Assembly: GCA_023954035.1 (NCBI GenBank)
Contig: JAMLIT010000001.1
Coordinates: forward strand, 96,469-160,468
Source of the DNA: Burkholderiaceae bacterium
GTDB taxonomy: Bacteria > Pseudomonadota > Gammaproteobacteria > Burkholderiales > Burkholderiaceae_C
Length of the DNA: 64,000 bases
Direction of reading: 5' to 3'
The notes beneath the pieces are model-generated. The model did no database searches. It worked only from the letters and a program-made list of their open reading frames with translations, and was not told where the DNA came from. This document shows, one piece after another, positions 1 through 64,000 of the stretch. A program made the position numbers and the translations under genes. Position 1 is the stretch's first letter, and each line of letters opens with the position of its first letter.

Positions 1-80
1 ATAGCATCCTTTTCCCACAGGTCGGGCGCTGGCGGGTATTTTTCATTGGAACTTGTGTTCGGGTCCTTGGCGTCTGTCAT
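1..80 (-). CDS. N-terminus of a probable S49 (SppA-like) peptidase, cut by window edge
   Basis: An ATG at position 80 on the minus strand opens a frame that stays open to the window edge (26 codons, beginning MTDAKDPNTSSNEKYPPAPD and continuing with LWEKDA). It starts one base after the stop of the Rieske gene, so it is translationally tight with that operon. The fragment is too short for domain recognition. The S49 peptidase call rests on gene order: in Comamonadaceae I recall rluC, HAD phosphatase, Rieske protein and S49 peptidase in a row, and a Trp-containing hydrophilic start before the membrane anchor fits such a protein. That a coding start is present is more certain than its family. 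Confidence 0.5.
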   Translation of the reverse strand, partial: MTDAKDPNTSSNEKYPPAPDLWEKDA

Positions 81-81
81 G

Positions 82-453
82 TCACCACCCGGGAGGCTGG
101 AGTTGGGGGGAAGTATGCCAGCGCACCCGTCCAGCCTGTTCGGACACGGTGATTTTCACCAGGCCGCGCCGGCAGGGACCGGCCACGCAGTGGCCGCTGG
201 CTGGGGCGTACATGGCACCGTGGGTGGCACACATCAGCCAATGGCCGGTGGAATCAAAGAACTGGCCCTCGACGTAATCCATTTCCATGGGCACGTGGCC
301 ACAGCGGTTCAGGTAGGCCTGTACCTGGCCTTGGTAGCGCACCGCGAAGGCGCGGCAGGCCTGGCCCAGATAGACCACGTCAAAGGCCACGGCCGCGCCG
401 CTGTCGGCCAGGGCGTCGCTGGCGCACAGGTCCTGCGCTCCATCCTCGCTCAT
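82..453 (-). CDS. Rieske [2Fe-2S] ferredoxin-like protein
   Basis: A small 123-residue protein made of one Rieske fold. The two cluster-binding boxes are visible: Cys-Gly-His at about residues 51-53 and Cys-Ala-Thr-His at about residues 75-78, with a Gly-x-Trp segment between. There is no signal peptide, membrane segment or fused oxygenase domain, so it is a soluble electron carrier or a stand-alone ferredoxin of the assimilatory type; its redox partner is unknown. The ATG overlaps the stop of the upstream HAD gene as ATGA, and the next gene starts 1 bp downstream, so it belongs to the rluC operon. The Rieske assignment is firm; the physiological role is not known. Confidence 0.88.
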   Translation of the reverse strand: MSEDGAQDLCASDALADSGAAVAFDVVYLGQACRAFAVRYQGQVQAYLNRCGHVPMEMDYVEGQFFDSTGHWLMCATHGAMYAPASGHCVAGPCRRGLVKITVSEQAGRVRWHTSPQLQPPGW

Positions 454-1121
454 GCGTTGTGCTCCAGCCAGGCGGCCAGATCGGCCACGGAATGCGCCAC
501 GTAGCGCGGCGCCAGCGCGGCAAAGGCCTGGCTCTCGTGGGCGCCGTAGCTCACCCCGACGCTGGCACAGCCTGCGCTTTGCGCCATCTGCAGGTCGTGC
601 GTGGTGTCGCCAATCATCAGCACGCGCTCGGCCGGCACGCCAAACTCCGCCATCAGCTCCTGCAGCATCAGCGGATGCGGTTTGCCAGCGGTCTCGTCTG
701 CCGTGCGCGAGCCGTCGAACATGCCGCGAAGCTGCGCGCTGTGCAGCGCCTCGTCCAGCCCGCGCCGGCTCTTGCCGGTGGCCACCGCCAGCAGGTGGCC
801 GCGGGCGCGCAAACGCTCAAGCAGTGGGAGCACGCCCTCGAAGAGCACCAGATCGTCCTGTTGGCGCGCGTAGTGATAGCGGTAGCGCAGGCCCAGCTCG
901 GGGTATTTTTCCGGAGGCACGTCAGGGGCCGCATGGGCGAGCGCCTGGGCCAGCGCCATGCCGATGACATAGCTTGCGGCCAGGTCACTCGGGCGCTCAC
1001 CGCCCACGTCGCACACCGCCTCCTGAATGCAGCGCACGATGATGGCGGTCGAGTCGAACAAGGTGCCATCCCAGTCGAAAGCAATGAGGTCAAAGCGCCG
1101 TGGTGGCAGGGAATCGGTCAT
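450..1121 (-). CDS. HAD-superfamily hydrolase, phosphoglycolate-phosphatase-like
   Basis: A 223-residue HAD family phosphatase of subfamily IA. Motif I is DWDGTLFDS near residue 15, with the nucleophile and acid/base Asp pair; motif II is a Thr in ATGKS around residue 115; and motif III/IV is MIGDTTHDLQMA around residue 170. The alpha-helical cap lies between motifs I and II. The ATG at 1121 was chosen because it forms an ATGA overlap with the rluC stop at 1118-1120; a TTG at 1133 would add four residues but lacks that coupling. HAD-IA enzymes dephosphorylate small metabolites such as phosphoglycolate or nucleotides; the substrate cannot be read from the sequence. The position directly after rluC is conserved in this family of bacteria. 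Confidence 0.85.
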   Translation of the reverse strand: MTDSLPPRRFDLIAFDWDGTLFDSTAIIVRCIQEAVCDVGGERPSDLAASYVIGMALAQALAHAAPDVPPEKYPELGLRYRYHYARQQDDLVLFEGVLPLLERLRARGHLLAVATGKSRRGLDEALHSAQLRGMFDGSRTADETAGKPHPLMLQELMAEFGVPAERVLMIGDTTHDLQMAQSAGCASVGVSYGAHESQAFAALAPRYVAHSVADLAAWLEHNA

Positions 1122-2137
1122 GAAAGCGGACAAAAAGTGGACAGATCAGGCGGCAGCGGTGCCATCAGCTCGCTGCGCTGCCCCGTCACGGGATGGGTGA
1201 ACTGCAATCGCCAGGCGTGCAGGTACATGCGCTTGAGGCCGTGCCGCTGCAAGCGGCGGTTGAGCTCAAAGTCGCCATATTTTTCGTCCCCGGCAATGGG
1301 GCAGCCCTGGCTGGCCAAGTGAACACGAATCTGGTGCGTGCGGCCGGTCTTGATCGTTACTTCGAGCTGAGAGAATTCCGGCAGACCGGCTTCGGGGCGC
1401 GCCGGCAGGCGCTGGCGCAGCTTGACCAGTGTGATCGAGCGCATTCCGTCCGGATCATCCGCCGTGGTGGTGCGCACGCGGCGCTCGCCATCCGCCTGCA
1501 AGTATTTGTGCAACGGCGTGTCGATGACCTTTTTATTCGCCTGCCAGGCGCCCACGACCAGCGCCAAATAGGTTTTTCCGGTCTCGCGCTCACGAAACTG
1601 TTCTTGCAGGTGGGTCAGTGCGCTGCGTTTTTTGGCGATCAGCAAGATTCCGGAGGTTTCCCGGTCCAAGCGGTGCACCAGTTCTAAAAAGCGCGCTTGT
1701 GGCCACGCCTGGCGCAACTGCTCAATCACGCCAAAGCTCACTCCACTACCGCCATGCACGGCCACGCCGGCCGGCTTGTCGATGGCAAGCATTGCGTCGT
1801 CATCAAGCAGGATGGGAAATTCGCGCGCTGGCGCCGGGTGCGCGGCCTTTTCCTCGATTCGGTCGGACACACGCACCGGCGGCACGCGCACCAGGTCGCC
1901 TTCTTGCAAGCGCGTATCGGCGCCCGCCCGCCCCTTGTTCACGCGCACCTCGCCACTGCGGATGATGCGGTAGACATGCGTCTTGGGCACGCCCTTGAGT
2001 TCGCGCAGCAGAAAGTTGTCCAGCCGCTGACCGGCCGAATTGGCGTCTACGGCTTGAAAACGTACGACCGGCGCTACCGGGTGCGCGGTCGGCGGCGCCG
2101 AGTGCGCGGAGGGTTTGGCCCCTATAATCTGTTTCAC
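1118..2137 (-). CDS. rluC: 23S rRNA pseudouridine(955/2504/2580) synthase RluC
   Basis: A 339-residue pseudouridine synthase of the RluA/RluC/RluD family. An N-terminal S4 RNA-binding domain (about residues 30-90, starting QRLDNFLLREL) is followed by the catalytic domain with the family motif HRLDRETSG (about residues 150-158), whose Asp is the catalytic nucleophile, and the later RTHQIRVHL motif. I set the start at a GTG at 2137 (then KQIIGAKP), matching where family members begin; an upstream TTG would add 17 residues without support. It is divergent from rne, an arrangement also seen in E. coli, where RluC modifies 23S rRNA at three uridines. It heads a four-gene minus-strand operon with overlapping stops and starts. 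Confidence 0.92.
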   Translation of the reverse strand: MKQIIGAKPSAHSAPPTAHPVAPVVRFQAVDANSAGQRLDNFLLRELKGVPKTHVYRIIRSGEVRVNKGRAGADTRLQEGDLVRVPPVRVSDRIEEKAAHPAPAREFPILLDDDAMLAIDKPAGVAVHGGSGVSFGVIEQLRQAWPQARFLELVHRLDRETSGILLIAKKRSALTHLQEQFRERETGKTYLALVVGAWQANKKVIDTPLHKYLQADGERRVRTTTADDPDGMRSITLVKLRQRLPARPEAGLPEFSQLEVTIKTGRTHQIRVHLASQGCPIAGDEKYGDFELNRRLQRHGLKRMYLHAWRLQFTHPVTGQRSELMAPLPPDLSTFCPLS

Positions 2138-2726
2138 CTGCGCACTATTTTGTAAGTGGTTGATTTGTCTGAATTTTAGTCGACACAACTATTTCCCTTG
2201 CGCAGGCAGGTCGATGCCAGCGCGCGTCGCACTTGCAGATGACAGGCCAATTGCCTGCCATGGCCGGTGCCTCGCTCGGAGGGCGGACACATTGAAACAC
2301 CGATACGGAATACTGAGTTTGCAGGCGCTCCCACGAGGCAGGGCCTGCCAACGGATCGAAGCGAAACATGCTGGCTCTGGTAATGCGATGGATCTCTCTC
2401 TGGCAATGGCGTCTGCCTTTGTCATGGGCGTCCAATCGTGCTCCAGCGCTTGTCACACCTGCGCAGGCAGCTACTCTTTCAGTAGTATTCATGCCCTCCC
2501 CCAGGCTCGCCCCCTTCCACGCGCCCCCGCCCCTGCCGCTCTGCTAAGCACAGCGTCATTGGCGACTTCGGCAATTCCCTTCGTTTCAAGGCGTCCGTCC
2601 AGGCACCGTTGGCTTTGCGCAGCGCTTTAGGCGCGCGCAAGCTGTTGTTTGGATTTTTGGGCTCAGGCCGCATGCAACCCCGGTTGCCGCGCTGCCGGCC
2701 CCGCCACTCTGAGAAGGAAACGCATC
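2138..2726. promoter_or_regulatory. Divergent rluC/rne intergenic region with long rne leader
   Basis: About 590 bp without a convincing gene. It must hold the promoters of rluC (minus) and rne (plus). Short frames exist but look like chance. I see several small inverted repeats, for example GGCAGG-G-CCTGCC at 2337-2349 and an imperfect CAGGC...GCCTG at about 2245-2260, and a pyrimidine-rich stretch around 2500-2540. In E. coli the rne mRNA has a long structured 5' leader through which RNase E controls its own message; a leader of this length would allow the same here, but that is inference. No promoter with both good -35 and -10 boxes stood out. Confidence 0.5.
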
Positions 2727-5700
2727 ATGAAACGGATGCTGATCAATGCCACGCAGCCTGAAGAGCGCCGCCTGGCCATCGTCGACGGACAAAAACTCCT
2801 CGACTACGAAATCGAGATCGAAGGGCGCGAACAGCGCAAGGGCAACATCTACAAGGCCGTCGTCACGCGCGTCGAGCCCAGTCTGGAAGCCTGCTTCGTC
2901 GACTACGGCGAAGACCGCCACGGCTTCCTGCCGTTCAAGGAAATCTCCAAACAGTATTTCGCCCCCGGTGTCTCGCCCAGCCAGGCGCGCATCAACGAGG
3001 TCATCAAAGAAGGCCAGGAGCTGCTGATTCAGGTCGAGAAGGAAGAGCGCGGCAACAAGGGTGCAGCCCTGACGACCTTCATCTCGCTGGCCGGCCGCTA
3101 CGTGGTGCTGATGCCCAACAACCCGCGCGGCGGCGGCGTTTCGCGCCGCATCGAGGGCGAGGACCGCGCCGAGCTCAAGGAGAACATGGACCAGCTGGAA
3201 TACCCCAACGGCATGTCCATCATCGCCCGCACCGCCGGCATCGGCCGCAGCGCGCCCGAGCTGCAGTGGGACCTGAACTACCTGCTGAAACTCTGGAACG
3301 CCATCGACGGCGCGGCCCAGGGCGGCAAAGGCGCCTTCCTGATTTACCAAGAATCGAGCCTGGTGATTCGCGCCATCCGCGATTACTTCAACAACGACAT
3401 CGGCGACATCCTCATCGATACCGACGACATCTACGAGCAGGCGCAGCAATTCATGGCGCACGTCATGCCCGAGCATGCCGCCCGCGTGAAGCGCTACCGC
3501 GACGACGCCGCGCTGTTTTCCCGCTTCCAGATCGAGCACCAGATCGAGTCGGCCTACGCCCGCACCGTGCAACTGCCCTCGGGCGGCGCCATCGTGATCG
3601 ACCACACCGAGGCGCTGGTCAGCGTGGACGTGAACTCGGCCCGCGCCATCAAGGGCGGCGACATCGAGGAAACCGCCACCCGCACCAACCTCGAAGCCGC
3701 CGACGAAGTGGCGCGCCAGATGCGGCTGCGCGACCTGGGCGGCCTGATCGTCATCGACTTCATCGACATGGAAGAGTCGAAGAACCGCCGCGAAGTCGAA
3801 AACCGCTTGCGCGACGCGCTGCGCCAGGACCGCGCCCGCGTGCAGTTCGGCACGATTTCCAAGTTCGGCCTGATGGAAATGAGCCGCCAGCGCTTGAAGC
3901 CTGCGCTCAGCGAAGGCTCGTCCATCCCCTGCCCGCGCTGCGGCGGCTCCGGCCACATCCGCGACACCGAGTCTTCGGCGCTGCAGATCCTGCGCATCAT
4001 TCAGGAAGAGTCCATGAAGGACAACACCGCCGCCGTGCACTGCCAGGTGCCTGTGGAGGTGGCCAGCTTCCTGCTGAACGAAAAGCGCACCGAGATCGCC
4101 AAGATCGAACTCAAGCAGCGCATCAACGTGTTGATGGTGCCCAGCAAGGCACTGGAAACCCCCAACTACAAGCTCGAGCGCCTCAAGCACGACGATCCGC
4201 GTCTGGACCATGTGGAAGCGAGCTATTTGCTGGCCGACCAGGAAGAAGACCCCACGGCCGTCACCCGGCGCTCACAGGAGCCCACCAACAAGCAGACCCC
4301 GGTGATCAAGGGCGTGCTGCCCGACGCGCCCGCACCGCAAGCGGCGCCGCGCGCCGAAGGCGAAGTGCGCGCCGCACGCGGCAGCGCACGGCCCGCTGCG
4401 GCCCCTGCCCCCGCGCCGACGGCGCCGCCCGCAAGTCCACCGGTTCTGCGCGCGCCCGAGCCGGGTTTCCTCAGCTGGCTCAAGAACCTCTTTGGGATGG
4501 GCGAGCCCGCTCCCACGGTCGCACCGCCCCCGCCTGCGCCGGCGCCCGCCGCGCCTGCACGCGAACCCCGCCGCGAGGGACGCACGGGCGAGCGCAGCCG
4601 GCGCGGCGCCGGCCGCGACGCGCCACGCGATGGCAGCCGGGACGCCCAGAGCGAAGGCCGTGGCGAGGGCCGCAGCCGCTCGCGCGGCGAACGCGCCAAC
4701 GGCGAAGTGCGCACCGCACGCGACGGCGAGCGCACGGACGGCCGCGCCGAGCCGCGCGCACGCAGCCGCAACGGCCGCGGCGACAACGACGGCCGCAGCG
4801 CCTCTGGCGCCGCGGGCGGCGCAGCGGTTGCCGACCCGGTCGTGGCCCAGGGCGTGCAAGCGCCGGGATCCGCCGGGGGAGACGAAACCCGCGGCGAGCG
4901 CCCGGCGCGCAGCACCGAAGCGCGACGCGAACGCGGGGAAGGCAACGGCCGGCGCGAGCGCACCCCACGCGGCGAGGCGCGCGAGCGCACGGCGCGCAGC
5001 AGCGAGGCGGCAGCCACGCAGACCCCCGACTTTGCCGATACCGCACCCATCGAATCGCTGCCGGACATCGACCTCTCGGCCACTGAAGGGACCCAGACCG
5101 CTGCCGAGCCACAAGAGCGCCGCGAGCGCCGCTCGCGCGACCGCTACGGGCGCGACCGCCAGCGTGGCAACCGCCAGGACGCGGCTCCCGCGGCCCAAGG
5201 CGACATGATGTCTTTTGACGCCCCGGTGCCCCCCGCCCCGCAAGCCGACGAAGAGGCACCACGGCGCAGCTACTTTGCCGCCGCTGCCCCGGCTGCCGAG
5301 CCTGCGCCGGCCACCAGCGAGGCCCGGGCCACGCCGCCTGTTGGCATCCCCCCGACCCCCGAGGCTGCGCCCGAGCCCGCAAAGCGCATGGCCGAGCCGA
5401 CCGGGGCAGCGATCACCCCGGCGCCTGCACCCGGCCCGTTGCCCGCACCAGAAGCCGCCCCGGCCCCGGCGCCATCGACCCCCCGCGCCATGCCGCCGAT
5501 CTCGCCCTACAGCTTGCCGGTTGACGAGATGCAGCAACTGGCCGCCCAATCGGGCCTGCAGTGGGTGGGCTCCGATGCCGCCAAAGTGGCTGCAGCCCAG
5601 GCCGCTGCAGCAGCCCAGCCGCAGCCGGTGCGCGTGCCGCGCGAGCGTCCGCCAGTGCCCGCGCCGGACGAGGCCCCGCTCGTGCTTGTGGAAACCCGCC

Positions 5701-5747
5701 GCGACCTGAGTGAACTCAAGCTCCCCTTCGACGAGCCGCGCGGCTGA
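2727..5747 (+). CDS. rne: Ribonuclease E
   Basis: A 1006-residue RNase E, the endonuclease that starts mRNA decay and matures rRNA and tRNA. The start MKRMLINATQ at 2727 has a GAAGGAA ribosome site 8-9 bases upstream; the in-frame ATG at 2649 gives an N-terminus unlike the family. An S1 domain (about residues 35-120) and 5'-sensor region precede the DNase-I-like catalytic part, where the Mg-binding aspartates lie in VSVDVNSARAI and VIDFIDME. The Zn-link CPRCGG is at Cys402/Cys405, as in E. coli. Beyond about residue 520 the protein is a long, disordered Pro/Ala and Arg/Gly/Glu-rich tail, the usual place for RNA binding and degradosome partners; it is low-complexity and poorly conserved. A terminator follows the stop. 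Confidence 0.96.
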   Translation: MKRMLINATQPEERRLAIVDGQKLLDYEIEIEGREQRKGNIYKAVVTRVEPSLEACFVDYGEDRHGFLPFKEISKQYFAPGVSPSQARINEVIKEGQELLIQVEKEERGNKGAALTTFISLAGRYVVLMPNNPRGGGVSRRIEGEDRAELKENMDQLEYPNGMSIIARTAGIGRSAPELQWDLNYLLKLWNAIDGAAQGGKGAFLIYQESSLVIRAIRDYFNNDIGDILIDTDDIYEQAQQFMAHVMPEHAARVKRYRDDAALFSRFQIEHQIESAYARTVQLPSGGAIVIDHTEALVSVDVNSARAIKGGDIEETATRTNLEAADEVARQMRLRDLGGLIVIDFIDMEESKNRREVENRLRDALRQDRARVQFGTISKFGLMEMSRQRLKPALSEGSSIPCPRCGGSGHIRDTESSALQILRIIQEESMKDNTAAVHCQVPVEVASFLLNEKRTEIAKIELKQRINVLMVPSKALETPNYKLERLKHDDPRLDHVEASYLLADQEEDPTAVTRRSQEPTNKQTPVIKGVLPDAPAPQAAPRAEGEVRAARGSARPAAAPAPAPTAPPASPPVLRAPEPGFLSWLKNLFGMGEPAPTVAPPPPAPAPAAPAREPRREGRTGERSRRGAGRDAPRDGSRDAQSEGRGEGRSRSRGERANGEVRTARDGERTDGRAEPRARSRNGRGDNDGRSASGAAGGAAVADPVVAQGVQAPGSAGGDETRGERPARSTEARRERGEGNGRRERTPRGEARERTARSSEAAATQTPDFADTAPIESLPDIDLSATEGTQTAAEPQERRERRSRDRYGRDRQRGNRQDAAPAAQGDMMSFDAPVPPAPQADEEAPRRSYFAAAAPAAEPAPATSEARATPPVGIPPTPEAAPEPAKRMAEPTGAAITPAPAPGPLPAPEAAPAPAPSTPRAMPPISPYSLPVDEMQQLAAQSGLQWVGSDAAKVAAAQAAAAAQPQPVRVPRERPPVPAPDEAPLVLVETRRDLSELKLPFDEPRG

Positions 5748-5776
5748 GCCTGCTGCGGGCACCGCCCGCCACCGTA

Positions 5777-5811
5777 CGCCGCTCTCGCCCCAGCGCGAGG
5801 CGGCGTTTTTT
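5777..5811 (+). terminator. Rho-independent terminator after rne
   Basis: The GC-rich stem CGCCGCTCTCGC (5777-5788) pairs with GCGAGGCGGCG (5795-5805) with one bulged base and a 6-base loop, followed at once by six T residues (5806-5811). It lies 30 bp after the rne stop and just before the yaaA start, so it separates the two transcripts unless read-through occurs. Confidence 0.85.
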
Positions 5812-5825
5812 CATTTGGAGAGTCC

Positions 5826-6605
5826 ATGTTGATCCTGCTGTCGCCCGCCAAGTCACTCGATTTCGACACGCCGCTGCCGCCCGGCCTGGGGCACACGCTG
5901 CCGGCTTTTCCCGCACAGGCCCGCGAGCTGGTGGGCATTCTGCGCGGCTTGGCGCCGCAGGAGCTGGCCTCGCTGATGCACATCAGCGACGCGCTGGCGG
6001 CGCTGAACGTGGCCCGCTACGCCCACTTTCGCGCCCGACCGGGGCCAGCCCACGCGCGCCAGGCGCTGCTGGCCTTCAACGGTGACGTCTACGACGGACT
6101 GGAAGCTCGCAGCCTGGGCGCCACGGACCTCGACTGGGCGCAAGAGCACCTCGCCATCCTGAGCGGCCTCTACGGCGTGCTGCGGCCGCTGGACCGCATC
6201 CAGCCCTACCGCCTGGAGATGAGCACCCGCCTGGCAACGCCCCATGGCGCCAACCTGTACGCCTTCTGGGGCGCGCAGATCGCCCGCCACCTGGACCAGC
6301 GGCTTCGCAAGCAGGGCGGCGAACCCCTGGTCGTGAACCTGGCATCGCAAGAGTATTTCAAGGCCGTGGACCGCCAGGCACTGCGCGCGCGCGTTGCCGA
6401 ATGCGTGTTTGAAGACTGGCACGCCGGCGCGTGGAAGGTCATGGGTTTTCACGCCAAACGCGCACGCGGGCGGATGGCGCGCTTTGCCATCGTGCAGCGG
6501 GCCGAGCGGCTCGAGGACCTCCAGGGCTTCGACGCGGACGGCTACGCTTTCGCTCCTGCCGCCTCGCATGCCCAACGGCTGGTGTTTCGCCGCCGCGGCG
6601 CATGA
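5826..6605 (+). CDS. yaaA: Peroxide stress protein YaaA (DUF328/UPF0246)
   Basis: A 259-residue YaaA homologue, full length for the family. The N-terminus MLILLSPAKSLDF and the later segments YDGL, LYGVLRPLD and NLYAFWG are characteristic, as is the NLASQEYFKAV segment near residue 178. In E. coli YaaA is induced by H2O2 through OxyR and lowers the intracellular free iron that damages DNA; the fold binds DNA and its biochemical activity is not fully settled. A GGAGAG ribosome site precedes the ATG by a few bases. It starts 14 bp beyond the rne terminator, so it probably has its own promoter or depends on read-through. Confidence 0.93.
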   Translation: MLILLSPAKSLDFDTPLPPGLGHTLPAFPAQARELVGILRGLAPQELASLMHISDALAALNVARYAHFRARPGPAHARQALLAFNGDVYDGLEARSLGATDLDWAQEHLAILSGLYGVLRPLDRIQPYRLEMSTRLATPHGANLYAFWGAQIARHLDQRLRKQGGEPLVVNLASQEYFKAVDRQALRARVAECVFEDWHAGAWKVMGFHAKRARGRMARFAIVQRAERLEDLQGFDADGYAFAPAASHAQRLVFRRRGA

Positions 6606-6637
6606 GTGCGAACCGGCGAATGCGGTAAAAAGGCGCC

Positions 6638-7507
6638 ATGGACGAGAGCCCTTCTTTCTCCACCGACGGCGCCCGTTCGGACGCCCACCCCTCCGACGCG
6701 GTGCGACGCTGGGTGGACGAGCAGCGGGCTGCGGGGGTGCAGCGCGCGGCCATGCACGCGGCCTTGACCGCTGCCGGCTGGGAGGCCGCTGCGGCCACGG
6801 CACTGCTTGGCCATGTGCTGGACGGCGCCCACGAACCCCCGCCCGCGCCGACCCGCGTGCCAGGACCCGACCTGTCCGGGGCGCTGCCGGTGCTGCAGGC
6901 CGCCGGACACGCGGTCGGGGTGCAGATCGCCATCGATCGCCCGCCGCTCGTGGTGTTTTCGCAATTGCTCAGCGCAGACGAATGCGCCGCGCTGATCGGC
7001 GCGGCCCGGCCACGCCTGGCGCGCTCGCTCACCGTACAAACGCAGACCGGCGGCGAAGAGATCAACGCCGACCGCACCAGCGAAGGCATGTTTTTTCAGC
7101 GCGGCGAGAACGCCGTGGTGCAGCGCCTGGAAGAGCGCATCGCCGCCCTGCTGCACTGGCCGGTGGACCACGGCGAAGGTCTGCAGGTGCTGCGCTACGG
7201 ACCGGGCGCGCAGTACAAGCCGCACTACGATTATTTTGACCCGCAGGAAGCCGGCACGGCCAGCATGCTGCGCCGCGGCGGCCAGCGCGTCGCCACGCTG
7301 GTGATGTACCTCAACACCCCGCAGGCAGGCGGGGCCACGGTATTTCCCAGCCTGGGCCTCACCGTCTCGCCCCAGCGCGGCAACGCGGTGTTCTTCAGCT
7401 ACGACCGGCCCCGTCCCGACACGCGCACGCTGCACGGCGGCGCGCCCGTGCTCGCGGGCGAAAAGTGGATTGCCACGAAGTGGCTGCGCGAGCAAAAATT
7501 TGAGTGA
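6638..7507 (+). CDS. 2OG-Fe(II) oxygenase, prolyl-4-hydroxylase alpha-subunit-like
   Basis: A 289-residue protein with a C-terminal prolyl-4-hydroxylase (P4Hc) domain. The iron ligands are visible: His and Asp in KPHYDYFDP (about residues 197-205) and the distal His in TLHGGAPV (about 268), followed by the 2-oxoglutarate-binding Lys in GEKWIATKW. The first 90 residues are Ala-rich and include a helical ATLLGHVLDG stretch resembling a UBA-like or adaptor segment; their role is unclear. Bacterial members hydroxylate proline in protein targets such as elongation factor Tu; the target here is unknown. It starts 32 bp after yaaA on the same strand. Its 3' end abuts a family-specific palindromic repeat. 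Confidence 0.9.
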   Translation: MDESPSFSTDGARSDAHPSDAVRRWVDEQRAAGVQRAAMHAALTAAGWEAAAATALLGHVLDGAHEPPPAPTRVPGPDLSGALPVLQAAGHAVGVQIAIDRPPLVVFSQLLSADECAALIGAARPRLARSLTVQTQTGGEEINADRTSEGMFFQRGENAVVQRLEERIAALLHWPVDHGEGLQVLRYGPGAQYKPHYDYFDPQEAGTASMLRRGGQRVATLVMYLNTPQAGGATVFPSLGLTVSPQRGNAVFFSYDRPRPDTRTLHGGAPVLAGEKWIATKWLREQKFE

Positions 7508-7560
7508 AAATGGCCTCTAGCGCTCATTAAATAAGCGTCTGTAGCTATTGTTTTTGTAGT
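7507..7560. repeat. Comamonadaceae-type palindromic repeat, copy 1
   Basis: An AT-flanked repeat with core CTCTAGCGCTCATTAAATAAG followed by CGTCTGTAGCTATTG. It fits the shared pattern 'TAGCGCTT-loop-AAGCGCTA' with flanking GCTAT and T-rich tails seen at 16.1, 22.0, 36.6 and 40.1 kb; this copy has a degenerate right arm. It fills the gap between the oxygenase gene and queF, immediately after the oxygenase stop. Confidence 0.75.
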
Positions 7561-7564
7561 TTTC

Positions 7565-8410
7565 ATGAACACCCCTGAACAATCCCCGTTGGGCAAGGAC
7601 AGCGCCACACCCGAGCACTACGACCCAGCGCTGCTGTTCCCGATCCCCCGCGGCGCCAAACGCGCCGAGATCGGCGTCGGTGCCCAGCCACGCTTCTTCG
7701 GCGCCGACCTGTGGACCGCATTCGAACTCTCCTGGCTGAATCCGCGCGGCAAGCCGCAGGTGGCGCTGGCGCACCTTACCGTGCCCTGCGAGTCGCCCAA
7801 CATCATCGAGAGCAAGTCGCTCAAACTCTACCTGGGCAGCTTTGCCAACACGCCCGTGGCCAGCGCCCAGGAAGTCGCTGCGCGCTTGCGTGCGGATCTG
7901 TCCGCAGCAGCGTGGCAGGGCTCGGAGCCAAGCGGCAGTGTGGGCGTGCGCCTTTTGCTGCCCGAGCAGTTCGAGCGCGAGGCGGTGCAGGAACTGGACG
8001 GCCTGAGCCTGGACCGGCTGGACATCGAATGCAGCCGCTACACCCCGGCGCCCGACCTGCTCAGCGCGGCATTCGACGAGGCGCCGGTCAGCGAGGTGCT
8101 CACCAGCAACCTGCTCAAGAGCAACTGCCTGGTCACCGGCCAACCCGACTGGGGCAGCATCCGCATTGCCTACAGCGGGCCGCAGATCGACCAGGAATCG
8201 CTGCTGCAGTACCTGGTGAGTTTTCGCAACCACAACGAATTCCACGAGCAGTGCGTGGAACGCATCTTCATGGACCTATGGACGCGCTGCCAGCCGGTAA
8301 AGCTGCAGGTGTACGCACGCTACACGCGCCGCGGCGGGCTGGACATCAACCCCTGGCGCACCAGCCACCCGATGGCCCTGCCGCGCAACCAGCGCACCGC
8401 GCGCCAGTAG
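7565..8410 (+). CDS. queF: NADPH-dependent 7-cyano-7-deazaguanine reductase QueF (long form)
   Basis: A 281-residue QueF of the two-domain (YqcD/E. coli) type; the E. coli enzyme has 282 residues. It reduces preQ0 to preQ1 in queuosine biosynthesis, the last free-base step before insertion into tRNA. The N-terminal half contains the ESKSLKLYL signature around residue 80, preceded by the PCESPN segment. The C-terminal half carries [16 protein letters not shown] with the catalytic Cys near residue 189 and the [11 protein letters not shown] motif near residue 220 for preQ0/NADPH binding. No preQ1 riboswitch is recognisable upstream; the space is filled by the palindromic repeat. No other queuosine genes are near. 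Confidence 0.95.
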
Positions 8411-8428
8411 GCCCGCCGAGCCGCCGCC

Positions 8429-9991
8429 TCAGTGCAGGCGAAAAACCTCCAGCGTGCGCCCGAGGATGCCGGCGTTGTCGCTCATGGCGCGTGAGGACGC
8501 GGCCGATTCCTCGACCAGCGCTGCGTTCTGCTGGGTGACCCGGTCAAGGTCGGTCACGGCCTCGTTCACCTGGGAAATGCCCTGCGCCTGTTCCCGCGTG
8601 GCCACGCTGATCTGCCCCATCAAGGTGTTGACGTGGGCGACCGACTGCACGACGTCGGCAATGGTTTTTCCCGCCGACTGCATCTGACCGGCGCCACGCT
8701 CGATGTGCGCGCCCGATTCGCCGATCAGCCCGCGGATTTCGCCGGCCGCCGTGGCGCTGCGCTGCGCCAGCGCCCGCACCTCGCTGGCGACCACGGCGAA
8801 GCCCCGGCCCTGCTCGCCGGCGCGGGCTGCCTCGACGGCGGCGTTGAGCGCCAGGATGTTGGTCTGAAAAGCGATGCCCTCGATGGTGGCGATGATCTGG
8901 CCCATCTTCCCCGAGGACTGCGCGATCGACTGCACCACCGCGCCCACCTGGGCGACGGCCTCGCCGCCGCTGCGGGCCAGCTCGGCGCTGCGCTCGCTTT
9001 CCTTCTGTACCTGCTGGGTGGTTTCTGCCGACTGGCGCACGGTGCTGGAGAGTTGCTCCATGGCCGCTGCGGTCTGCTCCAGGCTGCTGGCCTGCGACTC
9101 GGTGCGCTCGGACAGGTCTTGCGCGCTCTGTGCGATCTCTGAGGAAATGTGCCCAAACCCGCTGATCTCGTTGCGCGCATCGCCCACGACGGCGCGCAAG
9201 TTCAGGTGGATGCGCTGCACGCGTTCGAGCAACTGCTCCACCGGCCCGTCGCCTGTCGATTCGTGCTGCGGATGGGCCAGGTCGCAACCCGCAATCTCGG
9301 TCATCAGGCGCGCCGTGGTGGCCAGCGGCGCAGTGATGCGGCGCTGGCACCACCACAGGCTCGCCCCCGACAAGAGCAGCAGCAGCGCAGCCTGCGCCAT
9401 CCACACATCCCCGCCGCTCCAGCCGAGCAAGCCTGGCAGCAACGCGACCACCAGAATCGCCAGCACAAAGGCCGACAAGCGGTGGGTGAGACTCAAACGG
9501 TTGAGCTTGCCCAGCCAGTTGCGCCAACCTGGCCGGCGCACGCGCCCGGCGTGCAGATAGAAACTGCTGGCGCCGCGCTCGCGCTCTTCGGCGATCTTCT
9601 TGTACAAGGCCTCGGCCGCCCGCACTTCCTCGCGCGTGGGCTTGCAGCGCACCGACATGTAGCCGCGCGGCTTGCCGTCCACCATCATCGGGGTGACGTT
9701 GGCGCGTACCCAGTAGAAGTCGCCGTTTTTGCGCCGGTTCTTCACCATGCCCGTCCAGTTGCGGCCCCGGCCGATGGTGGCCCACAGGTCCTTATAGGCC
9801 TCGGGCGGCATGTCCGGGTGGCGGATCAGGTTGTGCGGCTGGCCCATGAGTTCGTCCATGGAATAGCCACTGACCCGGGCAAAAGCGGCGTTGCAATGCG
9901 TCATCACCCCCTTGTTGTCGGTGGTCGACATCAGCAGCTCGTGGCCGGGATAGTCGAACTCGTTGTTGGAAACGGGTAAGTTGATGCGCAT
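8429..9991 (-). CDS. Aer-like methyl-accepting chemotaxis protein with N-terminal PAS
   Basis: A 520-residue receptor. The ATG at 9991 ([15 protein letters not shown]) matches the usual start of Aer-type proteins; an upstream extension of 89 codons is not credible. A PAS domain (about residues 10-115; [30 protein letters not shown]) probably binds FAD and senses redox or oxygen. Two hydrophobic segments at about 165-205 form an in-out-in hairpin, then a HAMP-like linker, and the MCP signalling domain with its conserved tip ([20 protein letters not shown] near residue 375) that contacts CheA/CheW. It would steer swimming according to energy state. It converges on queF and stands alone; no che genes are present. 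Confidence 0.93.
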
Positions 9992-10113
9992 GCGAGTCCC
10001 TGAGTGCCAGATGCAACCAAGTATAAAAATGCTTCGCCGGCGGCGGTGCACTGCCGCGACTGCCCGCCCCGGCGAACCGCAGCGCAGTGGTGCCCGAACA
10101 ACAGCAGATGGAC

Positions 10114-11391
10114 TCAGAAGAGCGCCGGCTGGCGCGACGCCCAGGGCGGATCGTGCGCTTCTGGCTGCGCCTGCACCGCCGCGTCCACCCGACTCAAACC
10201 ACCCACCCGCACGCCCAGCAGCCGCAGGCGCTGCTCCAGTGGCGCGCGCTTGAGGCACAGGCCTGCAGCGCGGCGAATGGCGGCAGCGTCATGGGTCGGC
10301 CAGGCCAGGGTGTGGTCGCGCGTGACGGTGGAAAAATCGGCGTAGCGCAGCTTGATGCCCACGCTGCGGCCCACGTAGCCCTTGCGCTGCAGGTCGGCCG
10401 CCACCCGCTCGCAGAGCCGGGTGAAAATGGCGCCCAGGGCCTGCCGGTCGACTGCGGCGTGGAGGTCGCGCTCAAACGTCGTCTCCCGGCTCATGCTCAC
10501 GGGTTCGCTGTGCGTCTGCACGGGCCGCTCGTCGCGGCCCCAGGCCGCTTCATGCAGCCAGGCGCCGGTGGCCCGGCCAAAGTGCTGCACCAGCCAGTCC
10601 TTGGGCCGCGCCGCCAGCTCGCCGATGGTTTCAATTCCATGCCGGGCGAGCTTGGCGCCGGCCTTGGGACCGATGCCGTTGATCTTGCGGCAGGCCAGCG
10701 GCCAGATGCGCTGCTGCAACTCGTGCGCGTACAGCACCGCGACGCCGTTGGGCTTGTCGAATTCGCTGGCCATCTTGGCCAGCAGCTTGTTGGGCGCCAC
10801 GCCCAGCGAGCAGGTCAGGCCCGTGGCCTGAAAAATTGATTTCTGGATCAAGCGCGCGAGCACCCTCCCGCCTTCGCGCTGGCCGCCGGGGACATCGGTG
10901 AAGTCGATGTAGACCTCGTCGACGCCGCGGTCCTCCACGACCGGCGCGATCTCGGCAATGGTGCTTTTGAACAGGCGCGAGTAGCGGCGCACCTCGTCAA
11001 AGTCCACCGGCAGCACGATGGCCTGCGGGCACAGCCTGGCGGCCTTCATCATGCCCATGGCCGAGCCCACGCCAAACTGGCGCGCCGGGTAGGTCGCGGT
11101 GGTGATGACGCCGCGGCCCCTGTAATCCCTGAGCAGCGGAAATTGCGCCACCGCAATGGCGCTGCGCTCACGCTCACCCCCGCCGTCCGGGCGCTGCAAC
11201 AACCGGTCGTCCACGGCCCGCCGCGCGCCGCCGATCACCACCGGCAGGCCTTTGAGCTGGGGGTAGCGCAGCAGCTCGACCGAGGCGAAAAACGCATCCA
11301 TGTCGAGATGGGCGATGCGACGCAGCTTGCCGCCGGGTGCGGGCGGCCTGGGCAGGTCGTCTGCGTCAAAGTTTGTCTCGGAAACGGTCAC
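10114..11391 (-). CDS. dinB: DNA polymerase IV (Y-family, DinB)
   Basis: A 425-residue Y-family translesion polymerase. Catalytic carboxylates are visible in [13 protein letters not shown] (about residue 27) and in DEVYIDFTD, where the family usually has SxDExYLD; here it reads [10 protein letters not shown]. The steric segment, [22 protein letters not shown] in the palm, the helix-hairpin-helix thumb ([17 protein letters not shown]) and the little-finger domain follow. The start is a GTG at 11391; the frame upstream runs into unrelated DNA. Compared with E. coli DinB there is an extra stretch of roughly 30 residues (about 47-80) between PVVIGG and [11 protein letters not shown]. It is a single gene without obvious LexA control that I can see. 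Confidence 0.93.
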
Positions 11392-11517
11392 GCCCGGTAT
11401 TGTGCGCGGCGCACCGCCGCAATTGGAAAGCCGGCCCCGCCTGCGATCCGGGCGAAAGCGATTCGCGCCGCCGCGACTGGGTAAACCCGCTTGCAGGCGG
11501 CAGGCGCCCCGACCAAT

Positions 11518-12936
11518 ATGATCGCCCGGATGCATGGGCTTGGCGCGCCCCGCCTTGCCTTTGGTTTGCGCCGGGCGCGGGCCTCGCGCGAAAGGGAACA
11601 GGTACAGGCAGAGAGACGAAAAGCGGCTATCTTGGACAAAGACTCTTTCCACACGCTGTTCGAACGGCTTCCCATCGGTGCTTACCGATCCAGCTGGGAA
11701 GGGCAGCAGTTGCGCGCCAACGCCGCATTGGTCCGGCTCAACGGCTACCAGACGGAGGCCGAGATGCTCGCCAACATCAGGGACATCGGCACCGAGTGGT
11801 ATTGCGATCCACAGCGCCGAGGGCAATTTGCCCGTTTGCTCCGAGAGCATGGCCAGGTGGTGGATTTTGTCTCCGAGGTCTACCGCCACAAGACGCGCGA
11901 GCGGATCTGGGTGCGCGAGCATGCGCACCAGGTGTGCGACGCACGGGGACGGATTTGTTACTTCGAAGGTACGGTGCAGGACATCACCGAAGAACACCAG
12001 CACCAACGCGATCTGCACGCCAGCGAACGGCGCTTTCGGGCAATGACGGAACTGTCCTCCGACTGGTATTGGGAACTCGATGCCATGGGCCACTTCGTGC
12101 GCCTGGACATTGGGAGTCGGGGCATCAACCCCGGCGCTTCGGAAGAAGTGCTGGGCAAGACACGCCAGCAATTGACACAAATCGATCTCAGCGCGTCCCA
12201 GTGGGCCACCTACCAAGGCATGCTGGACCGGCGCGAGACGTTTTATGATTTTGAAATGGCGATCCACGGCGACAACAGTCGCCTGCTCTGGCATGCCATC
12301 AGTGGCGCGCCGATCTTTGACAGTGCGGGCGTCTTTGTCGGCTACCGCGGCATCGGCCGGGACGTCACCCGCCGCCGCGAGTCCGAAGCGCTGATCCGGC
12401 ACATGGCGTTCCATGATGTGCTCACCGGTCTGGCCAATCGCCGTCTCTTCATGGACCGCCTGCAGCAAGCGCTGAACGGCATGGCCCGTACCGGCAGCTG
12501 CGCCGTGTTGATGTTTCTGGATCTGGACAGCTTCAAGTCGCTGAATGACCGGCACGGGCATGCAGCGGGCGACTCGCTGCTCCAGCAGGTCGGGCAGCGC
12601 CTGGCCGGGTGTGTGCGCAGCGTCGACACGGTCGCGCGCCTGGGAGGCGACGAGTTCACCATCCTCATGCAGGCTCTGGATGCCGATGGCGCGCGCGCCA
12701 TGCGCCATGCGCGCACAGCGGCAGACAAGGTGATGCAGGCGCTGACCAAGGACTTCGATCTCGGCGGCGAGACCGCCCCGCTGCGCTACGCCTGCAGTGT
12801 GAGTCTGGGGGTGGTGATTTTGCGTGATCCCCTGGCCAGCGCCGATGTCTGCATCCAGCGCGCGGACGCAGCCATGTACCGCGCCAAAGGCAAGGGCCGC
12901 GGCGGCGTCTGCATCGACGCCGACGCGCCAGGCTGA
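11518..12936 (+). CDS. PAS-GGDEF diguanylate cyclase
   Basis: About 472 residues from the ATG at 11518; the true start is uncertain (ATG at 11530, or TTG at 11491 or 11632, are possible, and none has a strong ribosome site). Two PAS domains (about 45-160 and 165-280, the second beginning TELSSDWYWELDAMG) feed a GGDEF domain (about 300-465). The active-site motif LGGDEF is intact near residue 376, and an RxxD inhibitory site (RSVD) lies five residues before it, so it should make c-di-GMP from GTP under product inhibition. No EAL domain or membrane segment is present, so it is cytosolic. It is divergent from dinB and converges on the globin gene. Confidence 0.88.
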   Translation: MIARMHGLGAPRLAFGLRRARASREREQVQAERRKAAILDKDSFHTLFERLPIGAYRSSWEGQQLRANAALVRLNGYQTEAEMLANIRDIGTEWYCDPQRRGQFARLLREHGQVVDFVSEVYRHKTRERIWVREHAHQVCDARGRICYFEGTVQDITEEHQHQRDLHASERRFRAMTELSSDWYWELDAMGHFVRLDIGSRGINPGASEEVLGKTRQQLTQIDLSASQWATYQGMLDRRETFYDFEMAIHGDNSRLLWHAISGAPIFDSAGVFVGYRGIGRDVTRRRESEALIRHMAFHDVLTGLANRRLFMDRLQQALNGMARTGSCAVLMFLDLDSFKSLNDRHGHAAGDSLLQQVGQRLAGCVRSVDTVARLGGDEFTILMQALDADGARAMRHARTAADKVMQALTKDFDLGGETAPLRYACSVSLGVVILRDPLASADVCIQRADAAMYRAKGKGRGGVCIDADAPG

Positions 12937-12970
12937 GCCTGCGCGGCAACCCACCCCGCTCTGCTGCGCC

Positions 12971-13417
12971 TCAGTGCACCGTGATGATCTCGCGGTGCAT
13001 GGGCGCAAGCAGCGCCAGCAAGCGATTCTGTTGAGAGAAGGGAATGCCTTGCGCGTCCATGGCGCGCTGCAGCACCTCGACCAGCGCGTTGAAGTCGCCC
13101 TTGTTGATGTCCATGTCGGCGTGCACCTCGCGCATGCTGCCGCCCTCGTAGGTGCAGGGGCCGCCGGTGAGTACGCAGAACTGCTCGGCCAGGCTTTGCT
13201 TGAGCGCGGCGGGTTTGACGTCTTGGAACTGGGGTCCGATGCGCGGGTGGCGCAGCAGGCGTTCGACGAAAACGTCGGCCAGGCGATCAATGCCGGCTTT
13301 TTCGCCCAGCGCGGCGTACAGGCCAGGCGGCGCGGCGGAGGGGGCCACGGCGGTCTGGGCGTGAACCAGTTGCGCGCCCGCGAGCGCCAGGGCAATGCAC
13401 AGGGCGAATGCTTGCAT
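12971..13417 (-). CDS. Exported group 1 truncated hemoglobin
   Basis: A 148-residue protein with a clear Sec signal peptide (MQAFALCIALALAGAQLVHA) followed by a 2-on-2 globin fold starting LYAALGEKAGIDRLADVFVE. Phe and Tyr/Gln-region residues of truncated globins and the conserved HADMDI and FNALVEVLQRAM segments are visible; the proximal His is probably the one in REVHADMDI. A periplasmic truncated globin is less usual than the cytosolic form; such proteins bind O2 or NO. The DUF3034 gene lies 13 bp upstream on the same strand, so the two form a pair. In several proteobacteria these two families co-occur, but their joint function is not established. Confidence 0.88.
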   Translation of the reverse strand: MQAFALCIALALAGAQLVHAQTAVAPSAAPPGLYAALGEKAGIDRLADVFVERLLRHPRIGPQFQDVKPAALKQSLAEQFCVLTGGPCTYEGGSMREVHADMDINKGDFNALVEVLQRAMDAQGIPFSQQNRLLALLAPMHREIITVH

Positions 13418-13430
13418 GGGATTTCCCCGC

Positions 13431-14360
13431 TTAATAGGCCACCTGAACCGACAGGTAGGCGCCGCTTTGGCGCCGACCCTGGGCGATGCCCGGCACGACA
13501 CGCCCCAGGTCCGCCCAGGCCAATGTGAACGAGAGGTGTTTGCTCGGTGCCCACGCGGCGAAAACGTCTTTCCATGCGTCTTCACGCAGCGCAGCGCCCA
13601 GGCCTGCCGCTCGGCCGGTGGCGTGCAGGTTGTCCGGCTTGCGGCGCCATTCCGCGCCGATGGCCAGGTCGCGGCGCAGCAGCCAGGCCACCGAAAACTC
13701 GGGCTGCAGGCTGCGGCTGTTGCGACCGGGGGCGGCCGAGCCAAAACCGAGCAGGCCGTTCTGATTGGCCCGGGTGGAGCGCACAGTGGCACTGAGCAGC
13801 AGGCCTTTGTCCAGCAACAGCTTGGTCGCGCTGACGTACACATCGGTCGATTGCGTGTCGGCGCCCAGAAAATCCAACACCGACCGCAGCGAGCCGGGGC
13901 GCACGCGCTTGTGCTCCAGGCCGATGGCAATTTGCGGCATCCAGGTGTCGGCATCCAGGACGGCGTCGCCCGCCACGCGCACTTTGAGACCGAGCACGTC
14001 CATGCGAATGTGCTGCCCCGGCTGCACGCCAAAGGGCGCAATGCCATTGAGCGCTACCGCGGCGCCAGCATCGAAATCCTGCCGCGCCACGGAGAGCTCG
14101 ACACGCTCGTTCCAGCCCAGCGCGGCACCGTGGCTGGTCAGTGCGTAATCCTGCGTGACAGCGCGGGTAGCGAAGGCGCTGGCGCCCCATTCGCCCTCGG
14201 TCGCGTTGCTGCCAATGACGGCCCACGGCGTGAGGCCGCCGCCCGCCGCGCCGGTGATGCTGCTGACGCCGCCCGTCAGCAGCAGTTTTCCGGTTTCGGC
14301 CTGCGCCAGGGCGGGTGCGCAGACGAGGCCCACCAGCAGGCTGAGCATTTTCCAGTTCAC
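13431..14360 (-). CDS. DUF3034 family outer-membrane-like protein
   Basis: A 309-residue exported protein. The start is a GTG at 14360 with a GGGAG ribosome site five bases upstream; the ATG at 14348 is too far from that site. A signal peptide (MLSLLVGLVCAPALAQA) precedes ETGKLLLTGGVSSITGAAGGG, typical of DUF3034. The rest alternates polar and hydrophobic residues, is rich in aromatic and Gly residues and ends SGAYLSVQVAY, with the terminal aromatic expected for an outer-membrane beta barrel. The function is unknown. It precedes the exported truncated globin by 13 bp in an evident operon, which suggests a shared periplasm/outer-membrane role. Confidence 0.82.
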   Translation of the reverse strand: MNWKMLSLLVGLVCAPALAQAETGKLLLTGGVSSITGAAGGGLTPWAVIGSNATEGEWGASAFATRAVTQDYALTSHGAALGWNERVELSVARQDFDAGAAVALNGIAPFGVQPGQHIRMDVLGLKVRVAGDAVLDADTWMPQIAIGLEHKRVRPGSLRSVLDFLGADTQSTDVYVSATKLLLDKGLLLSATVRSTRANQNGLLGFGSAAPGRNSRSLQPEFSVAWLLRRDLAIGAEWRRKPDNLHATGRAAGLGAALREDAWKDVFAAWAPSKHLSFTLAWADLGRVVPGIAQGRRQSGAYLSVQVAY

Positions 14361-14491
14361 CGTGTCTCCCGTTTGGAATGGTCTCGAGTCGTCACGTCGC
14401 CATGCGGTCAGGCGGCGCCCAGGACAGCCATCGCCACCCTCGCGATCGCGAGCCATGCACATGGGCGCCACGTGCGGCGACACGCCCAAGT

Positions 14492-15655
14492 CTAGGCGGT
14501 CGGGAAGGTGCCGGGCAACAGAATGTCCTCATGGACCGCATCGATGTCGGTGCGGCCGCAGAAGGCCATGGTCAGGTCCAGTTCGCGGCGGATGATCTCC
14601 AGCGCCCGGGTTACACCCAATTCCCCGTAGGCGCCCAGTCCGTAAAGAAAGGCGCGCCCAATCATGGTGCCGCGGGCGCCCAGGGCTCGGGCCTTGAGCA
14701 CGTCCTGGCCGCTGCGGATGCCGCCATCCATCCACACTTCGATGTCTTTGCCCACGGCCTGCGCAATGGCCGGCAGCGCGGCAATCGACGATGGGGCACC
14801 GTCAAGCTGGCGGCCGCCATGGTTGCTGACGATGAGCGCGTCGGCGCCGCTGCCCACCGCCAGGCGGGCATCTTCCACGTCCATGATGCCCTTCAGGATC
14901 AGCTTGCCGCCCCAGCGCTTCTTGATCCACTCGACGTCGCCCCAGTTGAGTTCGGGGTCGAATTGCTCGGCCGTCCAGGACGCCAGCGACGACATGTCGC
15001 CCACGCCCTTGGCGTGCCCGACTATATTGCCAAAGCTGCGCCGCTTCGTACCCAGCATGCCCAGGCACCAGCGCGGCTTGGTGGCCAGGTTGATCATGTT
15101 GGCCAACGTCGGCTTGGGCGGTGACGACAGGCCATTCTTGATGTCCTTGTGCCGCTGGCCGAGGATTTGCAAGTCCAGCGTGAGCTGCAACGCGCTGCAG
15201 CCGGCGGCCTTGGCGCGGTCGATCAGGCGCTCGATGTAATCGCGGTCGCGCATCACATACAGCTGGAACCAGAAGCCCGGTCCGGCGTGCTCGGCCACGT
15301 CTTCGATCGAGCAGATGCTCATGGTCGAGAGCGTGAAAGGCACACCAAAGGCCTTGGCGGCGCGCGCGGCCAAGATTTCGCCATCTGCGTGCTGCATGCC
15401 GGTCAGGCCGGTGGGGGCGATGGCGACCGGCATGGCGACGTCCTGGCCAATCATGGTGCTGCGCGTGCTGCGGCCTGTCATGTTCACCGCGACGCGCTGG
15501 CGCAGCAGGATGGACTGGAAATCGTCGACGTTGGCGCGGTAAGTGCCTTCAGTCCACGAGCCGGAGTCGCAGTAATCGTAGAACATGCGGGGCACGCGGC
15601 GCTTGTAGACGCGGCGCAGGTCTTCGATGCAGGTCATGGTGGATAGGTCGCTCAC
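14492..15655 (-). CDS. lldD: FMN-dependent alpha-hydroxy-acid dehydrogenase, L-lactate dehydrogenase-like
   Basis: A 387-residue TIM-barrel flavoprotein of the LldD/glycolate oxidase family. The FMN- and substrate-binding motif SNHGGRQLDGAPSS with the catalytic His is near residue 280; APTGLTGMQHADGE, the LTLDLQILGQRHKD segment and the phosphate-binding DGGIRSGQDVLKA are also present. The enzyme oxidises L-lactate (or a related 2-hydroxy acid) and passes electrons to the quinone pool. The start is a GTG at 15655 with an AGGAG site six bases upstream. Without a lactate permease or regulator next to it, the substrate is not certain; a mandelate or other hydroxy acid is possible. Confidence 0.87.
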   Translation of the reverse strand: MSDLSTMTCIEDLRRVYKRRVPRMFYDYCDSGSWTEGTYRANVDDFQSILLRQRVAVNMTGRSTRSTMIGQDVAMPVAIAPTGLTGMQHADGEILAARAAKAFGVPFTLSTMSICSIEDVAEHAGPGFWFQLYVMRDRDYIERLIDRAKAAGCSALQLTLDLQILGQRHKDIKNGLSSPPKPTLANMINLATKPRWCLGMLGTKRRSFGNIVGHAKGVGDMSSLASWTAEQFDPELNWGDVEWIKKRWGGKLILKGIMDVEDARLAVGSGADALIVSNHGGRQLDGAPSSIAALPAIAQAVGKDIEVWMDGGIRSGQDVLKARALGARGTMIGRAFLYGLGAYGELGVTRALEIIRRELDLTMAFCGRTDIDAVHEDILLPGTFPTA

Positions 15656-15776
15656 ACGGGTCTCCTGGCAGGGAATCTAGGGTCGGGTCATCGTAGGGGC
15701 AGCGCCCGGGCGGCGCCATCAAAATTATTTATGCAGCGCCGGAACAAATTTACATTGCGGCGCCGCGGCCCCCTGT

Positions 15777-18053
15777 TCAACGCCCCACGCCGGCCCCGCG
15801 CACCTCAAAGCGCACTTCGTCGAGCACCCGTCCGCCCGCGTCCTCCAGTTGCAGTTGGTGACGCCCCGGCCAGGGCAGCCAGGCGTGCACTGGCCGGCGG
15901 CCGACCAGCTTGCCGTCGAGCCGCCAGCGCAGCGGGGCGCCAGGCGCCGCGCCTGCGGCGACAAAGCGCAGGCGCTGGTAGGCCGGCGGAATATCGGGGT
16001 CCAGCGCCACCACGGCACCCGAGGCGGGCTCGGCAATACGCAGTGTCGAGACCAAGGCAGAAGACGAATTTTTTGATTCTTTTTGGCCTCTAGCGCTTGA
16101 TGCATAAGCGCTGGCAGCTTCACTATCAATAGCAAAAACCGGCTGCTCTGTGCCCTTCAAAAACCATTCGCTGCGCGCCGCTTCCAAGGGGTTGCCAGCC
16201 ACTGCATCGGGGCCAAAGCGCACCGCCGCCTGGACCACGCCCTTGGGCGGGCTCGGCGCGCGGCTGGCCTCGTGCGCGTGCAGATAGCCCATCACCGCCG
16301 CCCACATGGGCGCCGCGCCGCTGCTGCCGCTGACATCGTGCATGGCGCCGCCCGCTGCGTTGCCCACCCAGACGCCGACGGTGTAGCGCTCGGACCAGCC
16401 CAGCGCCCAGTTGTCGCGCATGTCCTTGCTGGTGCCGGTCTTGACAGCGCTCCAGAAGCGCGTGGCCAGCACACTGTCGAGCCCGAAGGTGCGGGCGCGG
16501 GCATTCGGGTCGGACAGGATGTCGCCGACAATGAAGGCGGCGCCAGGGTCGATGGCGCGTGTCCACTTCACTGGCTGCGGCTTCGCCCGAGCCAGCGGCG
16601 ACGCCACCGCGCTCAAGCGCCCAGCGTTGGCCAGCGCGCGGTAGGCATTGGCCAGTTGCAGCAGGGTGACTTCGCTGCTGCCCAGCGCCAGGCTCAGGCC
16701 GTAGAAGCCGCCGCTCTCGCGCAGTTCCAGGCCGAGGGCCTGCAGCTCCTGAAAAAACGCATCGGGCGAGACCATGGCCAGCGTGCGCACTGCGGGCAGG
16801 TTGAGCGAGGACGCCAGAGCCGTGCGCGCCGACACCCAGCCCTTGAAGCGCAGATCGTAGTTCTGCGGGATGTACAAGCCGCCCGCCGTGGCGATGTGCG
16901 CGGGCGAGTCGTCAATGAGCGACGCGGCGGTCAGGCGCCGCTCTTGCAATGCCTGGGCGTACAAAAACGGCTTGAGCGTGGAACCGGGCTGGCGGCGCGC
17001 CAGCACGGCGTCGACCTCACCTGCCTGGCTGAGTTCGCCCGACGAGCCGACCCAGGCCAGCACCTCACCACTGACGTTGTCGAGCACGATGATCGCGCCA
17101 TCCTGCACGTTGCGGCCGGCCAGCTCGCGCAACTGCTGCGACAGGGTCTGCACGGCAAAACGCTGTAGCGGCGCGCGCAGCGTGGTGGTCAGGCGTGCAG
17201 GCGGCAGCGCACCAGCCGGCAGCGCCGCCAGCGCACGGCGCGCGAAGTGCGGGGCGATGCCCTCGCTGGCGGCAAAGGCGCGGCGTGCCAGGGCGCCGCT
17301 GGCGAGCAGTGCCAGCGCATCGCAGTCGGTGCCCGCTGGCGCAGCGCCACTGTGGCCTGCCGCCTGCATCTCGCGCAGCACCCCGCAGGCCCGGCGCGCC
17401 ACCTGCGCGCTGCTGGCATTGGGCGCGCGCACCAGCGCTGCGGCAATCGCCGCTTCGCGCTCGTCCAGGCCTTGCGGTGCTTTGTCGAAGAGCGTGCGGC
17501 TGAGCGCGTCGATGCCCACCAGCTCGCCCCGAAACGGCACCAGATTCAGATAGGCCTCCAGAATCTGCGCCTTGCGCCAGCGCCGGTCCAGCACCTCGGC
17601 CGCCGCCACCTGGCCAATTTTCTGCACCACGCTGCGCCCACCTGGCCGCTGCCGCAAATCGGCGCCGCCGGGCTCGTCGATCAGGCCGGCCAGCTGCATG
17701 GTGATGGTGCTGGCGCCACGCGTGCGCTCGTTCCACAGATTGGCCCAGGCGGCGGCCGTGGCGGCCTGCCAATCGACCCCGCTGTGCTCGTAAAAACGCT
17801 TGTCTTCCGACAGCAGCATGGCGCTGCGCAGCGCGGGCGACACGTCGGCCAGCGCCACCCACTCGCCGCGCCGCACGCGGGGGTCGGTGCGCACGCGCTG
17901 GAGCACCTCGCCTTCGCGCGACAGCAGCAGGGTTTCCGAGGAATGCCATCGGGCGCGCACGGCCGCGTACGAGGGCAGTGCCATAGCCGGGGCCGCTGCG
18001 AACACCAGCAGCGCCGTACAGACGCAGGCGCGCAGGGCACCACGCTCAATCAT
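15777..18053 (-). CDS. pbpC: Penicillin-binding protein 1C (bifunctional glycosyltransferase/transpeptidase)
   Basis: A 758-residue PBP1C. A signal anchor (residues 8-32) is followed by a GT51 transglycosylase domain (SEDKRFYEHSGVDW, RGASTITMQLAGL), a transpeptidase domain with the SxxK serine in GSTLKPFLYAQAL, the SLN motif in ASSLNLPAVR and KTGT in VKTGTSKDMRDN, and a C-terminal BiPBP_C beta domain. It builds and crosslinks peptidoglycan on the periplasmic side. I chose the ATG at 18053, which overlaps the upstream small gene by 8 bp. A copy of the family palindromic repeat lies in frame at 16065-16137, encoding a polar Ser/Lys-rich linker between the transpeptidase and BiPBP_C domains. The usual partner, an alpha-2-macroglobulin, lies 4 kb away. 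Confidence 0.94.
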   Translation of the reverse strand: MIERGALRACVCTALLVFAAAPAMALPSYAAVRARWHSSETLLLSREGEVLQRVRTDPRVRRGEWVALADVSPALRSAMLLSEDKRFYEHSGVDWQAATAAAWANLWNERTRGASTITMQLAGLIDEPGGADLRQRPGGRSVVQKIGQVAAAEVLDRRWRKAQILEAYLNLVPFRGELVGIDALSRTLFDKAPQGLDEREAAIAAALVRAPNASSAQVARRACGVLREMQAAGHSGAAPAGTDCDALALLASGALARRAFAASEGIAPHFARRALAALPAGALPPARLTTTLRAPLQRFAVQTLSQQLRELAGRNVQDGAIIVLDNVSGEVLAWVGSSGELSQAGEVDAVLARRQPGSTLKPFLYAQALQERRLTAASLIDDSPAHIATAGGLYIPQNYDLRFKGWVSARTALASSLNLPAVRTLAMVSPDAFFQELQALGLELRESGGFYGLSLALGSSEVTLLQLANAYRALANAGRLSAVASPLARAKPQPVKWTRAIDPGAAFIVGDILSDPNARARTFGLDSVLATRFWSAVKTGTSKDMRDNWALGWSERYTVGVWVGNAAGGAMHDVSGSSGAAPMWAAVMGYLHAHEASRAPSPPKGVVQAAVRFGPDAVAGNPLEAARSEWFLKGTEQPVFAIDSEAASAYASSARGQKESKNSSSALVSTLRIAEPASGAVVALDPDIPPAYQRLRFVAAGAAPGAPLRWRLDGKLVGRRPVHAWLPWPGRHQLQLEDAGGRVLDEVRFEVRGAGVGR
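16065..16137. repeat. Palindromic repeat, copy 2, inside pbpC
   Basis: A perfect inverted repeat AGCGCTT (16092-16098), 7-base loop, AAGCGCT (16106-16112), flanked by GAATTTTTTGATTCTTTTTGG and CACTATCAATAGCAAAAA. It reads through in the pbpC frame without a stop and lies in the linker before the C-terminal domain. It is the only full-length copy in this window located inside a gene. Confidence 0.85.
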
Positions 18054-18414
18054 CGCGGTGCTCGGCGTCAAATCGGCGCTCAGCCTGCGTCAGATGGCGC
18101 AGCAGCACATGCGAGACGAGGTTGACACCAATGCCGCCAAAGAGCACGGGCAGCACGTACAAGGCCAGGCCCACTTCCGAGAGAAACACCGCGTCGTCCA
18201 GCACCGATACCGTTTTCTCTGCCAAATGGCTGAGCGACTGCAGCAAATACACATCCACCCCGGCCAACACGATCAGCAGCATGCCAAGTGCCAGCACCGT
18301 GAGAGAAGACACTGCGCGGCGAAACAGCAGTGCGAGATAGATTGCAATGGGCAGGACCAGCGAAACCGCGATCAACAGCCAGAAACGCAATTCGGGGAAA
18401 ACACTCGAAGGCAT
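18046..18414 (-). CDS. Small multi-pass membrane protein, unknown function
   Basis: A 122-residue protein with three predicted membrane helices (about residues 10-30, 35-55 and 80-105) and an acidic/basic tail (LTQAERRFDAEHRDD). The ATG at 18414 was chosen because translation upstream of it is Arg/Cys-rich and unlike coding sequence for this organism. Its stop overlaps the pbpC start by 8 bp, so translation is probably coupled and the two are co-transcribed. I do not recognise the family. The pairing with a peptidoglycan synthase suggests an envelope role, but nothing in the sequence proves this. Confidence 0.72.
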   Translation of the reverse strand: MPSSVFPELRFWLLIAVSLVLPIAIYLALLFRRAVSSLTVLALGMLLIVLAGVDVYLLQSLSHLAEKTVSVLDDAVFLSEVGLALYVLPVLFGGIGVNLVSHVLLRHLTQAERRFDAEHRDD

Positions 18415-18590
18415 GGAAAATGGGGCGCAAATAGCGCGCTCAGCTGGGAAGATCCTCCAGCATGCCAGACTGTCGGCGCGAACCAGCCGGCATGGCCCGA
18501 CCACCCTCCGCGAGGTCGCCGAAAACGCGGTGTCGCACACGGTCCAGCGGGGGTTGACGGACAATCGAGTTCTCAACCAGGAGCGCCCCT

Positions 18591-19796
18591 ATGTCCGAAT
18601 CGCTTAACCCTGGCAGCCGCTCTGACGCCCCGGCCCAAGCTTACCGCGACCGAAAGCGCTGGGCCTGGTTGCTGTCGATTGCCGTTCCCATGGTGGTGCT
18701 GGTCGGCCCGCTGCTCATGCTCAGAAGCAACGACCCGCGCCTGCTGTGGGTTCCGGTGGTGTTTTTCTATCTGGTCGCGCCGCTCCTGGACTGGCTGCTG
18801 GGCGAAGACCGCAGCAATCCGCCCGAGTCCGCGGTCCCGCAGCTGGAGGCCGACCGCTACTACCGCGTCGTGTCCTACCTGCTGGTGCCGGTGCTGTGGG
18901 CAGCATTCATCTTCAGTGCCTGGTTCGTCGCGCGCCACGACCTGCCGTGGTGGGGCGTGCTGGCCATGGTGCTGACGGCGGGCTCGGTGGGCGGCTTTTG
19001 CATCAACCTGGGGCACGAACTGGGCCACAAGATGCCCACGCTGGAGCGCCTGCTCGCGCGCCTGGTCCTGGCGCCCACAGGTTACGGGCATTTTTCCATC
19101 GAGCACAACCAGGGCCACCACCGACACGTGGCGACGCCGGCCGACCCGGCATCCTCGCGCATGGGCGAGTCGATCTACGCCTTCTTGCTGCGCGAAATGC
19201 CAGGCGCCCTGCGCCGCGCCTGGCAGATCGAAAGTGCCAGACTGGCGGTCAGTCGGCGCGCCGCCTGGTCCGTGCACAACGAAATCTTGCAAACGGGGAT
19301 GGTCACGCTGGCGCTCTGGGGTGGCCTGGCGCTCTGGCTGGGGCCGGGCATCCTGGTGTTTGTGCTGGCAGCGTCGTTCTGGGCCAACTTCCAGCTCACC
19401 TCAGCCAACTATGTCGAGCACTACGGCCTGCTGCGCCAGCGCCGCCCTTCCGGACGCTACGAACCCTGCCTGCCGCGCCACTCGTGGAACAGCAACCACG
19501 TGTTTTCCAACTGGGCACTGTTTCATCTGCAGCGCCACTCGGACCACCATGCCCACCCGTTTCGACGCTACCAGTCGCTGCGCCATTTCGATGAAGCACC
19601 GCAACTGCCCACCGGTTACTTTGGGATGTTCACCCTCGCCTACTTTCCGCCGCTGTGGCGCCGCGTGATGGACCCGCGTCTGCTCGCCGCCGTGGGGCGC
19701 GACGCGAGCCGGATCAATCTCGATCCGCGCAAGCGTGCGGCACTGGTGCGGCAGTACGGGCTGACGGATGCACCGCAGCCAGTGCCAACTGTGTGA
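18591..19796 (+). CDS. alkB: Alkane 1-monooxygenase (AlkB)
   Basis: A 401-residue integral-membrane non-heme di-iron hydroxylase. All the histidine boxes of AlkB are present: HELGHK (about residue 141), EHNQGHHRHVATPADPASSR (about 167-186), the HYG segment in NYVEHYGL and LQRHSDHHAHPFRRYQSLR (about 308-326). Six hydrophobic segments lie in the first two thirds, as in the family. It oxidises medium-chain n-alkanes to 1-alkanols using electrons from rubredoxin and rubredoxin reductase; neither partner gene nor an AlkS-type regulator is nearby. It sits between pbpC and the BCCT gene, and together with the latter separates pbpC from its usual alpha-2-macroglobulin neighbour, so it may be a later insertion. 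Confidence 0.95.
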   Translation: MSESLNPGSRSDAPAQAYRDRKRWAWLLSIAVPMVVLVGPLLMLRSNDPRLLWVPVVFFYLVAPLLDWLLGEDRSNPPESAVPQLEADRYYRVVSYLLVPVLWAAFIFSAWFVARHDLPWWGVLAMVLTAGSVGGFCINLGHELGHKMPTLERLLARLVLAPTGYGHFSIEHNQGHHRHVATPADPASSRMGESIYAFLLREMPGALRRAWQIESARLAVSRRAAWSVHNEILQTGMVTLALWGGLALWLGPGILVFVLAASFWANFQLTSANYVEHYGLLRQRRPSGRYEPCLPRHSWNSNHVFSNWALFHLQRHSDHHAHPFRRYQSLRHFDEAPQLPTGYFGMFTLAYFPPLWRRVMDPRLLAAVGRDASRINLDPRKRAALVRQYGLTDAPQPVPTV

Positions 19797-19808
19797 CGCA
19801 CGCCAGGT

Positions 19809-21908
19809 TCAATACGGCCCCTTGTGGCTGGGCGATCGGTGCAGCAGTCCGCTGCGCTGGTCGGCGCTGGTGATGCGGTAGCGCTCGTACTGGCGCAGGA
19901 TGTCCACGATGACTTCCTCACGCCGCAGGTACTGGATGTCGTAGCCTTCGCGGCCATCGGCAAAGAAGGTGATGGGTTCGAACACATAGGGCAGCGAGCC
20001 CTCGGGCGCGGCGTCGCGCACCGCAAAGGTGGCGGCGGCCCGGCGCGTCACGCGCACCCCATAGACGAAATCGCGCAACCGCGCATCGGGGATGGCAAAG
20101 CGCAGCGTTTCGTCCTGCTGCGGGTCACCCTGCAGCTCAGCCACGACGCCGCGTTGGCCCAACTCGGCGGCCACGTCGCGCATGGCCGGCACCACGGTCT
20201 CCGCCAGGTAGGCACGTACCTCGGCCTCGGTGGAATCGCGCACCATCTGCTCCAACCGGTGGCGCCAGTGCGCCCCACTCCAGAAGCTGGTGGCGGGCGC
20301 CAGGCCGCGCGTGGCGTGCGCCTGGTCGGCCTGCAGGCCCCGCCACAGGCCCCAGCAGAGCACCAGCATGATGAGCGCCACCGGCAAGGCCGCCACCAGC
20401 GTCATCGCCTGCAGCGCCTTGAGGCCGCCGGCGAGCATCAAGATGGCCGCCGTCACACCGAGCACTGCCGCCCAAAACAGACGCTGCCAGACCGGCGAAC
20501 GCGGATGGCCGCGCGAGGCGATGGTGTCCACCACAAACGCGCCCGAGTCGGCCGAGGTCACGAAGAACACCGCAATCAGCACAATCGCCAGCCAGGACAC
20601 GGCCGTGGACCAGGGCAGCAGCTCGAGGAAGTTGAACAGCAGCGCATCGACATTGCCCACCGTGGCGCCGAGCACACCTTGCGCGGCGTGGGTGTCGAGC
20701 CAGATGGCGCTGTTGCCAAAGGTGGTCATCCACAGCAGGTTGAAGGCCGTGGGCACCAGCAAGACGCCGACGATGAACTGGCGAATGCTGCGCCCGCGCG
20801 AAATGCGTGCAATGAACATGCCGACGAAGGGTGACCAGGAAATCCACCAGGCCCAGTACAGGATCGTCCAGCCACCGAACCAGCCGGCCTCCTGCGTGCC
20901 TTCGTAGGCAAAGGTGCGCAGCGAGAGCGACACCAGCTGCGACACGTAGTGGCCGATGTTCTCGCTCAGCGCCTGGAACAGGAACACCGTCGGCCCGGCG
21001 ATGATGACAAAGCCCAGCAGCAGGAACGAGAGCGAGAGATTGAGCTCGCTCAGGCGCCGCACGCCCTTGTCCAGACCACTGACGGCGGAAATGCCGGCCA
21101 GAGCGACCACCACGACGATGATGCCGACGCGAAACACATCGGTGCTGGTGTCCCAGCCGCCCACCCGCCCCAAACCTGCGGAAAGCTGGAGCGCACCGTA
21201 GCCCAGTGTGGTGGCGATGCCGGCAATGGTGCCCACCAGCGCAAACGCATCGACCGCGTGGCCTATGGGCCCGTTGATGCGCTCCTTGAGCAGCGGGTAC
21301 AGGCCCGAGCGCAGCGTCAGCGGCAGGTTGTAGCGAAAGCCGAAATACGCCAGCACCAAGCCCATGGTGCCGTAGATCGCCCAGGCATGAAAACCCCAGT
21401 GGAAGAACGTCACCTCCAGCGCCTCGCGCGCGGCGGCTGGCGTGCCGGCGATGGTGGTCGGGGGCTTGAGGAAGTGCTGCAGCGGCTCGGCCACGCCGAA
21501 ATACATCAGGCCGATGCCCATGCCGGCCGCGAACAGCATGGCAGTCCACGAGATGAAATTGAACTCGGGCGCGGAATTGTCGGGCCCGAGCTTGATATCG
21601 CCGTAGCGGCTGGAAGCGATCAGCACCAGAAACACCAGGAACACAGTGACCGCCACGGTGTAGAACCAGTCGAAATGCCCCACCACCCAGCTCTGGGCGC
21701 CCGAGAAAAGGCCGACGGCACGCTCAGGTTGCAAGGTGCAAAACACCAGCAGCGCGCCAAGTACGGCGAGCGCCGGCAGTACCACCGGCGCGGCCAGCGT
21801 CATGCGCGGGGTCGGCTCGGCCGCCGACAGAGGGCCGGTGGCCGCAGCAGGGGGCAAGGCCATGCCACTATCGTCGGGAAGCGATTCGTCGGTGTGGGGA
21901 GCGGACAT
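19809..21908 (-). CDS. BCCT family betaine/choline/carnitine transporter (BetT-like)
   Basis: A 699-residue secondary transporter. The ATG at 21908 has a strong AGGAGG site four bases upstream; upstream codons are not needed. About twelve membrane helices cover residues 35-555, with the family hallmarks GMGIGLMYFGVAEP near residue 135 and the Trp-rich segment GWTILYWAWWISWSPFVGMF near residue 345 that forms the aromatic box for trimethylammonium groups. A roughly 150-residue hydrophilic C-terminal tail is present, as in BetT, where it takes part in osmotic regulation. It imports choline, betaine or a related quaternary amine coupled to H+ or Na+. No betaine-synthesis genes (betA/betB) are adjacent, so the substrate is a guess. 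Confidence 0.92.
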   Translation of the reverse strand: MSAPHTDESLPDDSGMALPPAAATGPLSAAEPTPRMTLAAPVVLPALAVLGALLVFCTLQPERAVGLFSGAQSWVVGHFDWFYTVAVTVFLVFLVLIASSRYGDIKLGPDNSAPEFNFISWTAMLFAAGMGIGLMYFGVAEPLQHFLKPPTTIAGTPAAAREALEVTFFHWGFHAWAIYGTMGLVLAYFGFRYNLPLTLRSGLYPLLKERINGPIGHAVDAFALVGTIAGIATTLGYGALQLSAGLGRVGGWDTSTDVFRVGIIVVVVALAGISAVSGLDKGVRRLSELNLSLSFLLLGFVIIAGPTVFLFQALSENIGHYVSQLVSLSLRTFAYEGTQEAGWFGGWTILYWAWWISWSPFVGMFIARISRGRSIRQFIVGVLLVPTAFNLLWMTTFGNSAIWLDTHAAQGVLGATVGNVDALLFNFLELLPWSTAVSWLAIVLIAVFFVTSADSGAFVVDTIASRGHPRSPVWQRLFWAAVLGVTAAILMLAGGLKALQAMTLVAALPVALIMLVLCWGLWRGLQADQAHATRGLAPATSFWSGAHWRHRLEQMVRDSTEAEVRAYLAETVVPAMRDVAAELGQRGVVAELQGDPQQDETLRFAIPDARLRDFVYGVRVTRRAAATFAVRDAAPEGSLPYVFEPITFFADGREGYDIQYLRREEVIVDILRQYERYRITSADQRSGLLHRSPSHKGPY

Positions 21909-22026
21909 GCGGCCTCCTGAAAAGTTGGCGCCAAGGCGGCGCCGAGCCACGGCAGCCAGGCGGCACAGGGGATGGGAGGGCAGTGTGCGCGCTGTTTTCC
22001 CATGCACCGCCGGCGGTGCACCTCCA

Positions 22027-22086
22027 AAAAATGACAAAAATTTGGCTCTAGCGCTTACCAGCTAAGCGCATCAAGCTCATTTTTCA
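22027..22086. repeat. Palindromic repeat, copy 3
   Basis: Perfect inverted repeat GCGCTTA (22051-22057), loop CCAGC, TAAGCGC (22063-22069), with T- and A-rich flanks. It overlaps the last bases of the alpha-2-macroglobulin gene (stop at 22077-22079). As with copies 1, 4 and 5, it lies at a gene 3' end, where the stem and T-rich flank could act as a transcription terminator. Confidence 0.8.
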
Positions 22087-25000
22087 GTAGCATTCTGATT
22101 GGATTGCCCCTGCACCTTCACCGGCGCATTGGGCGATTCGCCAAACATCTCCGGCGCGTACAGCGCCTCGACGCGCGTTGGTGGCAACGCGAAGCTGCCC
22201 GCATTGTTCAAACGAATCGTGTACTGCAGCTTCACCTTGCCCTCGGGCAGGTATTCGTAGTAGCTGCGGAAGGCCTCAAAGCTGCGCTCCTCAAACGCCA
22301 TCCAGCCATTGCCTGAGCGCTTTTCGCCCTGGGTCGCAATTTCGGAATCGCGCCCCAGGCCGCTGCCCAGAATGGTGGCGCCGCCGGGAATCGGGTCGGT
22401 GATCGCCACCCAGGTCATGTTGGCGCTGGCGTCCACTTCCAGCGTGACGCGCAGCACGTCGCCGCGCGAATACTGGCCAGCAGGCAAGCTCTTGTCGGCC
22501 TGCTCCACTGCCTCCACCGTGCGGCGCACGCGGTAGCCCGCGTCCAACGGTGCGGTGCGCGGCACAGCGGCGAGCGACTGCACCGTCAGCCAGGGCTTGC
22601 CCGTCCCCTGGTGCGTGACGGCCAGGGTTTGGCCTCCAGCTTTCGGCCAAGGCAGGAACATCGTGTTGCCGCTGAGCATGCCGGGCGCCGATGGCGCGCC
22701 AAAGGCGCTGGCTTCGTGCGGCGCTCCTGCGGCGTCGGCGGGCTTGCGCCGCGTGACCTTGGTCCAGTCCACCTTGGCAGTCTCGCTGCCCAGACTGGCC
22801 TGCGTGCTGCCAGCAACGGGCGTGCGCTCGAACTTGGCAGAAAAACTGCGCAGCGCCAGCGCGCCCCACAAATTGGCCGTCGTGGTGTGCCAGGCACCGC
22901 CTTGCTGGCGCGCGATGAAGCCGGTGACGAGGCGCGGCAGCTCACTCTGCCAGGCTGGATCATCCATAACCGTCAACAGCAAACGGGCGGCGTTCACGTC
23001 GCTGCCCTGCATCAGCCACCACCAGCTGTCTTGCTGCTCGGTGCTGAACGCCACGCGCGTGCCCTGGTAATTCAGGCGGCTGTGCAGAATCTGCTCGGCT
23101 TCCTGCAGGCGCGCGGCCTGGTTGGCGATGCCCGGCACGCGGCGCAAAATGCGCAGCCAGTCGATGACGGCGTGCGTGGGCCACTGGTTGGGGGCGATCG
23201 TGATGCTTGAGAGCATGCGCGCCTGCGCCTTGCCACTGCGCGACAGCGCCTCAATGGCGGCGAGCTTGCGCATCGGCAAATCCTCGCGCGGGCTCCAGAA
23301 CTTGCGCGCGATTTTCCCTTCGACAAAGGCCACCAGCGCATGCTCCATGGGTGCGCGCACGGCGTCCGGCAGGCCCATGCTGGGGTCGAGCTTGGCGGCT
23401 TCGTCGGCGGCGGAGATCAGGAAGGCAGTGAGTGTGTCGCTGCCCCGGCGCGTTTCGCCGGCGCGCGGCGGGAAGTAGTTCGCCAGGCCATCTTCATCGA
23501 GGTAGGTCGGCACGCGCGCCATCAGCGCGCGCCAGGCCGCCGCATCGTCCATGCCAATGGCCTTGCTGGCCAGTTGCTCCAGGCAGCTGTAGGGGTAGCG
23601 CGCCCACCAGTCGCGCACGCCGGGCAGCCCCTCGGCCAGCTTGGGCTGCACCGCCAGACTGATGCCGCCGCGCCCCGGCAACGCGGTGGGCGGCGGCGCG
23701 ACGGGCAGCTCGTAGCTGCCGTCCAGCTGCACCAACGTGCCCTGCTGCACCGAGACTGGCACCGTGGGCACGATGCGCTGCTGCGCCTTGAGCGCGTCGC
23801 GCGCGCCGCCCAGGGTGTCGTGCGCCTCGATTTCCCACAGCAGGGATTGGGCGCGGGTCTGGCCCAGCTGCTCGGGCGCTGTCACGCTCCAGGCCAGCTC
23901 GCGCGCCTCGCCAGCCGGTATATCCACCGTTTGCGATTTGATTTCCAGCAAAGTGGCGCGCGGAGCAACTTCCACCTTCATGGCCTTGGCCGTGGTGTTG
24001 CGCAGCGTGATTTGCGCGCGGAACTCATCCCCCTCCCGCACCAGTGGCGGCAGGCCGCTGATGATTTGCAGGTCCTGCGTGCTGCGGATGGTCGTCGAGC
24101 CCGTGCCAAACAGGCCTACCGCCGCATCGGCCACCGCGACGATGCGAAAGCTCGTCAGCGCGTCGTTCAGCGGCACCGTGACCTGGGCCTGGCCCTTGTC
24201 GTCCAGCTTGACCACGGGTTGCCAGAGCAGCAAGGTGTCGAGCAGCTCGCGGGTCGGCGCACGGCCGCCACCACCGCCAGGCGCGGCGGCTTTCTTGCCG
24301 TAGTGGCGCCGGCCAATGATTTCCATTTGGGCTGTGGCCGTCTGCACGCCCCAGGCGCGGCGCTGCAGCATGGCGCCAAGCAGATTCCAGCTGGTGTTGG
24401 GCATGAGTTCGAGCAGCGCTTCATCCACTGCGGCCAGCGCCACTTCGGCGTTCGCCGCAGGTTTGCCATCGGGGAGCAGGGCCGTAATGGTGACTTGCGC
24501 CTTGCCGCGCACCGGGTAGCTGGCCTGGTCGGCCGCCACCTTCACATCAATGCGGTGCGCCCCTGCACCCACCTTGATCTCCGCCATGCCAAAGCGGAAC
24601 GCCGGCTTGCTCAGGTCCACCAGGGCGGTCGGCAGCTGGTACTGCTTGCCGTCGTACCAGAAGGCGCCCCACCACTCGCGCGGCGCCTTGTAGCCCCAGG
24701 TGAAGAAGCTGTACCAGGGCACCTCGTGCAGGCGCCCGCGCAGCGCCAGCACGCTGATGTACACATTCGGCCCCCAGTGGGGCTGCACCTTGAGCGAAAC
24801 GCTGGGGTCCTTGCCCGAGAGCTTCATCACTTGCGTCTCGATGATGCCCTCGCGTTCCACCGCCACCAGGGCCGTGGCTTCACGGAACGGCATGCGCACC
24901 TGCAGGCGTGCGGTCTCGCCCGGCTGGTAGCTGCGTCGCTCGGGCAGCACGTCGATGCGGTCGTGGTTCTGGCCGCCAAACCATTGTTCGCCGGCCCGGC

Positions 25001-28000
25001 TGACCCAGACGGACGAGGCCGCGTCAAAGGTGTTGCCGTCCTTGTCGCGCGCCGTGGCGACCAGCTCGATTTCCCCAACCTCGTCGAGCCGCGCCTCGCA
25101 CAGAAGCAGGCCGCGCGCATCGCTCTTGCCGGTGCACAGTGTGCCCAGGTCGTGCGTTTCGGTGTGGTTGTCGTAGCTGTAGAAGCCGCCGACGATGCGC
25201 TTGCGGCTGCTGGTGGTGGTGCGGGCCACAGCTTGCACCTGCAGCGGCACCGCTGCCAGCGGTTTGCCATCGGGCGAGAGCGCCAACACCTGGAAGCGCG
25301 CCTTGCTCCCGGACGACACCCAGCCCTCGGTCTTGATGCCGGCCACGACGCCGGCTGGCCAGAGCGTTCTGCTGCTGCGCAGCGTCTGCACCTCGCCGCT
25401 CGGGTCTGCGTAGGTGGCCTCGATGACCAATTCTTGTGCACTTGCGGCGCGCGGCACCGGATCGAGCGTCAAATGCCCACCGCCCTTGGCGTCCAGCGTC
25501 AACGGGAGCTTGTCCGCAATGATGCGGCTGTCGCTGGCGGAGGTAGAGGGAGCGCCGGATTCGTCTTCGTCCTCGGCCATGCCTTGTTGCGCATTCTGCG
25601 CATCGCGCTGGCGTGGCGGGCTGAAGGTAAATTCGTCATAGTCGGCAAACGACAGACTTTTGCCGCGCACCAGCGCCGAGACACGCACTGGCAAGCGCGC
25701 AGCGGGGCCTCCAGAGACATAGTTCACCTGCACATCCACGGGCAGCTTGCGCAGATTGACCAGCGCGCCCTTCTGCTGTGGACCGACGCGACCCTCCAGC
25801 ACCGGCAGGCGAAAGGCTTCAACACGGAACTCGCCCGACGCCAGGCTTTGTCCCTGCCCGCCTTTGCCACGCAATTCCACGCTGTACACGCCCAGCTTGG
25901 CGGCTGGCGGCACAGCAAATTCACTCTGCGCGCTGCGGCCGCCGGTTGCTGTGCTGCGCCAGGCCAGCGGCTGGATGAACTGCTGACCACTGCCCACATG
26001 CGTGACCAACAGCTCGGTGGGTTCGGATTCAGAGAGCGCAAATCCCGCTGCCGTCTCGGCGCGCAGGAAATGCTTCATTGACACCGTTTCTCCGGCGCGC
26101 AGCAAGGTGCGGTCAAACACGGTGTGGGCCCGCTGGTCGCGCTCGGCGTCGCTGCTGGTGGGCACATTGAAACGCCAGGGCTCGATGCCGCGCTGCCATT
26201 CGCTCCAGGTAAACGCCATATCGGCGACGCCGTCGCCAGCGGTGTGGCGCACGCTGACGAAGTACCCTTCGGCGGTGCTGTAGTCGTCCTGGCGATCATC
26301 ACAGATCGGAGCGCTGGTGGGCAGACCGGTGATGGGCGCGCGGCCCTGGGCGTCGGTGATGCCCTCCGCCAGCAGGCGGCCGTCACATCCCGAGACTTGC
26401 ACCTTGGCGCCTTCGACGACCTTGCCCTTGTCGAGCGAAGTCACCCAGGCCAGCGCGTTCTCGCGGCCCAGTTTGAAGTGCACCGCCAGATTCGTCACCA
26501 GCGCGCTGGTGCGCACGTACATGGTGCGCTTGGCACCGTATTCCGGCGCCAGCAGCGAGGCGCCCAGCACCGGTGAAGCGACCTCCAGCACATGAAACCC
26601 TGGCGAGAGCGGCACCCCCACCACTTCGAACGGGCGCGGGTCGGCAGCGTCGGCCTGCGGCAAGCTGATGCTGCGGGCGCCGGGCAAGCCGGCCAGCAAG
26701 GACACCATGCGCGTTTGCAGGTAGTTCTTGTCGCCATCCTTGAGCACCGGGGGCAGCGCACCCCGCGCATCGCGCCGGGCCTGCTTGCGCGTGACCTCGC
26801 TGCGGTCGTAGGTCTGTACGCGGCGGTACCAGGCAATGATGTCGGCATCCGTCTGAGGCGTGAGCGTAGCCATCTGCGCGCCTGCGGCGCCGGGCGCCGG
26901 GCCCAGGGCTTGCACCCTCAGCGCCGGTTCGACCTTGCGCAGGGTGATGGGCAGCAGCGCCGGGCCATTGGGCCCCTCGGCAAAGCGCTCGACAATGCCA
27001 AACGGTGCGGCGGCGAACTTGGCCAGCGGTGGCATGGCGCCGGTGCGCACCGGCAGGGGAAACATGCCGGCATTGGCCAGGGGGCGGCCCGCTGCGTCGG
27101 CAAAGTCCTTGGGCAGCTCCAGCGTGTACGCCGTGGATTCCGCGAACGGCGGCGCGAAGCGCACGCTCTCAACCAAGGTGTCGCCTTGGACAGATGCTGC
27201 TGGTTCCTCGCTGTCAAAGACCGGCTTGGCCACTTCAAGCGGCCCGCGCAGACGCAGCGCGGAGGCGAACTTGTACGGCACGGGGGCACTGAAGGCGACG
27301 GTCATCGGCCGGATGGGAAGGCAGGCGGCCTGCGCGTTTTCGCGCTCGCAGCGCAGTTCGGCGGTGAAGGCGTCGCGCACCGTGAAGTTGAAGCGCTTGT
27401 CCACTTTGGTCACCACGCCGCTGGGCGTGGCCAGGCCCTTGCCCACCACGAGCTGCAGCTTGCTGCCAGGCGTCAGGCGGCGGTTGCAGGCCAGAGTGGC
27501 GATGGTCAGGGGTGCCCTGGCGGCCTGCTGGTCCATGCGCAGGGCCTTGAGCAGTTCGTCGCGCTGCGCGCCCTCAAGCAGGCGCACGCCAATGCGCTCG
27601 CCCAGGCCTTCCATGCTGCACCAGGCGCTGGCCCGGATGCTGTCCAGCGTCGCCGGGCCGCTCAGGCGCAGCACAAAAACCTGTTCTTCGTCCAGCGCCT
27701 GCCAGGTGCCCGGACGCACCTGTTCGACAAACGGCCCACCACTATTGAATTCATAGCTAGTAGCGCCCTTCCAGTCTGCGCCAGAGGGCGATTTAAGCGA
27801 CAAATTTGGCTGCGCGGTGCAGCGCACGCCCGGCGGCAGACGCTGTGCAAAGTCGAACACCCATTCGCGCTCGCTGGTCCAGCGGCCGGTGCCCTGGCTG
27901 GCAGCCGCATCGCTGCAGCTGATGCTGAAAGGCGCCGGTGCCTTGGGGTCGCCGAACTGCACCGCTGGCGCGTCAAAGCGCACCGACACCTGACGCACCT

Positions 28001-28097
28001 GCGCCACTTCACCCTGCGGGGAAAAGCGCGTCGCTTGCAGTGCCTGAGCATTTCCAGCCGCCAGGACAAGTGCCCACGCCGCGATGTTTGTCTTCAC
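22077..28097 (-). CDS. Bacterial alpha-2-macroglobulin with thioester (YfhM-type)
   Basis: A 2006-residue protease-trapping protein. A Sec signal peptide (MKTNIAAWALVLAAGNAQA) precedes serial MG domains (the bait-region area around residues 650-1000 holds Ser/Glu-rich stretches), then the thioester domain with the CLEQ motif at Cys1505-Gln1508 (in YPYSCLEQLASK), the alpha-hairpin toroid and a receptor-like C-terminal domain. These proteins inhibit foreign proteases in the periplasm and usually pair with PBP1C. The start is a GTG with AGGAG seven bases upstream. Unlike E. coli YfhM, the signal region shows no lipobox Cys, so it would be soluble or held otherwise. pbpC is 4 kb downstream, separated by alkB and a BCCT gene. 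Confidence 0.94.
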   Translation of the reverse strand: MKTNIAAWALVLAAGNAQALQATRFSPQGEVAQVRQVSVRFDAPAVQFGDPKAPAPFSISCSDAAASQGTGRWTSEREWVFDFAQRLPPGVRCTAQPNLSLKSPSGADWKGATSYEFNSGGPFVEQVRPGTWQALDEEQVFVLRLSGPATLDSIRASAWCSMEGLGERIGVRLLEGAQRDELLKALRMDQQAARAPLTIATLACNRRLTPGSKLQLVVGKGLATPSGVVTKVDKRFNFTVRDAFTAELRCERENAQAACLPIRPMTVAFSAPVPYKFASALRLRGPLEVAKPVFDSEEPAASVQGDTLVESVRFAPPFAESTAYTLELPKDFADAAGRPLANAGMFPLPVRTGAMPPLAKFAAAPFGIVERFAEGPNGPALLPITLRKVEPALRVQALGPAPGAAGAQMATLTPQTDADIIAWYRRVQTYDRSEVTRKQARRDARGALPPVLKDGDKNYLQTRMVSLLAGLPGARSISLPQADAADPRPFEVVGVPLSPGFHVLEVASPVLGASLLAPEYGAKRTMYVRTSALVTNLAVHFKLGRENALAWVTSLDKGKVVEGAKVQVSGCDGRLLAEGITDAQGRAPITGLPTSAPICDDRQDDYSTAEGYFVSVRHTAGDGVADMAFTWSEWQRGIEPWRFNVPTSSDAERDQRAHTVFDRTLLRAGETVSMKHFLRAETAAGFALSESEPTELLVTHVGSGQQFIQPLAWRSTATGGRSAQSEFAVPPAAKLGVYSVELRGKGGQGQSLASGEFRVEAFRLPVLEGRVGPQQKGALVNLRKLPVDVQVNYVSGGPAARLPVRVSALVRGKSLSFADYDEFTFSPPRQRDAQNAQQGMAEDEDESGAPSTSASDSRIIADKLPLTLDAKGGGHLTLDPVPRAASAQELVIEATYADPSGEVQTLRSSRTLWPAGVVAGIKTEGWVSSGSKARFQVLALSPDGKPLAAVPLQVQAVARTTTSSRKRIVGGFYSYDNHTETHDLGTLCTGKSDARGLLLCEARLDEVGEIELVATARDKDGNTFDAASSVWVSRAGEQWFGGQNHDRIDVLPERRSYQPGETARLQVRMPFREATALVAVEREGIIETQVMKLSGKDPSVSLKVQPHWGPNVYISVLALRGRLHEVPWYSFFTWGYKAPREWWGAFWYDGKQYQLPTALVDLSKPAFRFGMAEIKVGAGAHRIDVKVAADQASYPVRGKAQVTITALLPDGKPAANAEVALAAVDEALLELMPNTSWNLLGAMLQRRAWGVQTATAQMEIIGRRHYGKKAAAPGGGGGRAPTRELLDTLLLWQPVVKLDDKGQAQVTVPLNDALTSFRIVAVADAAVGLFGTGSTTIRSTQDLQIISGLPPLVREGDEFRAQITLRNTTAKAMKVEVAPRATLLEIKSQTVDIPAGEARELAWSVTAPEQLGQTRAQSLLWEIEAHDTLGGARDALKAQQRIVPTVPVSVQQGTLVQLDGSYELPVAPPPTALPGRGGISLAVQPKLAEGLPGVRDWWARYPYSCLEQLASKAIGMDDAAAWRALMARVPTYLDEDGLANYFPPRAGETRRGSDTLTAFLISAADEAAKLDPSMGLPDAVRAPMEHALVAFVEGKIARKFWSPREDLPMRKLAAIEALSRSGKAQARMLSSITIAPNQWPTHAVIDWLRILRRVPGIANQAARLQEAEQILHSRLNYQGTRVAFSTEQQDSWWWLMQGSDVNAARLLLTVMDDPAWQSELPRLVTGFIARQQGGAWHTTTANLWGALALRSFSAKFERTPVAGSTQASLGSETAKVDWTKVTRRKPADAAGAPHEASAFGAPSAPGMLSGNTMFLPWPKAGGQTLAVTHQGTGKPWLTVQSLAAVPRTAPLDAGYRVRRTVEAVEQADKSLPAGQYSRGDVLRVTLEVDASANMTWVAITDPIPGGATILGSGLGRDSEIATQGEKRSGNGWMAFEERSFEAFRSYYEYLPEGKVKLQYTIRLNNAGSFALPPTRVEALYAPEMFGESPNAPVKVQGQSNQNATEK
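27738..27766. repeat. Possible half copy of the palindromic repeat inside the alpha-2-macroglobulin gene
   Basis: The stretch CACTATTGAATTCATAGCTA followed by GTAGCGC resembles the left arm of the family repeat (compare GAAATTAGTAGCTACTAACGC at 40.1 kb), but the right arm is absent. It is translated in frame as part of ATSYEFNSGG near residue 115. This is a match by eye and could be chance. Confidence 0.35.
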
Positions 28098-28228
28098 TCT
28101 GGACTCCTACCCATACATCAAAAGCCCCCGGCGCAGCCCGCGGAAAACCGCCGCGGAACTATTGCAGCGCCGTCCGCGAGTCCTTGCAGACCCACTGCGA
28201 TCGTGCCATCCTGCCAGCAGGTTACGCC

Positions 28229-31200
28229 ATGCCCCAGCAATTCGACATCCCGTTTGGCCAGCAACTGTGTGATGTTCTTCACACGGAACTGGGCCTGGTC
28301 TGCAGCTTTATGGCCGAAGGCGGGCGCATCGTCGCGTCCAGCGAACGGGCCCGCATCGGACAGGCCCACCCCATCGCGCAGCGCATCATGGAGGGGACGC
28401 TGGGAGAATACAGCGTCAGCCCCGAGGAAGCCGCCGGTTCGAGCACCATGCGCGAGGGCATCAACATGGGCATCGACCTCGACGGCCGGCGCGTCGCCTG
28501 CTTTGCCATTGCCGGGAAACTCGAAGCAGTGACTCCGCTGGCGCGCTTTGTGCGCTTTTGCGTGGTGTCGTTGCTGCAGGTTCGTCCGGACACGGCGGCA
28601 GCATGGGCCTCTGTGGCCTTTGCAGCGCCCTCGGCGAAAACGCTGGCGCCGACCAATCTGACCGAGTTGCTTGGCCATGCCAGCCAGGCAGTGGGCTTTA
28701 GCCTGAACCGCCTGCACGACGCCGTCAATCACCTGGACCAGGGAATCACGCTTTTCGACAGCAACCTGCAGCTCGTGGTCTGGAACCGACGGTTTCTGGA
28801 ACTGGCCGGCCTTCCCGAGACTGCGGTGTGGCCAGGCCAACGGCTGGAGGCACTGCTTGCGCATTACGCTGCCGTCACTGGCAGTTCGCCCGCAGAGCTG
28901 GACTCCCTTCTGACCCGTCAGCTCGCCCGCTGGCGCGCGGGTCAGCCCAACAGCTACGAGCACGTCAGCCCACAAGGGACCGTTCTGTCCATCGTCGATC
29001 GGCCATTGCCCGATGGCAGTCTGGTATCGACCTACACCGACATCACCGAGAGGTACCGCGCCGACACGGCTCTGCGAAACGCCTTCGACCACGCCGAGCG
29101 ACTGGTCGACATGCGCACCCGCGCGCTGACGGAACTCTCCAACCTTTCTTCCGACTGGTTTTGGGAACAAGACGCGCAGTTTCGGTTCACCCGATTCTTT
29201 GGCAGCGCGATGCAAATGCTGGGCCGCGACCCTGCTTATTTCATCGGCAAGCGCAGGTGGGACCTCCCCCTGGAGGGGGTCAGCCAGGCACAGATGGCCG
29301 AGCACATCGCCTGCCACGAGCGGCACGAAGCCTTTCGCCATTTCGAGTACGAGATACAGGATGCGCAAGGCCGAACGCAGTATTTTTCTGTCAGCGGCGC
29401 TCCCAGGTTCGACGAGCAGCAGCGCTTCGTCGGCTACCACGGCAGTGGCAGCAACATGACGGACCTGCGCCAGGCGCAACGGGCCATTCGGGAGAGGGAA
29501 CGCCAGCTCGCACAAATCGTCGACGGCAGTCCATTGGCCACGTTTGTCGTCGACGCACGCAATCGAGTCACGCACTGGAACCGCGCCTGCGCCGCGCTCA
29601 CAGGCAAGGAGGCGGCAGAGGTGCTTGGAACCGAGGAAGCCTGGCGCGGCTGGTACGAAAGCCCGCAGCCCACGCTGGCGAGTCTGCTGGTTGACCAGGC
29701 TCAGGGACTGGCACTTTCCGGGCGTTATCCCGCATCGCGCCAGTCCAGACTGATCGAAGGCGCCCTGGAAGCCGAGGTATTTCTACCCAAGCTGGGAGAA
29801 AGCGGCCGCTGGTTGTACGTCACCGCGGCGCCCCTGCGCAACGCGCAGGGCCTGCTGACCGGCGCGATCGAAACCGTGCAGGACGTTACCGACCGGCGAC
29901 GCGACCAACAGTTGCTGGAGGACCGCAGCGCTGCACTGCAACAGGCCAACCTGGTGATGGAAGAGCGCGTGCAGGCGCGCACCGAGGAGCTGTCGCGGCA
30001 GCTGAGCTTCATGCACCAACTGATCGAAGCCATCCCCAGCCCGCTGTACTACAAAGACGCCCAATTGCGCTATCTGGGCTGCAACAGCGCCTTCGAAACT
30101 TTCATCGGCCGACCCGCCAACCAGCTCATCGGAATTTCCCCCTCTGGCGCAGGCCCCAACGCGCTGGCCGACCAGTACCTTAGCGCAGACCACGAGCTTC
30201 TGGCGCAGCGCGGAAAGCAAATCTACGAGGGCGCGGTGCGCCTTGCCGATGGGCAGCTGCGCCAAGTCGTGTTCCACAAGGCCACTTTCACCCTCCCCGA
30301 CGGCAGCGTGGGCGGCTTGGTCGGTGTCATGCTCGACATCACCGAGCGCACACGCATGGAAAACGACCTGCGCCATGCCGCCACGGTGTTTGACAACATC
30401 GCCGAGGGCGTGACCATTGCCGAGCACGACGGAACCATCATCGCCGTCAACCGTGCGTTCTGCACCATCACCGGTTACGACCGGGCAGAAGTGATTGGGC
30501 AAAACTCCCGCATGCTTCAGTCGGGACGCCACGATCGCCAGTTTTACATTCACATGTGGGAAGCCCTTGCGCGCAATGGCCGCTGGCAGGGCGAGATCTG
30601 GAATCGGCGCAAAAACGGTGAAATCTACCCAGAGTGGCTGTCCATCACGGCGGTGCACGCGCCGCAGAAGCAGACAACCCACTACGTCGCCACATTCTCG
30701 GACATCACGCACCAGAAGCAGAACGAGGCGCGCATCGAGGCACTGGCTTTCTCGGACCCGTTGACGGGCCTGCCCAACCGCCGACTGCTGCTCGACCGCC
30801 TGGCGCACGCGCTCCTCGTGAGCACCCGCAACGAGCGCCTGGGCGCGCTGTTTTTCATCGACCTGGACGACTTCAAGGGCCTCAACGACACGCGCGGCCA
30901 CTATGTCGGGGATTTGTTGCTGCAGCAGGTGGCTCAGCGCCTGGTTGCGTGCGTTCGCGAAGGCGACACCGTGGCCCGCCTGGGCGGCGATGAGTTCGTC
31001 GTCATGCTCGAAGGTCTGAGCCAGGACGCCATGCAGGCCGTAAAGCAGGCCGAAGCAGTGGGCAGCAGCATCCTGCTCGCCCTCAACGAAGCCTATGTGC
31101 TTCAGGGCAGCGCGCATCACAACACGCCCAGCATCGGCGTAGCATTGTTTGGGGAAACCCCCGGCTCGGTGGAAGACTTGCTCAAACAAGCCGACCTGGC

Positions 31201-32041
31201 GATGTACCGCGCCAAGGCGTCCGGACGCAATGCCCTGCGCTTCTTCGACCCCGAGATGCAGTCCGTGGTGGCCACCCGCGTCGCCCTGGAAGCAGAACTG
31301 CGCCAGGCGCTCCAGCAGAACCAGTTTTTGCTTTACTACCAGCCACAGGTCGACGATGCCAACCAGATCACCGGCGTGGAGGCGCTGGTGCGCTGGGAGC
31401 ACCCGCAGCGCGGCATGGTGTCCCCGCTGGAATTTATTCCACTGGCGGAGGAAACCGGCCTGATCCTGGGTTTGGGGCACTGGGTACTGCAAACCGCATG
31501 CCGGCAGTTGGCAGCCTGGTCGACCCGGCCGCAGCGGGCGCACCTGACCATGGCCGTCAATGTGAGCGCGCGCCAGTTCCACAGCCCGCATTTCGTAGAG
31601 CAGGTGCTGGGCGTGCTGGAGCACACCCAGGCCAACCCGCAGCGCTTGAAACTGGAACTCACCGAGAGCCTCCTGATTGCCAATATCGAAGACGTGATTT
31701 CGAAAATGGACGCCCTCAAGGCGCACGGCGTCGGGTTTTCTCTTGACGATTTCGGTACCGGATACTCGTCGCTGTCCTACCTCAAGCGGCTGCCGCTGGA
31801 TCAACTGAAAATTGACCAGGGCTTTGTGAACCATATTCTCACCGACCCGAACGACGCCGCCATCGCAAGAATGGTGGTGGCCCTGTCGGAAAGCCTGGGT
31901 TTGGAGGTCATTGCGGAAGGCGTGGAAAGCGCCGAGCAACGGGACTTTCTCGCGCACCACGGTTGCCGTGCCTATCAGGGGTATTTGTTCAGCCGCCCCC
32001 TGCCCATTGACGCATTCGAAGCGTTTTCCTCTGTGCGATGA
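28229..32041 (+). CDS. Multi-PAS GGDEF/EAL c-di-GMP protein with N-terminal sugar-diacid-recognition-like domain
   Basis: A 1270-residue cytosolic protein. The N-terminal 115 residues (QQLCDVLHTELGLVCSFMAE, later GSSTMREGINMGIDLDGRRV) resemble the putative sugar diacid recognition domain of CdaR-type regulators. About five PAS domains follow (near residues 165, 305, 430, 595 and 720), the second closely resembling that of the cyclase at 11.5 kb (LSSDWFWEQDA). The GGDEF domain is intact (LGGDEF at about 919-923, with a RxxD I-site, REGD) and the EAL domain has EALVRW near 1051 and DDFGTGYSSLSYLKRLP. It could both make and break c-di-GMP. I chose the ATG at 28229; it is divergent from the alpha-2-macroglobulin gene. 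Confidence 0.92.
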   Translation: MPQQFDIPFGQQLCDVLHTELGLVCSFMAEGGRIVASSERARIGQAHPIAQRIMEGTLGEYSVSPEEAAGSSTMREGINMGIDLDGRRVACFAIAGKLEAVTPLARFVRFCVVSLLQVRPDTAAAWASVAFAAPSAKTLAPTNLTELLGHASQAVGFSLNRLHDAVNHLDQGITLFDSNLQLVVWNRRFLELAGLPETAVWPGQRLEALLAHYAAVTGSSPAELDSLLTRQLARWRAGQPNSYEHVSPQGTVLSIVDRPLPDGSLVSTYTDITERYRADTALRNAFDHAERLVDMRTRALTELSNLSSDWFWEQDAQFRFTRFFGSAMQMLGRDPAYFIGKRRWDLPLEGVSQAQMAEHIACHERHEAFRHFEYEIQDAQGRTQYFSVSGAPRFDEQQRFVGYHGSGSNMTDLRQAQRAIRERERQLAQIVDGSPLATFVVDARNRVTHWNRACAALTGKEAAEVLGTEEAWRGWYESPQPTLASLLVDQAQGLALSGRYPASRQSRLIEGALEAEVFLPKLGESGRWLYVTAAPLRNAQGLLTGAIETVQDVTDRRRDQQLLEDRSAALQQANLVMEERVQARTEELSRQLSFMHQLIEAIPSPLYYKDAQLRYLGCNSAFETFIGRPANQLIGISPSGAGPNALADQYLSADHELLAQRGKQIYEGAVRLADGQLRQVVFHKATFTLPDGSVGGLVGVMLDITERTRMENDLRHAATVFDNIAEGVTIAEHDGTIIAVNRAFCTITGYDRAEVIGQNSRMLQSGRHDRQFYIHMWEALARNGRWQGEIWNRRKNGEIYPEWLSITAVHAPQKQTTHYVATFSDITHQKQNEARIEALAFSDPLTGLPNRRLLLDRLAHALLVSTRNERLGALFFIDLDDFKGLNDTRGHYVGDLLLQQVAQRLVACVREGDTVARLGGDEFVVMLEGLSQDAMQAVKQAEAVGSSILLALNEAYVLQGSAHHNTPSIGVALFGETPGSVEDLLKQADLAMYRAKASGRNALRFFDPEMQSVVATRVALEAELRQALQQNQFLLYYQPQVDDANQITGVEALVRWEHPQRGMVSPLEFIPLAEETGLILGLGHWVLQTACRQLAAWSTRPQRAHLTMAVNVSARQFHSPHFVEQVLGVLEHTQANPQRLKLELTESLLIANIEDVISKMDALKAHGVGFSLDDFGTGYSSLSYLKRLPLDQLKIDQGFVNHILTDPNDAAIARMVVALSESLGLEVIAEGVESAEQRDFLAHHGCRAYQGYLFSRPLPIDAFEAFSSVR

Positions 32042-32146
32042 GGCACCGCCGATGGGGGGCGACGCGGATTGCGCCCCGTGCAAACCCTGGGGCACCGGCG
32101 GTCTGGCGCGCAGCAGGCTGCCACGCAGGACGGCTCCCGCCGTACC

Positions 32147-34537
32147 TTATTTGAGAACAGGCGGCTCGATGCGTTCCGGGTAGCGCCTGGACAGCGCGCG
32201 AACAAAGGCTTCGGCGGCCTTTTTCGCGCTTGCAGCCACGACGATGCCGGGGTCCGCTTCGCCACCGGGCAGGTTCGCGGGGATATCAGCCGCGGAGAAC
32301 AGCTGCTCCGACTCACCCAAAAATGCGATTGCCTTGCCGTGCAGATAGTGGTCGCGGATGAAAGGCATGGTGAAGGGATGCCGGGCCAACACATCGACCG
32401 CGCTTTGCCCAGCAGGCAAGACCAGCCCGTCAAAAAGGTACGCGGGCTCGTTTTCCATCGAAGCGCTGGCCTCGACTTCCTCTGCGCTTTGGGTCTGGTG
32501 GGCGCCGATGCGCGGACCCACGAGCCGGCACACGGCGCCCTGGTCGACGAGCGTCTTCTGCATCGCCAGAATGGCTTGCCCGTCAACGCCGTTGGCCACC
32601 AGGATCGCCACGTTGCGCGTGCGAATCGAACCATCGCCCGGCCGGGCGGTCAGCGACAAGGCGGGAGAGCAGCTCACTTCCGGAGCGACCCGCCGCTGCA
32701 ACGCCTTGGGCAAGGGTTCAGGCAACGGGTCGATACCAAGGCCCTGCGCTACACGGGCGGCGAGGTCTTCCGACACATTGCGCAGCCCGGCCACCATGCG
32801 TTCGCGGATGGCGGGCACAGTGAGCTTGGAGAGCTCGAAGCGGAACCCGTCGACGATATGCGCCTGTTCCCACGCAGTCTGGCTCTCATAAAACAGCGTG
32901 GCCTGCGTGTAGTGGTCAGCAAACTTTTCCGGATTGCCCCGGACCTTGGCCTCTTGCACCGGCTGCGGAAAAGAAAGGTAACCGGTCGCTGCGCCCGCCT
33001 GGAACGGGCATCCGCCAGCAAGCGAGTTGGGCTCATAAGCCACCTTGCCCCGATGGATAGTTTGGCGATGCGCGCCATCACGCTGGTGGTTGGCCACGGG
33101 CGCGACGGAGGCATTGATCGGGATTTCGTGGAAGTTCGGCCCGCCCAGCCGGCTGATCTGCGTGTCCACGTAGGAATGGATCCGCCCGGCCAGCAGCGGA
33201 TCGTTGGTGAAGTCGATGCCGGGGACAACGTGGGCCACGCAGAATGCCACCTGCTCCGTTTCCGCGAAGAAATTGTCCGGATTGCGATTGAGCACCATGC
33301 GCCCCACCATCTGTACCGGAACGAGCTCCTCGGGAACGATTTTGGTGGGATCAAGGAAATCGAAGCTCCATTGCTCCGCTTGTTCCTCAGTGAATACCTG
33401 CAGCCCCAATTCCCATTCGGGGTACTCGCCGGCTTCGATGGCTTCCCACAAATCGCGGCGGTGAAAATCGGGGTCTGCGCCCGAAATCTTGACGGCCTCG
33501 TCCCAGACGAGGGAATGGGTGCCGAGCTTTGGCTTCCAATGAAATTTGACGAGTTTGGCTTGCCCGGCCGCATTGACCAGGCGATAGGTATGAACGCCAA
33601 AACCTTCCATCATTCGGTAGCTGCGCGGAATGGCGCGGTCGCTCATCTGCCACATGAGCATGTGGGTCGATTCCGGGCTGAGCGACACGAAATCCCAGAA
33701 CGTGTCGTGGGCGCTTGCTGCCTGAGGCATCTGGTGATGCGGTTCAGGCTTGACCGCATGCACGAGGTCCGGAAACTTCATCGCGTCCTGGATGAAAAAC
33801 ACCGGCATGTTGTTGCCGACCAGATCCCAGTTGCCCTGGTCGGTATAAAACTTCACTGCAAAGCCGCGAACGTCGCGCGCCGTGTCCTTGGAGCCGCGCT
33901 CGCCTGCCACGGTCGAGAACCGGGTGAATACGGGCGTGATTTTTCCTGCCTCCTGAAACGGTGCCGCCGCAGTGAGTTCGGCAATGGCTTCGTAGCATTC
34001 GAAAAACCCGTGCGCCGCCGAGCCACGTGCATGCACCACGCGCTCCGGGATGCGCTCGTGGTCGAAGTGCGTGATCTTTTCCCGGAGTATGAAATCCTCC
34101 AGCAGGGCGGGCCCTCGCAGGCCGGCTTTGAGCGAATGCTGGTTGTCGGCGACGCGCACGCCCTGGTTGGTGGTCAGCACTTGCCCCGTGCCGTCGGCGC
34201 GGACGCGGTCGAGCGGTGCGATGGTAGCGTTGGCGCCAGGCGTTGCCGACGTGCCTACCTTGGCACTCTGGTTGCCTTCGGCCAGGGTACTCGCGCCTGG
34301 CAGCGGGGAGGGTGCTTGGACATGGGCGCCCTCGGCGGGTGCATACGCATAGTCTCCACCGTTTTCCGACAACTTGTGTTCCGCGGTAAGCATCGCCTGG
34401 GCAACCGCGTTGGTTTCCATGGCTTTTTGCACAGGAATGTCGTCCGAGGCGCCCCCCGGCATTTTTGCGGGCGCGCTATCCGATTTGCGCGCTGTCGATT
34501 TGGCGCCGGCGGGGTTTTTCTTCGCAGAAGCGGGCAT
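32147..34537 (-). CDS. katE: Large-subunit catalase (HPII/KatE type)
   Basis: A 796-residue monofunctional heme catalase of the large clade. The distal His is at residue 169 in [14 protein letters not shown]; the Asn partner is in [11 protein letters not shown]; the proximal heme Tyr lies in [16 protein letters not shown]. After the core (about residues 110-600) comes the flavodoxin/DJ-1-like C-terminal domain typical of HPII. The first 30 residues are Lys/Ala/Ser-rich ([20 protein letters not shown]) and the next 70 have low complexity, an extension that resembles the tail of the neighbouring hemerythrin. It removes H2O2, usually in stationary phase. The hemerythrin-like gene ends 145 bp upstream of its start. 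Confidence 0.95.
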
Positions 34538-34682
34538 GATGATTTTTCCTTTGAAGCAAGGGAAATGGCAGGGCGTCCGAACGCAACCTGGAGCAGGTAC
34601 GCGCTCACCGAACGATTGTTTTCAAGAGAATTCACCGCGGCGCTGTGCGCCGGGGCAATGGCAGTCAGCCAGCGCTGTCGCC

Positions 34683-35240
34683 CTAAGGCATTGCCCGGGC
34701 CGAACGCAAGGCCGCATCCGAGGCCATGAGTTCCTGCTTGCGCGTGGCCAGTGCCTCGCCCAGCGCCGCCAAATCCATGTTGGATTTGCGCGCCTTGGCA
34801 AACATCTGCTTTTCTTCTTCTTTCACGTGGTGCTTTACAAACTCACCCATGACCGTGACGCGAGCCTCGAACATTTCACCGGAGGGCTCCTGCTCCTGCA
34901 CGGCGGAAATGAGGTCTTTCACCGAACCGTGCTCTACCAAAGCCTCGGGCACCATTTCCTTGTCTTTCAGAGCTGCTTTGAACGCCGGGTAAAAAATCTC
35001 TTCTTCGATCTGCGCGTGCACGGTCAACTCGTTGCAGATCTGCGCAGCCAAGGCTTTTTTACGCGCGTCCGAGCGTGCCTTCTCGAATTGATCAAATAAA
35101 TCGGAGACGTGTTTGTGATCGGCCTTGAGCAAGGCGATCGCGTCTTGTGAAGCAGATTTTCGGTTGCCGCCGCGCGTGGCCGAAGCGGAGGCCTTTTTCG
35201 CGGCGGATTTCTTTGCAGGCGTTTTCTTGGAGGTCGGCAT
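34683..35240 (-). CDS. Hemerythrin HHE-domain protein with histone-like N-terminal tail
   Basis: A 185-residue protein. Residues 30-170 form a four-helix HHE cation-binding bundle with the expected ligands: LLKADHKHVSDLFDQFE, ELTVHAQIEEEIFYPAF, LVEHGSVKDL and FVKHHVKEEEKQMF. Such domains bind a di-iron centre and respond to O2 or NO or store iron. The first 27 residues are a Lys/Ala/Ser tail (SKKTPAKKSAAKKASASAT) like that of histone H1-type nucleoid proteins, so DNA association is possible. The ATG at 35240 was taken because the frame upstream reads as non-coding. It lies upstream of katE on the same strand with 145 bp between, so co-regulation in oxidative stress is plausible. Confidence 0.85.
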   Translation of the reverse strand: MPTSKKTPAKKSAAKKASASATRGGNRKSASQDAIALLKADHKHVSDLFDQFEKARSDARKKALAAQICNELTVHAQIEEEIFYPAFKAALKDKEMVPEALVEHGSVKDLISAVQEQEPSGEMFEARVTVMGEFVKHHVKEEEKQMFAKARKSNMDLAALGEALATRKQELMASDAALRSARAMP

Positions 35241-35545
35241 CGCAGGGCTCGCTTTCGTTTGCGGGGATTGGACAAGTTGCGTCAGCACCGATCGCTGGCG
35301 TGACAAATGTCGCTTTCCCCCGTCAGGCAGCGCGTCGGACAATGCGTACCAAATATGTAAGCGTCGGCGAGACGATGTGGCGGCGGGTGTCCGCCGCCAC
35401 GAATGGCAACTGCAAACCACTGCAATGCTTCGCACTCCAGGCAGGCGCTTCGGCCATGTCGCCTCCTGGATGATTGCGGGATGCTTGCGGGATGCACGAG
35501 GGCATCCCATGCGAACCGGGTGGATCGGCCTGCCTTGGCCGCGCC
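35241..35545. other. 305-bp gene-free stretch upstream of the hemerythrin gene, with a strong hairpin
   Basis: No convincing gene. It should contain the promoter for the hemerythrin/katE direction and the 3' end region of the Bug gene. The one clear feature is a perfect 10-bp inverted repeat with a 4-base loop, GTGGCGGCGG (35377-35386), GTGT, CCGCCGCCAC (35391-35400). Neither side carries a T-run, so it is not a standard terminator. A short direct repeat of GCGGGATGC occurs near 35476-35496. Confidence 0.6.
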
Positions 35546-36535
35546 TTACTGGGGCGTGAAGCCGCTCGTCTGGATGATCTGCGTCCAGGCCTTGGTGTAG
35601 GCGCTCTGGCGTTTGGCCAGCTGCTCGCCGGTCATGTACTCGACCGTGAGCCCCAGTGCCGTCAGCTGGGCGTTCACATCAGACAGCGCCAGCACCTGCG
35701 CCACGCCGTCAGACAGGCGCTTGAGTTCGGCCGCTGGGGTGCCCTTGGGCGCGTAGATGCCGTAGTACGGCAAGTCTTCAAACCCCTTGAGGCCCAGCTC
35801 GTCGAACGTCGGGACATCGGGCAGTGCCGCCTGACGCTGGGTGCCCAGCACGGCAACCACCCGAATTTTTCCTGCGCGGTGGTTTTCAATGAAGTCTTGC
35901 ACCGAGCCCACGCCCGCGTGAATCTGGTTGCCCAGCATGTCGGTCACCATGGGCGCGCTGCCGCGGTACGGGGCGGACACCAGATCAAGCTTGTATTTGT
36001 CGGCAATCACCTTCACCAGAAACTCCGGCGTGGAGGCAGGTGCCGGAATACCCACCGCGTCCTTGCCGCCGTTCTTCGCCTTGACCCAATCTACATACGC
36101 AGCAAAGCTGTTGGCCGGGGTGCCGCCCGAGACTGCAAAGGCGTTCACGAAGGTGGCGATACCCGCCACGGGAACGAAATCGGTTTCGCTCGCGTAGCCG
36201 GGGTTTTTGACGACCAAAGGAAGAATCGAAATCGTGTGATCGTGCGAGAGAAACAACACACTGCCATCTGCGGGCGCCGCCTTGAGCGCCTGCGCTGCAA
36301 TCTGGCCCCCCGCGCCGGGGCGGTTTTCCACCAGCACCTCGGTGCCGAGCGGCGTGCGCAGCTTGGCGGCCAGCAGGCGGGCAATGGCGTCCGAGCCGCC
36401 ACCGGCCGGAAAGCCCACCATGATGCGTATCGGCTTGGCGCTCTGCGCGAACGCGCTGCACAGGGCCAGGCTGGCACCCAGAGCGGCGGTGGTGCGCAAA
36501 ACGCGCGAGATCAGGCTGCGGCGGGACGGGGACAT
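35546..36535 (-). CDS. Tripartite tricarboxylate transporter substrate-binding protein (Bug/TctC family)
   Basis: A 329-residue periplasmic binding protein. The ATG at 36535 has AGGAG seven bases upstream. An N-terminus with Arg-rich start and hydrophobic signal (MSPSRRSLISRVLRTTAALG to ALCSAFAQS) suggests Sec or Tat export. The mature part opens KPIRIMVGFPAGGGSDAIARL and continues with VENRPGAGGQIAA and the DVPTFDELGLKGFE segment, all typical of Bug proteins, which are greatly expanded in Bordetella and Comamonadaceae and bind small carboxylates, amides or nicotinate-like compounds. No tctA/tctB membrane genes are adjacent, so it is an orphan and its ligand is unknown. Confidence 0.92.
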   Translation of the reverse strand: MSPSRRSLISRVLRTTAALGASLALCSAFAQSAKPIRIMVGFPAGGGSDAIARLLAAKLRTPLGTEVLVENRPGAGGQIAAQALKAAPADGSVLFLSHDHTISILPLVVKNPGYASETDFVPVAGIATFVNAFAVSGGTPANSFAAYVDWVKAKNGGKDAVGIPAPASTPEFLVKVIADKYKLDLVSAPYRGSAPMVTDMLGNQIHAGVGSVQDFIENHRAGKIRVVAVLGTQRQAALPDVPTFDELGLKGFEDLPYYGIYAPKGTPAAELKRLSDGVAQVLALSDVNAQLTALGLTVEYMTGEQLAKRQSAYTKAWTQIIQTSGFTPQ

Positions 36536-36595
36536 CGGCGAACTCCTTTGGCGGGTAGAAATCTGCACAGCAGCATGCGAAGACGCATGCTGAAA

Positions 36596-36662
36596 ACTAT
36601 CATTTGTATAGCTTCCAGCGCTTATTCAGTAAGCGCTAGAGCACGATTTCATTCAATTTTTT
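36596..36662. repeat. Palindromic repeat, copy 4
   Basis: Perfect 8-bp inverted repeat AGCGCTTA (36617-36624), loop TTCAG, TAAGCGCT (36630-36637), flanked by CTATCATTTGTATAGCTTCC and AGAGCACGATTTC. It overlaps the last codons of argH (stop at 36653-36655) and lies between argH and the Bug gene, both on the minus strand. It may terminate argH transcription. Confidence 0.85.
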
Positions 36663-38161
36663 GAGGCCAGGCGCGCCTGGTGGCGCGCAAGCTGCATTCT
36701 GACCTGCGCGGGCGCAGTTCCGCCCAGGGTATTGCGCGCGTCCAGCGAGCCGCGCAGGCTCAGCACGTCGTACACGTCCTTTTCGATTTGCGGGTGAAAA
36801 CCCTGCAGCACGGAGAGCGGCAGCTCGGACAAATCGCAGCCATGGGATTGCGCCGCCTTCACGGCATGCGCCACGGTTTCGTGCGCGTCGCGAAATGGCA
36901 GACCCTTTTTCACCAGATAGTCGGCCAGATCGGTCGCCGTGGCGTAGCCCTTGCGCGCCGCATCCTCCATGGGCTGAGGGTTGACGGTGATGCCGCCACT
37001 CTTCTCGCCCGTGGCCGCATCGACCTGCCCGCCGATCATCTCGGCAAAGATGCGCAGCGTGTCCTTGAGCGTGTCCACGGTGTCGAACAAGGGCTCCTTG
37101 TCTTCCTGGTTGTCCTTGTTGTAGGCCAGGGGCTGGCCTTTCATCAGCGTGATCAGCGACATCAGGTGCCCGACCACGCGCCCGGTCTTGCCGCGCGCCA
37201 GTTCCGGCACGTCGGGGTTTTTCTTCTGCGGCATGATGGACGAGCCGGTGGTGAAGCGGTCGGCAATGCGGATGAAGGCAAAGTTCTGGCTCATCCACAG
37301 CACCAGTTCTTCCGACAGGCGGCTGATGTGCACCATCACCAGGCTGGCGGCAGCGGAGAACTCGATCGCGAAGTCGCGATCGCTCACCGCGTCCAGGCTG
37401 TTCTGGCAGACGCGGGCGGCGCCGTCTTCGTCGACCATGCCCAGCGTGCGCGCCACGCGCTCGCGGTCCAGCGGGTAGGTGGTGCCGGCCAGCGCTGCGC
37501 TGCCCAGCGGCAGCACGTTGACGCGACGGCGCACGTCCGCCATGCGGTCAAAGTCGCGCGCAAACATTTCCACGTAGGCCAGCAAGTGATGGGCGAAGCT
37601 CACGGGTTGGGCCACCTGCAGGTGCGTGAAGCCGGGCAGGATGACTTCCACGTTGCGGCCAGCGACTTCGACCAGGGCGCGTTGCAGGTCTTGCAGCAGC
37701 ACGGCAATCAGATCGATCTCGCCGCGCAGCCACAGCCGCACGTCGGTGGCGACCTGGTCATTGCGGCTGCGGCCGGTGTGCAATCGCTTGCCGGCGTCGC
37801 CGACGAGCTGCGTCAGCCGCGCCTCGATGTTGAGGTGCACGTCTTCCAGATCGAGCTTCCAGTCAAAACGGCCGGTTTCAATCTCGCTGTGGATCTGCTG
37901 AAGGCCGCGCACGATCTCCTGGTGGTCAGAGTCCGAGAGGATGCTTTGCGCAGCGAGCATTTCCGCGTGCGCCAGGCTGCCCTCGATGTCGGCGCGCCAC
38001 AGCCGCTGGTCGAAGAACACGCTGGCGGTGTAGCGCTTGACCAGATCGCTCATGGGTTCGGAAAACAGCGCCGACCAGGCCTGAGCCTTGGTGTCGAGCT
38101 GGTTGGCGGAGGCGTTGGGCGCGGCGCCGGTGGGCGCGTTCTGGTCTTGGCTGGTGGGCAT
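36653..38161 (-). CDS. argH: Argininosuccinate lyase
   Basis: A 502-residue lyase catalysing the last step of arginine synthesis, argininosuccinate to arginine plus fumarate. The fumarase/aspartase superfamily signature [12 protein letters not shown] (about residues 318-329) contains the catalytic Ser loop; [13 protein letters not shown] and the [11 protein letters not shown] segment are also present. It is about 35 residues longer at the N-terminus than E. coli ArgH, with a Ser/Ala/Asn-rich start before [19 protein letters not shown]; the ATG at 38161 precedes the conserved part and the divergent promoter region. The gene is divergent from the AlgZ/AlgR-like pair, an arrangement also known around argH in Pseudomonas. 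Confidence 0.96.
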
Positions 38162-38213
38162 GGGAGGGCAATAATCGCGCACCAATGACAGCCGGACCAT
38201 TCCGGATGCCGCA

Positions 38214-39326
38214 ATGCACGAGACGCAAATTTTATCGACCCTTCCCGGAGTGCCCGAACCAGCGCCCAAGTCGCAGGGACGCGCGCGTGCGCTGGTGTTC
38301 GACGCCTGCGACCTGGGGGTCGTGCTGCGCGCCGTGTTGTTCGTCGAAATCGTGCTGGCCGTCGGGGCCATGTTTGGCACGCAAAACCCCGTCGAATGGG
38401 TGGCGCGCCTGGCCTTGCTCACCGGCAGCGCACTGCCGGCCACGCTGGCCTGGTTGATTGCCGCCTGCAGCGCCAAGCGCCTCATCCAGCGGCTGCCCAC
38501 GCGTGGCCAGTACGCCGCCGGCGTGCTGCTGGGCGCGCTCGCCGGTCTGTGGGCCTGCGCCATGCTGGCCTTTGTCGGTGCGGCCGCATCCCCTCCCTGG
38601 TGGGCCAGCGCCGCTACGGGTGCGCTGCTGGCCGCCCTGCTGGTGGTGGCGCTGGCGCTGCGCGCGCGCGGGCGCACTCCGGCCGCCACCACTGCGCGGC
38701 TCACGGAGTTGCAATCGCGCATCCGGCCCCATTTTTTGTTCAACACGCTCAACAGCGCCATTGCCTTGGTGCGGGCCGAACCGGCCAAGGCCGAATCGCT
38801 GCTGGAAGACCTGAGCGATTTGTTTCGCCATGCGCTGGTCGAGCAGGGCGAGGCGGTCACGCTGGCCGAGGAACTGGTGCTGGCGCAGCGTTACCTGGGC
38901 ATCGAGCAGGTGCGCTTTGGCGACCGCCTGCAGGTGCAGTGGCAGATCGATCCGCGCGCGGGCACCGCCTTGCTGCCGCCGCTGCTGTTGCAGCCGCTGG
39001 TCGAAAACGCCGTCAAGCACGGGGTCGAGCCCAGCAGTTGGGGCGGGCGCCTGCGCGTCAGTACGGAGCTGCGCGGCAGCCGTGTAGTGGTTCGCATCAC
39101 CAATACCCTGCCAGCCGAAAGCGCCCGCATTGGCGCACCGAGGCCTGGACACGGCATTGCGCTGGCCAACGTACGCGCCCGCCTGGCGCTGCTGCACGAT
39201 GTGCAAGCCGAATTCAGTGCGGGGGTACGTGGCAGCCTGTACGAAGTGCGCCTGACGCTGCCGCCAAAGCGCGCCACCAACTCCGCCGAAACGGGCCATC
39301 GCAGCCCAGCCACCCGCAAGACATGA
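38214..39326 (+). CDS. LytS/AlgZ-type sensor histidine kinase
   Basis: A 370-residue membrane kinase. Four hydrophobic helices span about residues 30-150, followed by the His_kinase domain with the phosphoacceptor motif [16 protein letters not shown] (about residues 171-186) and the ATPase domain with N-box [14 protein letters not shown] and glycine box [14 protein letters not shown]. This is the AlgZ/FimS/YehU architecture without a periplasmic sensor domain. Its stop overlaps the response regulator start as ATGA. In Pseudomonas aeruginosa the homologous pair next to argH controls alginate and type IV pili; a similar envelope or surface role is plausible here, not shown. Confidence 0.9.
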
Positions 39327-40081
39327 ATATCCTGATCGTTGACGACGAGGCGCTGGCGCGCCGCCGCCTGGCGAGCTTGCTTGCCGAATGCCCAGCCAAC
39401 CCGCCGCACCGCGTCAGCGAAGCCGCCAGCAGCGCCGACGCCCTGGCCGTGCTGGCACCGGTGGACGGACGCGGCTTTGATCTGCTGCTGCTGGACATCC
39501 ACATGCCGGGGCTCGACGGCCTGTCGTTCGCGCACCGGGTGCGCGCGCTGGCCTGGGTTCCTGCCATTGTTTTCGTCACCGCACACACCGAGCACGCGGT
39601 CAGCGCGTTCGAGCTGGATGCGGCCGACTATTTGACCAAACCGGTGCGTCTGGAGCGCCTGCAGCAGGCGCTGGCCAAGGTGCAGCGCCTGCGCGAAATG
39701 GCACCCCACACACCACCGGTTTCCGCGCAGACCACGTCTGGCGAAGTGCTCGTGATTCAGGACCGAGGGCGCACCGAACGCGTGCCCTTGGCCGAAGTGC
39801 TGCTATGCAAGGCCGAACTGAAATATGTGACCTTGCGCACCGCATCGCGCAGCTACGTTCTCGACAGCACCCTGGCCGAACTCGAAGCGCGCCACGGCAC
39901 GCAGTTGCTGCGCGTGCACCGCAATGCGCTGGTGGCACGCCACGCAATGCGCGCGCTGGAGAAGCACTTTGACGCCGAAGAAGGCGATTGCTGGGCGGTT
40001 CGGCTGGCGGGGCTGGCCGAGCCGGTCATGGTCTCGCGCCGCCAGGTGGCTGCGGTGCGAGAAGAAATAGCACACGGCTGA
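39323..40081 (+). CDS. LytTR-family response regulator (AlgR-like)
   Basis: A 252-residue two-domain regulator. The receiver (residues 1-125) has the acidic pair in IVDDEALARRR, the phosphoacceptor Asp in LLLDIHMPGLDGLSF (about residue 57) and the conserved Lys in YLTKPVRLERL. A linker leads to a LytTR DNA-binding domain (about 150-250; CKAELKYVTLRTASRSYVL, LRVHRNALVAR). It is translationally coupled to the kinase by an ATGA overlap. LytTR regulators bind paired direct repeats in promoters; the targets here are not known. A palindromic repeat follows the stop. Confidence 0.92.
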   Translation: MNILIVDDEALARRRLASLLAECPANPPHRVSEAASSADALAVLAPVDGRGFDLLLLDIHMPGLDGLSFAHRVRALAWVPAIVFVTAHTEHAVSAFELDAADYLTKPVRLERLQQALAKVQRLREMAPHTPPVSAQTTSGEVLVIQDRGRTERVPLAEVLLCKAELKYVTLRTASRSYVLDSTLAELEARHGTQLLRVHRNALVARHAMRALEKHFDAEEGDCWAVRLAGLAEPVMVSRRQVAAVREEIAHG

Positions 40082-40092
40082 AGCGTGTCTTT

Positions 40093-40152
40093 TACTATGA
40101 AATTAGTAGCTACTAACGCTTACCCATAAAGCGCTAGAGCCTATTTTAACCG
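40093..40152. repeat. Palindromic repeat, copy 5, between convergent genes
   Basis: Core TACTAACGCTTACCCATAAA followed by GCGCTAGAGCC, flanked by TACTATGAAATTAG and TATTTTAACC; arms AACGCTT and AAGCGCT pair with one mismatch. It lies between the converging ends of the response regulator and hisF, where it could serve as a two-way terminator. Confidence 0.8.
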
Positions 40153-40169
40153 GTATTTTTGGCGTAAAC

Positions 40170-40973
40170 TCAAGCCAAGCGCACCGGAATGCCGCGCTCG
40201 GCCATGGCGCGTTTGGCCTGCTCCACGGTGAACTCGCCATAGTGAAAGATGCTTGCCGCCAGCACAGCGTCAGCGCCGCCGATCTGGATGCCGTCGCACA
40301 AGTGCGCCAGCGTGCCGACACCGCCTGAGGCAATCACCGGCACGGCGACGGCATCGCTCACCGCGCGCGTGAGCTGCAGGTCAAAGCCCGACTTGGTACC
40401 GTCGCGGTCCATGCTGGTGAGCAAGATTTCCCCGGCGCCGCGCCGCGCCATCTCGCGCGCCCAGGTCACGGCGTCCATCCCGGTGTTCCTGCGCCCGCCG
40501 TGGCTGTAGACATCCCAGCCTGGACCGCGCAGGGCGCCGTCGGCATCTCGCTGCGCTTCCTCTTCCGCGCTGCGGCGCTTGGCGTCAATGGCCACGACAA
40601 TGCACTGCGCGCCGTAGCGCTGCGATGCGGCGCTGATCACGTCGGGGTTGGCAATGGCGGCGGAGTTGAAGCTGGTCTTGTCAGCGCCGGCGTTGAGCAG
40701 GCGCCGCACGTCTTCCACGGTGCGCACGCCGCCGCCCACGGTCAGCGGAATAAACACCTGGCTGGCCACGGCTTCGATGATGTGCAGGATCATGTCCCGC
40801 TCATCGCTGGTGGCAGTGATGTCGAGAAAGGTCAGCTCATCCGCCCCTTGCTCGTTGTAGCGCTGGGCAATTTCCACCGGATCGCCCGCGTCACGCAGTT
40901 CAACAAAATTGATCCCTTTGACCACGCGGCCGCCGGTCACGTCGAGGCAGGGAATGATGCGTTTGGCTAGCAT
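40170..40973 (-). CDS. hisF: Imidazole glycerol phosphate synthase subunit HisF
   Basis: A 267-residue beta/alpha-barrel cyclase of histidine synthesis. It uses ammonia delivered by HisH to convert PRFAR into imidazole glycerol phosphate and [28 protein letters not shown] at the start contains the catalytic Asp of the family; the second catalytic Asp lies in [15 protein letters not shown]; phosphate-binding glycines are in [12 protein letters not shown] and [12 protein letters not shown]. The family usually sits in an operon with hisA, hisH or hisI. Here it is alone: the gene upstream (DUF4434) is divergent and the one downstream convergent. Whether this is a displaced hisF or the result of an insertion next to it cannot be settled from this window. 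Confidence 0.96.
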
Positions 40974-41161
40974 GGCAACGACATAGTGCAGTTTGAAATG
41001 AAGGGGCGCAAGATAGCACGAGGCGCAGCAGAGTTGGCGCCTGCAGACGCTGCACCAGCTCCGCTGCACAAACTGCAGTATCTAGCTATGCTCATATTTC
41101 AACGCATCGCACTGTTTGAGCTATCGATATGTCGCCCTTCTCCCCATCCCCACCCCCAGCC

Positions 41162-42148
41162 ATGAGCGATTCGCAGTTCAGCCGACGCGCGTGGCTGAGC
41201 CTGGCGGCAGCCTCTGTCGCTTCCTTGGTTGCGGGCTGCGGCAGCGGCAGCGGCACCACAGAAAGGTTCCAGGCCACATTCCTGCAACCCTGGCAGAGCT
41301 ATGAAACGCTCCCCGTCGCGGAGTGGCGGCGGCGGCTCAAGCTCACGCGCGATCTGGGCTGCAACGAAATCATCCTGCAATGGAGTGCCCTGTATGGCGG
41401 CAGCTACCCCTGGACCATGCCGGAAGGCCTGATTCAACTTCTGTTCGAAGAGGGTCGCAGCCTCGGCATTGGCATTCGGGTGGGCCTTCCCTACGACGAA
41501 GGCTGGTGGAAGGCGCTGAGTGGCAAGGGAACGCGGCGCCTGTCGGAGTTTCTGGGCAGTGCGCAGGCCGTTTGCCTGGAAACCCTGAACAACAGCCGCT
41601 GGCCGGACCAGGCGGGCTTTCGCGGCTGGTATCTCCCCTACGAGCTGGACCAATACAACTGGGCCACCACCGAGCGAAGGGATTTGTTGATTCCCTGGTT
41701 AAGCGCGCTGGCCGATGCCTCTGCCAGGCGCACCGCGCAGCCCTTGGCCCTCTCCACCTTCTACAGTCGCCTTGCGACGACTGGCACATTGGCGGGTCTG
41801 TGGAGCGACATTCTCGATGCCGCACAGCTGCGCCCCATGCTGCAGGATGGCGTGGGCGTGGCTGGCCTTGGCAACTACGCCGGCCTGGAACCTTTGCGGG
41901 GGCTGCTGCGCGAACGCAAGGTTCCTTTTGACCTTATCGTCGAGCTGTTTGAGCAGCTGCCGTCCCTGCCCAATAGCAACGATGCCTTCCGCGCCAAGCC
42001 GGCCTCGGGCGAGCGCATCAGTGCGCAAATGGATGTTGCGCGCAGCTACGGGGCAGACCGCATCGTGGCGTTTGCGATCGATCCCTGGTTGCTCAGCAGC
42101 ACAGACAACGAAATGACCTTTCCGTATTCCTGGGGCACCCAAGTCTAG
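41162..42148 (+). CDS. DUF4434 lipoprotein, possible TIM-barrel glycoside hydrolase
   Basis: About 328 residues from the ATG at 41162; an in-frame ATG at 41129 is possible and neither has a good ribosome site. The start MSDSQFSRRAWLSLAAASVA carries a twin-arginine pair and leads to a lipobox (LVAGC), so it is probably an exported lipoprotein. The rest (TFLQPWQSYETLPVAEW, LGCNEIILQWSALYG, GWYLPYELDQYNW) fits DUF4434, a family with a glycosidase-like barrel in which the Glu of a YLPYELD-type motif would be catalytic. I infer, without proof, a polysaccharide-trimming role like those of hydrolases in other exopolysaccharide loci. It heads the plus-strand gene set that converges on the Nfr/Alg-like operon. 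Confidence 0.75.
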   Translation: MSDSQFSRRAWLSLAAASVASLVAGCGSGSGTTERFQATFLQPWQSYETLPVAEWRRRLKLTRDLGCNEIILQWSALYGGSYPWTMPEGLIQLLFEEGRSLGIGIRVGLPYDEGWWKALSGKGTRRLSEFLGSAQAVCLETLNNSRWPDQAGFRGWYLPYELDQYNWATTERRDLLIPWLSALADASARRTAQPLALSTFYSRLATTGTLAGLWSDILDAAQLRPMLQDGVGVAGLGNYAGLEPLRGLLRERKVPFDLIVELFEQLPSLPNSNDAFRAKPASGERISAQMDVARSYGADRIVAFAIDPWLLSSTDNEMTFPYSWGTQV

Positions 42149-42244
42149 GTATTCCCAGAAACACTTGGAGCCGCAGCAGCAGCGAAACCTTGTCGAACCC
42201 GGAAGCGGCAGCGAGAATGCTTGTTTTCAATCAAGATTTTTTGC

Positions 42245-43414
42245 ATGAAGTCTGTCAGCGCCCTGTCTGAAGCCCAAGTCGGAGAATCTGCAGCCGCCTG
42301 CGTCGCCGCAGTCGCCGCCGAACACGCCGACGCAGTGGACCAGGCCGGCCTGCTGCCGGTCCACGCTCTCGAAGCCTTGCGCGCCGAGCGTCTGCTCGGC
42401 CTCTTGGTTCCTCATCGCTTCGGCGGGCCCGGATTCTCGCTGCGTACGGTGACCAACATCTGTCGGCGCCTGGCCGAGGGCTGTGCCTCGACGGGGTTGA
42501 TTTTTGCGATGCACCAATCGCAGGCTGCGGTTGCCATCGATCATGCAGGCGAGAGCGAATGGCACCAGCAGCTGCTGCTGCGTATGGCTCGCGAGCAAAG
42601 CCTGATCGCCTCTGCCACCACGGAAGGTGCTACCGGCGGCTCCATCCGCACCAGCGCCTGCTTTATCGATCTGCAGAGCGACGCTCTGCACTTGAACAAG
42701 AGCGGCTCGGTAATTTCCTACGCGCACGCGGCGGACATTTTTCTGGTGTCGGCGCGCTGCTCCGAAGATGCAGCGGCCTCGGACCAGCAGTTGGTGGCCG
42801 TGCTGCGCGAGCAGCTCACCCTGGAGCCCTGTGGCCGCTGGAATCCCCTGGGCATGCGCGGGGCCTGTACGGATCGCTTCAACCTCATGGCGAAGTGCTC
42901 GGCGCAGCAGATCTTTCCCGGCCGCTTTGCCGATGTGATGTCCCTCACCATGCTGCCCAGTTCACACATTCTGCTGGGCTCTGTGTGGCTGGGCATTGCG
43001 GCCGCAGCACTAGGGCGGGCACAGGCCTTCCTACGCAAGCGCAACCGCGCGGGCGCCCCGCTCAACCCGATTGCCAACCTGCGGCTGGCCGAAGGCGAGG
43101 CCATGGTGCACCAGATGCGCGCGCTGATTGCGGCCAACCTGTCGCTGTATGAAGCGGACGACTCCCAGACGTCCGCCACCGACCGCATGGTGAGCTACAA
43201 CACGCTCAAGGTCAGCGCCTCGGCGCTGGTGGTTCGCATCACCGAGATCGCCTTGCGCATTTGTGGCATTCAGGGCTACATGGAGGAAGGCGAGTTCTAC
43301 TTGAGTCGCCATATCCGCGACGCCCACTCTGCCATGGTCATGGTCAACGACGACCGCATTCTCGGCAGCCTCTCCAGCGTGGTACTCGGCATGCCGATCA
43401 CACGCGACGTGTAA
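42245..43414 (+). CDS. Acyl-CoA dehydrogenase-like flavoprotein with atypical active site
   Basis: A 389-residue member of the acyl-CoA dehydrogenase superfamily: N-terminal helices (residues 1-110, LLVPHRFGGPGFSLRTVTNI), a beta domain (ASATTEGATGG, NPLGMRGACTDRF) and C-terminal helices. In classical enzymes the catalytic Glu follows the RDA motif as YEG; by eye alignment here (RDAHSAMVMVNDDRILG) that position is Val, and the segment resembles acyl-CoA-dehydrogenase-like monooxygenases of the DszC type. It may oxidise an acyl or aminoacyl group held on the carrier protein encoded 20 bp downstream, as PltE-type enzymes do with prolyl carriers. There are no beta-oxidation genes near. The start at 42245 has a weak ribosome site; TTG at 42221 is an alternative. 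Confidence 0.82.
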   Translation: MKSVSALSEAQVGESAAACVAAVAAEHADAVDQAGLLPVHALEALRAERLLGLLVPHRFGGPGFSLRTVTNICRRLAEGCASTGLIFAMHQSQAAVAIDHAGESEWHQQLLLRMAREQSLIASATTEGATGGSIRTSACFIDLQSDALHLNKSGSVISYAHAADIFLVSARCSEDAAASDQQLVAVLREQLTLEPCGRWNPLGMRGACTDRFNLMAKCSAQQIFPGRFADVMSLTMLPSSHILLGSVWLGIAAAALGRAQAFLRKRNRAGAPLNPIANLRLAEGEAMVHQMRALIAANLSLYEADDSQTSATDRMVSYNTLKVSASALVVRITEIALRICGIQGYMEEGEFYLSRHIRDAHSAMVMVNDDRILGSLSSVVLGMPITRDV

Positions 43415-43434
43415 TTTCTCTCTCTTTCTACCCC

Positions 43435-43668
43435 ATGACCTTATCCGAAGTTGAAGACCAGTTGGCCGACATGATCCAGGCCGTCATTCTCAAGAAAGTC
43501 AGCCCCGACACCTTGCTTCTAGAGTCGGGGCTGCTCGATTCCGTAGCAGCGGTTGACTTGATGCTGGCCATCGAGAGCCGCTTCGGTTGCACTGTCCCGT
43601 TGACGGAAGTCGAAGAGCATTTGTATTCCTTGCGCACGCTGTCCACCTACGTCGCGGCAAACTGCTGA
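43435..43668 (+). CDS. Acyl/aminoacyl carrier protein (DltC-like)
   Basis: A 77-residue acidic carrier protein. The phosphopantetheine attachment Ser is residue 36 in LLESGLLDSVAAVDLMLAIE. The short length and the LLDS motif are typical of stand-alone carriers such as DltC rather than fatty-acid AcpP (which has DSLD). It lies 20 bp after the flavoprotein gene and 16 bp before the adenylating enzyme gene, so it is most likely loaded by that enzyme and may present the group to the flavoprotein or to the membrane acyltransferase. A phosphopantetheinyl transferase must act from elsewhere in the genome. Confidence 0.9.
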   Translation: MTLSEVEDQLADMIQAVILKKVSPDTLLLESGLLDSVAAVDLMLAIESRFGCTVPLTEVEEHLYSLRTLSTYVAANC

Positions 43669-43684
43669 CCGGACGAGCACGGCC

Positions 43685-45124
43685 ATGCATTTCGACTTCG
43701 ACGCCGGCCGTTTCGCGAACCGTGAAAACGGCCAAGAGGCCTGGGCGGTGATCGCTCACGACGCCAGCCTCAGCTGGCAGCAGTTGGAGACGCAGGCCCG
43801 CGCCTGGTGCGAGCAAGCCCGGGCCCTCGGACTGCGCGCCGATACCCCTGTCGTCATCCGGGGCCACAAGGAGGCGGCCTTCATGGTGGCGCTCACGGGA
43901 GCCCTGATGCTGCGTGCGCCCTTTGTTCCCGTCGATGCTGTGTACCCACAAAGCCGACTGCAAAGCATCATCGACACCCTCGATGCCAATCTGCTTTACG
44001 AAACTGCCACGGGCACTTTCAAGGTGCTCAGAGAAGGCCCACCACCGGTGCTGGCGGAGGCTGGCCTGTGCTACATCATGTTCACCTCCGGAACGACAGG
44101 CCAGCCAAAAGGTGTCCAAATTGGACGCGAAAGTGCGCAGGGCCTGATCGACTGGATGCGGCAGGACTTTGATTTGGGGCCGCATCCGGTTTTTCTGAAC
44201 CATACGGTATTCAGCTTCGATGTCTCGCTCTACGACGTGTTTGGCACGCTGTCCCTTGGCGGCAGCATCGTGATGCTGGACCGCGAGACGGCCGCCGCGC
44301 CGCTGCAAGTGGCCACCCTTATTGAGCGCCACGCGGTCACCACCTGGGTATCGACACCGTCGTTTGCGCAGCAGCAATTGCTCAATCCCAGCTTCTCACA
44401 AGCAGGTTTGCCATCGCTGCGAACTTTTTTGTTTTGTGGCGAACCCTTGCCCGTACCCCTGGCGCGCACGCTGCGAAAGCGCTTCCCCGATCTGCCCATT
44501 CTGAACACCTACGGTCCGACCGAGGCGACCGTAGCGACGACCTTGCTGCGTGTCGAAGATGCCCATCTGGCGGACGATGCCGTCATGCCGATAGGACGCG
44601 CCAAGCGGGACAGCGTGGTGTATTGCGATGCAGGTGAGTTGTGCATTGCGGGGCCGCACGTGATGCGCGGCTACATCAACCGGCCGGACCTGAATGCCAG
44701 CCGCATGTTTGAACGCGATGGCCAGCGGGGTTTTCGCACCGGCGACCTGGGCACGGAGACCGCCGACGGCATGCTTTACTGCCACGGACGCATCGACGAT
44801 CAGATCAAGCTCAATGGCTACCGTCTGGAGCTGCTGGAAGTCGATGCCGCTCTGGCCACGCTGCCGGGCGCCCGTGCGGCCGCCACCGTGGCGCTGCGCC
44901 GCGCCAATGGCGCTGTGGCACGCTTGGTGGCTTTTGTAGAAACCGGCCGTACTGAGGCCGCTCTGCCGGACGAACTGTCCGACTGGAAATCGCTGCTTGC
45001 CAGCAAGCTACCGCACTACATGCTGCCCACTGAGCTGCTGGCCTGCGAGCGCATGCCGGTGTCGGTAAACTTCAAAATAGACCGCGCCAAACTGGCCGAA
45101 ATCTACCAGTCGCTCAACGCGTGA
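43685..45124 (+). CDS. DltA-like amino acid adenylation enzyme
   Basis: A 479-residue stand-alone adenylation domain that would activate an amino acid with ATP and load it on the adjacent carrier protein. Core motifs: YIMFTSGTTGQPKG (A3), FSFDVSLYDVFG (A4), NTYGPTEATVATT (A5), FRTGDLG (A7), GRIDDQIKLNGYRLELLEV (A8) and NFKIDR (A10, Asn-Phe-Lys instead of the common Asn-Gly-Lys). The segment FLFCGEPLP places a Cys at residue 251, the position at which DltA uses Cys to favour D-alanine. The overall look is DltA-like, so D-Ala or another small amino acid is the best guess; proline-type activation (PltF) is the main alternative. Its 3' end overlaps the convergent AlgF-like gene by 11 bp. Confidence 0.88.
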   Translation: MHFDFDAGRFANRENGQEAWAVIAHDASLSWQQLETQARAWCEQARALGLRADTPVVIRGHKEAAFMVALTGALMLRAPFVPVDAVYPQSRLQSIIDTLDANLLYETATGTFKVLREGPPPVLAEAGLCYIMFTSGTTGQPKGVQIGRESAQGLIDWMRQDFDLGPHPVFLNHTVFSFDVSLYDVFGTLSLGGSIVMLDRETAAAPLQVATLIERHAVTTWVSTPSFAQQQLLNPSFSQAGLPSLRTFLFCGEPLPVPLARTLRKRFPDLPILNTYGPTEATVATTLLRVEDAHLADDAVMPIGRAKRDSVVYCDAGELCIAGPHVMRGYINRPDLNASRMFERDGQRGFRTGDLGTETADGMLYCHGRIDDQIKLNGYRLELLEVDAALATLPGARAAATVALRRANGAVARLVAFVETGRTEAALPDELSDWKSLLASKLPHYMLPTELLACERMPVSVNFKIDRAKLAEIYQSLNA

Positions 45125-45815
45125 AGGGATCGGTCCGGCTGGGCTGTATCACCAACTGCGGCGCAGTGGCCGATCCGGTCAAAAACAGGCTTAGATGATC
45201 GCCGGGCTCCAACTGCGGGAGCGGCTGGGGCGCGGTTTTGGCATCGCCGCATTGCCCCACCAACGCGGCGCGAACCGGGTTCACCGAGCGCGCCGCCGAG
45301 GCGCTGGAGGCGACCGCCGAAAATACCGGAGTGCCAGCCGGCGACAGCAACAGGTTCGCTGCGCCGCAGCCCGCTGCGAGGTTGTAGAACCGAAGCTCGG
45401 CCTTGAGTGCATCTTCGGTATCGGCCGTATCGTCGATGACTGTGAATGCATAGGCTGAAGCATCGCGGCGCAGCGCCAAGGTGCTGAAGCTGTCCGGGCG
45501 TACCTCCATACGAGCGACCTCCTTGCCGTCAATCAGCACAGCGAAACGCTGCCCGCCGGGAACGATGGCGTAGCTGCCAGACGGCGCCTTGCCACCGAGT
45601 CGCTGCACCGGGCCTTTGGCCACGCGGACGGCAAGCACTGTGGGCAACGGGTTGACCACCCGCACGTAGGAAGCGCCTGCGGGGGGTCGGGGTGCGTACA
45701 ACTGCGAAAGTGCGCCTTCTTGCGCCGAAGCGCACGAAACCACCACCAACGAAAGCACAGCCACTGCGCCTTGCAGGATGCAGGAGAGTGAGGAGGGAAA
45801 GAGTGAAAGGAACAT
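45114..45815 (-). CDS. AlgF-like periplasmic exopolysaccharide O-acylation protein
   Basis: A 233-residue exported protein. A signal sequence (SLSCILQGAVAVLSLVVVSC, ending ASAQ) precedes LYAPRPPAGASYVRVVNP, which matches the start of mature AlgF; ARSVNPVRAALV and LEPGDHLSLFLTG match later AlgF blocks. AlgF is a periplasmic partner in alginate O-acetylation, also found as a homologue in acetylated-cellulose (wss) loci. The ATG at 45815 shares one base with the stop of the MBOAT gene (TGATG), so translation is coupled. It is the last gene of the minus-strand operon. A lipobox is possible at VVSC but the following residues are not typical. Confidence 0.82.
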   Translation of the reverse strand: MFLSLFPSSLSCILQGAVAVLSLVVVSCASAQEGALSQLYAPRPPAGASYVRVVNPLPTVLAVRVAKGPVQRLGGKAPSGSYAIVPGGQRFAVLIDGKEVARMEVRPDSFSTLALRRDASAYAFTVIDDTADTEDALKAELRFYNLAAGCGAANLLLSPAGTPVFSAVASSASAARSVNPVRAALVGQCGDAKTAPQPLPQLEPGDHLSLFLTGSATAPQLVIQPSRTDPFTR

Positions 45816-47398
45816 CAGAACTGGAAATAGAGAAACCGGGATTCCCGGTGAAGATGCATCAGGCAGATCCACAGCACGGCCAGAAATGCAATAAGCCATG
45901 CCCAGTTGGGACGCCAACGCAGCCAGCGCGCGTTCGCCTCCTGAACGCGGGCCAACGCCGGCGAAAAATACCCAAGAATCTGGTGCGAATTGGGCGCCAG
46001 CCAGACAACCGCCAGCAAGAATGCCAGCTGAATGGCAAGCAGGTGGCGACCCACTAGCAGACGCCAATCTTGCAGTCCCCCCAATTCGAGAAGCTCTTGT
46101 TGCGGCCACTGCATGGTTTCCACGCCCTGCAATCCCGCCATGGCACGCAGTAGCGCCATCGCTTCGTGAACATTCGACGCGCGAAAGAAGGCGAAAGCGG
46201 CCATCACGGCGACGAAAGTGAGCAACACACAAGCACGGCTCCAACACCATTGCAACCAGGCGTGGCGTGGCGCAATGCGTTTGGCAAACGCCACCCGCCA
46301 ACCATGGTTCACGCACAGGTAAACACCGTGCAACAAGCCATAAATGGCGAACTGCAGCCCGGCTCCGTGCCACACGCCCGCCAGCCCCATGGTGTAGAGA
46401 GTAGGCAGGGCAATCATCAGCGCAAAACCACTCGGCGTGCGGCTGCCCGCTGAGCCCACGGGCAATCCACGGCGATTGCGCCAGCGCGAAACCTGCATGG
46501 CGAGTGGATAGTAAAGATAGGCCGTGAGATAGCGCGTGAGTGTCATATGCCAACGCGCCCAGAAATCAATAATGCAGCTGGCCTTGTACGGCGAGTTGAA
46601 GTTCAGCGGAAAGCGGATTCCGAACATCTTGGCCAGGCCGAGCGCCATGTCGGAATAGCCCGAAAAGTCAAAGTACAGTTGCATGGCATAGGCCAGACTG
46701 GTGGACCAGGCGCCCCAGAACTGCAGCTCGGCGGGCGCTACGAACCCGGCATCGGCATACGGGGCGATGCCGTCGGCAAGAAGCACCTTCTTGGCCAGGC
46801 CAATCACAAACAGCGTGCCACCGATGGACAGGTTGTCGGCCCGAAACCGGTAGGTTTCTGGCTCGGCAAACTGCGGCATCATCTCTTTGTGGTGCAGCAC
46901 TGGGCCAGCAATCAAGTGCGGGAAAAACGTGACGAACAGCGTGTGCTTGAGCAGGCTGGGCGATTGCACCAGGCCGGCGCGACAATCGAGCAGATAGCCG
47001 ATCTGGGTAAACGTAAAAAATGAAATTCCCAGTGGCAAGAGGATGCTGTCGGGCCGATCGGAAGACAGACCCCAAGCCTGAAGCGCGCCCAGCAAAGTGA
47101 CGAAATACTTGTAGTAGAAAAGCAGTGCCAGGTTGCATGCCACGCCGAACGCCACCGTCCAGCCCTGGCGGCGAGGCATATCCGATTGCTGAAGAACATA
47201 CCGGCTAACGGCATGGTTGAACAGGATGGACGCTGCCAGCAGCACCACAAAGCGCGGATTCCACCATCCATAAAAAACGAACGAGGCCACGCACAACCAC
47301 AGGGCGGCCCAGTGCAGGCGAACGCGTCCAAGCAAGTAATAGCCGCCCAGCGCCACGGGCAGAAACAAAAACAAGAAGAGGTAGGAGTTGAAGAGCAA
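45815..47398 (-). CDS. MBOAT-family membrane O-acyltransferase (AlgI-like)
   Basis: A 527-residue polytopic protein with about 11 hydrophobic helices. The family start MLFNSYLFLFLFLPVALGGYY, DFWARWHMTLTRYL and the catalytic His in LAGVWHGAG (about residue 320) are present. AlgI carries acetyl groups across the inner membrane for transfer to alginate; DltB of the same superfamily moves D-alanine from its carrier protein. Both substrates are conceivable here because the convergent genes encode a carrier and its loading enzyme. Family alignment puts the start at a TTG at 47398, 7 bases after the upstream stop. Confidence 0.9.
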   Translation of the reverse strand: MLFNSYLFLFLFLPVALGGYYLLGRVRLHWAALWLCVASFVFYGWWNPRFVVLLAASILFNHAVSRYVLQQSDMPRRQGWTVAFGVACNLALLFYYKYFVTLLGALQAWGLSSDRPDSILLPLGISFFTFTQIGYLLDCRAGLVQSPSLLKHTLFVTFFPHLIAGPVLHHKEMMPQFAEPETYRFRADNLSIGGTLFVIGLAKKVLLADGIAPYADAGFVAPAELQFWGAWSTSLAYAMQLYFDFSGYSDMALGLAKMFGIRFPLNFNSPYKASCIIDFWARWHMTLTRYLTAYLYYPLAMQVSRWRNRRGLPVGSAGSRTPSGFALMIALPTLYTMGLAGVWHGAGLQFAIYGLLHGVYLCVNHGWRVAFAKRIAPRHAWLQWCWSRACVLLTFVAVMAAFAFFRASNVHEAMALLRAMAGLQGVETMQWPQQELLELGGLQDWRLLVGRHLLAIQLAFLLAVVWLAPNSHQILGYFSPALARVQEANARWLRWRPNWAWLIAFLAVLWICLMHLHRESRFLYFQF

Positions 47399-47405
47399 AG
47401 CAATC

Positions 47406-48515
47406 TCAGCGGATGGCGTCGAGCGCGAGCTGCTCGGCCCGTGTCAGCGGCAGCGACAAAGACAACTCGGAAAATTGCCATACCACCAGCTTGAGGCTGG
47501 GCGGCATTGCGTCCAGTCGGCCGAGTGCGGCCAGCATGGCAGCTGAAAAAGATCCGCCGTCCTGACTTAGATTCCAGACTTCGCGGCCAAGGCGTCGGCC
47601 CAGGCGCTCGGCAAACTCGCTGCGCAAGCCATTGGAGTCGCCAAGCAACAGCACCTGGGCGCTGGGGCCTTCGTCCAGCAAGCCCCCGCTGCGCACTGGC
47701 TCGATGTGTTCGGGCACAAACTGCTCAATTTCTGGACGCCAGCCTCTGGGCACATGCTCGAGGCCAGCGAGCACGATCAAGTCGCCCATGCGCGGCTCGG
47801 CGTTCGGCGCCCGGGACGATGTGAACTGCTGCGGCCCCTTGCCGCCCAGGATGGCAAGAGCTTCCCTTGCGGCGCTACCTGCCGCCGCTTCAGCGCCCTC
47901 TTGCGTCATGTGTACGTCGGTTCGATAGAACGCCTGTGGTACAGCATCCAGCGCAGGCCGAAGGTCGACAAAAGACAGACCTGCCCCGGCTAGCACGCCC
48001 TGCCATGCGTCCAATCGTCCAGGGAGCGGTGCAGCGACGCGCAAACCACAAAGCTGTGCGGCCTCGACACGGGACTTGTCGGGTACGGTGACAACCAACA
48101 GGCGAATACCAGCCTTTTGCCATTGTCGAGCCCAATGGCGCATCAGCTTTAAGCGCTCTTCAAATGCTCCGCTGAAGCCCGGCGCGGGGCGCAAACCGTC
48201 GCGATAGAAGAGCCAGCCAGGACACCCCTCTCGCACCTGCTCACCCAAGTCGCCCAGTAAACGGTAGCGCAGCGCCGAAGATGCCCGAGCTGTCCAGGTC
48301 CGGCCAGGCAGTGTGCCCAGCGCCTGGTTGACCTCTTTCCCCGCCTGGCCATCTACCCAGGTAGAGGGTTTCCATTCGCTGGGTGCAAAGCCCAGTTGAC
48401 TCAGGCGCAGTACGCCCCAGGCACAACCTGCCGCCAAGGCCAATGCCACGACGATGGCGATACGTCGGTGCCCGGACGGATCTGATTCGCCTGGCGGCGA
48501 CAGCGGCGCTGGCAT
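47406..48515 (-). CDS. AlgJ/AlgX-like SGNH acyltransferase, membrane-anchored
   Basis: A 369-residue protein with one N-terminal signal anchor (about residues 18-38) and a periplasmic SGNH-hydrolase-like domain. The catalytic residues appear as TDVHMTQEG (Asp-x-His, about 205) and VLLLGDSNGLR (GDS Ser, about 295), the arrangement of AlgJ and AlgX, which transfer acetyl groups to polymer in the periplasm. The ATG at 48515 begins five bases after the stop of the preceding gene; a longer start would overlap that gene by 70 bases. With the next protein it forms a two-member SGNH set, as AlgJ and AlgX do in alginate production. Confidence 0.82.
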   Translation of the reverse strand: MPAPLSPPGESDPSGHRRIAIVVALALAAGCAWGVLRLSQLGFAPSEWKPSTWVDGQAGKEVNQALGTLPGRTWTARASSALRYRLLGDLGEQVREGCPGWLFYRDGLRPAPGFSGAFEERLKLMRHWARQWQKAGIRLLVVTVPDKSRVEAAQLCGLRVAAPLPGRLDAWQGVLAGAGLSFVDLRPALDAVPQAFYRTDVHMTQEGAEAAAGSAAREALAILGGKGPQQFTSSRAPNAEPRMGDLIVLAGLEHVPRGWRPEIEQFVPEHIEPVRSGGLLDEGPSAQVLLLGDSNGLRSEFAERLGRRLGREVWNLSQDGGSFSAAMLAALGRLDAMPPSLKLVVWQFSELSLSLPLTRAEQLALDAIR

Positions 48516-48520
48516 CGCCT

Positions 48521-49522
48521 TCACGCCGGAAGAGCTGCGGCAAGCCTCCGGCTCCAATCCTGCGCGGAGATCACGGAAGCAGCATCCCACAGCCCTTCCG
48601 CATCGGGGCCGAGATGGAAATTGGGCTCAAACAATTGCCAGACCAGCACTTGGGGTGGCCGCTGGCGAAACGCAGCCGATTCCAGGTATTCAATCAGCAC
48701 GCTCCAGAAACCCACATCGCCCGGCTTCCAGTTCACCGATACCGGCCGGTCAATGAGATTCGACAATTTTTGCGGAAAACCGAAATACGGCTGCACCATG
48801 CTGTTGCCCGTGACGTGAACGGGGGCGATGGCCGCATCGAGCAAGCCGGCTGTCTGCGTTTGGCGGCGCACGGTAAAAATCTCACGCCCAGCAGCACGCC
48901 GCTGCTCTGGCGAGAGAAAGCGCTCTGCCAGGTCGCCATAGCGCCGTTCCTTGGAAATCGCACCGAGCGCGAGCCCGGTCCCGGCGGCGCCGGCCAACGT
49001 GGGAACCAACTGGTGAATGAGATCCGCCGTGGCTCGGGCCGTGGCGTCAGCCGCTGCCTGGGTCCAGTGTTGATCGGTGCGGTAGTACACCTGTTCGCCT
49101 TTGGCCTGTAGCGCGCGGTAGATCTGCTCTACATCGAAGCCCGGCACACCGACCGCAGCCAATCGATCCCGAATGCCTGCATAGCGGCCAAGCATTTCGG
49201 GGGTCAGGGCATCTTCAGCCGGGAGCTTGTCTGCGTAAAACAGCTTCTTGCTGGGAAGCACCGGCGCCACCAGTGCAATACCACGCGCAGCAAGCCGTTT
49301 GTGCACCTCTGCAATGCGCGCCACCGTGGCGTCAATGGCGCGCCAATCGGGCTCGTCCGTGGTCCCCCATGCAGGGAAGAGGTAGTTGTCTTTGCCGATG
49401 ATGGCCAAAATATCAGGCTGCGCGATGGCCACCTGCGGTAGCGACAAACCAAGAGTGAATCCGAGTGACAAGCCAAGCAGGCTTCGTCGAGAGAGCGCAG
49501 AAGGGGAAAGATGGTTTTTCAT
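48521..49522 (-). CDS. AlgX/AlgJ-like SGNH-family periplasmic protein
   Basis: A 333-residue exported protein. The N-terminus has a twin-Arg pair (SALSRRSLLGLSLGF) and a hydrophobic run ending QVAIAQ, so Tat or Sec export is likely. The domain begins DILAIIGKDNYLFPAWG, as AlgX-like proteins do with their 'GKDGWLF' segment; the Asp-x-His pair is in YYRTDQHWTQAA and the nucleophile motif is VTGNSMVQPYFGF, with GNS in place of GDS. It may transfer acyl groups to the polymer or bind it. It lies 38 bp after nfrA and 5 bp before the second SGNH gene. Confidence 0.8.
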   Translation of the reverse strand: MKNHLSPSALSRRSLLGLSLGFTLGLSLPQVAIAQPDILAIIGKDNYLFPAWGTTDEPDWRAIDATVARIAEVHKRLAARGIALVAPVLPSKKLFYADKLPAEDALTPEMLGRYAGIRDRLAAVGVPGFDVEQIYRALQAKGEQVYYRTDQHWTQAAADATARATADLIHQLVPTLAGAAGTGLALGAISKERRYGDLAERFLSPEQRRAAGREIFTVRRQTQTAGLLDAAIAPVHVTGNSMVQPYFGFPQKLSNLIDRPVSVNWKPGDVGFWSVLIEYLESAAFRQRPPQVLVWQLFEPNFHLGPDAEGLWDAASVISAQDWSRRLAAALPA

Positions 49523-49560
49523 CGATGGAACGAATGTTTGAGCGAGCTTGCAAGCGCGGC

Positions 49561-52500
49561 TCAGTAGGCGAATGTCAAGCTCAGGAAAACGCCCTTGGCA
49601 CGGTCTTCGACACCTCCCAGGCGCGTGCGGTATTGCAGACTTCCATCCACGTAAGAGCTTTGCGCACGGTATTTGCCTCCATCGAGCCAATAGCGCACAT
49701 TGACCCCCACCCCTGCTCCCACAGACCAATCGCCTTTGTTGCCGACCAGATCGAAATTGGAGTAACCCGCAACCGGCGTGCCGGTGGCCCGATTGCGGTC
49801 CGAGTACCAGTCTGCGGCAAGCGACACATGAGGGAAGATCACCAATCGATCGCTGTAGTCTGTGAGATAGCTGCGGCCCACCCGCACTTCACTGGCAGCA
49901 AAGGCCTGGCCGCGCTTGAGCTTGCCTGAGGACCGCCCCAGCACTTGGCCTGTGCTGTCGCGCAGTGTGTAGGCTGTCGGAGCGTCCATCAAGGTGTAGC
50001 CGGCCTGCACGTAGCCTTCCATCGTGAACCAGCTGGTGGTATCGAGCCTGAGCCCTGTACCTTCGTAAAAGCCATAGAGCACATAGGCCTGCCAGGCTCC
50101 GGCAGAGGCGTCGGTACGGTAATCAACCGCAGCCGCTTGCTGGTTCAAGAGGCAGCGTACGGCACTCGAATCTGCATTCAAAGAGCCTCTTCGCGCGGCA
50201 TTGCCCAGAAAAAACTGCCGCTCCAGGCCAAACGTAAGGTTCTTTTCGGTCCACGGGGTGTAGCGCACGCCAAACGCGCCAGTCGTCGTGGGGAAACCAG
50301 AGACGGCCTGCGTACGGGTTTCGGCGACGTTGATAGTCCCCCCGCAAGGGTCAGGAACGGTTTGTGCGCCCGTGACATCGACACCGCTGTACAACGTGTT
50401 GGACAGTCGGCCATAGATGTCGAAGGTGCTGCTGCTGGAGTTGAGAAACGCCGACGGACGCCAGTACGCTTCAACAGTGCTGAAAACCGCATTGCCGGGC
50501 AGCGACACAGGCTGTGCCACCAAGGCATTGGTCGGTGCGCGAGCGCCGCGGTAGGCCACCGACGCCGTCACGCCCCACTCGCGCGAAAAGTTGGCAATAG
50601 CGCTTCGGGTATCGAACCGCTGCTGCGCATCCAGCGCGAACTTTCCCTCATCGGCATCGTCAATGGCCTGGCGCAACATGGCAGCCGCCGCGATGCGATG
50701 GCCGCTGGCAGCCATCGCATACGCCTCGTCCAAAACGTTGGTGGGTGGGGCATTGCCCGTGCTTCGAGCGGCCACGAAATCTTGCAAAGCCAGCTCGGGT
50801 TCGCCGTTCGCCAGGCGCAAGTAACCGCGTTGGCGCAGCAAATTGGCATCTTCTGGCTGAGTAAGCAGCGCTTGGTCCAGTCGCACCAGGGCTTCCTTCT
50901 GCTCTTGCGGTGTGCCTGCGGCCAGTGCAGTGGTGAGCAATATCTGGTTCGATTCGGTTTTCGGATCTTCTGCGATTGCCCTGCGGGCGAGCGCAATGGC
51001 TTGTTCATAGCGCTTCTGACCATAGGCCGCGTAAGCGCGCGCTGCCGGGTTGTCCGTGCCTGGGGCATCCCACGGCTGCATTTCGCAAACCGTGCCATAG
51101 GGCGTGTCGTGACACAACTGCAAGGGCGCGTATGCAGTGGCAGGCAAGACGTCCTGGGTAGTCCAGAAATTGCCCAGCGCGCTTGCGGCCTTGCGACGGG
51201 AAGCAGCCTGTTCGTCATCGAGCGCAAGCGGCTCAAGCAGCTTTTTGACACGCGCAGGCTGCCGGTCGGCCAGTGCAAGGTCAGCGCCAATCAAACGCAC
51301 GTTGCGTCGCAGCGATTCATCGATCCAGTCTTGGGCCAGCACCGCCTCAATGTCCTGCTGCGCAGCTTCGCCATGCCCCAACAACTGCCGCAAATAGGCC
51401 CGCTGAATGCGGATCGTGGTGTTTTCTTCATCGGATTGCAGAGCTTCTCCTGCGGCGCGCTCCGCACCCACGATGTCCTGGGTGGCTTGCAAAGCGCTAA
51501 TCAGCAGCAAACGGTGGCTGACCACATCCGGCGCCCGACGGACGGCCTCACGCGCTTCGGGAAGCGCCTCCTGCGGCCGGTTCTTCGCCATAGCCACGTA
51601 GGCCTTCTCCGCGTGCTGCACGGCGATGGCCTGGCTTGCCAGCCGCATCAACGCGCCGATGGCGTCAGCGTTTGGCGCGCCCAGTGCAATCGCCTGGCGG
51701 CCCGCCTCAATCATTTCCTCGTAGCGCTGGAGATCTTCCAAAGCGTTGAGCCAAAGCAAAGACCAGGGCCCCTGGCTGGGATCTGTACGTACGGCGATCT
51801 CCGCGTTCGACGCGGCGTCCGCAAACTTCCCATCGGCGAGTTGCTCATAGGCGAGTGTGGCAATAGGGAAGGCCTTGCGGTACTCGGCGGTGGTGGGCAC
51901 GCCTGCCACCCCTGGGGGCACTGGTCGCAAGTTCAGCAAGGCTGCTTGCAGTTCGGGGCTGCTGTGACCGCTTGCAATGGCCTCCTCTGCTGCGCGCTCG
52001 GCCTCTTCCAGCCGATTGAGCTTCTGCAATGCGTACACACGCAGTTGGTACAGGCGAACCACGTCGGGGCGGAGTTTCAATGCGGCATCGGCGCGACGCA
52101 GTGCCGTCTCGTAGTCGCCGCGGGCGTAGGCTTTATAGCCTTGATCAGACAAACGCCAGGCCAGTCCGCGCAGGCGTCCTCCCAGCCGCGAGCGAGCTGC
52201 CGGCTTGGATGGTGTCTCTTCAACCGCCGGTGGAGCAACGGACCGGATGCTGTCCGCTTGCGGAGGGCGCGGTGCCGGCACCACCAGTTGGGCCGGACTG
52301 TGCGGCCTGGGCGCCTGCCACATGGGCAAAGCGGGCATTTGCAAACGCACGTAGCGACGCAATGCACGCTGAAACTCGTTATCCACCACGGTGTCTGCGG
52401 GTCCCCTGCCCCACGGCGCAGGGTCTCTGCGTTCAATCGCCTGCAAGGCCGTCTGCCAGGCGGATGGCGGTCGCGATGGGACGGGGGCGGGTGACCCTGG

Positions 52501-52836
52501 CGCCTCGGCCAGCGTGTTGGGCTCCAGCGGCCCCGAGGGTCGCCATGCCAGCTCGGAAGACAGGCGCAAGCGCGCAACCAATAGATCGCTCGATCCGCCC
52601 GGCCGCTGCGCCGAGACGAGTTCGCTGTCCGACGATGCCTGCGAGGCGACAAGGGTGACAGAGCCCGGAGGCGTCAGCCGCAAGGACATCATGAGTCGCA
52701 GCGGGCTCTCCTCGCCTTGCCACTGGCTATGGCGAGTCGGCGTAGCGGCGCCCACTCCTGCGGCAAGAAGGGGAGCAGCAGGCCATGCCATAGCCAGAGC
52801 CACCGCCAACAAGGTTCGATTTCGCAAAGGTTTCAT
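49561..52836 (-). CDS. nfrA: NfrA-like outer-membrane TPR/beta-barrel protein (phage N4 receptor family)
   Basis: A 1091-residue exported protein: signal peptide (residues 1-26), a Pro/Ala/Arg-rich stretch to about 210, TPR-like helical repeats from about 215 to 740 (YKAYARGDYETALRRADAAL, AYGQKRYEQAIALARRAI), then a beta-barrel-like C-terminal region ending VFLSLTFAY with the terminal aromatic. This is the architecture of E. coli NfrA, the outer-membrane protein needed for phage N4 adsorption and for export of the NfrB-made glycan; the same design (periplasmic TPR plus barrel) is used by BcsC, AlgK/AlgE and PelB. Its start overlaps the nfrB stop as ATGA, so the two are translationally coupled. 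Confidence 0.88.
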   Translation of the reverse strand: MKPLRNRTLLAVALAMAWPAAPLLAAGVGAATPTRHSQWQGEESPLRLMMSLRLTPPGSVTLVASQASSDSELVSAQRPGGSSDLLVARLRLSSELAWRPSGPLEPNTLAEAPGSPAPVPSRPPSAWQTALQAIERRDPAPWGRGPADTVVDNEFQRALRRYVRLQMPALPMWQAPRPHSPAQLVVPAPRPPQADSIRSVAPPAVEETPSKPAARSRLGGRLRGLAWRLSDQGYKAYARGDYETALRRADAALKLRPDVVRLYQLRVYALQKLNRLEEAERAAEEAIASGHSSPELQAALLNLRPVPPGVAGVPTTAEYRKAFPIATLAYEQLADGKFADAASNAEIAVRTDPSQGPWSLLWLNALEDLQRYEEMIEAGRQAIALGAPNADAIGALMRLASQAIAVQHAEKAYVAMAKNRPQEALPEAREAVRRAPDVVSHRLLLISALQATQDIVGAERAAGEALQSDEENTTIRIQRAYLRQLLGHGEAAQQDIEAVLAQDWIDESLRRNVRLIGADLALADRQPARVKKLLEPLALDDEQAASRRKAASALGNFWTTQDVLPATAYAPLQLCHDTPYGTVCEMQPWDAPGTDNPAARAYAAYGQKRYEQAIALARRAIAEDPKTESNQILLTTALAAGTPQEQKEALVRLDQALLTQPEDANLLRQRGYLRLANGEPELALQDFVAARSTGNAPPTNVLDEAYAMAASGHRIAAAAMLRQAIDDADEGKFALDAQQRFDTRSAIANFSREWGVTASVAYRGARAPTNALVAQPVSLPGNAVFSTVEAYWRPSAFLNSSSSTFDIYGRLSNTLYSGVDVTGAQTVPDPCGGTINVAETRTQAVSGFPTTTGAFGVRYTPWTEKNLTFGLERQFFLGNAARRGSLNADSSAVRCLLNQQAAAVDYRTDASAGAWQAYVLYGFYEGTGLRLDTTSWFTMEGYVQAGYTLMDAPTAYTLRDSTGQVLGRSSGKLKRGQAFAASEVRVGRSYLTDYSDRLVIFPHVSLAADWYSDRNRATGTPVAGYSNFDLVGNKGDWSVGAGVGVNVRYWLDGGKYRAQSSYVDGSLQYRTRLGGVEDRAKGVFLSLTFAY

Positions 52837-54533
52837 ACGGCAACTACGTCCTGCATGGCGGGCGGCGGTGTAGGTGCGGGCGCCGCATCTGCCTGCTGGA
52901 AGGAAATCGCTTCCTCCAGGGTGTGCTGGTCCAACCAGCCTTGTTCCAACAAAATACGGCCCAGCGGGCGGCGCGAATCCCTTTGCATAACGAGCGCCTG
53001 CTCAAGGTGCCCGGCATCAATAGCACGCCAGGAGAGCAGTACCTCGCCCAGTCGCTGACGATGCGACTCCAACTGATCGGCAGATGGGAAATCATGTGCG
53101 GTTTTGTCCCATAGCAGCCGCGTGCCGAAAATCTTGTGAGATAGAAAAAGCCGCCAAGCGCGTGCCGCAGCCATGGCATTGATGAAATTCCCGATGACCA
53201 TTCGCGGGATCGAGAGCAAGCCATGCTCCCAGCCATACATCTTGCCCACGAAATAGGCCCGCTGCACCACACGCAACAGCAAGGCCACAGCGTTGAGCCC
53301 CATGACAGTCATGAACCAGCCGTTGGTATGAAACAAGGAGGGGTAATACACCGTCCACCAGCCGAGCTGGTCGGCGGCGTAGAACAGCAAAAAATTGAGC
53401 ATCAGAACGTAGCCGAGGATCGCCACGAACGCAGTGATCAAGCCTTTGCGATCCCGAAACAACAAGTATTTTGTGGCCAGCGACCCCGCCCAACCCACTT
53501 GCTGCCAGCCCTGCAGGCCAATGCCAATGGTCCAGCGTGCTTTCTGGCGGTAGGCGGCGCGAAATGTATCTGGAAAAAATTCACGCACTCCCAAAGGCAT
53601 CTGAATCGAACCAATTTTCTCGCGTCCAAGGCCAAACCAGGCCGTGCGACGGGTGAGGTAGTCCACGTCGAATTTGCCAAAAATCTGCTTCATTCCCAAC
53701 CGACTAAGCCGCGTACCAATGTCGTAGTCCTCGGTCAGACTCTCTACATTGAAAGGCTCATTGTTGGTCGTCGCTGCGAGTATCTGCATCGCACTGTGAG
53801 AGAAGCAGGTGCCAACCCCCGCCGATGGAACCATGTTGGAAAGGCTCTCGCGCACGACCAAATCCTTGCTGTGCCATTCCGCGAACTCATCCATGTAGGT
53901 GCCCGCCACCAGTTCAAACCAGCTGCGCTCAAGTGAAGTCACCGGCAACTGGATGAAATCCATCCGCGGCAGCAGGTAGTTGTAGTACTTCAGCTCCAGT
54001 GGGTGGAGCACGTCTTCACTGTCGTGGAGCACGAATCCAGCAAAGTTTTGAGACTGCTTGCGTTCCTGCTGAAATGCGGCTTGTACGATCCAGTTGAGAC
54101 AATCAGCCTTGCAAGTGGGCCCATCGTGCGGTACTTCCACGCGCACAAGCTGTCGGTAGCGCCTGCGCATCCGCTCAACCTCCTCGATCGTCCGGTGATC
54201 GTTGCGATAGGTACCGACGAAAATCGTGTAATTCCGATACTCCAACGTGGACACCATGTTGCTGAGCATGGGAGCAATCACGTCGAATTCCAGCCACGCC
54301 GGAACCATGATGGCCATGGGCTGCTCGGGATGCTCGCGCAGCTGCGCGGCTGTCAGGCGCTTGTATTGGCGTCGCACTACCAACGAGCGGTAGCTCTCGC
54401 GAACCCAGTACCAAGCATCGATAAACAGATCGTCGATGCTCGACAGCAGGATGATCACGCCGACCATCGCAGTCAATATCTCAAGACCGCGGTAATAGTC
54501 GGCAAATAGGTAAGGCCAGTACAGCGTGAACAT
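52833..54533 (-). CDS. nfrB: NfrB-like glycosyltransferase with C-terminal MshEN (c-di-GMP-binding type) domain
   Basis: A 566-residue inner-membrane synthase. A membrane segment (about 8-35) precedes a GT2 domain with VHD-type Asp in LHDSEDVLHPLE, TEDYDIG and the QxxRW motif QKARWTIG, then several membrane helices (about 345-450). The C-terminal 75 residues (RLGEVLLSWRAIDAGHLEQA, then PLGRILLEQGWLDQHTLEEA) are a double MshEN motif, which in other proteins binds c-di-GMP. In E. coli, NfrB with this domain makes a secreted ManNAc-type glycan in response to c-di-GMP. The first motif here has Arg where the consensus has Gly. It is shorter than E. coli NfrB (about 745 residues). Confidence 0.9.
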   Translation of the reverse strand: MFTLYWPYLFADYYRGLEILTAMVGVIILLSSIDDLFIDAWYWVRESYRSLVVRRQYKRLTAAQLREHPEQPMAIMVPAWLEFDVIAPMLSNMVSTLEYRNYTIFVGTYRNDHRTIEEVERMRRRYRQLVRVEVPHDGPTCKADCLNWIVQAAFQQERKQSQNFAGFVLHDSEDVLHPLELKYYNYLLPRMDFIQLPVTSLERSWFELVAGTYMDEFAEWHSKDLVVRESLSNMVPSAGVGTCFSHSAMQILAATTNNEPFNVESLTEDYDIGTRLSRLGMKQIFGKFDVDYLTRRTAWFGLGREKIGSIQMPLGVREFFPDTFRAAYRQKARWTIGIGLQGWQQVGWAGSLATKYLLFRDRKGLITAFVAILGYVLMLNFLLFYAADQLGWWTVYYPSLFHTNGWFMTVMGLNAVALLLRVVQRAYFVGKMYGWEHGLLSIPRMVIGNFINAMAAARAWRLFLSHKIFGTRLLWDKTAHDFPSADQLESHRQRLGEVLLSWRAIDAGHLEQALVMQRDSRRPLGRILLEQGWLDQHTLEEAISFQQADAAPAPTPPPAMQDVVAV

Positions 54534-54562
54534 GCTGAACGATCAATGGAAGATGCGCGGGT

Positions 54563-56767
54563 TCACGAAGGCTTTCTGCGATTGCGCCGGATGCGATAAG
54601 CCCAGACAACCAGCAGCAGCAACATGAGGAGCGCCGCGCTCACCAGAGGCACGCCCCAGGAGAAATAACGCCTCCATTCGTAGAAGGCACTTTCGCCGGC
54701 ACGTGGCGGCTGGCTGGCTGAAGGATTGGTGCTGTCTACCCAGCTAACCGGGCCTTCGGCACCGATCAAGGCGATGTCTCCACGGTTGAGCACGAAGGGC
54801 TTGTCTTGCGCCGCGGTTTGCGCGCCCAGGGGCTGCCACAGCAGGCCCGGCTGAGCGTGCGCGCTGGTAACTTCGACTGCGCTCAGGTGCGCCAGGCCAT
54901 CGACATCAATCCAGGGAGCCTTTTTCCCGTTGATGCGCAGCTGCGCATCCTTGATGACAACTTTGGACGTGGCGCCATCTACCGGCACCTGCAGGGCGAG
55001 GAAGGGACGACTCGGTGTGAATGCCTGACCTTGCTCGGCCACCACGAATTCGGCGCGTATGGGCGTAACACCCGCCGCAACGGCCATGCGAACCACGCGC
55101 ATCAAACTGGCGGGTGCGTCCGCCAGATACGCTTCTGGAACAATAAGCTGCGGCGTGCCGGACATCAGGGGCAGCAAGCCGACAAAGGTGCCATCGGGCT
55201 CTGAATCACCACCACGTACATAGCTGGTGGGCAGCACATTCACCGGGAACGCCTGCGGCGTTTCATTGCAGTCGTTGGAGTAGGGCTGGCGCTGGAAAGA
55301 CACCCGTACCACATTTCGAAGTCCAAGCGCATAGCCAGGAATACGGGCATCAAGACGCTCAGGACGCCCATCCGCTTGGAGGCGCTTGGCCGACAGCAAG
55401 ACGTTGTTCCAGAACACGGAAGCTACCGGACGGGTGGACGAGGCACCGGGCGCTGCGGCCACATCCACTACCAGATCAGACGGCATTCGGCCATTGACGG
55501 CCACGGCGCCGAGCGGGATGGTGGCCGTCCAGTCGCCGCGTGCCAGGACGTCGAAACTCGCATCGCTGCCGCCGAGGTTGGTGAGGCGGATGGCCGAGCG
55601 GTCGAGTACGTCGGGTGTATTGGCTTCCGCTACCGTCACTTCCCGGGTGGTCATGGCGCTGCGCCAGACGTCGGCGAAAACGCCTGCAGCCTTGGCACCC
55701 GCATCCTCCGACACCACGATGACCGGACGGGCGCCCAGCGTTGCCAGACGAATCGAATGCGACGGCAGGGCTCCCGTGGCCACCGCCGTTTGCAGGCTGC
55801 GCCAGCTCGCGAAGGAACGCGCCGCGTCGGCGTCGCCGCCCAGCTGAGCGCCCAACGCGTCCAGAGCTGCCGATATTTCCTGTTGCAAGGCAGTGTCCAC
55901 GACCGCGATGTCTCCGGTGGCAAGCGAAGACCCCAGGACTACCAGAGCCCCTACCTCGGCGGCATCCTTCAGTGCGTGTTTGGCATTGCCTTGCGCAAGG
56001 CCAGAAAAGGCCGGCAGGCTCGCCAGCCCAGCAGGCACCTGCCATCCGGTTGTGTCAATGACGTCGCCAGGAGCGGGAAAGGACTTCACGACGACGCGGC
56101 GATTGGCCTGCTCCAAGGCGACGCCAAGACGCCAGGCAGTGTCGTAGGTGGCCTTGCTGACTTTGCGCGACGCCACCATCAGCGTCGGATGCGCCGGCAA
56201 AGTGAGCCAGGCGTCCGAGAGACTGGTCAGAGCGGAGCTGCTGAAACGGTAATTGAATCGGGTATCTGCAGAGACCGACAGCACATTGCCGGTGGATCGC
56301 TCCACCTCGCAAATGCGTTGGCCGACATTGTTCTGCCAGTTCACACGAAAACGCAGGAAGCCGTTGGTGCGCTGGTTGGTATCTACCTTCAGCAACTGGC
56401 TGGCGTCGCCTTCTGAAACCTCAATGCGACGCGAATGCACGGGCCTGCCATTGATGAACAACACCATGGTGGTGCGCCCCTCTTCGGCCTTGTAATAGCG
56501 CGCGCGAAAGTCGACGGTGGCGTCGGCCAACTTCAGCTGCTGAGGCACTGGTAGATAGAACTCCTGGCGGCTGTCAAAGCCGCTCAACAACACGTCATCG
56601 CCGAACCCCAGGTCCGAAAGCGAGAAACTGCGGTTGACCCAGGTGTCTCCCTGCAAGCGCTGCAAGGCGTCGCCCGCAGGACTGGCCAGCGCCATGATCG
56701 GGACGGCCAAACTGATGAGCGCTACCAAGCGGGTGAGACGTGGCGATCGGGGCGGGCAAGATGGCAT
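54563..56767 (-). CDS. BcsB-like periplasmic polysaccharide-synthase partner
   Basis: A 734-residue protein with an N-terminal signal peptide (RLTRLVALISLAVPIMALAS), a long beta-rich periplasmic part with repeating carbohydrate-binding-like and flavodoxin-like units, and a C-terminal anchor (YFSWGVPLVSAALLMLLLLV) followed by a basic tail. This is the design of BcsB, which sits next to the cellulose synthase BcsA, completes its membrane channel and guides the chain across the periplasm. ATG at 56767 has a GGAG site. It lies 29 bp before nfrB, so it most likely partners NfrB. No bcsA, bcsZ or bcsC is in the window; pairing of a BcsB-like protein with an NfrB-type synthase is unexpected. Confidence 0.85.
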   Translation of the reverse strand: MPSCPPRSPRLTRLVALISLAVPIMALASPAGDALQRLQGDTWVNRSFSLSDLGFGDDVLLSGFDSRQEFYLPVPQQLKLADATVDFRARYYKAEEGRTTMVLFINGRPVHSRRIEVSEGDASQLLKVDTNQRTNGFLRFRVNWQNNVGQRICEVERSTGNVLSVSADTRFNYRFSSSALTSLSDAWLTLPAHPTLMVASRKVSKATYDTAWRLGVALEQANRRVVVKSFPAPGDVIDTTGWQVPAGLASLPAFSGLAQGNAKHALKDAAEVGALVVLGSSLATGDIAVVDTALQQEISAALDALGAQLGGDADAARSFASWRSLQTAVATGALPSHSIRLATLGARPVIVVSEDAGAKAAGVFADVWRSAMTTREVTVAEANTPDVLDRSAIRLTNLGGSDASFDVLARGDWTATIPLGAVAVNGRMPSDLVVDVAAAPGASSTRPVASVFWNNVLLSAKRLQADGRPERLDARIPGYALGLRNVVRVSFQRQPYSNDCNETPQAFPVNVLPTSYVRGGDSEPDGTFVGLLPLMSGTPQLIVPEAYLADAPASLMRVVRMAVAAGVTPIRAEFVVAEQGQAFTPSRPFLALQVPVDGATSKVVIKDAQLRINGKKAPWIDVDGLAHLSAVEVTSAHAQPGLLWQPLGAQTAAQDKPFVLNRGDIALIGAEGPVSWVDSTNPSASQPPRAGESAFYEWRRYFSWGVPLVSAALLMLLLLVVWAYRIRRNRRKPS

Positions 56768-56820
56768 GGAGACACTCCGGAAAAAGATGCGGGGGCTAGA
56801 GAACTGAATCACGACGCGGT

Positions 56821-57954
56821 TCAGGCATGAAATTGGGCGAAAGGCCGTTCGCACAGAGCATCCACAATGCGACTGCAAGCGCGCCCGTCGCCATAAGGGT
56901 TGGCACTCCGACAAAACCCGGCATACGTAGCTGGGTCATCCAGCAAGCGCGAGGCTTCGGTCACTATGCGTTCGCGCGAAGTACCCACCAGACGCACCGT
57001 GCCCGCCGCCACGGCCTCGGGCCGTTCAGTAACGTCGCGAAGAACCAAAACCGGCTTGCCCAGCGAGGGCGCTTCTTCCTGGACACCGCCAGAGTCGGTC
57101 AGGATCAGGTACGCACGGCGCATGAGCCAGACAAAATCGATGTAATCCACAGGCGCGATCAGGTGGACATTGGCCTGCTCTCCCAAGACGCTCCGCACGA
57201 CATCGCGAACGTTGGGATTGAGGTGGACCGGGTAGACGATCTGCACATCGCCCCGCTGCGCCAGATCTTGCAGCGCAGCGCAGATATTGCGAAAACCTTC
57301 GCCGAAGTTTTCGCGGCGGTGCCCTGTGACCAGCAACAGCTTGCGACGTCCATCGAGCCATGCATAGCGCTCTGCAAGGGTCCGCTCCAGCGCGGCGTCG
57401 TGGTCGAGTTTGGCGAGCGTTGCCACAAGCGCATCAATGACCGTGTTGCCAGTGACCCAAATGCGCCCCGACACCTTCTCAGCCAACGCAGCGTCGCGCG
57501 CGCCAAGCGTTGGTGCAAACAGCCAGGTACTCACAGAGTCGACGAGCCGGCGGTTCATTTCTTCCGGATAAGGCGATTGAATATCCCCACTGCGCAAACC
57601 CGCTTCGACATGGCCCACTCGGATGCCCCGATGGAAGGCAGCCAGCGCGGCTGCCGCAGCGGTCGTGGTATCGCCATGCACCAGTACGCCATCGGGCTGC
57701 ACACGCTCCAGCACCGCATCAACCGCCGTGATCAGTCGCGCGAACAATCCGTTGAGGCTTTGGTTGGGCTGCATGACATCGAGCTGATGCTCAGCCTGCA
57801 GGTCAAACAAAGCCATGACCTGAGCGAGCATTTCGCGATGCTGGCCCGTGATGCACAGACTGCTGTTGATCTGCGGCTCAGCGCGCAATGCCGCCACCAA
57901 AGGAGCCATCTTGATGGCCTCGGGCCGGGTACCAAAAATCGAAACAATGCGCAT
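56821..57954 (-). CDS. wecB: UDP-N-acetylglucosamine 2-epimerase (non-hydrolysing)
   Basis: A 377-residue enzyme that interconverts UDP-GlcNAc and UDP-ManNAc. MRIVSIFGTRPEAIKMAPL at the start, VHGDTTTAAAAALAAF, GHVEAGLRSGD (acidic catalytic residue), VTGHRRENFGEG (catalytic His) and LTDSGGVQEEAPSLGKPVLV are all typical of WecB. Length is standard. It is the first gene of the minus-strand operon, 53 bp before the BcsB-like gene, which fits provision of UDP-ManNAc to NfrB, as in E. coli where WecB (historically NfrC) is needed for N4 sensitivity. No wecC dehydrogenase follows, so the product is likely used as ManNAc rather than ManNAcA. Confidence 0.95.
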   Translation of the reverse strand: MRIVSIFGTRPEAIKMAPLVAALRAEPQINSSLCITGQHREMLAQVMALFDLQAEHQLDVMQPNQSLNGLFARLITAVDAVLERVQPDGVLVHGDTTTAAAAALAAFHRGIRVGHVEAGLRSGDIQSPYPEEMNRRLVDSVSTWLFAPTLGARDAALAEKVSGRIWVTGNTVIDALVATLAKLDHDAALERTLAERYAWLDGRRKLLLVTGHRRENFGEGFRNICAALQDLAQRGDVQIVYPVHLNPNVRDVVRSVLGEQANVHLIAPVDYIDFVWLMRRAYLILTDSGGVQEEAPSLGKPVLVLRDVTERPEAVAAGTVRLVGTSRERIVTEASRLLDDPATYAGFCRSANPYGDGRACSRIVDALCERPFAQFHA

Positions 57955-58101
57955 TCGAGGAGTCAGTTGGTGCGCCCAACCAGTGCCGCTCCTACACAAG
58001 GAACCCAACCCGGAAAAACGCAATCAAGAAACGGTAAATGCGTCTTCCTACGCATCTACTGGGGCGGGAACGATCTGCGCCGTCTGACCCTCGATGCACC
58101 A

Positions 58102-58131
58102 ATAATAACAAGTGTTGCTGATTGAAAGCAA
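58102..58131 (-). promoter_or_regulatory. Candidate sigma-70 promoter for the wecB-bcsB-nfrBA-alg operon
   Basis: On the minus strand TTGCTT (-35, 58131-58126) and TATTAT (-10, 58107-58102) are 18 bp apart, the only good pair in the 240-bp gap between galE and wecB. The start would fall near 58095, giving a leader of about 140 nt before wecB. It is a prediction by eye. Confidence 0.5.
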
Positions 58132-58139
58132 AGGATTTG

Positions 58140-58180
58140 CGCGAAATTTCGCGTAAGAATTCAGGGTTGTTGCGTAAGAA
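58140..58180. promoter_or_regulatory. Possible operator: 14-bp palindrome plus tandem repeats upstream of the wecB promoter
   Basis: A perfect palindrome CGCGAAATTTCGCG (58140-58153) lies eight bases upstream of the candidate -35 box. It overlaps the first of two direct repeats GCGTAAGAA (58151-58159 and 58172-58180) spaced 21 bp apart, two helical turns. This layout suggests binding of a regulator. I saw no second copy at the pelA or DUF4434 promoters. Confidence 0.45.
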
Positions 58181-58194
58181 ACCAAGTGCCCAGA

Positions 58195-59205
58195 TCAGCC
58201 TAAGCTACGTGCAACGCCGTCCTGCCAGCGCCAGGCATCCTGACACATGCGATCCACACCATGCCGCGCTTTCCACCCAAGAAGGCGCTCTGCAAGCGCA
58301 GGGTCAGCCCAACATTGGGCGACATCGCCGGGGCGGCGGGGGACGATGCGGTAGGGAACAGGCCGCCCGCTTGCACGCTCAAACGCGCTGACCATCTCCA
58401 GTACCGACACAGGGCGACCCGTTCCCAGATTCACTGTCAGCACGCCCGGATGCGCCTGCAAGTAGCGCAGGGCCGCAACATGTCCATCGGCCAGATCACA
58501 AACGTGGATGTAGTCGCGCACACCGGTTCCATCGGCAGTGGCGTAGTCGTCACCGTAGACGCTCAGACAATCTCTCTGGCCTGCGGCCACCTGCGCTACA
58601 TATGGGAGAAGATTATTGGGGATGTCCTGCGGATCCTCGCCGATCAACCCGCTCTCATGGGCACCCACGGGGTTGAAGTAGCGCAGCCGTGCAATGCGCC
58701 AGGCATCCGGTTCGGCGGCGTCGACGTCAGCGAGCACCTGCTCCATCATGAGCTTGGTCCAGCCGTAGGGATTGGTCGCCGAAAGCGGGAAGTCTTCGCG
58801 GATGGGCAAGGTCGCGGGCTCGCCATAAACGGTGGCGGACGAGGAAAAGACGAGCGTGCGCACGCCGGCTGCCTGCATGGCACGCAGTAGCGTCACGGTG
58901 CCCGCGACATTGTTGTCGTAGTAACGCAGCGGTTCGCGCACCGACTCGCCCACGGCCTTGAGCGCCGCGAAGTGCACCACGGCCGTCACGGGATACCGCG
59001 CAAAAACGCTCTCCAGCAGGGCAGCGTCGCGGACATCGCCTTCCACATGTGGGGGTATCGCGCCGGTAATGCGCCCAACACGCTCCAGAACGCCCGGGTT
59101 GCTGTTGCTGAAGTTGTCGAGCACCAGATACGGCAGCCCGGCAGCCGCCAGGGCGACGCAGGTGTGTGATCCGATATAACCGGCACCGCCGGTGACAAGG
59201 ATCAT
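58195..59205 (-). CDS. galE: UDP-glucose 4-epimerase (GalE family)
   Basis: A 336-residue extended short-chain dehydrogenase. VTGGAGYIGSHTCVAL is the NAD-binding glycine motif; FSSSATVYG has the catalytic Ser/Thr region and NPYGWTKLMMEQ the Tyr-x-x-x-Lys pair. It interconverts UDP-Glc and UDP-Gal and, in many bacteria, UDP-GlcNAc and UDP-GalNAc. I prefer the ATG at 59205 because GGAGGG is seven bases upstream of it; the ATG at 59211 is too close to that site. Placed between the Nfr-type operon and the divergent pel genes, it could supply UDP-GalNAc for Pel polymer. Confidence 0.94.
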   Translation of the reverse strand: MILVTGGAGYIGSHTCVALAAAGLPYLVLDNFSNSNPGVLERVGRITGAIPPHVEGDVRDAALLESVFARYPVTAVVHFAALKAVGESVREPLRYYDNNVAGTVTLLRAMQAAGVRTLVFSSSATVYGEPATLPIREDFPLSATNPYGWTKLMMEQVLADVDAAEPDAWRIARLRYFNPVGAHESGLIGEDPQDIPNNLLPYVAQVAAGQRDCLSVYGDDYATADGTGVRDYIHVCDLADGHVAALRYLQAHPGVLTVNLGTGRPVSVLEMVSAFERASGRPVPYRIVPRRPGDVAQCWADPALAERLLGWKARHGVDRMCQDAWRWQDGVARSLG

Positions 59206-59590
59206 GTCCATCCCTCCGAGCCACGAGGCTCAAGCACAGACAGGGCAGAAACGCAGTCTTTCATCATTTTATGGATACTAATTTACGTCAAAGTATAGTT
59301 TTAGCCATCTATTCCTCTACAATTCAGACCGACATTTAGATACGTGTGTCTTGTGTCGATTGTGCGCCTGTCACTCGAGCATCCATTTTGCATTTCCATC
59401 CGATAGCCCCGCCCCAGTCACGCCGTTTTTCACCGATATGGCGTCTTGGGGCATGGAGCAGTGCAGGATGGATTTCGAAAGCATTTTGTCCTGGCTCAGG
59501 CGCCACTGGCTGGGCTATGGGCAAGGCAGATGCGCCAAAACGACCCGGCAAGCGCAGCCAAGGCTCCGCGCGCCGCCGAGGGTGCGCCCA
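59206..59590. promoter_or_regulatory. Divergent galE/pelA control region
   Basis: The first part (59250-59340) is strikingly AT-rich for this genome and must carry the galE and pel promoters. On the minus strand TTGACG (59291-59286) could be a galE -35 box, with AATGAT-like sequence 17 bp on; on the plus strand TACAAT (59318-59323) is a possible pel -10 without a good -35. The pelA frame is open back to 59351, with an alternative ATG at 59467, so part of this region may be coding. Confidence 0.4.
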
Positions 59591-62464
59591 ATGATCTCCC
59601 TGCGTTCGATTTTTTCCCCCATTTTTTTTTCCGCATCTGCGCGAAGGAAATCTATCGCGTCGCAGATGGCGCGCTGGTGCACGCGGGGCTTGGCTGCATG
59701 CTTGCTCCCACTGGCAGCCCAGGCAACGCCTGCGGTGGCTTTGTACTACGGCCACAGTACGCCGCTGACGGAATTCAGAGCTTTTGACATGGTGGTGGTC
59801 GAACCCGACCACGGCAATAGCCTGAGCATTCCTTCCTTGCCGGGCACGCAGATGTACGCCTACGTGGCTGTCGCCGAGGTGCAGGCTTCGCGCCCGTATT
59901 ACGCCGACATTCCTGCGCACTGGAAGCTGGCGCGCAACGGCCACTGGAAATCGGACGTGATTGACCAGACGCCGCCCGAGTGGGCTGATTTTTTTTCCCG
60001 CCGCGTCATTGCCCCCCTTTGGGAGCGGGGATACCGGGGTTTTTTTCTCGACACACTCGACTCCTACCGCCTGGCCAACAGCTTTGACGAAAAGGCGCAG
60101 CAGCAAGGACTGGTGCGCGTCATCGAAACCCTGCACCAGCGCTTTCCCGGCATCCAGCTGGTGCTCAACCGGGGTTTTGAGATCGTCCCGCAAGTGCGCG
60201 ACAAAATTCAGATGGTAGCGGCCGAGTCGCTGTACCAAGGCTGGAACGCCAGCACGCAGCGCTATGAAGAAGTGAGCGAAGCCAATCGGGCCTGGCTGCT
60301 GGCGCAGTTGCGCAGCATCCGGGATCAGGAGCGCCTGCCCGTGCTTGTCATCGACTATGTGCCTCCACATGACCGCGCCCTGACCCGCGCCACGGCTGCA
60401 CGTATCCAGGCCGACGGGTTTATTCCGTGGGTGACCGACAGCGCGCTGGAGACCATGGGCATCGGCAGCATCGAAACGGTGCCGCGGCGCATTCTCTTCG
60501 TATACAACGGCATCGAATCCGATTCGCTGAACTCGGCCTACATCCACCGCTATCTGCAAATGCCTGCCAACCACATGGGCTACATAGCCGAGTACGCAGA
60601 CGCGCGGCAACCGCTACCGGAAGGCATCCTGCGCGATCGCTATGCGGGCGTCGTCTCCTGGTTTTCCGGTTTCTTGCCCGAAACACGGCGCGGTGCCGTA
60701 AGCCAATGGTTCCAGGAACGCATGGACGAGGGCATGCCGCTGGCCATCGTAGGGGATCTCGGGCAGTCGCCAGACGCCCAATGGGCCCGCAAGCTGGGAA
60801 TACAGCTGGCCAGCGAGCCGCACGGTTCCTTGCGCATGATTTCGCAGCATCCGATGATGGGATTCGAGTCGGCGGCGCCCTTGCTTACACGGGAATACAC
60901 CCCGTTGCAACTCACAAGTGCCATGGCTGCACAAGCGACAGCGCTGATTGAATTCAAGGACGGACGCAACAAGTCCTTTGTTGGTGGGGCCCTGACCCCG
61001 TGGGGAGGGTTCATTCTGGATCCCTATGCATGGGTCGAGCTTCCTGGCACCGAATATTCTCGCTGGGTCATTGATCCGTTTGCCTTCTTGACCGAGGCCC
61101 TGCGCCTGCCTTCGATTCCCGTGCCCGACACCACCACGGAAAACGGCCGCCGCCTGCTGCTGGCCCACGTGGATGGCGATGGCTTCGCCTCGCTGGCCGA
61201 GCTGGCTGGCAGCCCACCGGCAGCACAGGTACTGCTCAAGGATGTGTTTGAGAGATACCGTTTCCCCCAAACGATGTCGGTGATCGAAGCCGAGATCGCG
61301 CCGCACGGCCTGCACCCCGACCTGAGCCCCCGCCTAGAAGGCATTGCGCGGCAAATGTTCAAGCTGCCACACATTGAAATCGGCAACCACACCTACTCGC
61401 ACCCATTTCTGTGGGACCAGAGCACGCTGCACGGCATCTTTAAGAACGACGAAGAAGCTGCCTACAACCTCAATATTCCCGGCTACACCATGGACTTGAC
61501 GCGTGAGATCGTGGGTTCCACCGCCTACATCCGCGAGCGCCTGGCACCTGCGGGCAAGCCGGTCAAAATTTTGCAATGGACGGGCGATACCGAGCCCAAC
61601 GCCGAGGCACTGGAGATCACGGAGCGCGCCGGGCTGCTCAACATCAATGGCGGCGACACCTCCATCACGCGCGCCAATCCTTCGCTTACGGCCGTGGGCG
61701 CCTTGGGCATCCGCAAAAACGGTTATCTGCAGGTGTACGCACCTATCACCAACGAGAACATCTACACCAACCTCTGGCGCGGTCCGTTCTACGGCTTTGA
61801 GCGCGCCATCGAAACCTTCGAGATGACCGACAAGCCCCGGCGCATCAAGCCTGTAGGTATTTACTACCACGTGTACTCAGCCAGCAAACAAGCTGGCTTG
61901 AAGGCGCTGCACAAGGTGTACGGCTGGGCGCTGGCGCGTCCGCTGCACCCGGTGTTTACGTCGGAGTTCATTGCGAAGGTGCAAGACTTTGACCGCGTTG
62001 CCATCGCCCGCGAAGGGCTGGGCTGGCGCGTGCGTGGCGACGGCCACCTGCGCACGCTGCGCCTGCCGCCCACACTGGGTACGCCAGACCTGCGGACCAG
62101 CACCGGGGTGGCCGGTTACCGCCCCGGGGCAGAAGGGCTGTACGTGTCCCTCTCCGGCGCCCGTGCAACACTGCAGCTGCAAAGCCCCCCCCCATCTGCG
62201 GCTGCGCCATGGCCCTCCCTGTTTGAAGCCAATGGGCGCCTGGGCCGCTGGGCCCGTTCAGACCAGGGACAACGTCTTGATTTTGAACTCCAGGGCCACG
62301 TGCCGCTGGAGTTTGCGCTGGCAGCTGCCAGCCAGTGTCAGGTGCGCGCCAACCAGCGCACCCTCTCGCCTGCCCCCGCAGGTCCCTCCGCCCCAGCGGG
62401 CGTACAGTATTTCAGGCTCCAGGATGCCCGTGCTCAAGTCCAGCTCCACTGCCCTGCACGCTGA
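59591..62464 (+). CDS. pelA: PelA: polysaccharide hydrolase/deacetylase of Pel synthesis
   Basis: About 957 residues from the ATG at 59591 (GAGGG eight bases upstream); P. aeruginosa PelA has 948. The first 45 residues form a long basic then hydrophobic signal (CTRGLAACLLPLAAQATPAV). A GH114/GH166-type barrel follows (FDMVVVEPDHG, GFFLDTLDSYR, VLNRGFEIVPQ with the likely acidic catalytic residues), then a linker and a polysaccharide deacetylase domain with LAHVDGDGFAS (metal Asp) and IEIGNHTYSHPF (metal His pair). PelA deacetylates and trims the GalNAc-rich Pel polymer in the periplasm. Its 3' end overlaps pelB by 41 bp. It is divergent from galE. Confidence 0.92.
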   Translation: MISLRSIFSPIFFSASARRKSIASQMARWCTRGLAACLLPLAAQATPAVALYYGHSTPLTEFRAFDMVVVEPDHGNSLSIPSLPGTQMYAYVAVAEVQASRPYYADIPAHWKLARNGHWKSDVIDQTPPEWADFFSRRVIAPLWERGYRGFFLDTLDSYRLANSFDEKAQQQGLVRVIETLHQRFPGIQLVLNRGFEIVPQVRDKIQMVAAESLYQGWNASTQRYEEVSEANRAWLLAQLRSIRDQERLPVLVIDYVPPHDRALTRATAARIQADGFIPWVTDSALETMGIGSIETVPRRILFVYNGIESDSLNSAYIHRYLQMPANHMGYIAEYADARQPLPEGILRDRYAGVVSWFSGFLPETRRGAVSQWFQERMDEGMPLAIVGDLGQSPDAQWARKLGIQLASEPHGSLRMISQHPMMGFESAAPLLTREYTPLQLTSAMAAQATALIEFKDGRNKSFVGGALTPWGGFILDPYAWVELPGTEYSRWVIDPFAFLTEALRLPSIPVPDTTTENGRRLLLAHVDGDGFASLAELAGSPPAAQVLLKDVFERYRFPQTMSVIEAEIAPHGLHPDLSPRLEGIARQMFKLPHIEIGNHTYSHPFLWDQSTLHGIFKNDEEAAYNLNIPGYTMDLTREIVGSTAYIRERLAPAGKPVKILQWTGDTEPNAEALEITERAGLLNINGGDTSITRANPSLTAVGALGIRKNGYLQVYAPITNENIYTNLWRGPFYGFERAIETFEMTDKPRRIKPVGIYYHVYSASKQAGLKALHKVYGWALARPLHPVFTSEFIAKVQDFDRVAIAREGLGWRVRGDGHLRTLRLPPTLGTPDLRTSTGVAGYRPGAEGLYVSLSGARATLQLQSPPPSAAAPWPSLFEANGRLGRWARSDQGQRLDFELQGHVPLEFALAAASQCQVRANQRTLSPAPAGPSAPAGVQYFRLQDARAQVQLHCPAR

Positions 62465-64000
62465 GCGCCCGGTCCTGGCGCCCGGCTGGCTGATCGCGTT
62501 GATGGCGGCGATGGTCTGCGTCGCGCTGTGGCTGCTGTATCCACGCCAGGATCTGGAGCGGCGCCTGTCGGATACCACCGAATCGGCGCTGTCGCTGAGC
62601 TACCTGAACAACCTGCTGCGCAGCGACCCCGATAATCCCCGCCTGCGCCTGCTGCTGGCACAGCGCCAGATGGCCAATGGCAACGCCGCCGACGCACGCG
62701 CAACACTGCAGCCCGCCCTGGATTCCAGCCAGCCTGAAATCCACCGTGACGCACTGTGGGTGCTCTGGGAGCTGACGTACACCGAGTACCAGCGCACGCC
62801 CGAGAAGGACAGCGCCCGGCGCGACGCCCTGCGGCAAACGCTGCGCGAACAGCTCCACGTGCTGGCACGGGAGAAGTGGCCTGTGGAGCGCCAGCGGCGC
62901 CTGGTCACCCTGGCCGCCCAGTTCAACGAGCCTGCCCTGGGCATCGCGCTCAACAGTTCGCTCGCGGCCGAGCAGACAACCCCGCGCGAAGCCGCGCAGT
63001 TCTACGAGCGGGCAGCACGCCAGGCACTGGCCGTATCGGACTACGCCAGTTGCGCCGAGTTCTACCTGCTGGCGCGCAAGGCCACCACAGACCCACAGCA
63101 AGCCAAACGGCTGTTCCTTGCCGCCGTGCGCGCACTGCAGTCGGGCAACCAGCCCCTGGCCGCACTGGAACTGGCGGAACGTGAAGTGGGTGCACTGATC
63201 GATGACCCGGAGATTCTCTTTTTCCTGACCGAACTGGCCCGATCCGCAGGCAGACCCGATGTGGCCGACCGCTATATCCGCCGGCTCCTGCGTCTGGCCC
63301 TGCTGCGCCAGTGGCAAAGCCATACCGCGCTGGCCTTCAGTCCCAAGGCCACAGATCCAGAATCCTTCGCCGCATTGCGGCCTGCATCCTGGCGCTGGAT
63401 GCAGCCCCACCAGCCCCAGCCCACGACGGCCTACGACGACGGCGCACAGTGGCTGGGCCCGACCGCCTCCATGGTAGGCGACCGCCCCAACGCGGCCCCC
63501 ACCCTGGTGCACGTGGCACAAGCAGCGCAGCGCAGCGCACCCCTCTCTCCAGGCCTGCCGTTTGACGACAAGATTTATACCCTGGGCTACGAGGTGTTCC
63601 TGGAAAACCGCAACCTGGAAGACGCCTGGGCCGTCGCCCAGGCCGCCGTGCAGCAAAACCCCGGCGATATGGTCTGGCGCGAACGGCTGGCACAGGTGTC
63701 GGAGTGGACGCTGCGCCTGGATGTCGCACTGGAAAACTGGCTGGCCGTGGCCCGCCAGACCCAGAAAGAGTCCGCCTGGCAGGCCGTGCTGCGCCTGGCC
63801 CCGGGTCAGTTCGACGACGCGGCACTGGTGCAGGCGCTGCGCTACCAGCTGCGCAGTCAGCCCGACGATCTGCCGCTCATCCAGGCATTGGTGGAAACCT
63901 ACGAGCGGCTGGGCGAACCCCAGCCCGCACTGGACTACCTGCAGCAGCACGCCCGCACCCCGGCCACCCTGGAAATCCTGGCCCAGCTGGCCGAGCGCGC
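62424..64000 (+). CDS. pelB: PelB N-terminal part: TPR scaffold of Pel export, cut by window end
   Basis: An open frame of 525 codons running off the window. It starts MPVLKSSSTALHAERPVLAP, has one membrane helix (about residues 22-40, WLIALMAAMVCVALWLLYP) and continues with TPR-like helix pairs (LLRSDPDNPRLRLLLAQRQM, DYASCAEFYLLARKA, VFLENRNLEDAWAVAQAAV). This matches the N-terminus of PelB, a protein of about 1200 residues with a periplasmic TPR scaffold that binds PelA and a C-terminal outer-membrane barrel, which lies outside the window. The overlap with pelA supports an operon; pelCDEFG would be expected downstream. Confidence 0.88.
   Translation, partial: MPVLKSSSTALHAERPVLAPGWLIALMAAMVCVALWLLYPRQDLERRLSDTTESALSLSYLNNLLRSDPDNPRLRLLLAQRQMANGNAADARATLQPALDSSQPEIHRDALWVLWELTYTEYQRTPEKDSARRDALRQTLREQLHVLAREKWPVERQRRLVTLAAQFNEPALGIALNSSLAAEQTTPREAAQFYERAARQALAVSDYASCAEFYLLARKATTDPQQAKRLFLAAVRALQSGNQPLAALELAEREVGALIDDPEILFFLTELARSAGRPDVADRYIRRLLRLALLRQWQSHTALAFSPKATDPESFAALRPASWRWMQPHQPQPTTAYDDGAQWLGPTASMVGDRPNAAPTLVHVAQAAQRSAPLSPGLPFDDKIYTLGYEVFLENRNLEDAWAVAQAAVQQNPGDMVWRERLAQVSEWTLRLDVALENWLAVARQTQKESAWQAVLRLAPGQFDDAALVQALRYQLRSQPDDLPLIQALVETYERLGEPQPALDYLQQHARTPATLEILAQLAER

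Follow-up and report, generated by a model that had tools for sequence, protein, structure and literature searches.

We analyzed a 64,000-nucleotide stretch of DNA from a Burkholderiaceae bacterium (the window), in which a stand-alone adenylation enzyme (A) and a 77-residue carrier protein lie side by side and converge on an operon encoding an AlgF-family protein, an MBOAT acyltransferase, two AlgX-type SGNH proteins and an Nfr/BcsB-type synthase. The pair and its convergence on an operon with an MBOAT and SGNH proteins had been described in an earlier sequence-only reading, and both the gene calls and the profile matches agree with it. The genes are as follows.

41129..42148, plus strand: DUF4434 lipoprotein-like protein (PF14488, E 7e-46)
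42245..43414, plus strand: ACAD1, acyl-CoA-dehydrogenase-fold flavoenzyme (PF02771, E 2e-13; PF00441, E 1e-10)
43435..43668, plus strand: DltC-like carrier, 77 aa (PP-binding, E 4e-7, on a longer ORF; TIGR01688 dltC, 41.4 bits)
43685..45124, plus strand: DltA-like stand-alone A, 479 aa (AMP-binding, E 7e-58)
45114..45815, minus strand: AlgF-family protein (PF11182, E 4e-11)
45815..47398, minus strand: AlgI-type MBOAT, 527 aa (PF03062, E 2e-19; tree; C-terminal FLYFQF with Tyr524)
47406..48590, minus strand: ALGX-family SGNH protein 1, longest ORF (PF16822, E 7e-59)
48521..49729, minus strand: ALGX-family SGNH protein 2, longest ORF (PF16822, E 1.5e-56)
49561..52836, minus strand: NfrA-like TPR/outer-membrane export protein (PF13283 NfrA_C, E 6e-21)
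52833..54533, minus strand: NfrB-like family-2 glycosyltransferase, 566 aa (PF13632, E 3e-35)
54563..56914, minus strand: BcsB-like protein, longest ORF (PF03170, E 2e-7)
56821..58023, minus strand: WecB-like UDP-GlcNAc 2-epimerase (PF02350, E 3e-116)
58195..59211, minus strand: GalE-like sugar nucleotide epimerase/dehydratase (PF16363, E 3e-53; PF01370, E 8e-52)

The A and AlgF genes meet tail to tail, with an overlap of 11 bases at the 3′ end of A, and the two SGNH genes are located upstream of the MBOAT gene in the same minus-strand operon. The actual start of SGNH protein 1 probably lies further inside its ORF, and that of SGNH protein 2 probably near 49564. Another 479-aa ORF, at 45114-46553 on the minus strand, was discarded as a longest-ORF artefact, its AlgF match being confined to residues 272-440. 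The sequence-only reading passed over ACAD1 in its reasoning, in spite of the gene opening the very segment that it discussed.

NfrB-like, NfrA-like, WecB-like and DUF4434 proteins are thus all present in the window. In a general profile scan, the 566-aa synthase matched glycosyltransferase families alone at E<=0.001, with no MshEN among them, and its designation as NfrB rests on its company with NfrA, WecB and DUF4434. The YbcH protein of the E. coli nfrBA-ybcH operon is a DUF4434 protein, and the window protein is probably its counterpart; a DUF4434 gene was found in all 12 clusters with a readable flank on that side.

The pocket code of the window A (DVYSLCTVAK) is one position away from that of Gram-negative dlt enzymes (DLYSLCTVAK), suggesting a substrate of the size of alanine, possibly D-Ala. 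In a tree, the cluster A enzymes group with the Gram-negative dlt A enzymes of two dlt-type operons (L073 and L075; support 99/99). The window A scored 357-359 bits against the DltA models, under their cut-offs of 476 and 560, as did the A of the L073 dlt-type operon, and the carrier likewise scored under the 52.35-bit cut-off of TIGR01688. The best PDB matches of the carrier are DltC structures (E 7e-10), and its LLDS motif contains the presumed phosphopantetheine Ser36, placed by an alignment of four sequences. The structure matches of A include the prolyl ligase 7thn; the alignment displayed by the structure search was with gramicidin synthase only, not DltA.

By its sequence, the MBOAT is of the AlgI type, with a fused acyl-shuttle hexapeptide, FLYFQF, which corresponds to the fused C-terminal FXYXXF motif and closes all 12 cluster MBOATs that were read. 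The residue preceding it is Arg in these 12 proteins versus Glu in 10 of 10 comparison AlgI-like sequences. The window MBOAT scored 169.6 bits against the DltB model (cut-off 375), and the DltB of the L073 operon also fell under its cut-off. In a phylogeny against AlgI and DltB, the cluster MBOATs form a clade of their own (support 100/100) that sits with AlgI-like sequences and apart from DltB. For the sequence-only proposal, which a firm grouping with acetyl-only AlgI was to refute, the outcome of the tree is mixed: the position is with AlgI and not DltB, but in a separate clade. Both SGNH proteins match ALGX only (PF16822, E<=0.01), whereas DltD (PF04914) is found in a dlt-type operon. Asp-x-His and Ser motifs were spotted by eye in SGNH protein 1, and motifs likewise in SGNH protein 2. 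A tyrosine-shuttle mechanism for acyl transfer by MBOAT/SGNH systems is described in a recent paper (PMC12148441).

The carrier and A are present in 13/13 clusters that contain an MBOAT of this clade. Two of these (the window and G012) are nearly identical, leaving about 12 independent clusters in few genera, and one (G561) is split over two contigs (L130, L139). The gene order of the window recurs in four other genomes of the same genus and in two other genera (L072, L131 and G561), where A, carrier, flavoenzyme and MBOAT are ~69-86% identical to those of the window, indicating that the adjacency of the pair and the operon reflects more than chance. In a second layout, found in five genomes (L074, L076, L132-L134), MBOAT, carrier, A, AlgF and a different flavoenzyme, ACAD2, follow one another in a single direction, so that within the operon the pair is flanked by MBOAT and AlgF; the A and AlgF genes overlap by 4 bases in three of the five, and the A gene of L132 is broken across two frames. 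The A pocket of the second layout reads DFFSVGSCSK, and the node uniting the A enzymes of both layouts has a support of only 78/71, so that neither a single origin nor a single amino acid is shown for both.

Among 399 genomes sampled across the order, 16 carry the synthase (E<=1e-100); the four that also have MBOAT/AlgX/AlgF all have the carrier and A, versus 0/12 of the Nfr clusters without MBOAT. Neither the carrier nor a DltA-like A was found at ten distant AlgI-like MBOAT loci (~41-49% identity). These counts, with the five intra-operonic cases, bear out the earlier suggestion that the DltA/DltC-like pair belongs with the AlgI-like MBOAT and AlgX-like proteins, and the co-occurrence of carrier and MBOAT in other genomes, which it had proposed to check, holds in all 13 clusters. 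Its other refuting condition, regular occurrence of the pair without Alg/Nfr genes, also has a mixed outcome, as relatives of the pair do lie apart from such genes at six loci: three dlt-type loci have their own DltB-like MBOAT, and three more have no MBOAT detected within the stretch examined. A search of genome contigs gave four loci, of which only L028 is a close relative. Taken together, these comparisons show, at the level of sequence, a recurrent gene content and order, a single MBOAT clade and its strict co-occurrence with the pair.

A flavoenzyme accompanies all 13 clusters and belongs to either of two ACAD-fold subfamilies, ACAD1 or ACAD2, suggesting that the amino acid is exported in a modified form. 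ACAD2 was absent from the tblastn matches of ACAD1 and was identified by reading the ORFs of the second layout. The predicted model of ACAD1 (pLDDT 87) matches ACAD/DszC folds: DszC/TdsC monooxygenases, a desulfinase, nitrososynthases and dehydrogenases ranked together, at TM ~0.73-0.82 among the 50 matches listed. At the column of the short-chain catalytic Glu the window protein has Val, and the helix-G column is His in 13/13 aligned sequences. Given the absence of the usual catalytic Glu, the reaction may not be a dehydrogenation; with these two columns and the mixed fold matches, canonical dehydrogenase activity was not confirmed for ACAD1. Relatives of the ACAD1 subfamily (~37-41% identity) adjoin a carrier and a class-II tRNA-synthetase-like ligase in 8/8 other loci (L081-L088), at which queries from the window found no AlgI/AlgX/AlgF or Nfr genes. 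The flavoenzyme gene of L046 has its 5′ part out of frame.

Based on these observations, we consider it likely that the cluster is a hybrid of Dlt and Alg systems, which would export a carrier-borne, probably oxidized aminoacyl group via the AlgI-type MBOAT onto an Nfr-type polymer. Judging from its family, pocket and adjacency, A would adenylate a small amino acid and load it on the carrier, and the flavoenzyme would then oxidize the bound aminoacyl group, a step suggested by its constant presence and by the company that its family keeps with other aminoacyl-carrier loaders. By analogy with DltB/DltX and PatA, the MBOAT would accept the group on its own Tyr524, with the loaded carrier and not acyl-CoA as the donor; the two SGNH proteins, helped by AlgF, may then pass it on to a polymer hydroxyl. 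Again by analogy, the NfrB-like synthase would make the polymer, with UDP-ManNAc as the probable precursor, and NfrA would export it. This polymer would bear an aminoacyl ester. A bolder version, which we hold only tentatively and as somewhat doubtful, is that the glycan carries an unusual ester (dehydro-, imino/keto- or N-oxidized aminoacyl) and that oxidation of amino acids on carriers defines a wider class with interchangeable loaders, which may be DltA-like here and class-II tRNA-synthetase-like in other, partly polysaccharide-linked, clusters. If the hybrid reading is true, the decorations of Gram-negative secreted glycans would extend from acetyl to carrier-borne, possibly oxidized amino acids, with effects on charge, on biofilm properties and perhaps on how phages adsorb to Nfr-type glycans, and a role could be proposed for the flavoenzyme subfamily that adjoins aminoacyl-carrier ligases.

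The Alg module could instead O-acetylate the polymer from acetyl-CoA, while A, carrier and flavoenzyme serve to produce some unrelated small molecule or to modify another target. AlgI, AlgX and AlgF are families known for acetylation, the window pair lies on the strand opposite to the Alg operon, and acetyl-CoA could still be the donor for the MBOAT. For Simplicispira suum, a 2021 paper interpreted a cluster at the nfr locus that resembles alginate acetyltransferase genes as serving acetylation (PMC8669469). The five genomes in which the pair sits between MBOAT and AlgF and runs in their direction, and the distribution of the pair (13/13 versus 0/12), argue against such a separation, as does the absence of condensation and thioesterase families from a Pfam scan of 20 window proteins, and we regard this reading as unlikely.

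Somewhat less probable still is plain Dlt-like D-alanylation, in which unmodified D-Ala would reach the polymer and the flavoenzyme would act elsewhere, e.g., by clearing mis-loaded carriers or on another substrate. The near-identity of the window pocket to the dlt code and the grouping of A with dlt enzymes favor it, whereas the divergent pocket of the second layout and a flavoenzyme of two subfamilies in every cluster do not; neither ACAD1 nor ACAD2 was seen in the three dlt-type operons. The combination of A, carrier and ACAD is also the make-up of prolyl-carrier dehydrogenase systems, and matches to 7thn for A and to the prolyl-ACP dehydrogenase 4irn for ACAD2 raised the option that proline is loaded, oxidized to pyrrole-2-carboxylate and used as the decoration. 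This product was rejected as a candidate on the pockets, neither of which resembles the proline code, and on the model of prolyl-carrier dehydrogenases (cut-off 650 bits), with which ACAD1 scored 60 bits and ACAD2 207, making the option very improbable.

Compared with known systems, the proposed Dlt-Alg hybrid shares with Dlt (DltA-DltC-DltB-DltX-DltD, and the Burkholderiales dlt-type operons L073, L075 and L080) a related A and carrier and the logic leading from carrier to MBOAT, tyrosine, SGNH protein and polymer. It differs in having an AlgI-type MBOAT that carries the shuttle peptide as a fusion, SGNH partners of the ALGX family instead of DltD, AlgF and a flavoenzyme as additional components, and what would be an Nfr-type exopolysaccharide as the acceptor. 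With alginate O-acetylation (AlgI/AlgJ/AlgF/AlgX), WssHIFG and PatAB, the window has in common the fused-hexapeptide MBOAT, AlgX-type SGNH proteins and AlgF, to which it adds a dedicated adenylation enzyme, a carrier and a flavoenzyme. The paper cited above, from 2025, says that, apart from Dlt, MBOAT/SGNH pathways have no carrier protein, a rule to which this cluster would be an exception; among the titles and abstract openings listed from the open-access literature, we found no AlgI-type system described as working with an adenylation enzyme and a carrier. The E. coli NfrBA-YbcH/WecB system has the NfrA-like exporter, GT2 synthase, WecB-like epimerase and DUF4434 protein in common with the window, which adds BcsB-like and GalE-like genes and the whole acylation module. 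The class-II aminoacyl-tRNA-synthetase-like amino acid:carrier ligase clusters (L081-L088) likewise place an ACAD1-subfamily flavoenzyme beside a carrier and an aminoacyl loader, the loader being tRNA-synthetase-like and not DltA-like. The cluster thus appears to mix parts of two pathways, Dlt and Alg, that were thought to be separate.

Reading the ORFs and families in the window bore out the gene observation of the sequence-only reading, namely that a 77-aa DltC-like carrier and a DltA-like adenylation enzyme (A) converge on an operon with an MBOAT acyltransferase and SGNH proteins. The plus-strand side comprises:

41129-42148, plus strand, DUF4434 gene
42245-43414, plus strand, ACAD1, an acyl-CoA-dehydrogenase-family gene
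43435-43668, plus strand, 77-aa carrier
43685-45124, plus strand, A, the 479-aa stand-alone adenylation enzyme

A lies tail to tail with minus-strand AlgF, and the minus-strand run consists of AlgF, MBOAT, two ALGX-family SGNH proteins (both with Asp-x-His and Ser motifs, by eye), NfrA-like, NfrB-like GT2, BcsB-like, WecB-like and GalE-like proteins. The flavoenzyme ACAD1 adjoins the pair and had no part in the earlier reasoning. Divergent from GalE, a PelA-like protein with GH114 (59351-62464, plus strand), whose polysaccharide deacetylase match is slightly under the gathering score, could trim the polymer or remove acetyl groups from it. The closest named relative identified, a Giesbergeria MAG with an A 89% identical to that of the window, points to a Burkholderiales genome.

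Among 26 same-genus genomes (the window's own included, several incomplete), A is present at 77-100% identity in five and the MBOAT at 78-100% in the same five, with gene order kept; the G012 cluster is nearly identical to that of the window. G006, also of this genus, has a distant MBOAT (44%), and A was not found there at E<=1e-30. This first layout is kept in two other genera (G206, locus L072; G590, L131), and in G561, which shares its genus with G206, it is split across two contigs, one locus (L130) running from MBOAT to AlgF, where it stops, and the other (L139) holding A, carrier and ACAD1 at a contig edge. A second layout, GT2-NfrA-AlgX-AlgX-MBOAT-carrier-A-AlgF-ACAD2, all in one direction with DUF4434 convergent, occurs in five further genomes (L074, L076, L132, L133, L134) from two families and three genera by database taxonomy labels; with the starts picked by script, there is a 4-base overlap between A and AlgF in L074, L133 and L134. 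Two genes have broken frames, through either sequencing error or decay: the A gene of L132 is spread over two frames (about 7715-9160), and the flavoenzyme gene of L046 has its 5' part out of frame (about 5490-5700). Carrier, A and a flavoenzyme (ACAD1 in eight, ACAD2, of a second subfamily, in five) are present in all 13 clusters having this MBOAT clade, that of the window included; co-occurrence of carrier and MBOAT in other genomes had been proposed earlier as a check.

In an order sample of 399 genomes, the synthase was matched at E<=1e-100 in 16. Four of these synthase clusters contain MBOAT/AlgX/AlgF, all four with carrier and A, and none of these five was found in the other 12 stretches by tblastn at E<=0.01, second-layout queries included (L108 and L116 end at contig ends, about 11 kb). 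A search for A at E<=1e-80 in an order sample drawn in the same way, with up to four first-look candidates scored per genome, gave nine genomes, of which four have clusters of this kind and none is among the 12 MBOAT-less synthase genomes; were A placed at random on 4/16, this coincidence would have a probability of 1/1820 by our arithmetic, which ignores relatedness. The MBOAT was matched at E<=1e-120 in 10/280 genomes of a family sample, nine with clusters of this kind and one (G450) without, and in 6/398 of a phylum sample, three being known clusters of this kind and three not. Ten comparison loci with an AlgI-like MBOAT but no such cluster (L047-L052, L135-L138; 41-49% identity; L049 and L051 short on one side) gave neither carrier nor DltA-like A in the fetched stretches. 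The end of A is weakly matched in L135 (31%), and an acyl-CoA-dehydrogenase match is present in L050 (ordinary, 30% to ACAD2) and, marginally, in L048. The gene system, in which an Alg-type transferase is joined by a flavoenzyme and a Dlt-type loader, is real and conserved.

Regular occurrence of the pair without Alg/Nfr genes had been named as evidence against aminoacyl decoration, and relatives of A are present outside such clusters, namely in three dlt-type operons and three other loci. The dlt-type operons (L073, L075, L080), with A, DltB-like MBOAT and carrier, are in Gram-negative genomes; that of L073 spans 9236-13434, with DltD by Pfam, and G173 has a dlt-type copy in addition to a cluster of the window's kind. 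For L077-L079, from another family, no MBOAT match was found in the fetched stretch. These three loci (9341-11014 in L077) show a DltA/DltC-like pair with the code DLYSLCTVAK in genomes of 2.2-2.4 Mb, and L077 has an overlapping 482-aa ORF with a weak alpha/beta-hydrolase match under cut-off.

The MBOATs of both layouts form a single clade (support 100/100). Set against AlgI and DltB, this clade sits with the AlgI-like rows, apart from the three DltB rows, which favors the AlgI-like assignment made earlier, yet it stands as a clade of its own, in a tree where the AlgI-like rows are not monophyletic and long branches are flagged. In a 13-row tree, the A enzymes of both layouts group with those of dlt-type L073/L075 (99/99), the two layouts being joined at 78/71 only. 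Pocket columns were set by our alignment to what we take to be the GrsA positions. The pocket reads DVYSLCTVAK in 5/6 first-layout enzymes and DVYSVCTVAK in one, DLYSLCTVAK in 5/6 enzymes of the dlt-type and L077-L079 set and DLYSLCSVAK in one, and DFFSVGSCSK in 5/5 second-layout enzymes (L132 from the longer in-frame piece). Because the window pocket differs from Gram-negative dlt enzymes at one position, A is predicted from sequence to take, probably, an alanine-sized amino acid; second-layout A may take a different substrate.

ACAD1 is, judged by its residues and matches, of a subfamily other than ACAD2, since a tblastn query with ACAD1 missed ACAD2 at E<=1e-3, window ACAD1 has Val in the short-chain Glu column, and 13/13 rows have His at the helix-G position. 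ACAD2 closely resembles mitochondrial long-chain acyl-CoA dehydrogenase (8w0t, E 1e-105), and the Glu that it retains, presumably the catalytic base, has been changed to Gln in the deposited variant 8w0z. The predicted ACAD1 fold (pLDDT 87) is about equally like monooxygenases and dehydrogenases. ACAD1 matches at E<=1e-60 occur in 10/399 genomes (no more than four candidates being scored in each), and two of these, the window's own and G206, have clusters of this kind. In the remaining eight (L081-L088; for example L081, 7499-14979), the relative has a carrier and a class-II tRNA-synthetase-like ligase as neighbors, with DUF1839 and a GH2-like protein in 7/8 and a sugar transferase inside the fetched stretch in 4/8; Pfam covered L081 and L085, the L081 ligase being under the gathering score. 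Ligases of this kind charge carriers with Gly or Ala, and these loci are a possible second route to aminoacyl decoration of polysaccharides. The window carrier weakly matches a solved aminoacyl carrier protein (4h2s, E 0.0014). ACAD1 is most simply read as acting on an aminoacyl-carrier thioester.

The MBOAT C terminus carries FLYFQF preceded by Arg in 12/12 cluster proteins read (G012 outside the count); a like motif is preceded by Glu in 10/10 comparison AlgI-like rows, and none was found in the three DltB rows. Among the residues that all of the 12 share and none of the 10 has are Tyr290 and Phe263 (Phe and Leu, respectively, in the 10), differences that are expected between clades and no proof of function. 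In PatA, as shown in PMC12148441, the Tyr of this motif is acetylated and the peptide can pass the group to the SGNH partner; the same paper states that, Dlt apart, MBOAT/SGNH pathways have no carrier, evidently since they draw on acyl-CoA.

Aminoacyl decoration of the polymer is, we infer, the best explanation of this system; in the open-access literature, searched mostly by listings, no paper describing decoration of this kind was found. PMC8669469, whose main text has no words starting with "acyl", mentions a relative of the alginate acetyltransferase complex in the Simplicispira suum nfr locus and suggests acetylation; that cluster may be of the same kind as the one in the window. In E. 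coli, a c-di-GMP-dependent ManNAc-based glycan required by phage N4 is the proposed product of NfrB, NfrA and WecB (PMC8669472, PMC8669469). For the NfrB-like synthase of the window (52833-54533, minus strand), glycosyltransferase families alone are reported over 566 aa, so that, in contrast to E. coli NfrB, it seems to be without the c-di-GMP (MshEN) region, and a BcsB-like gene adjoins it.
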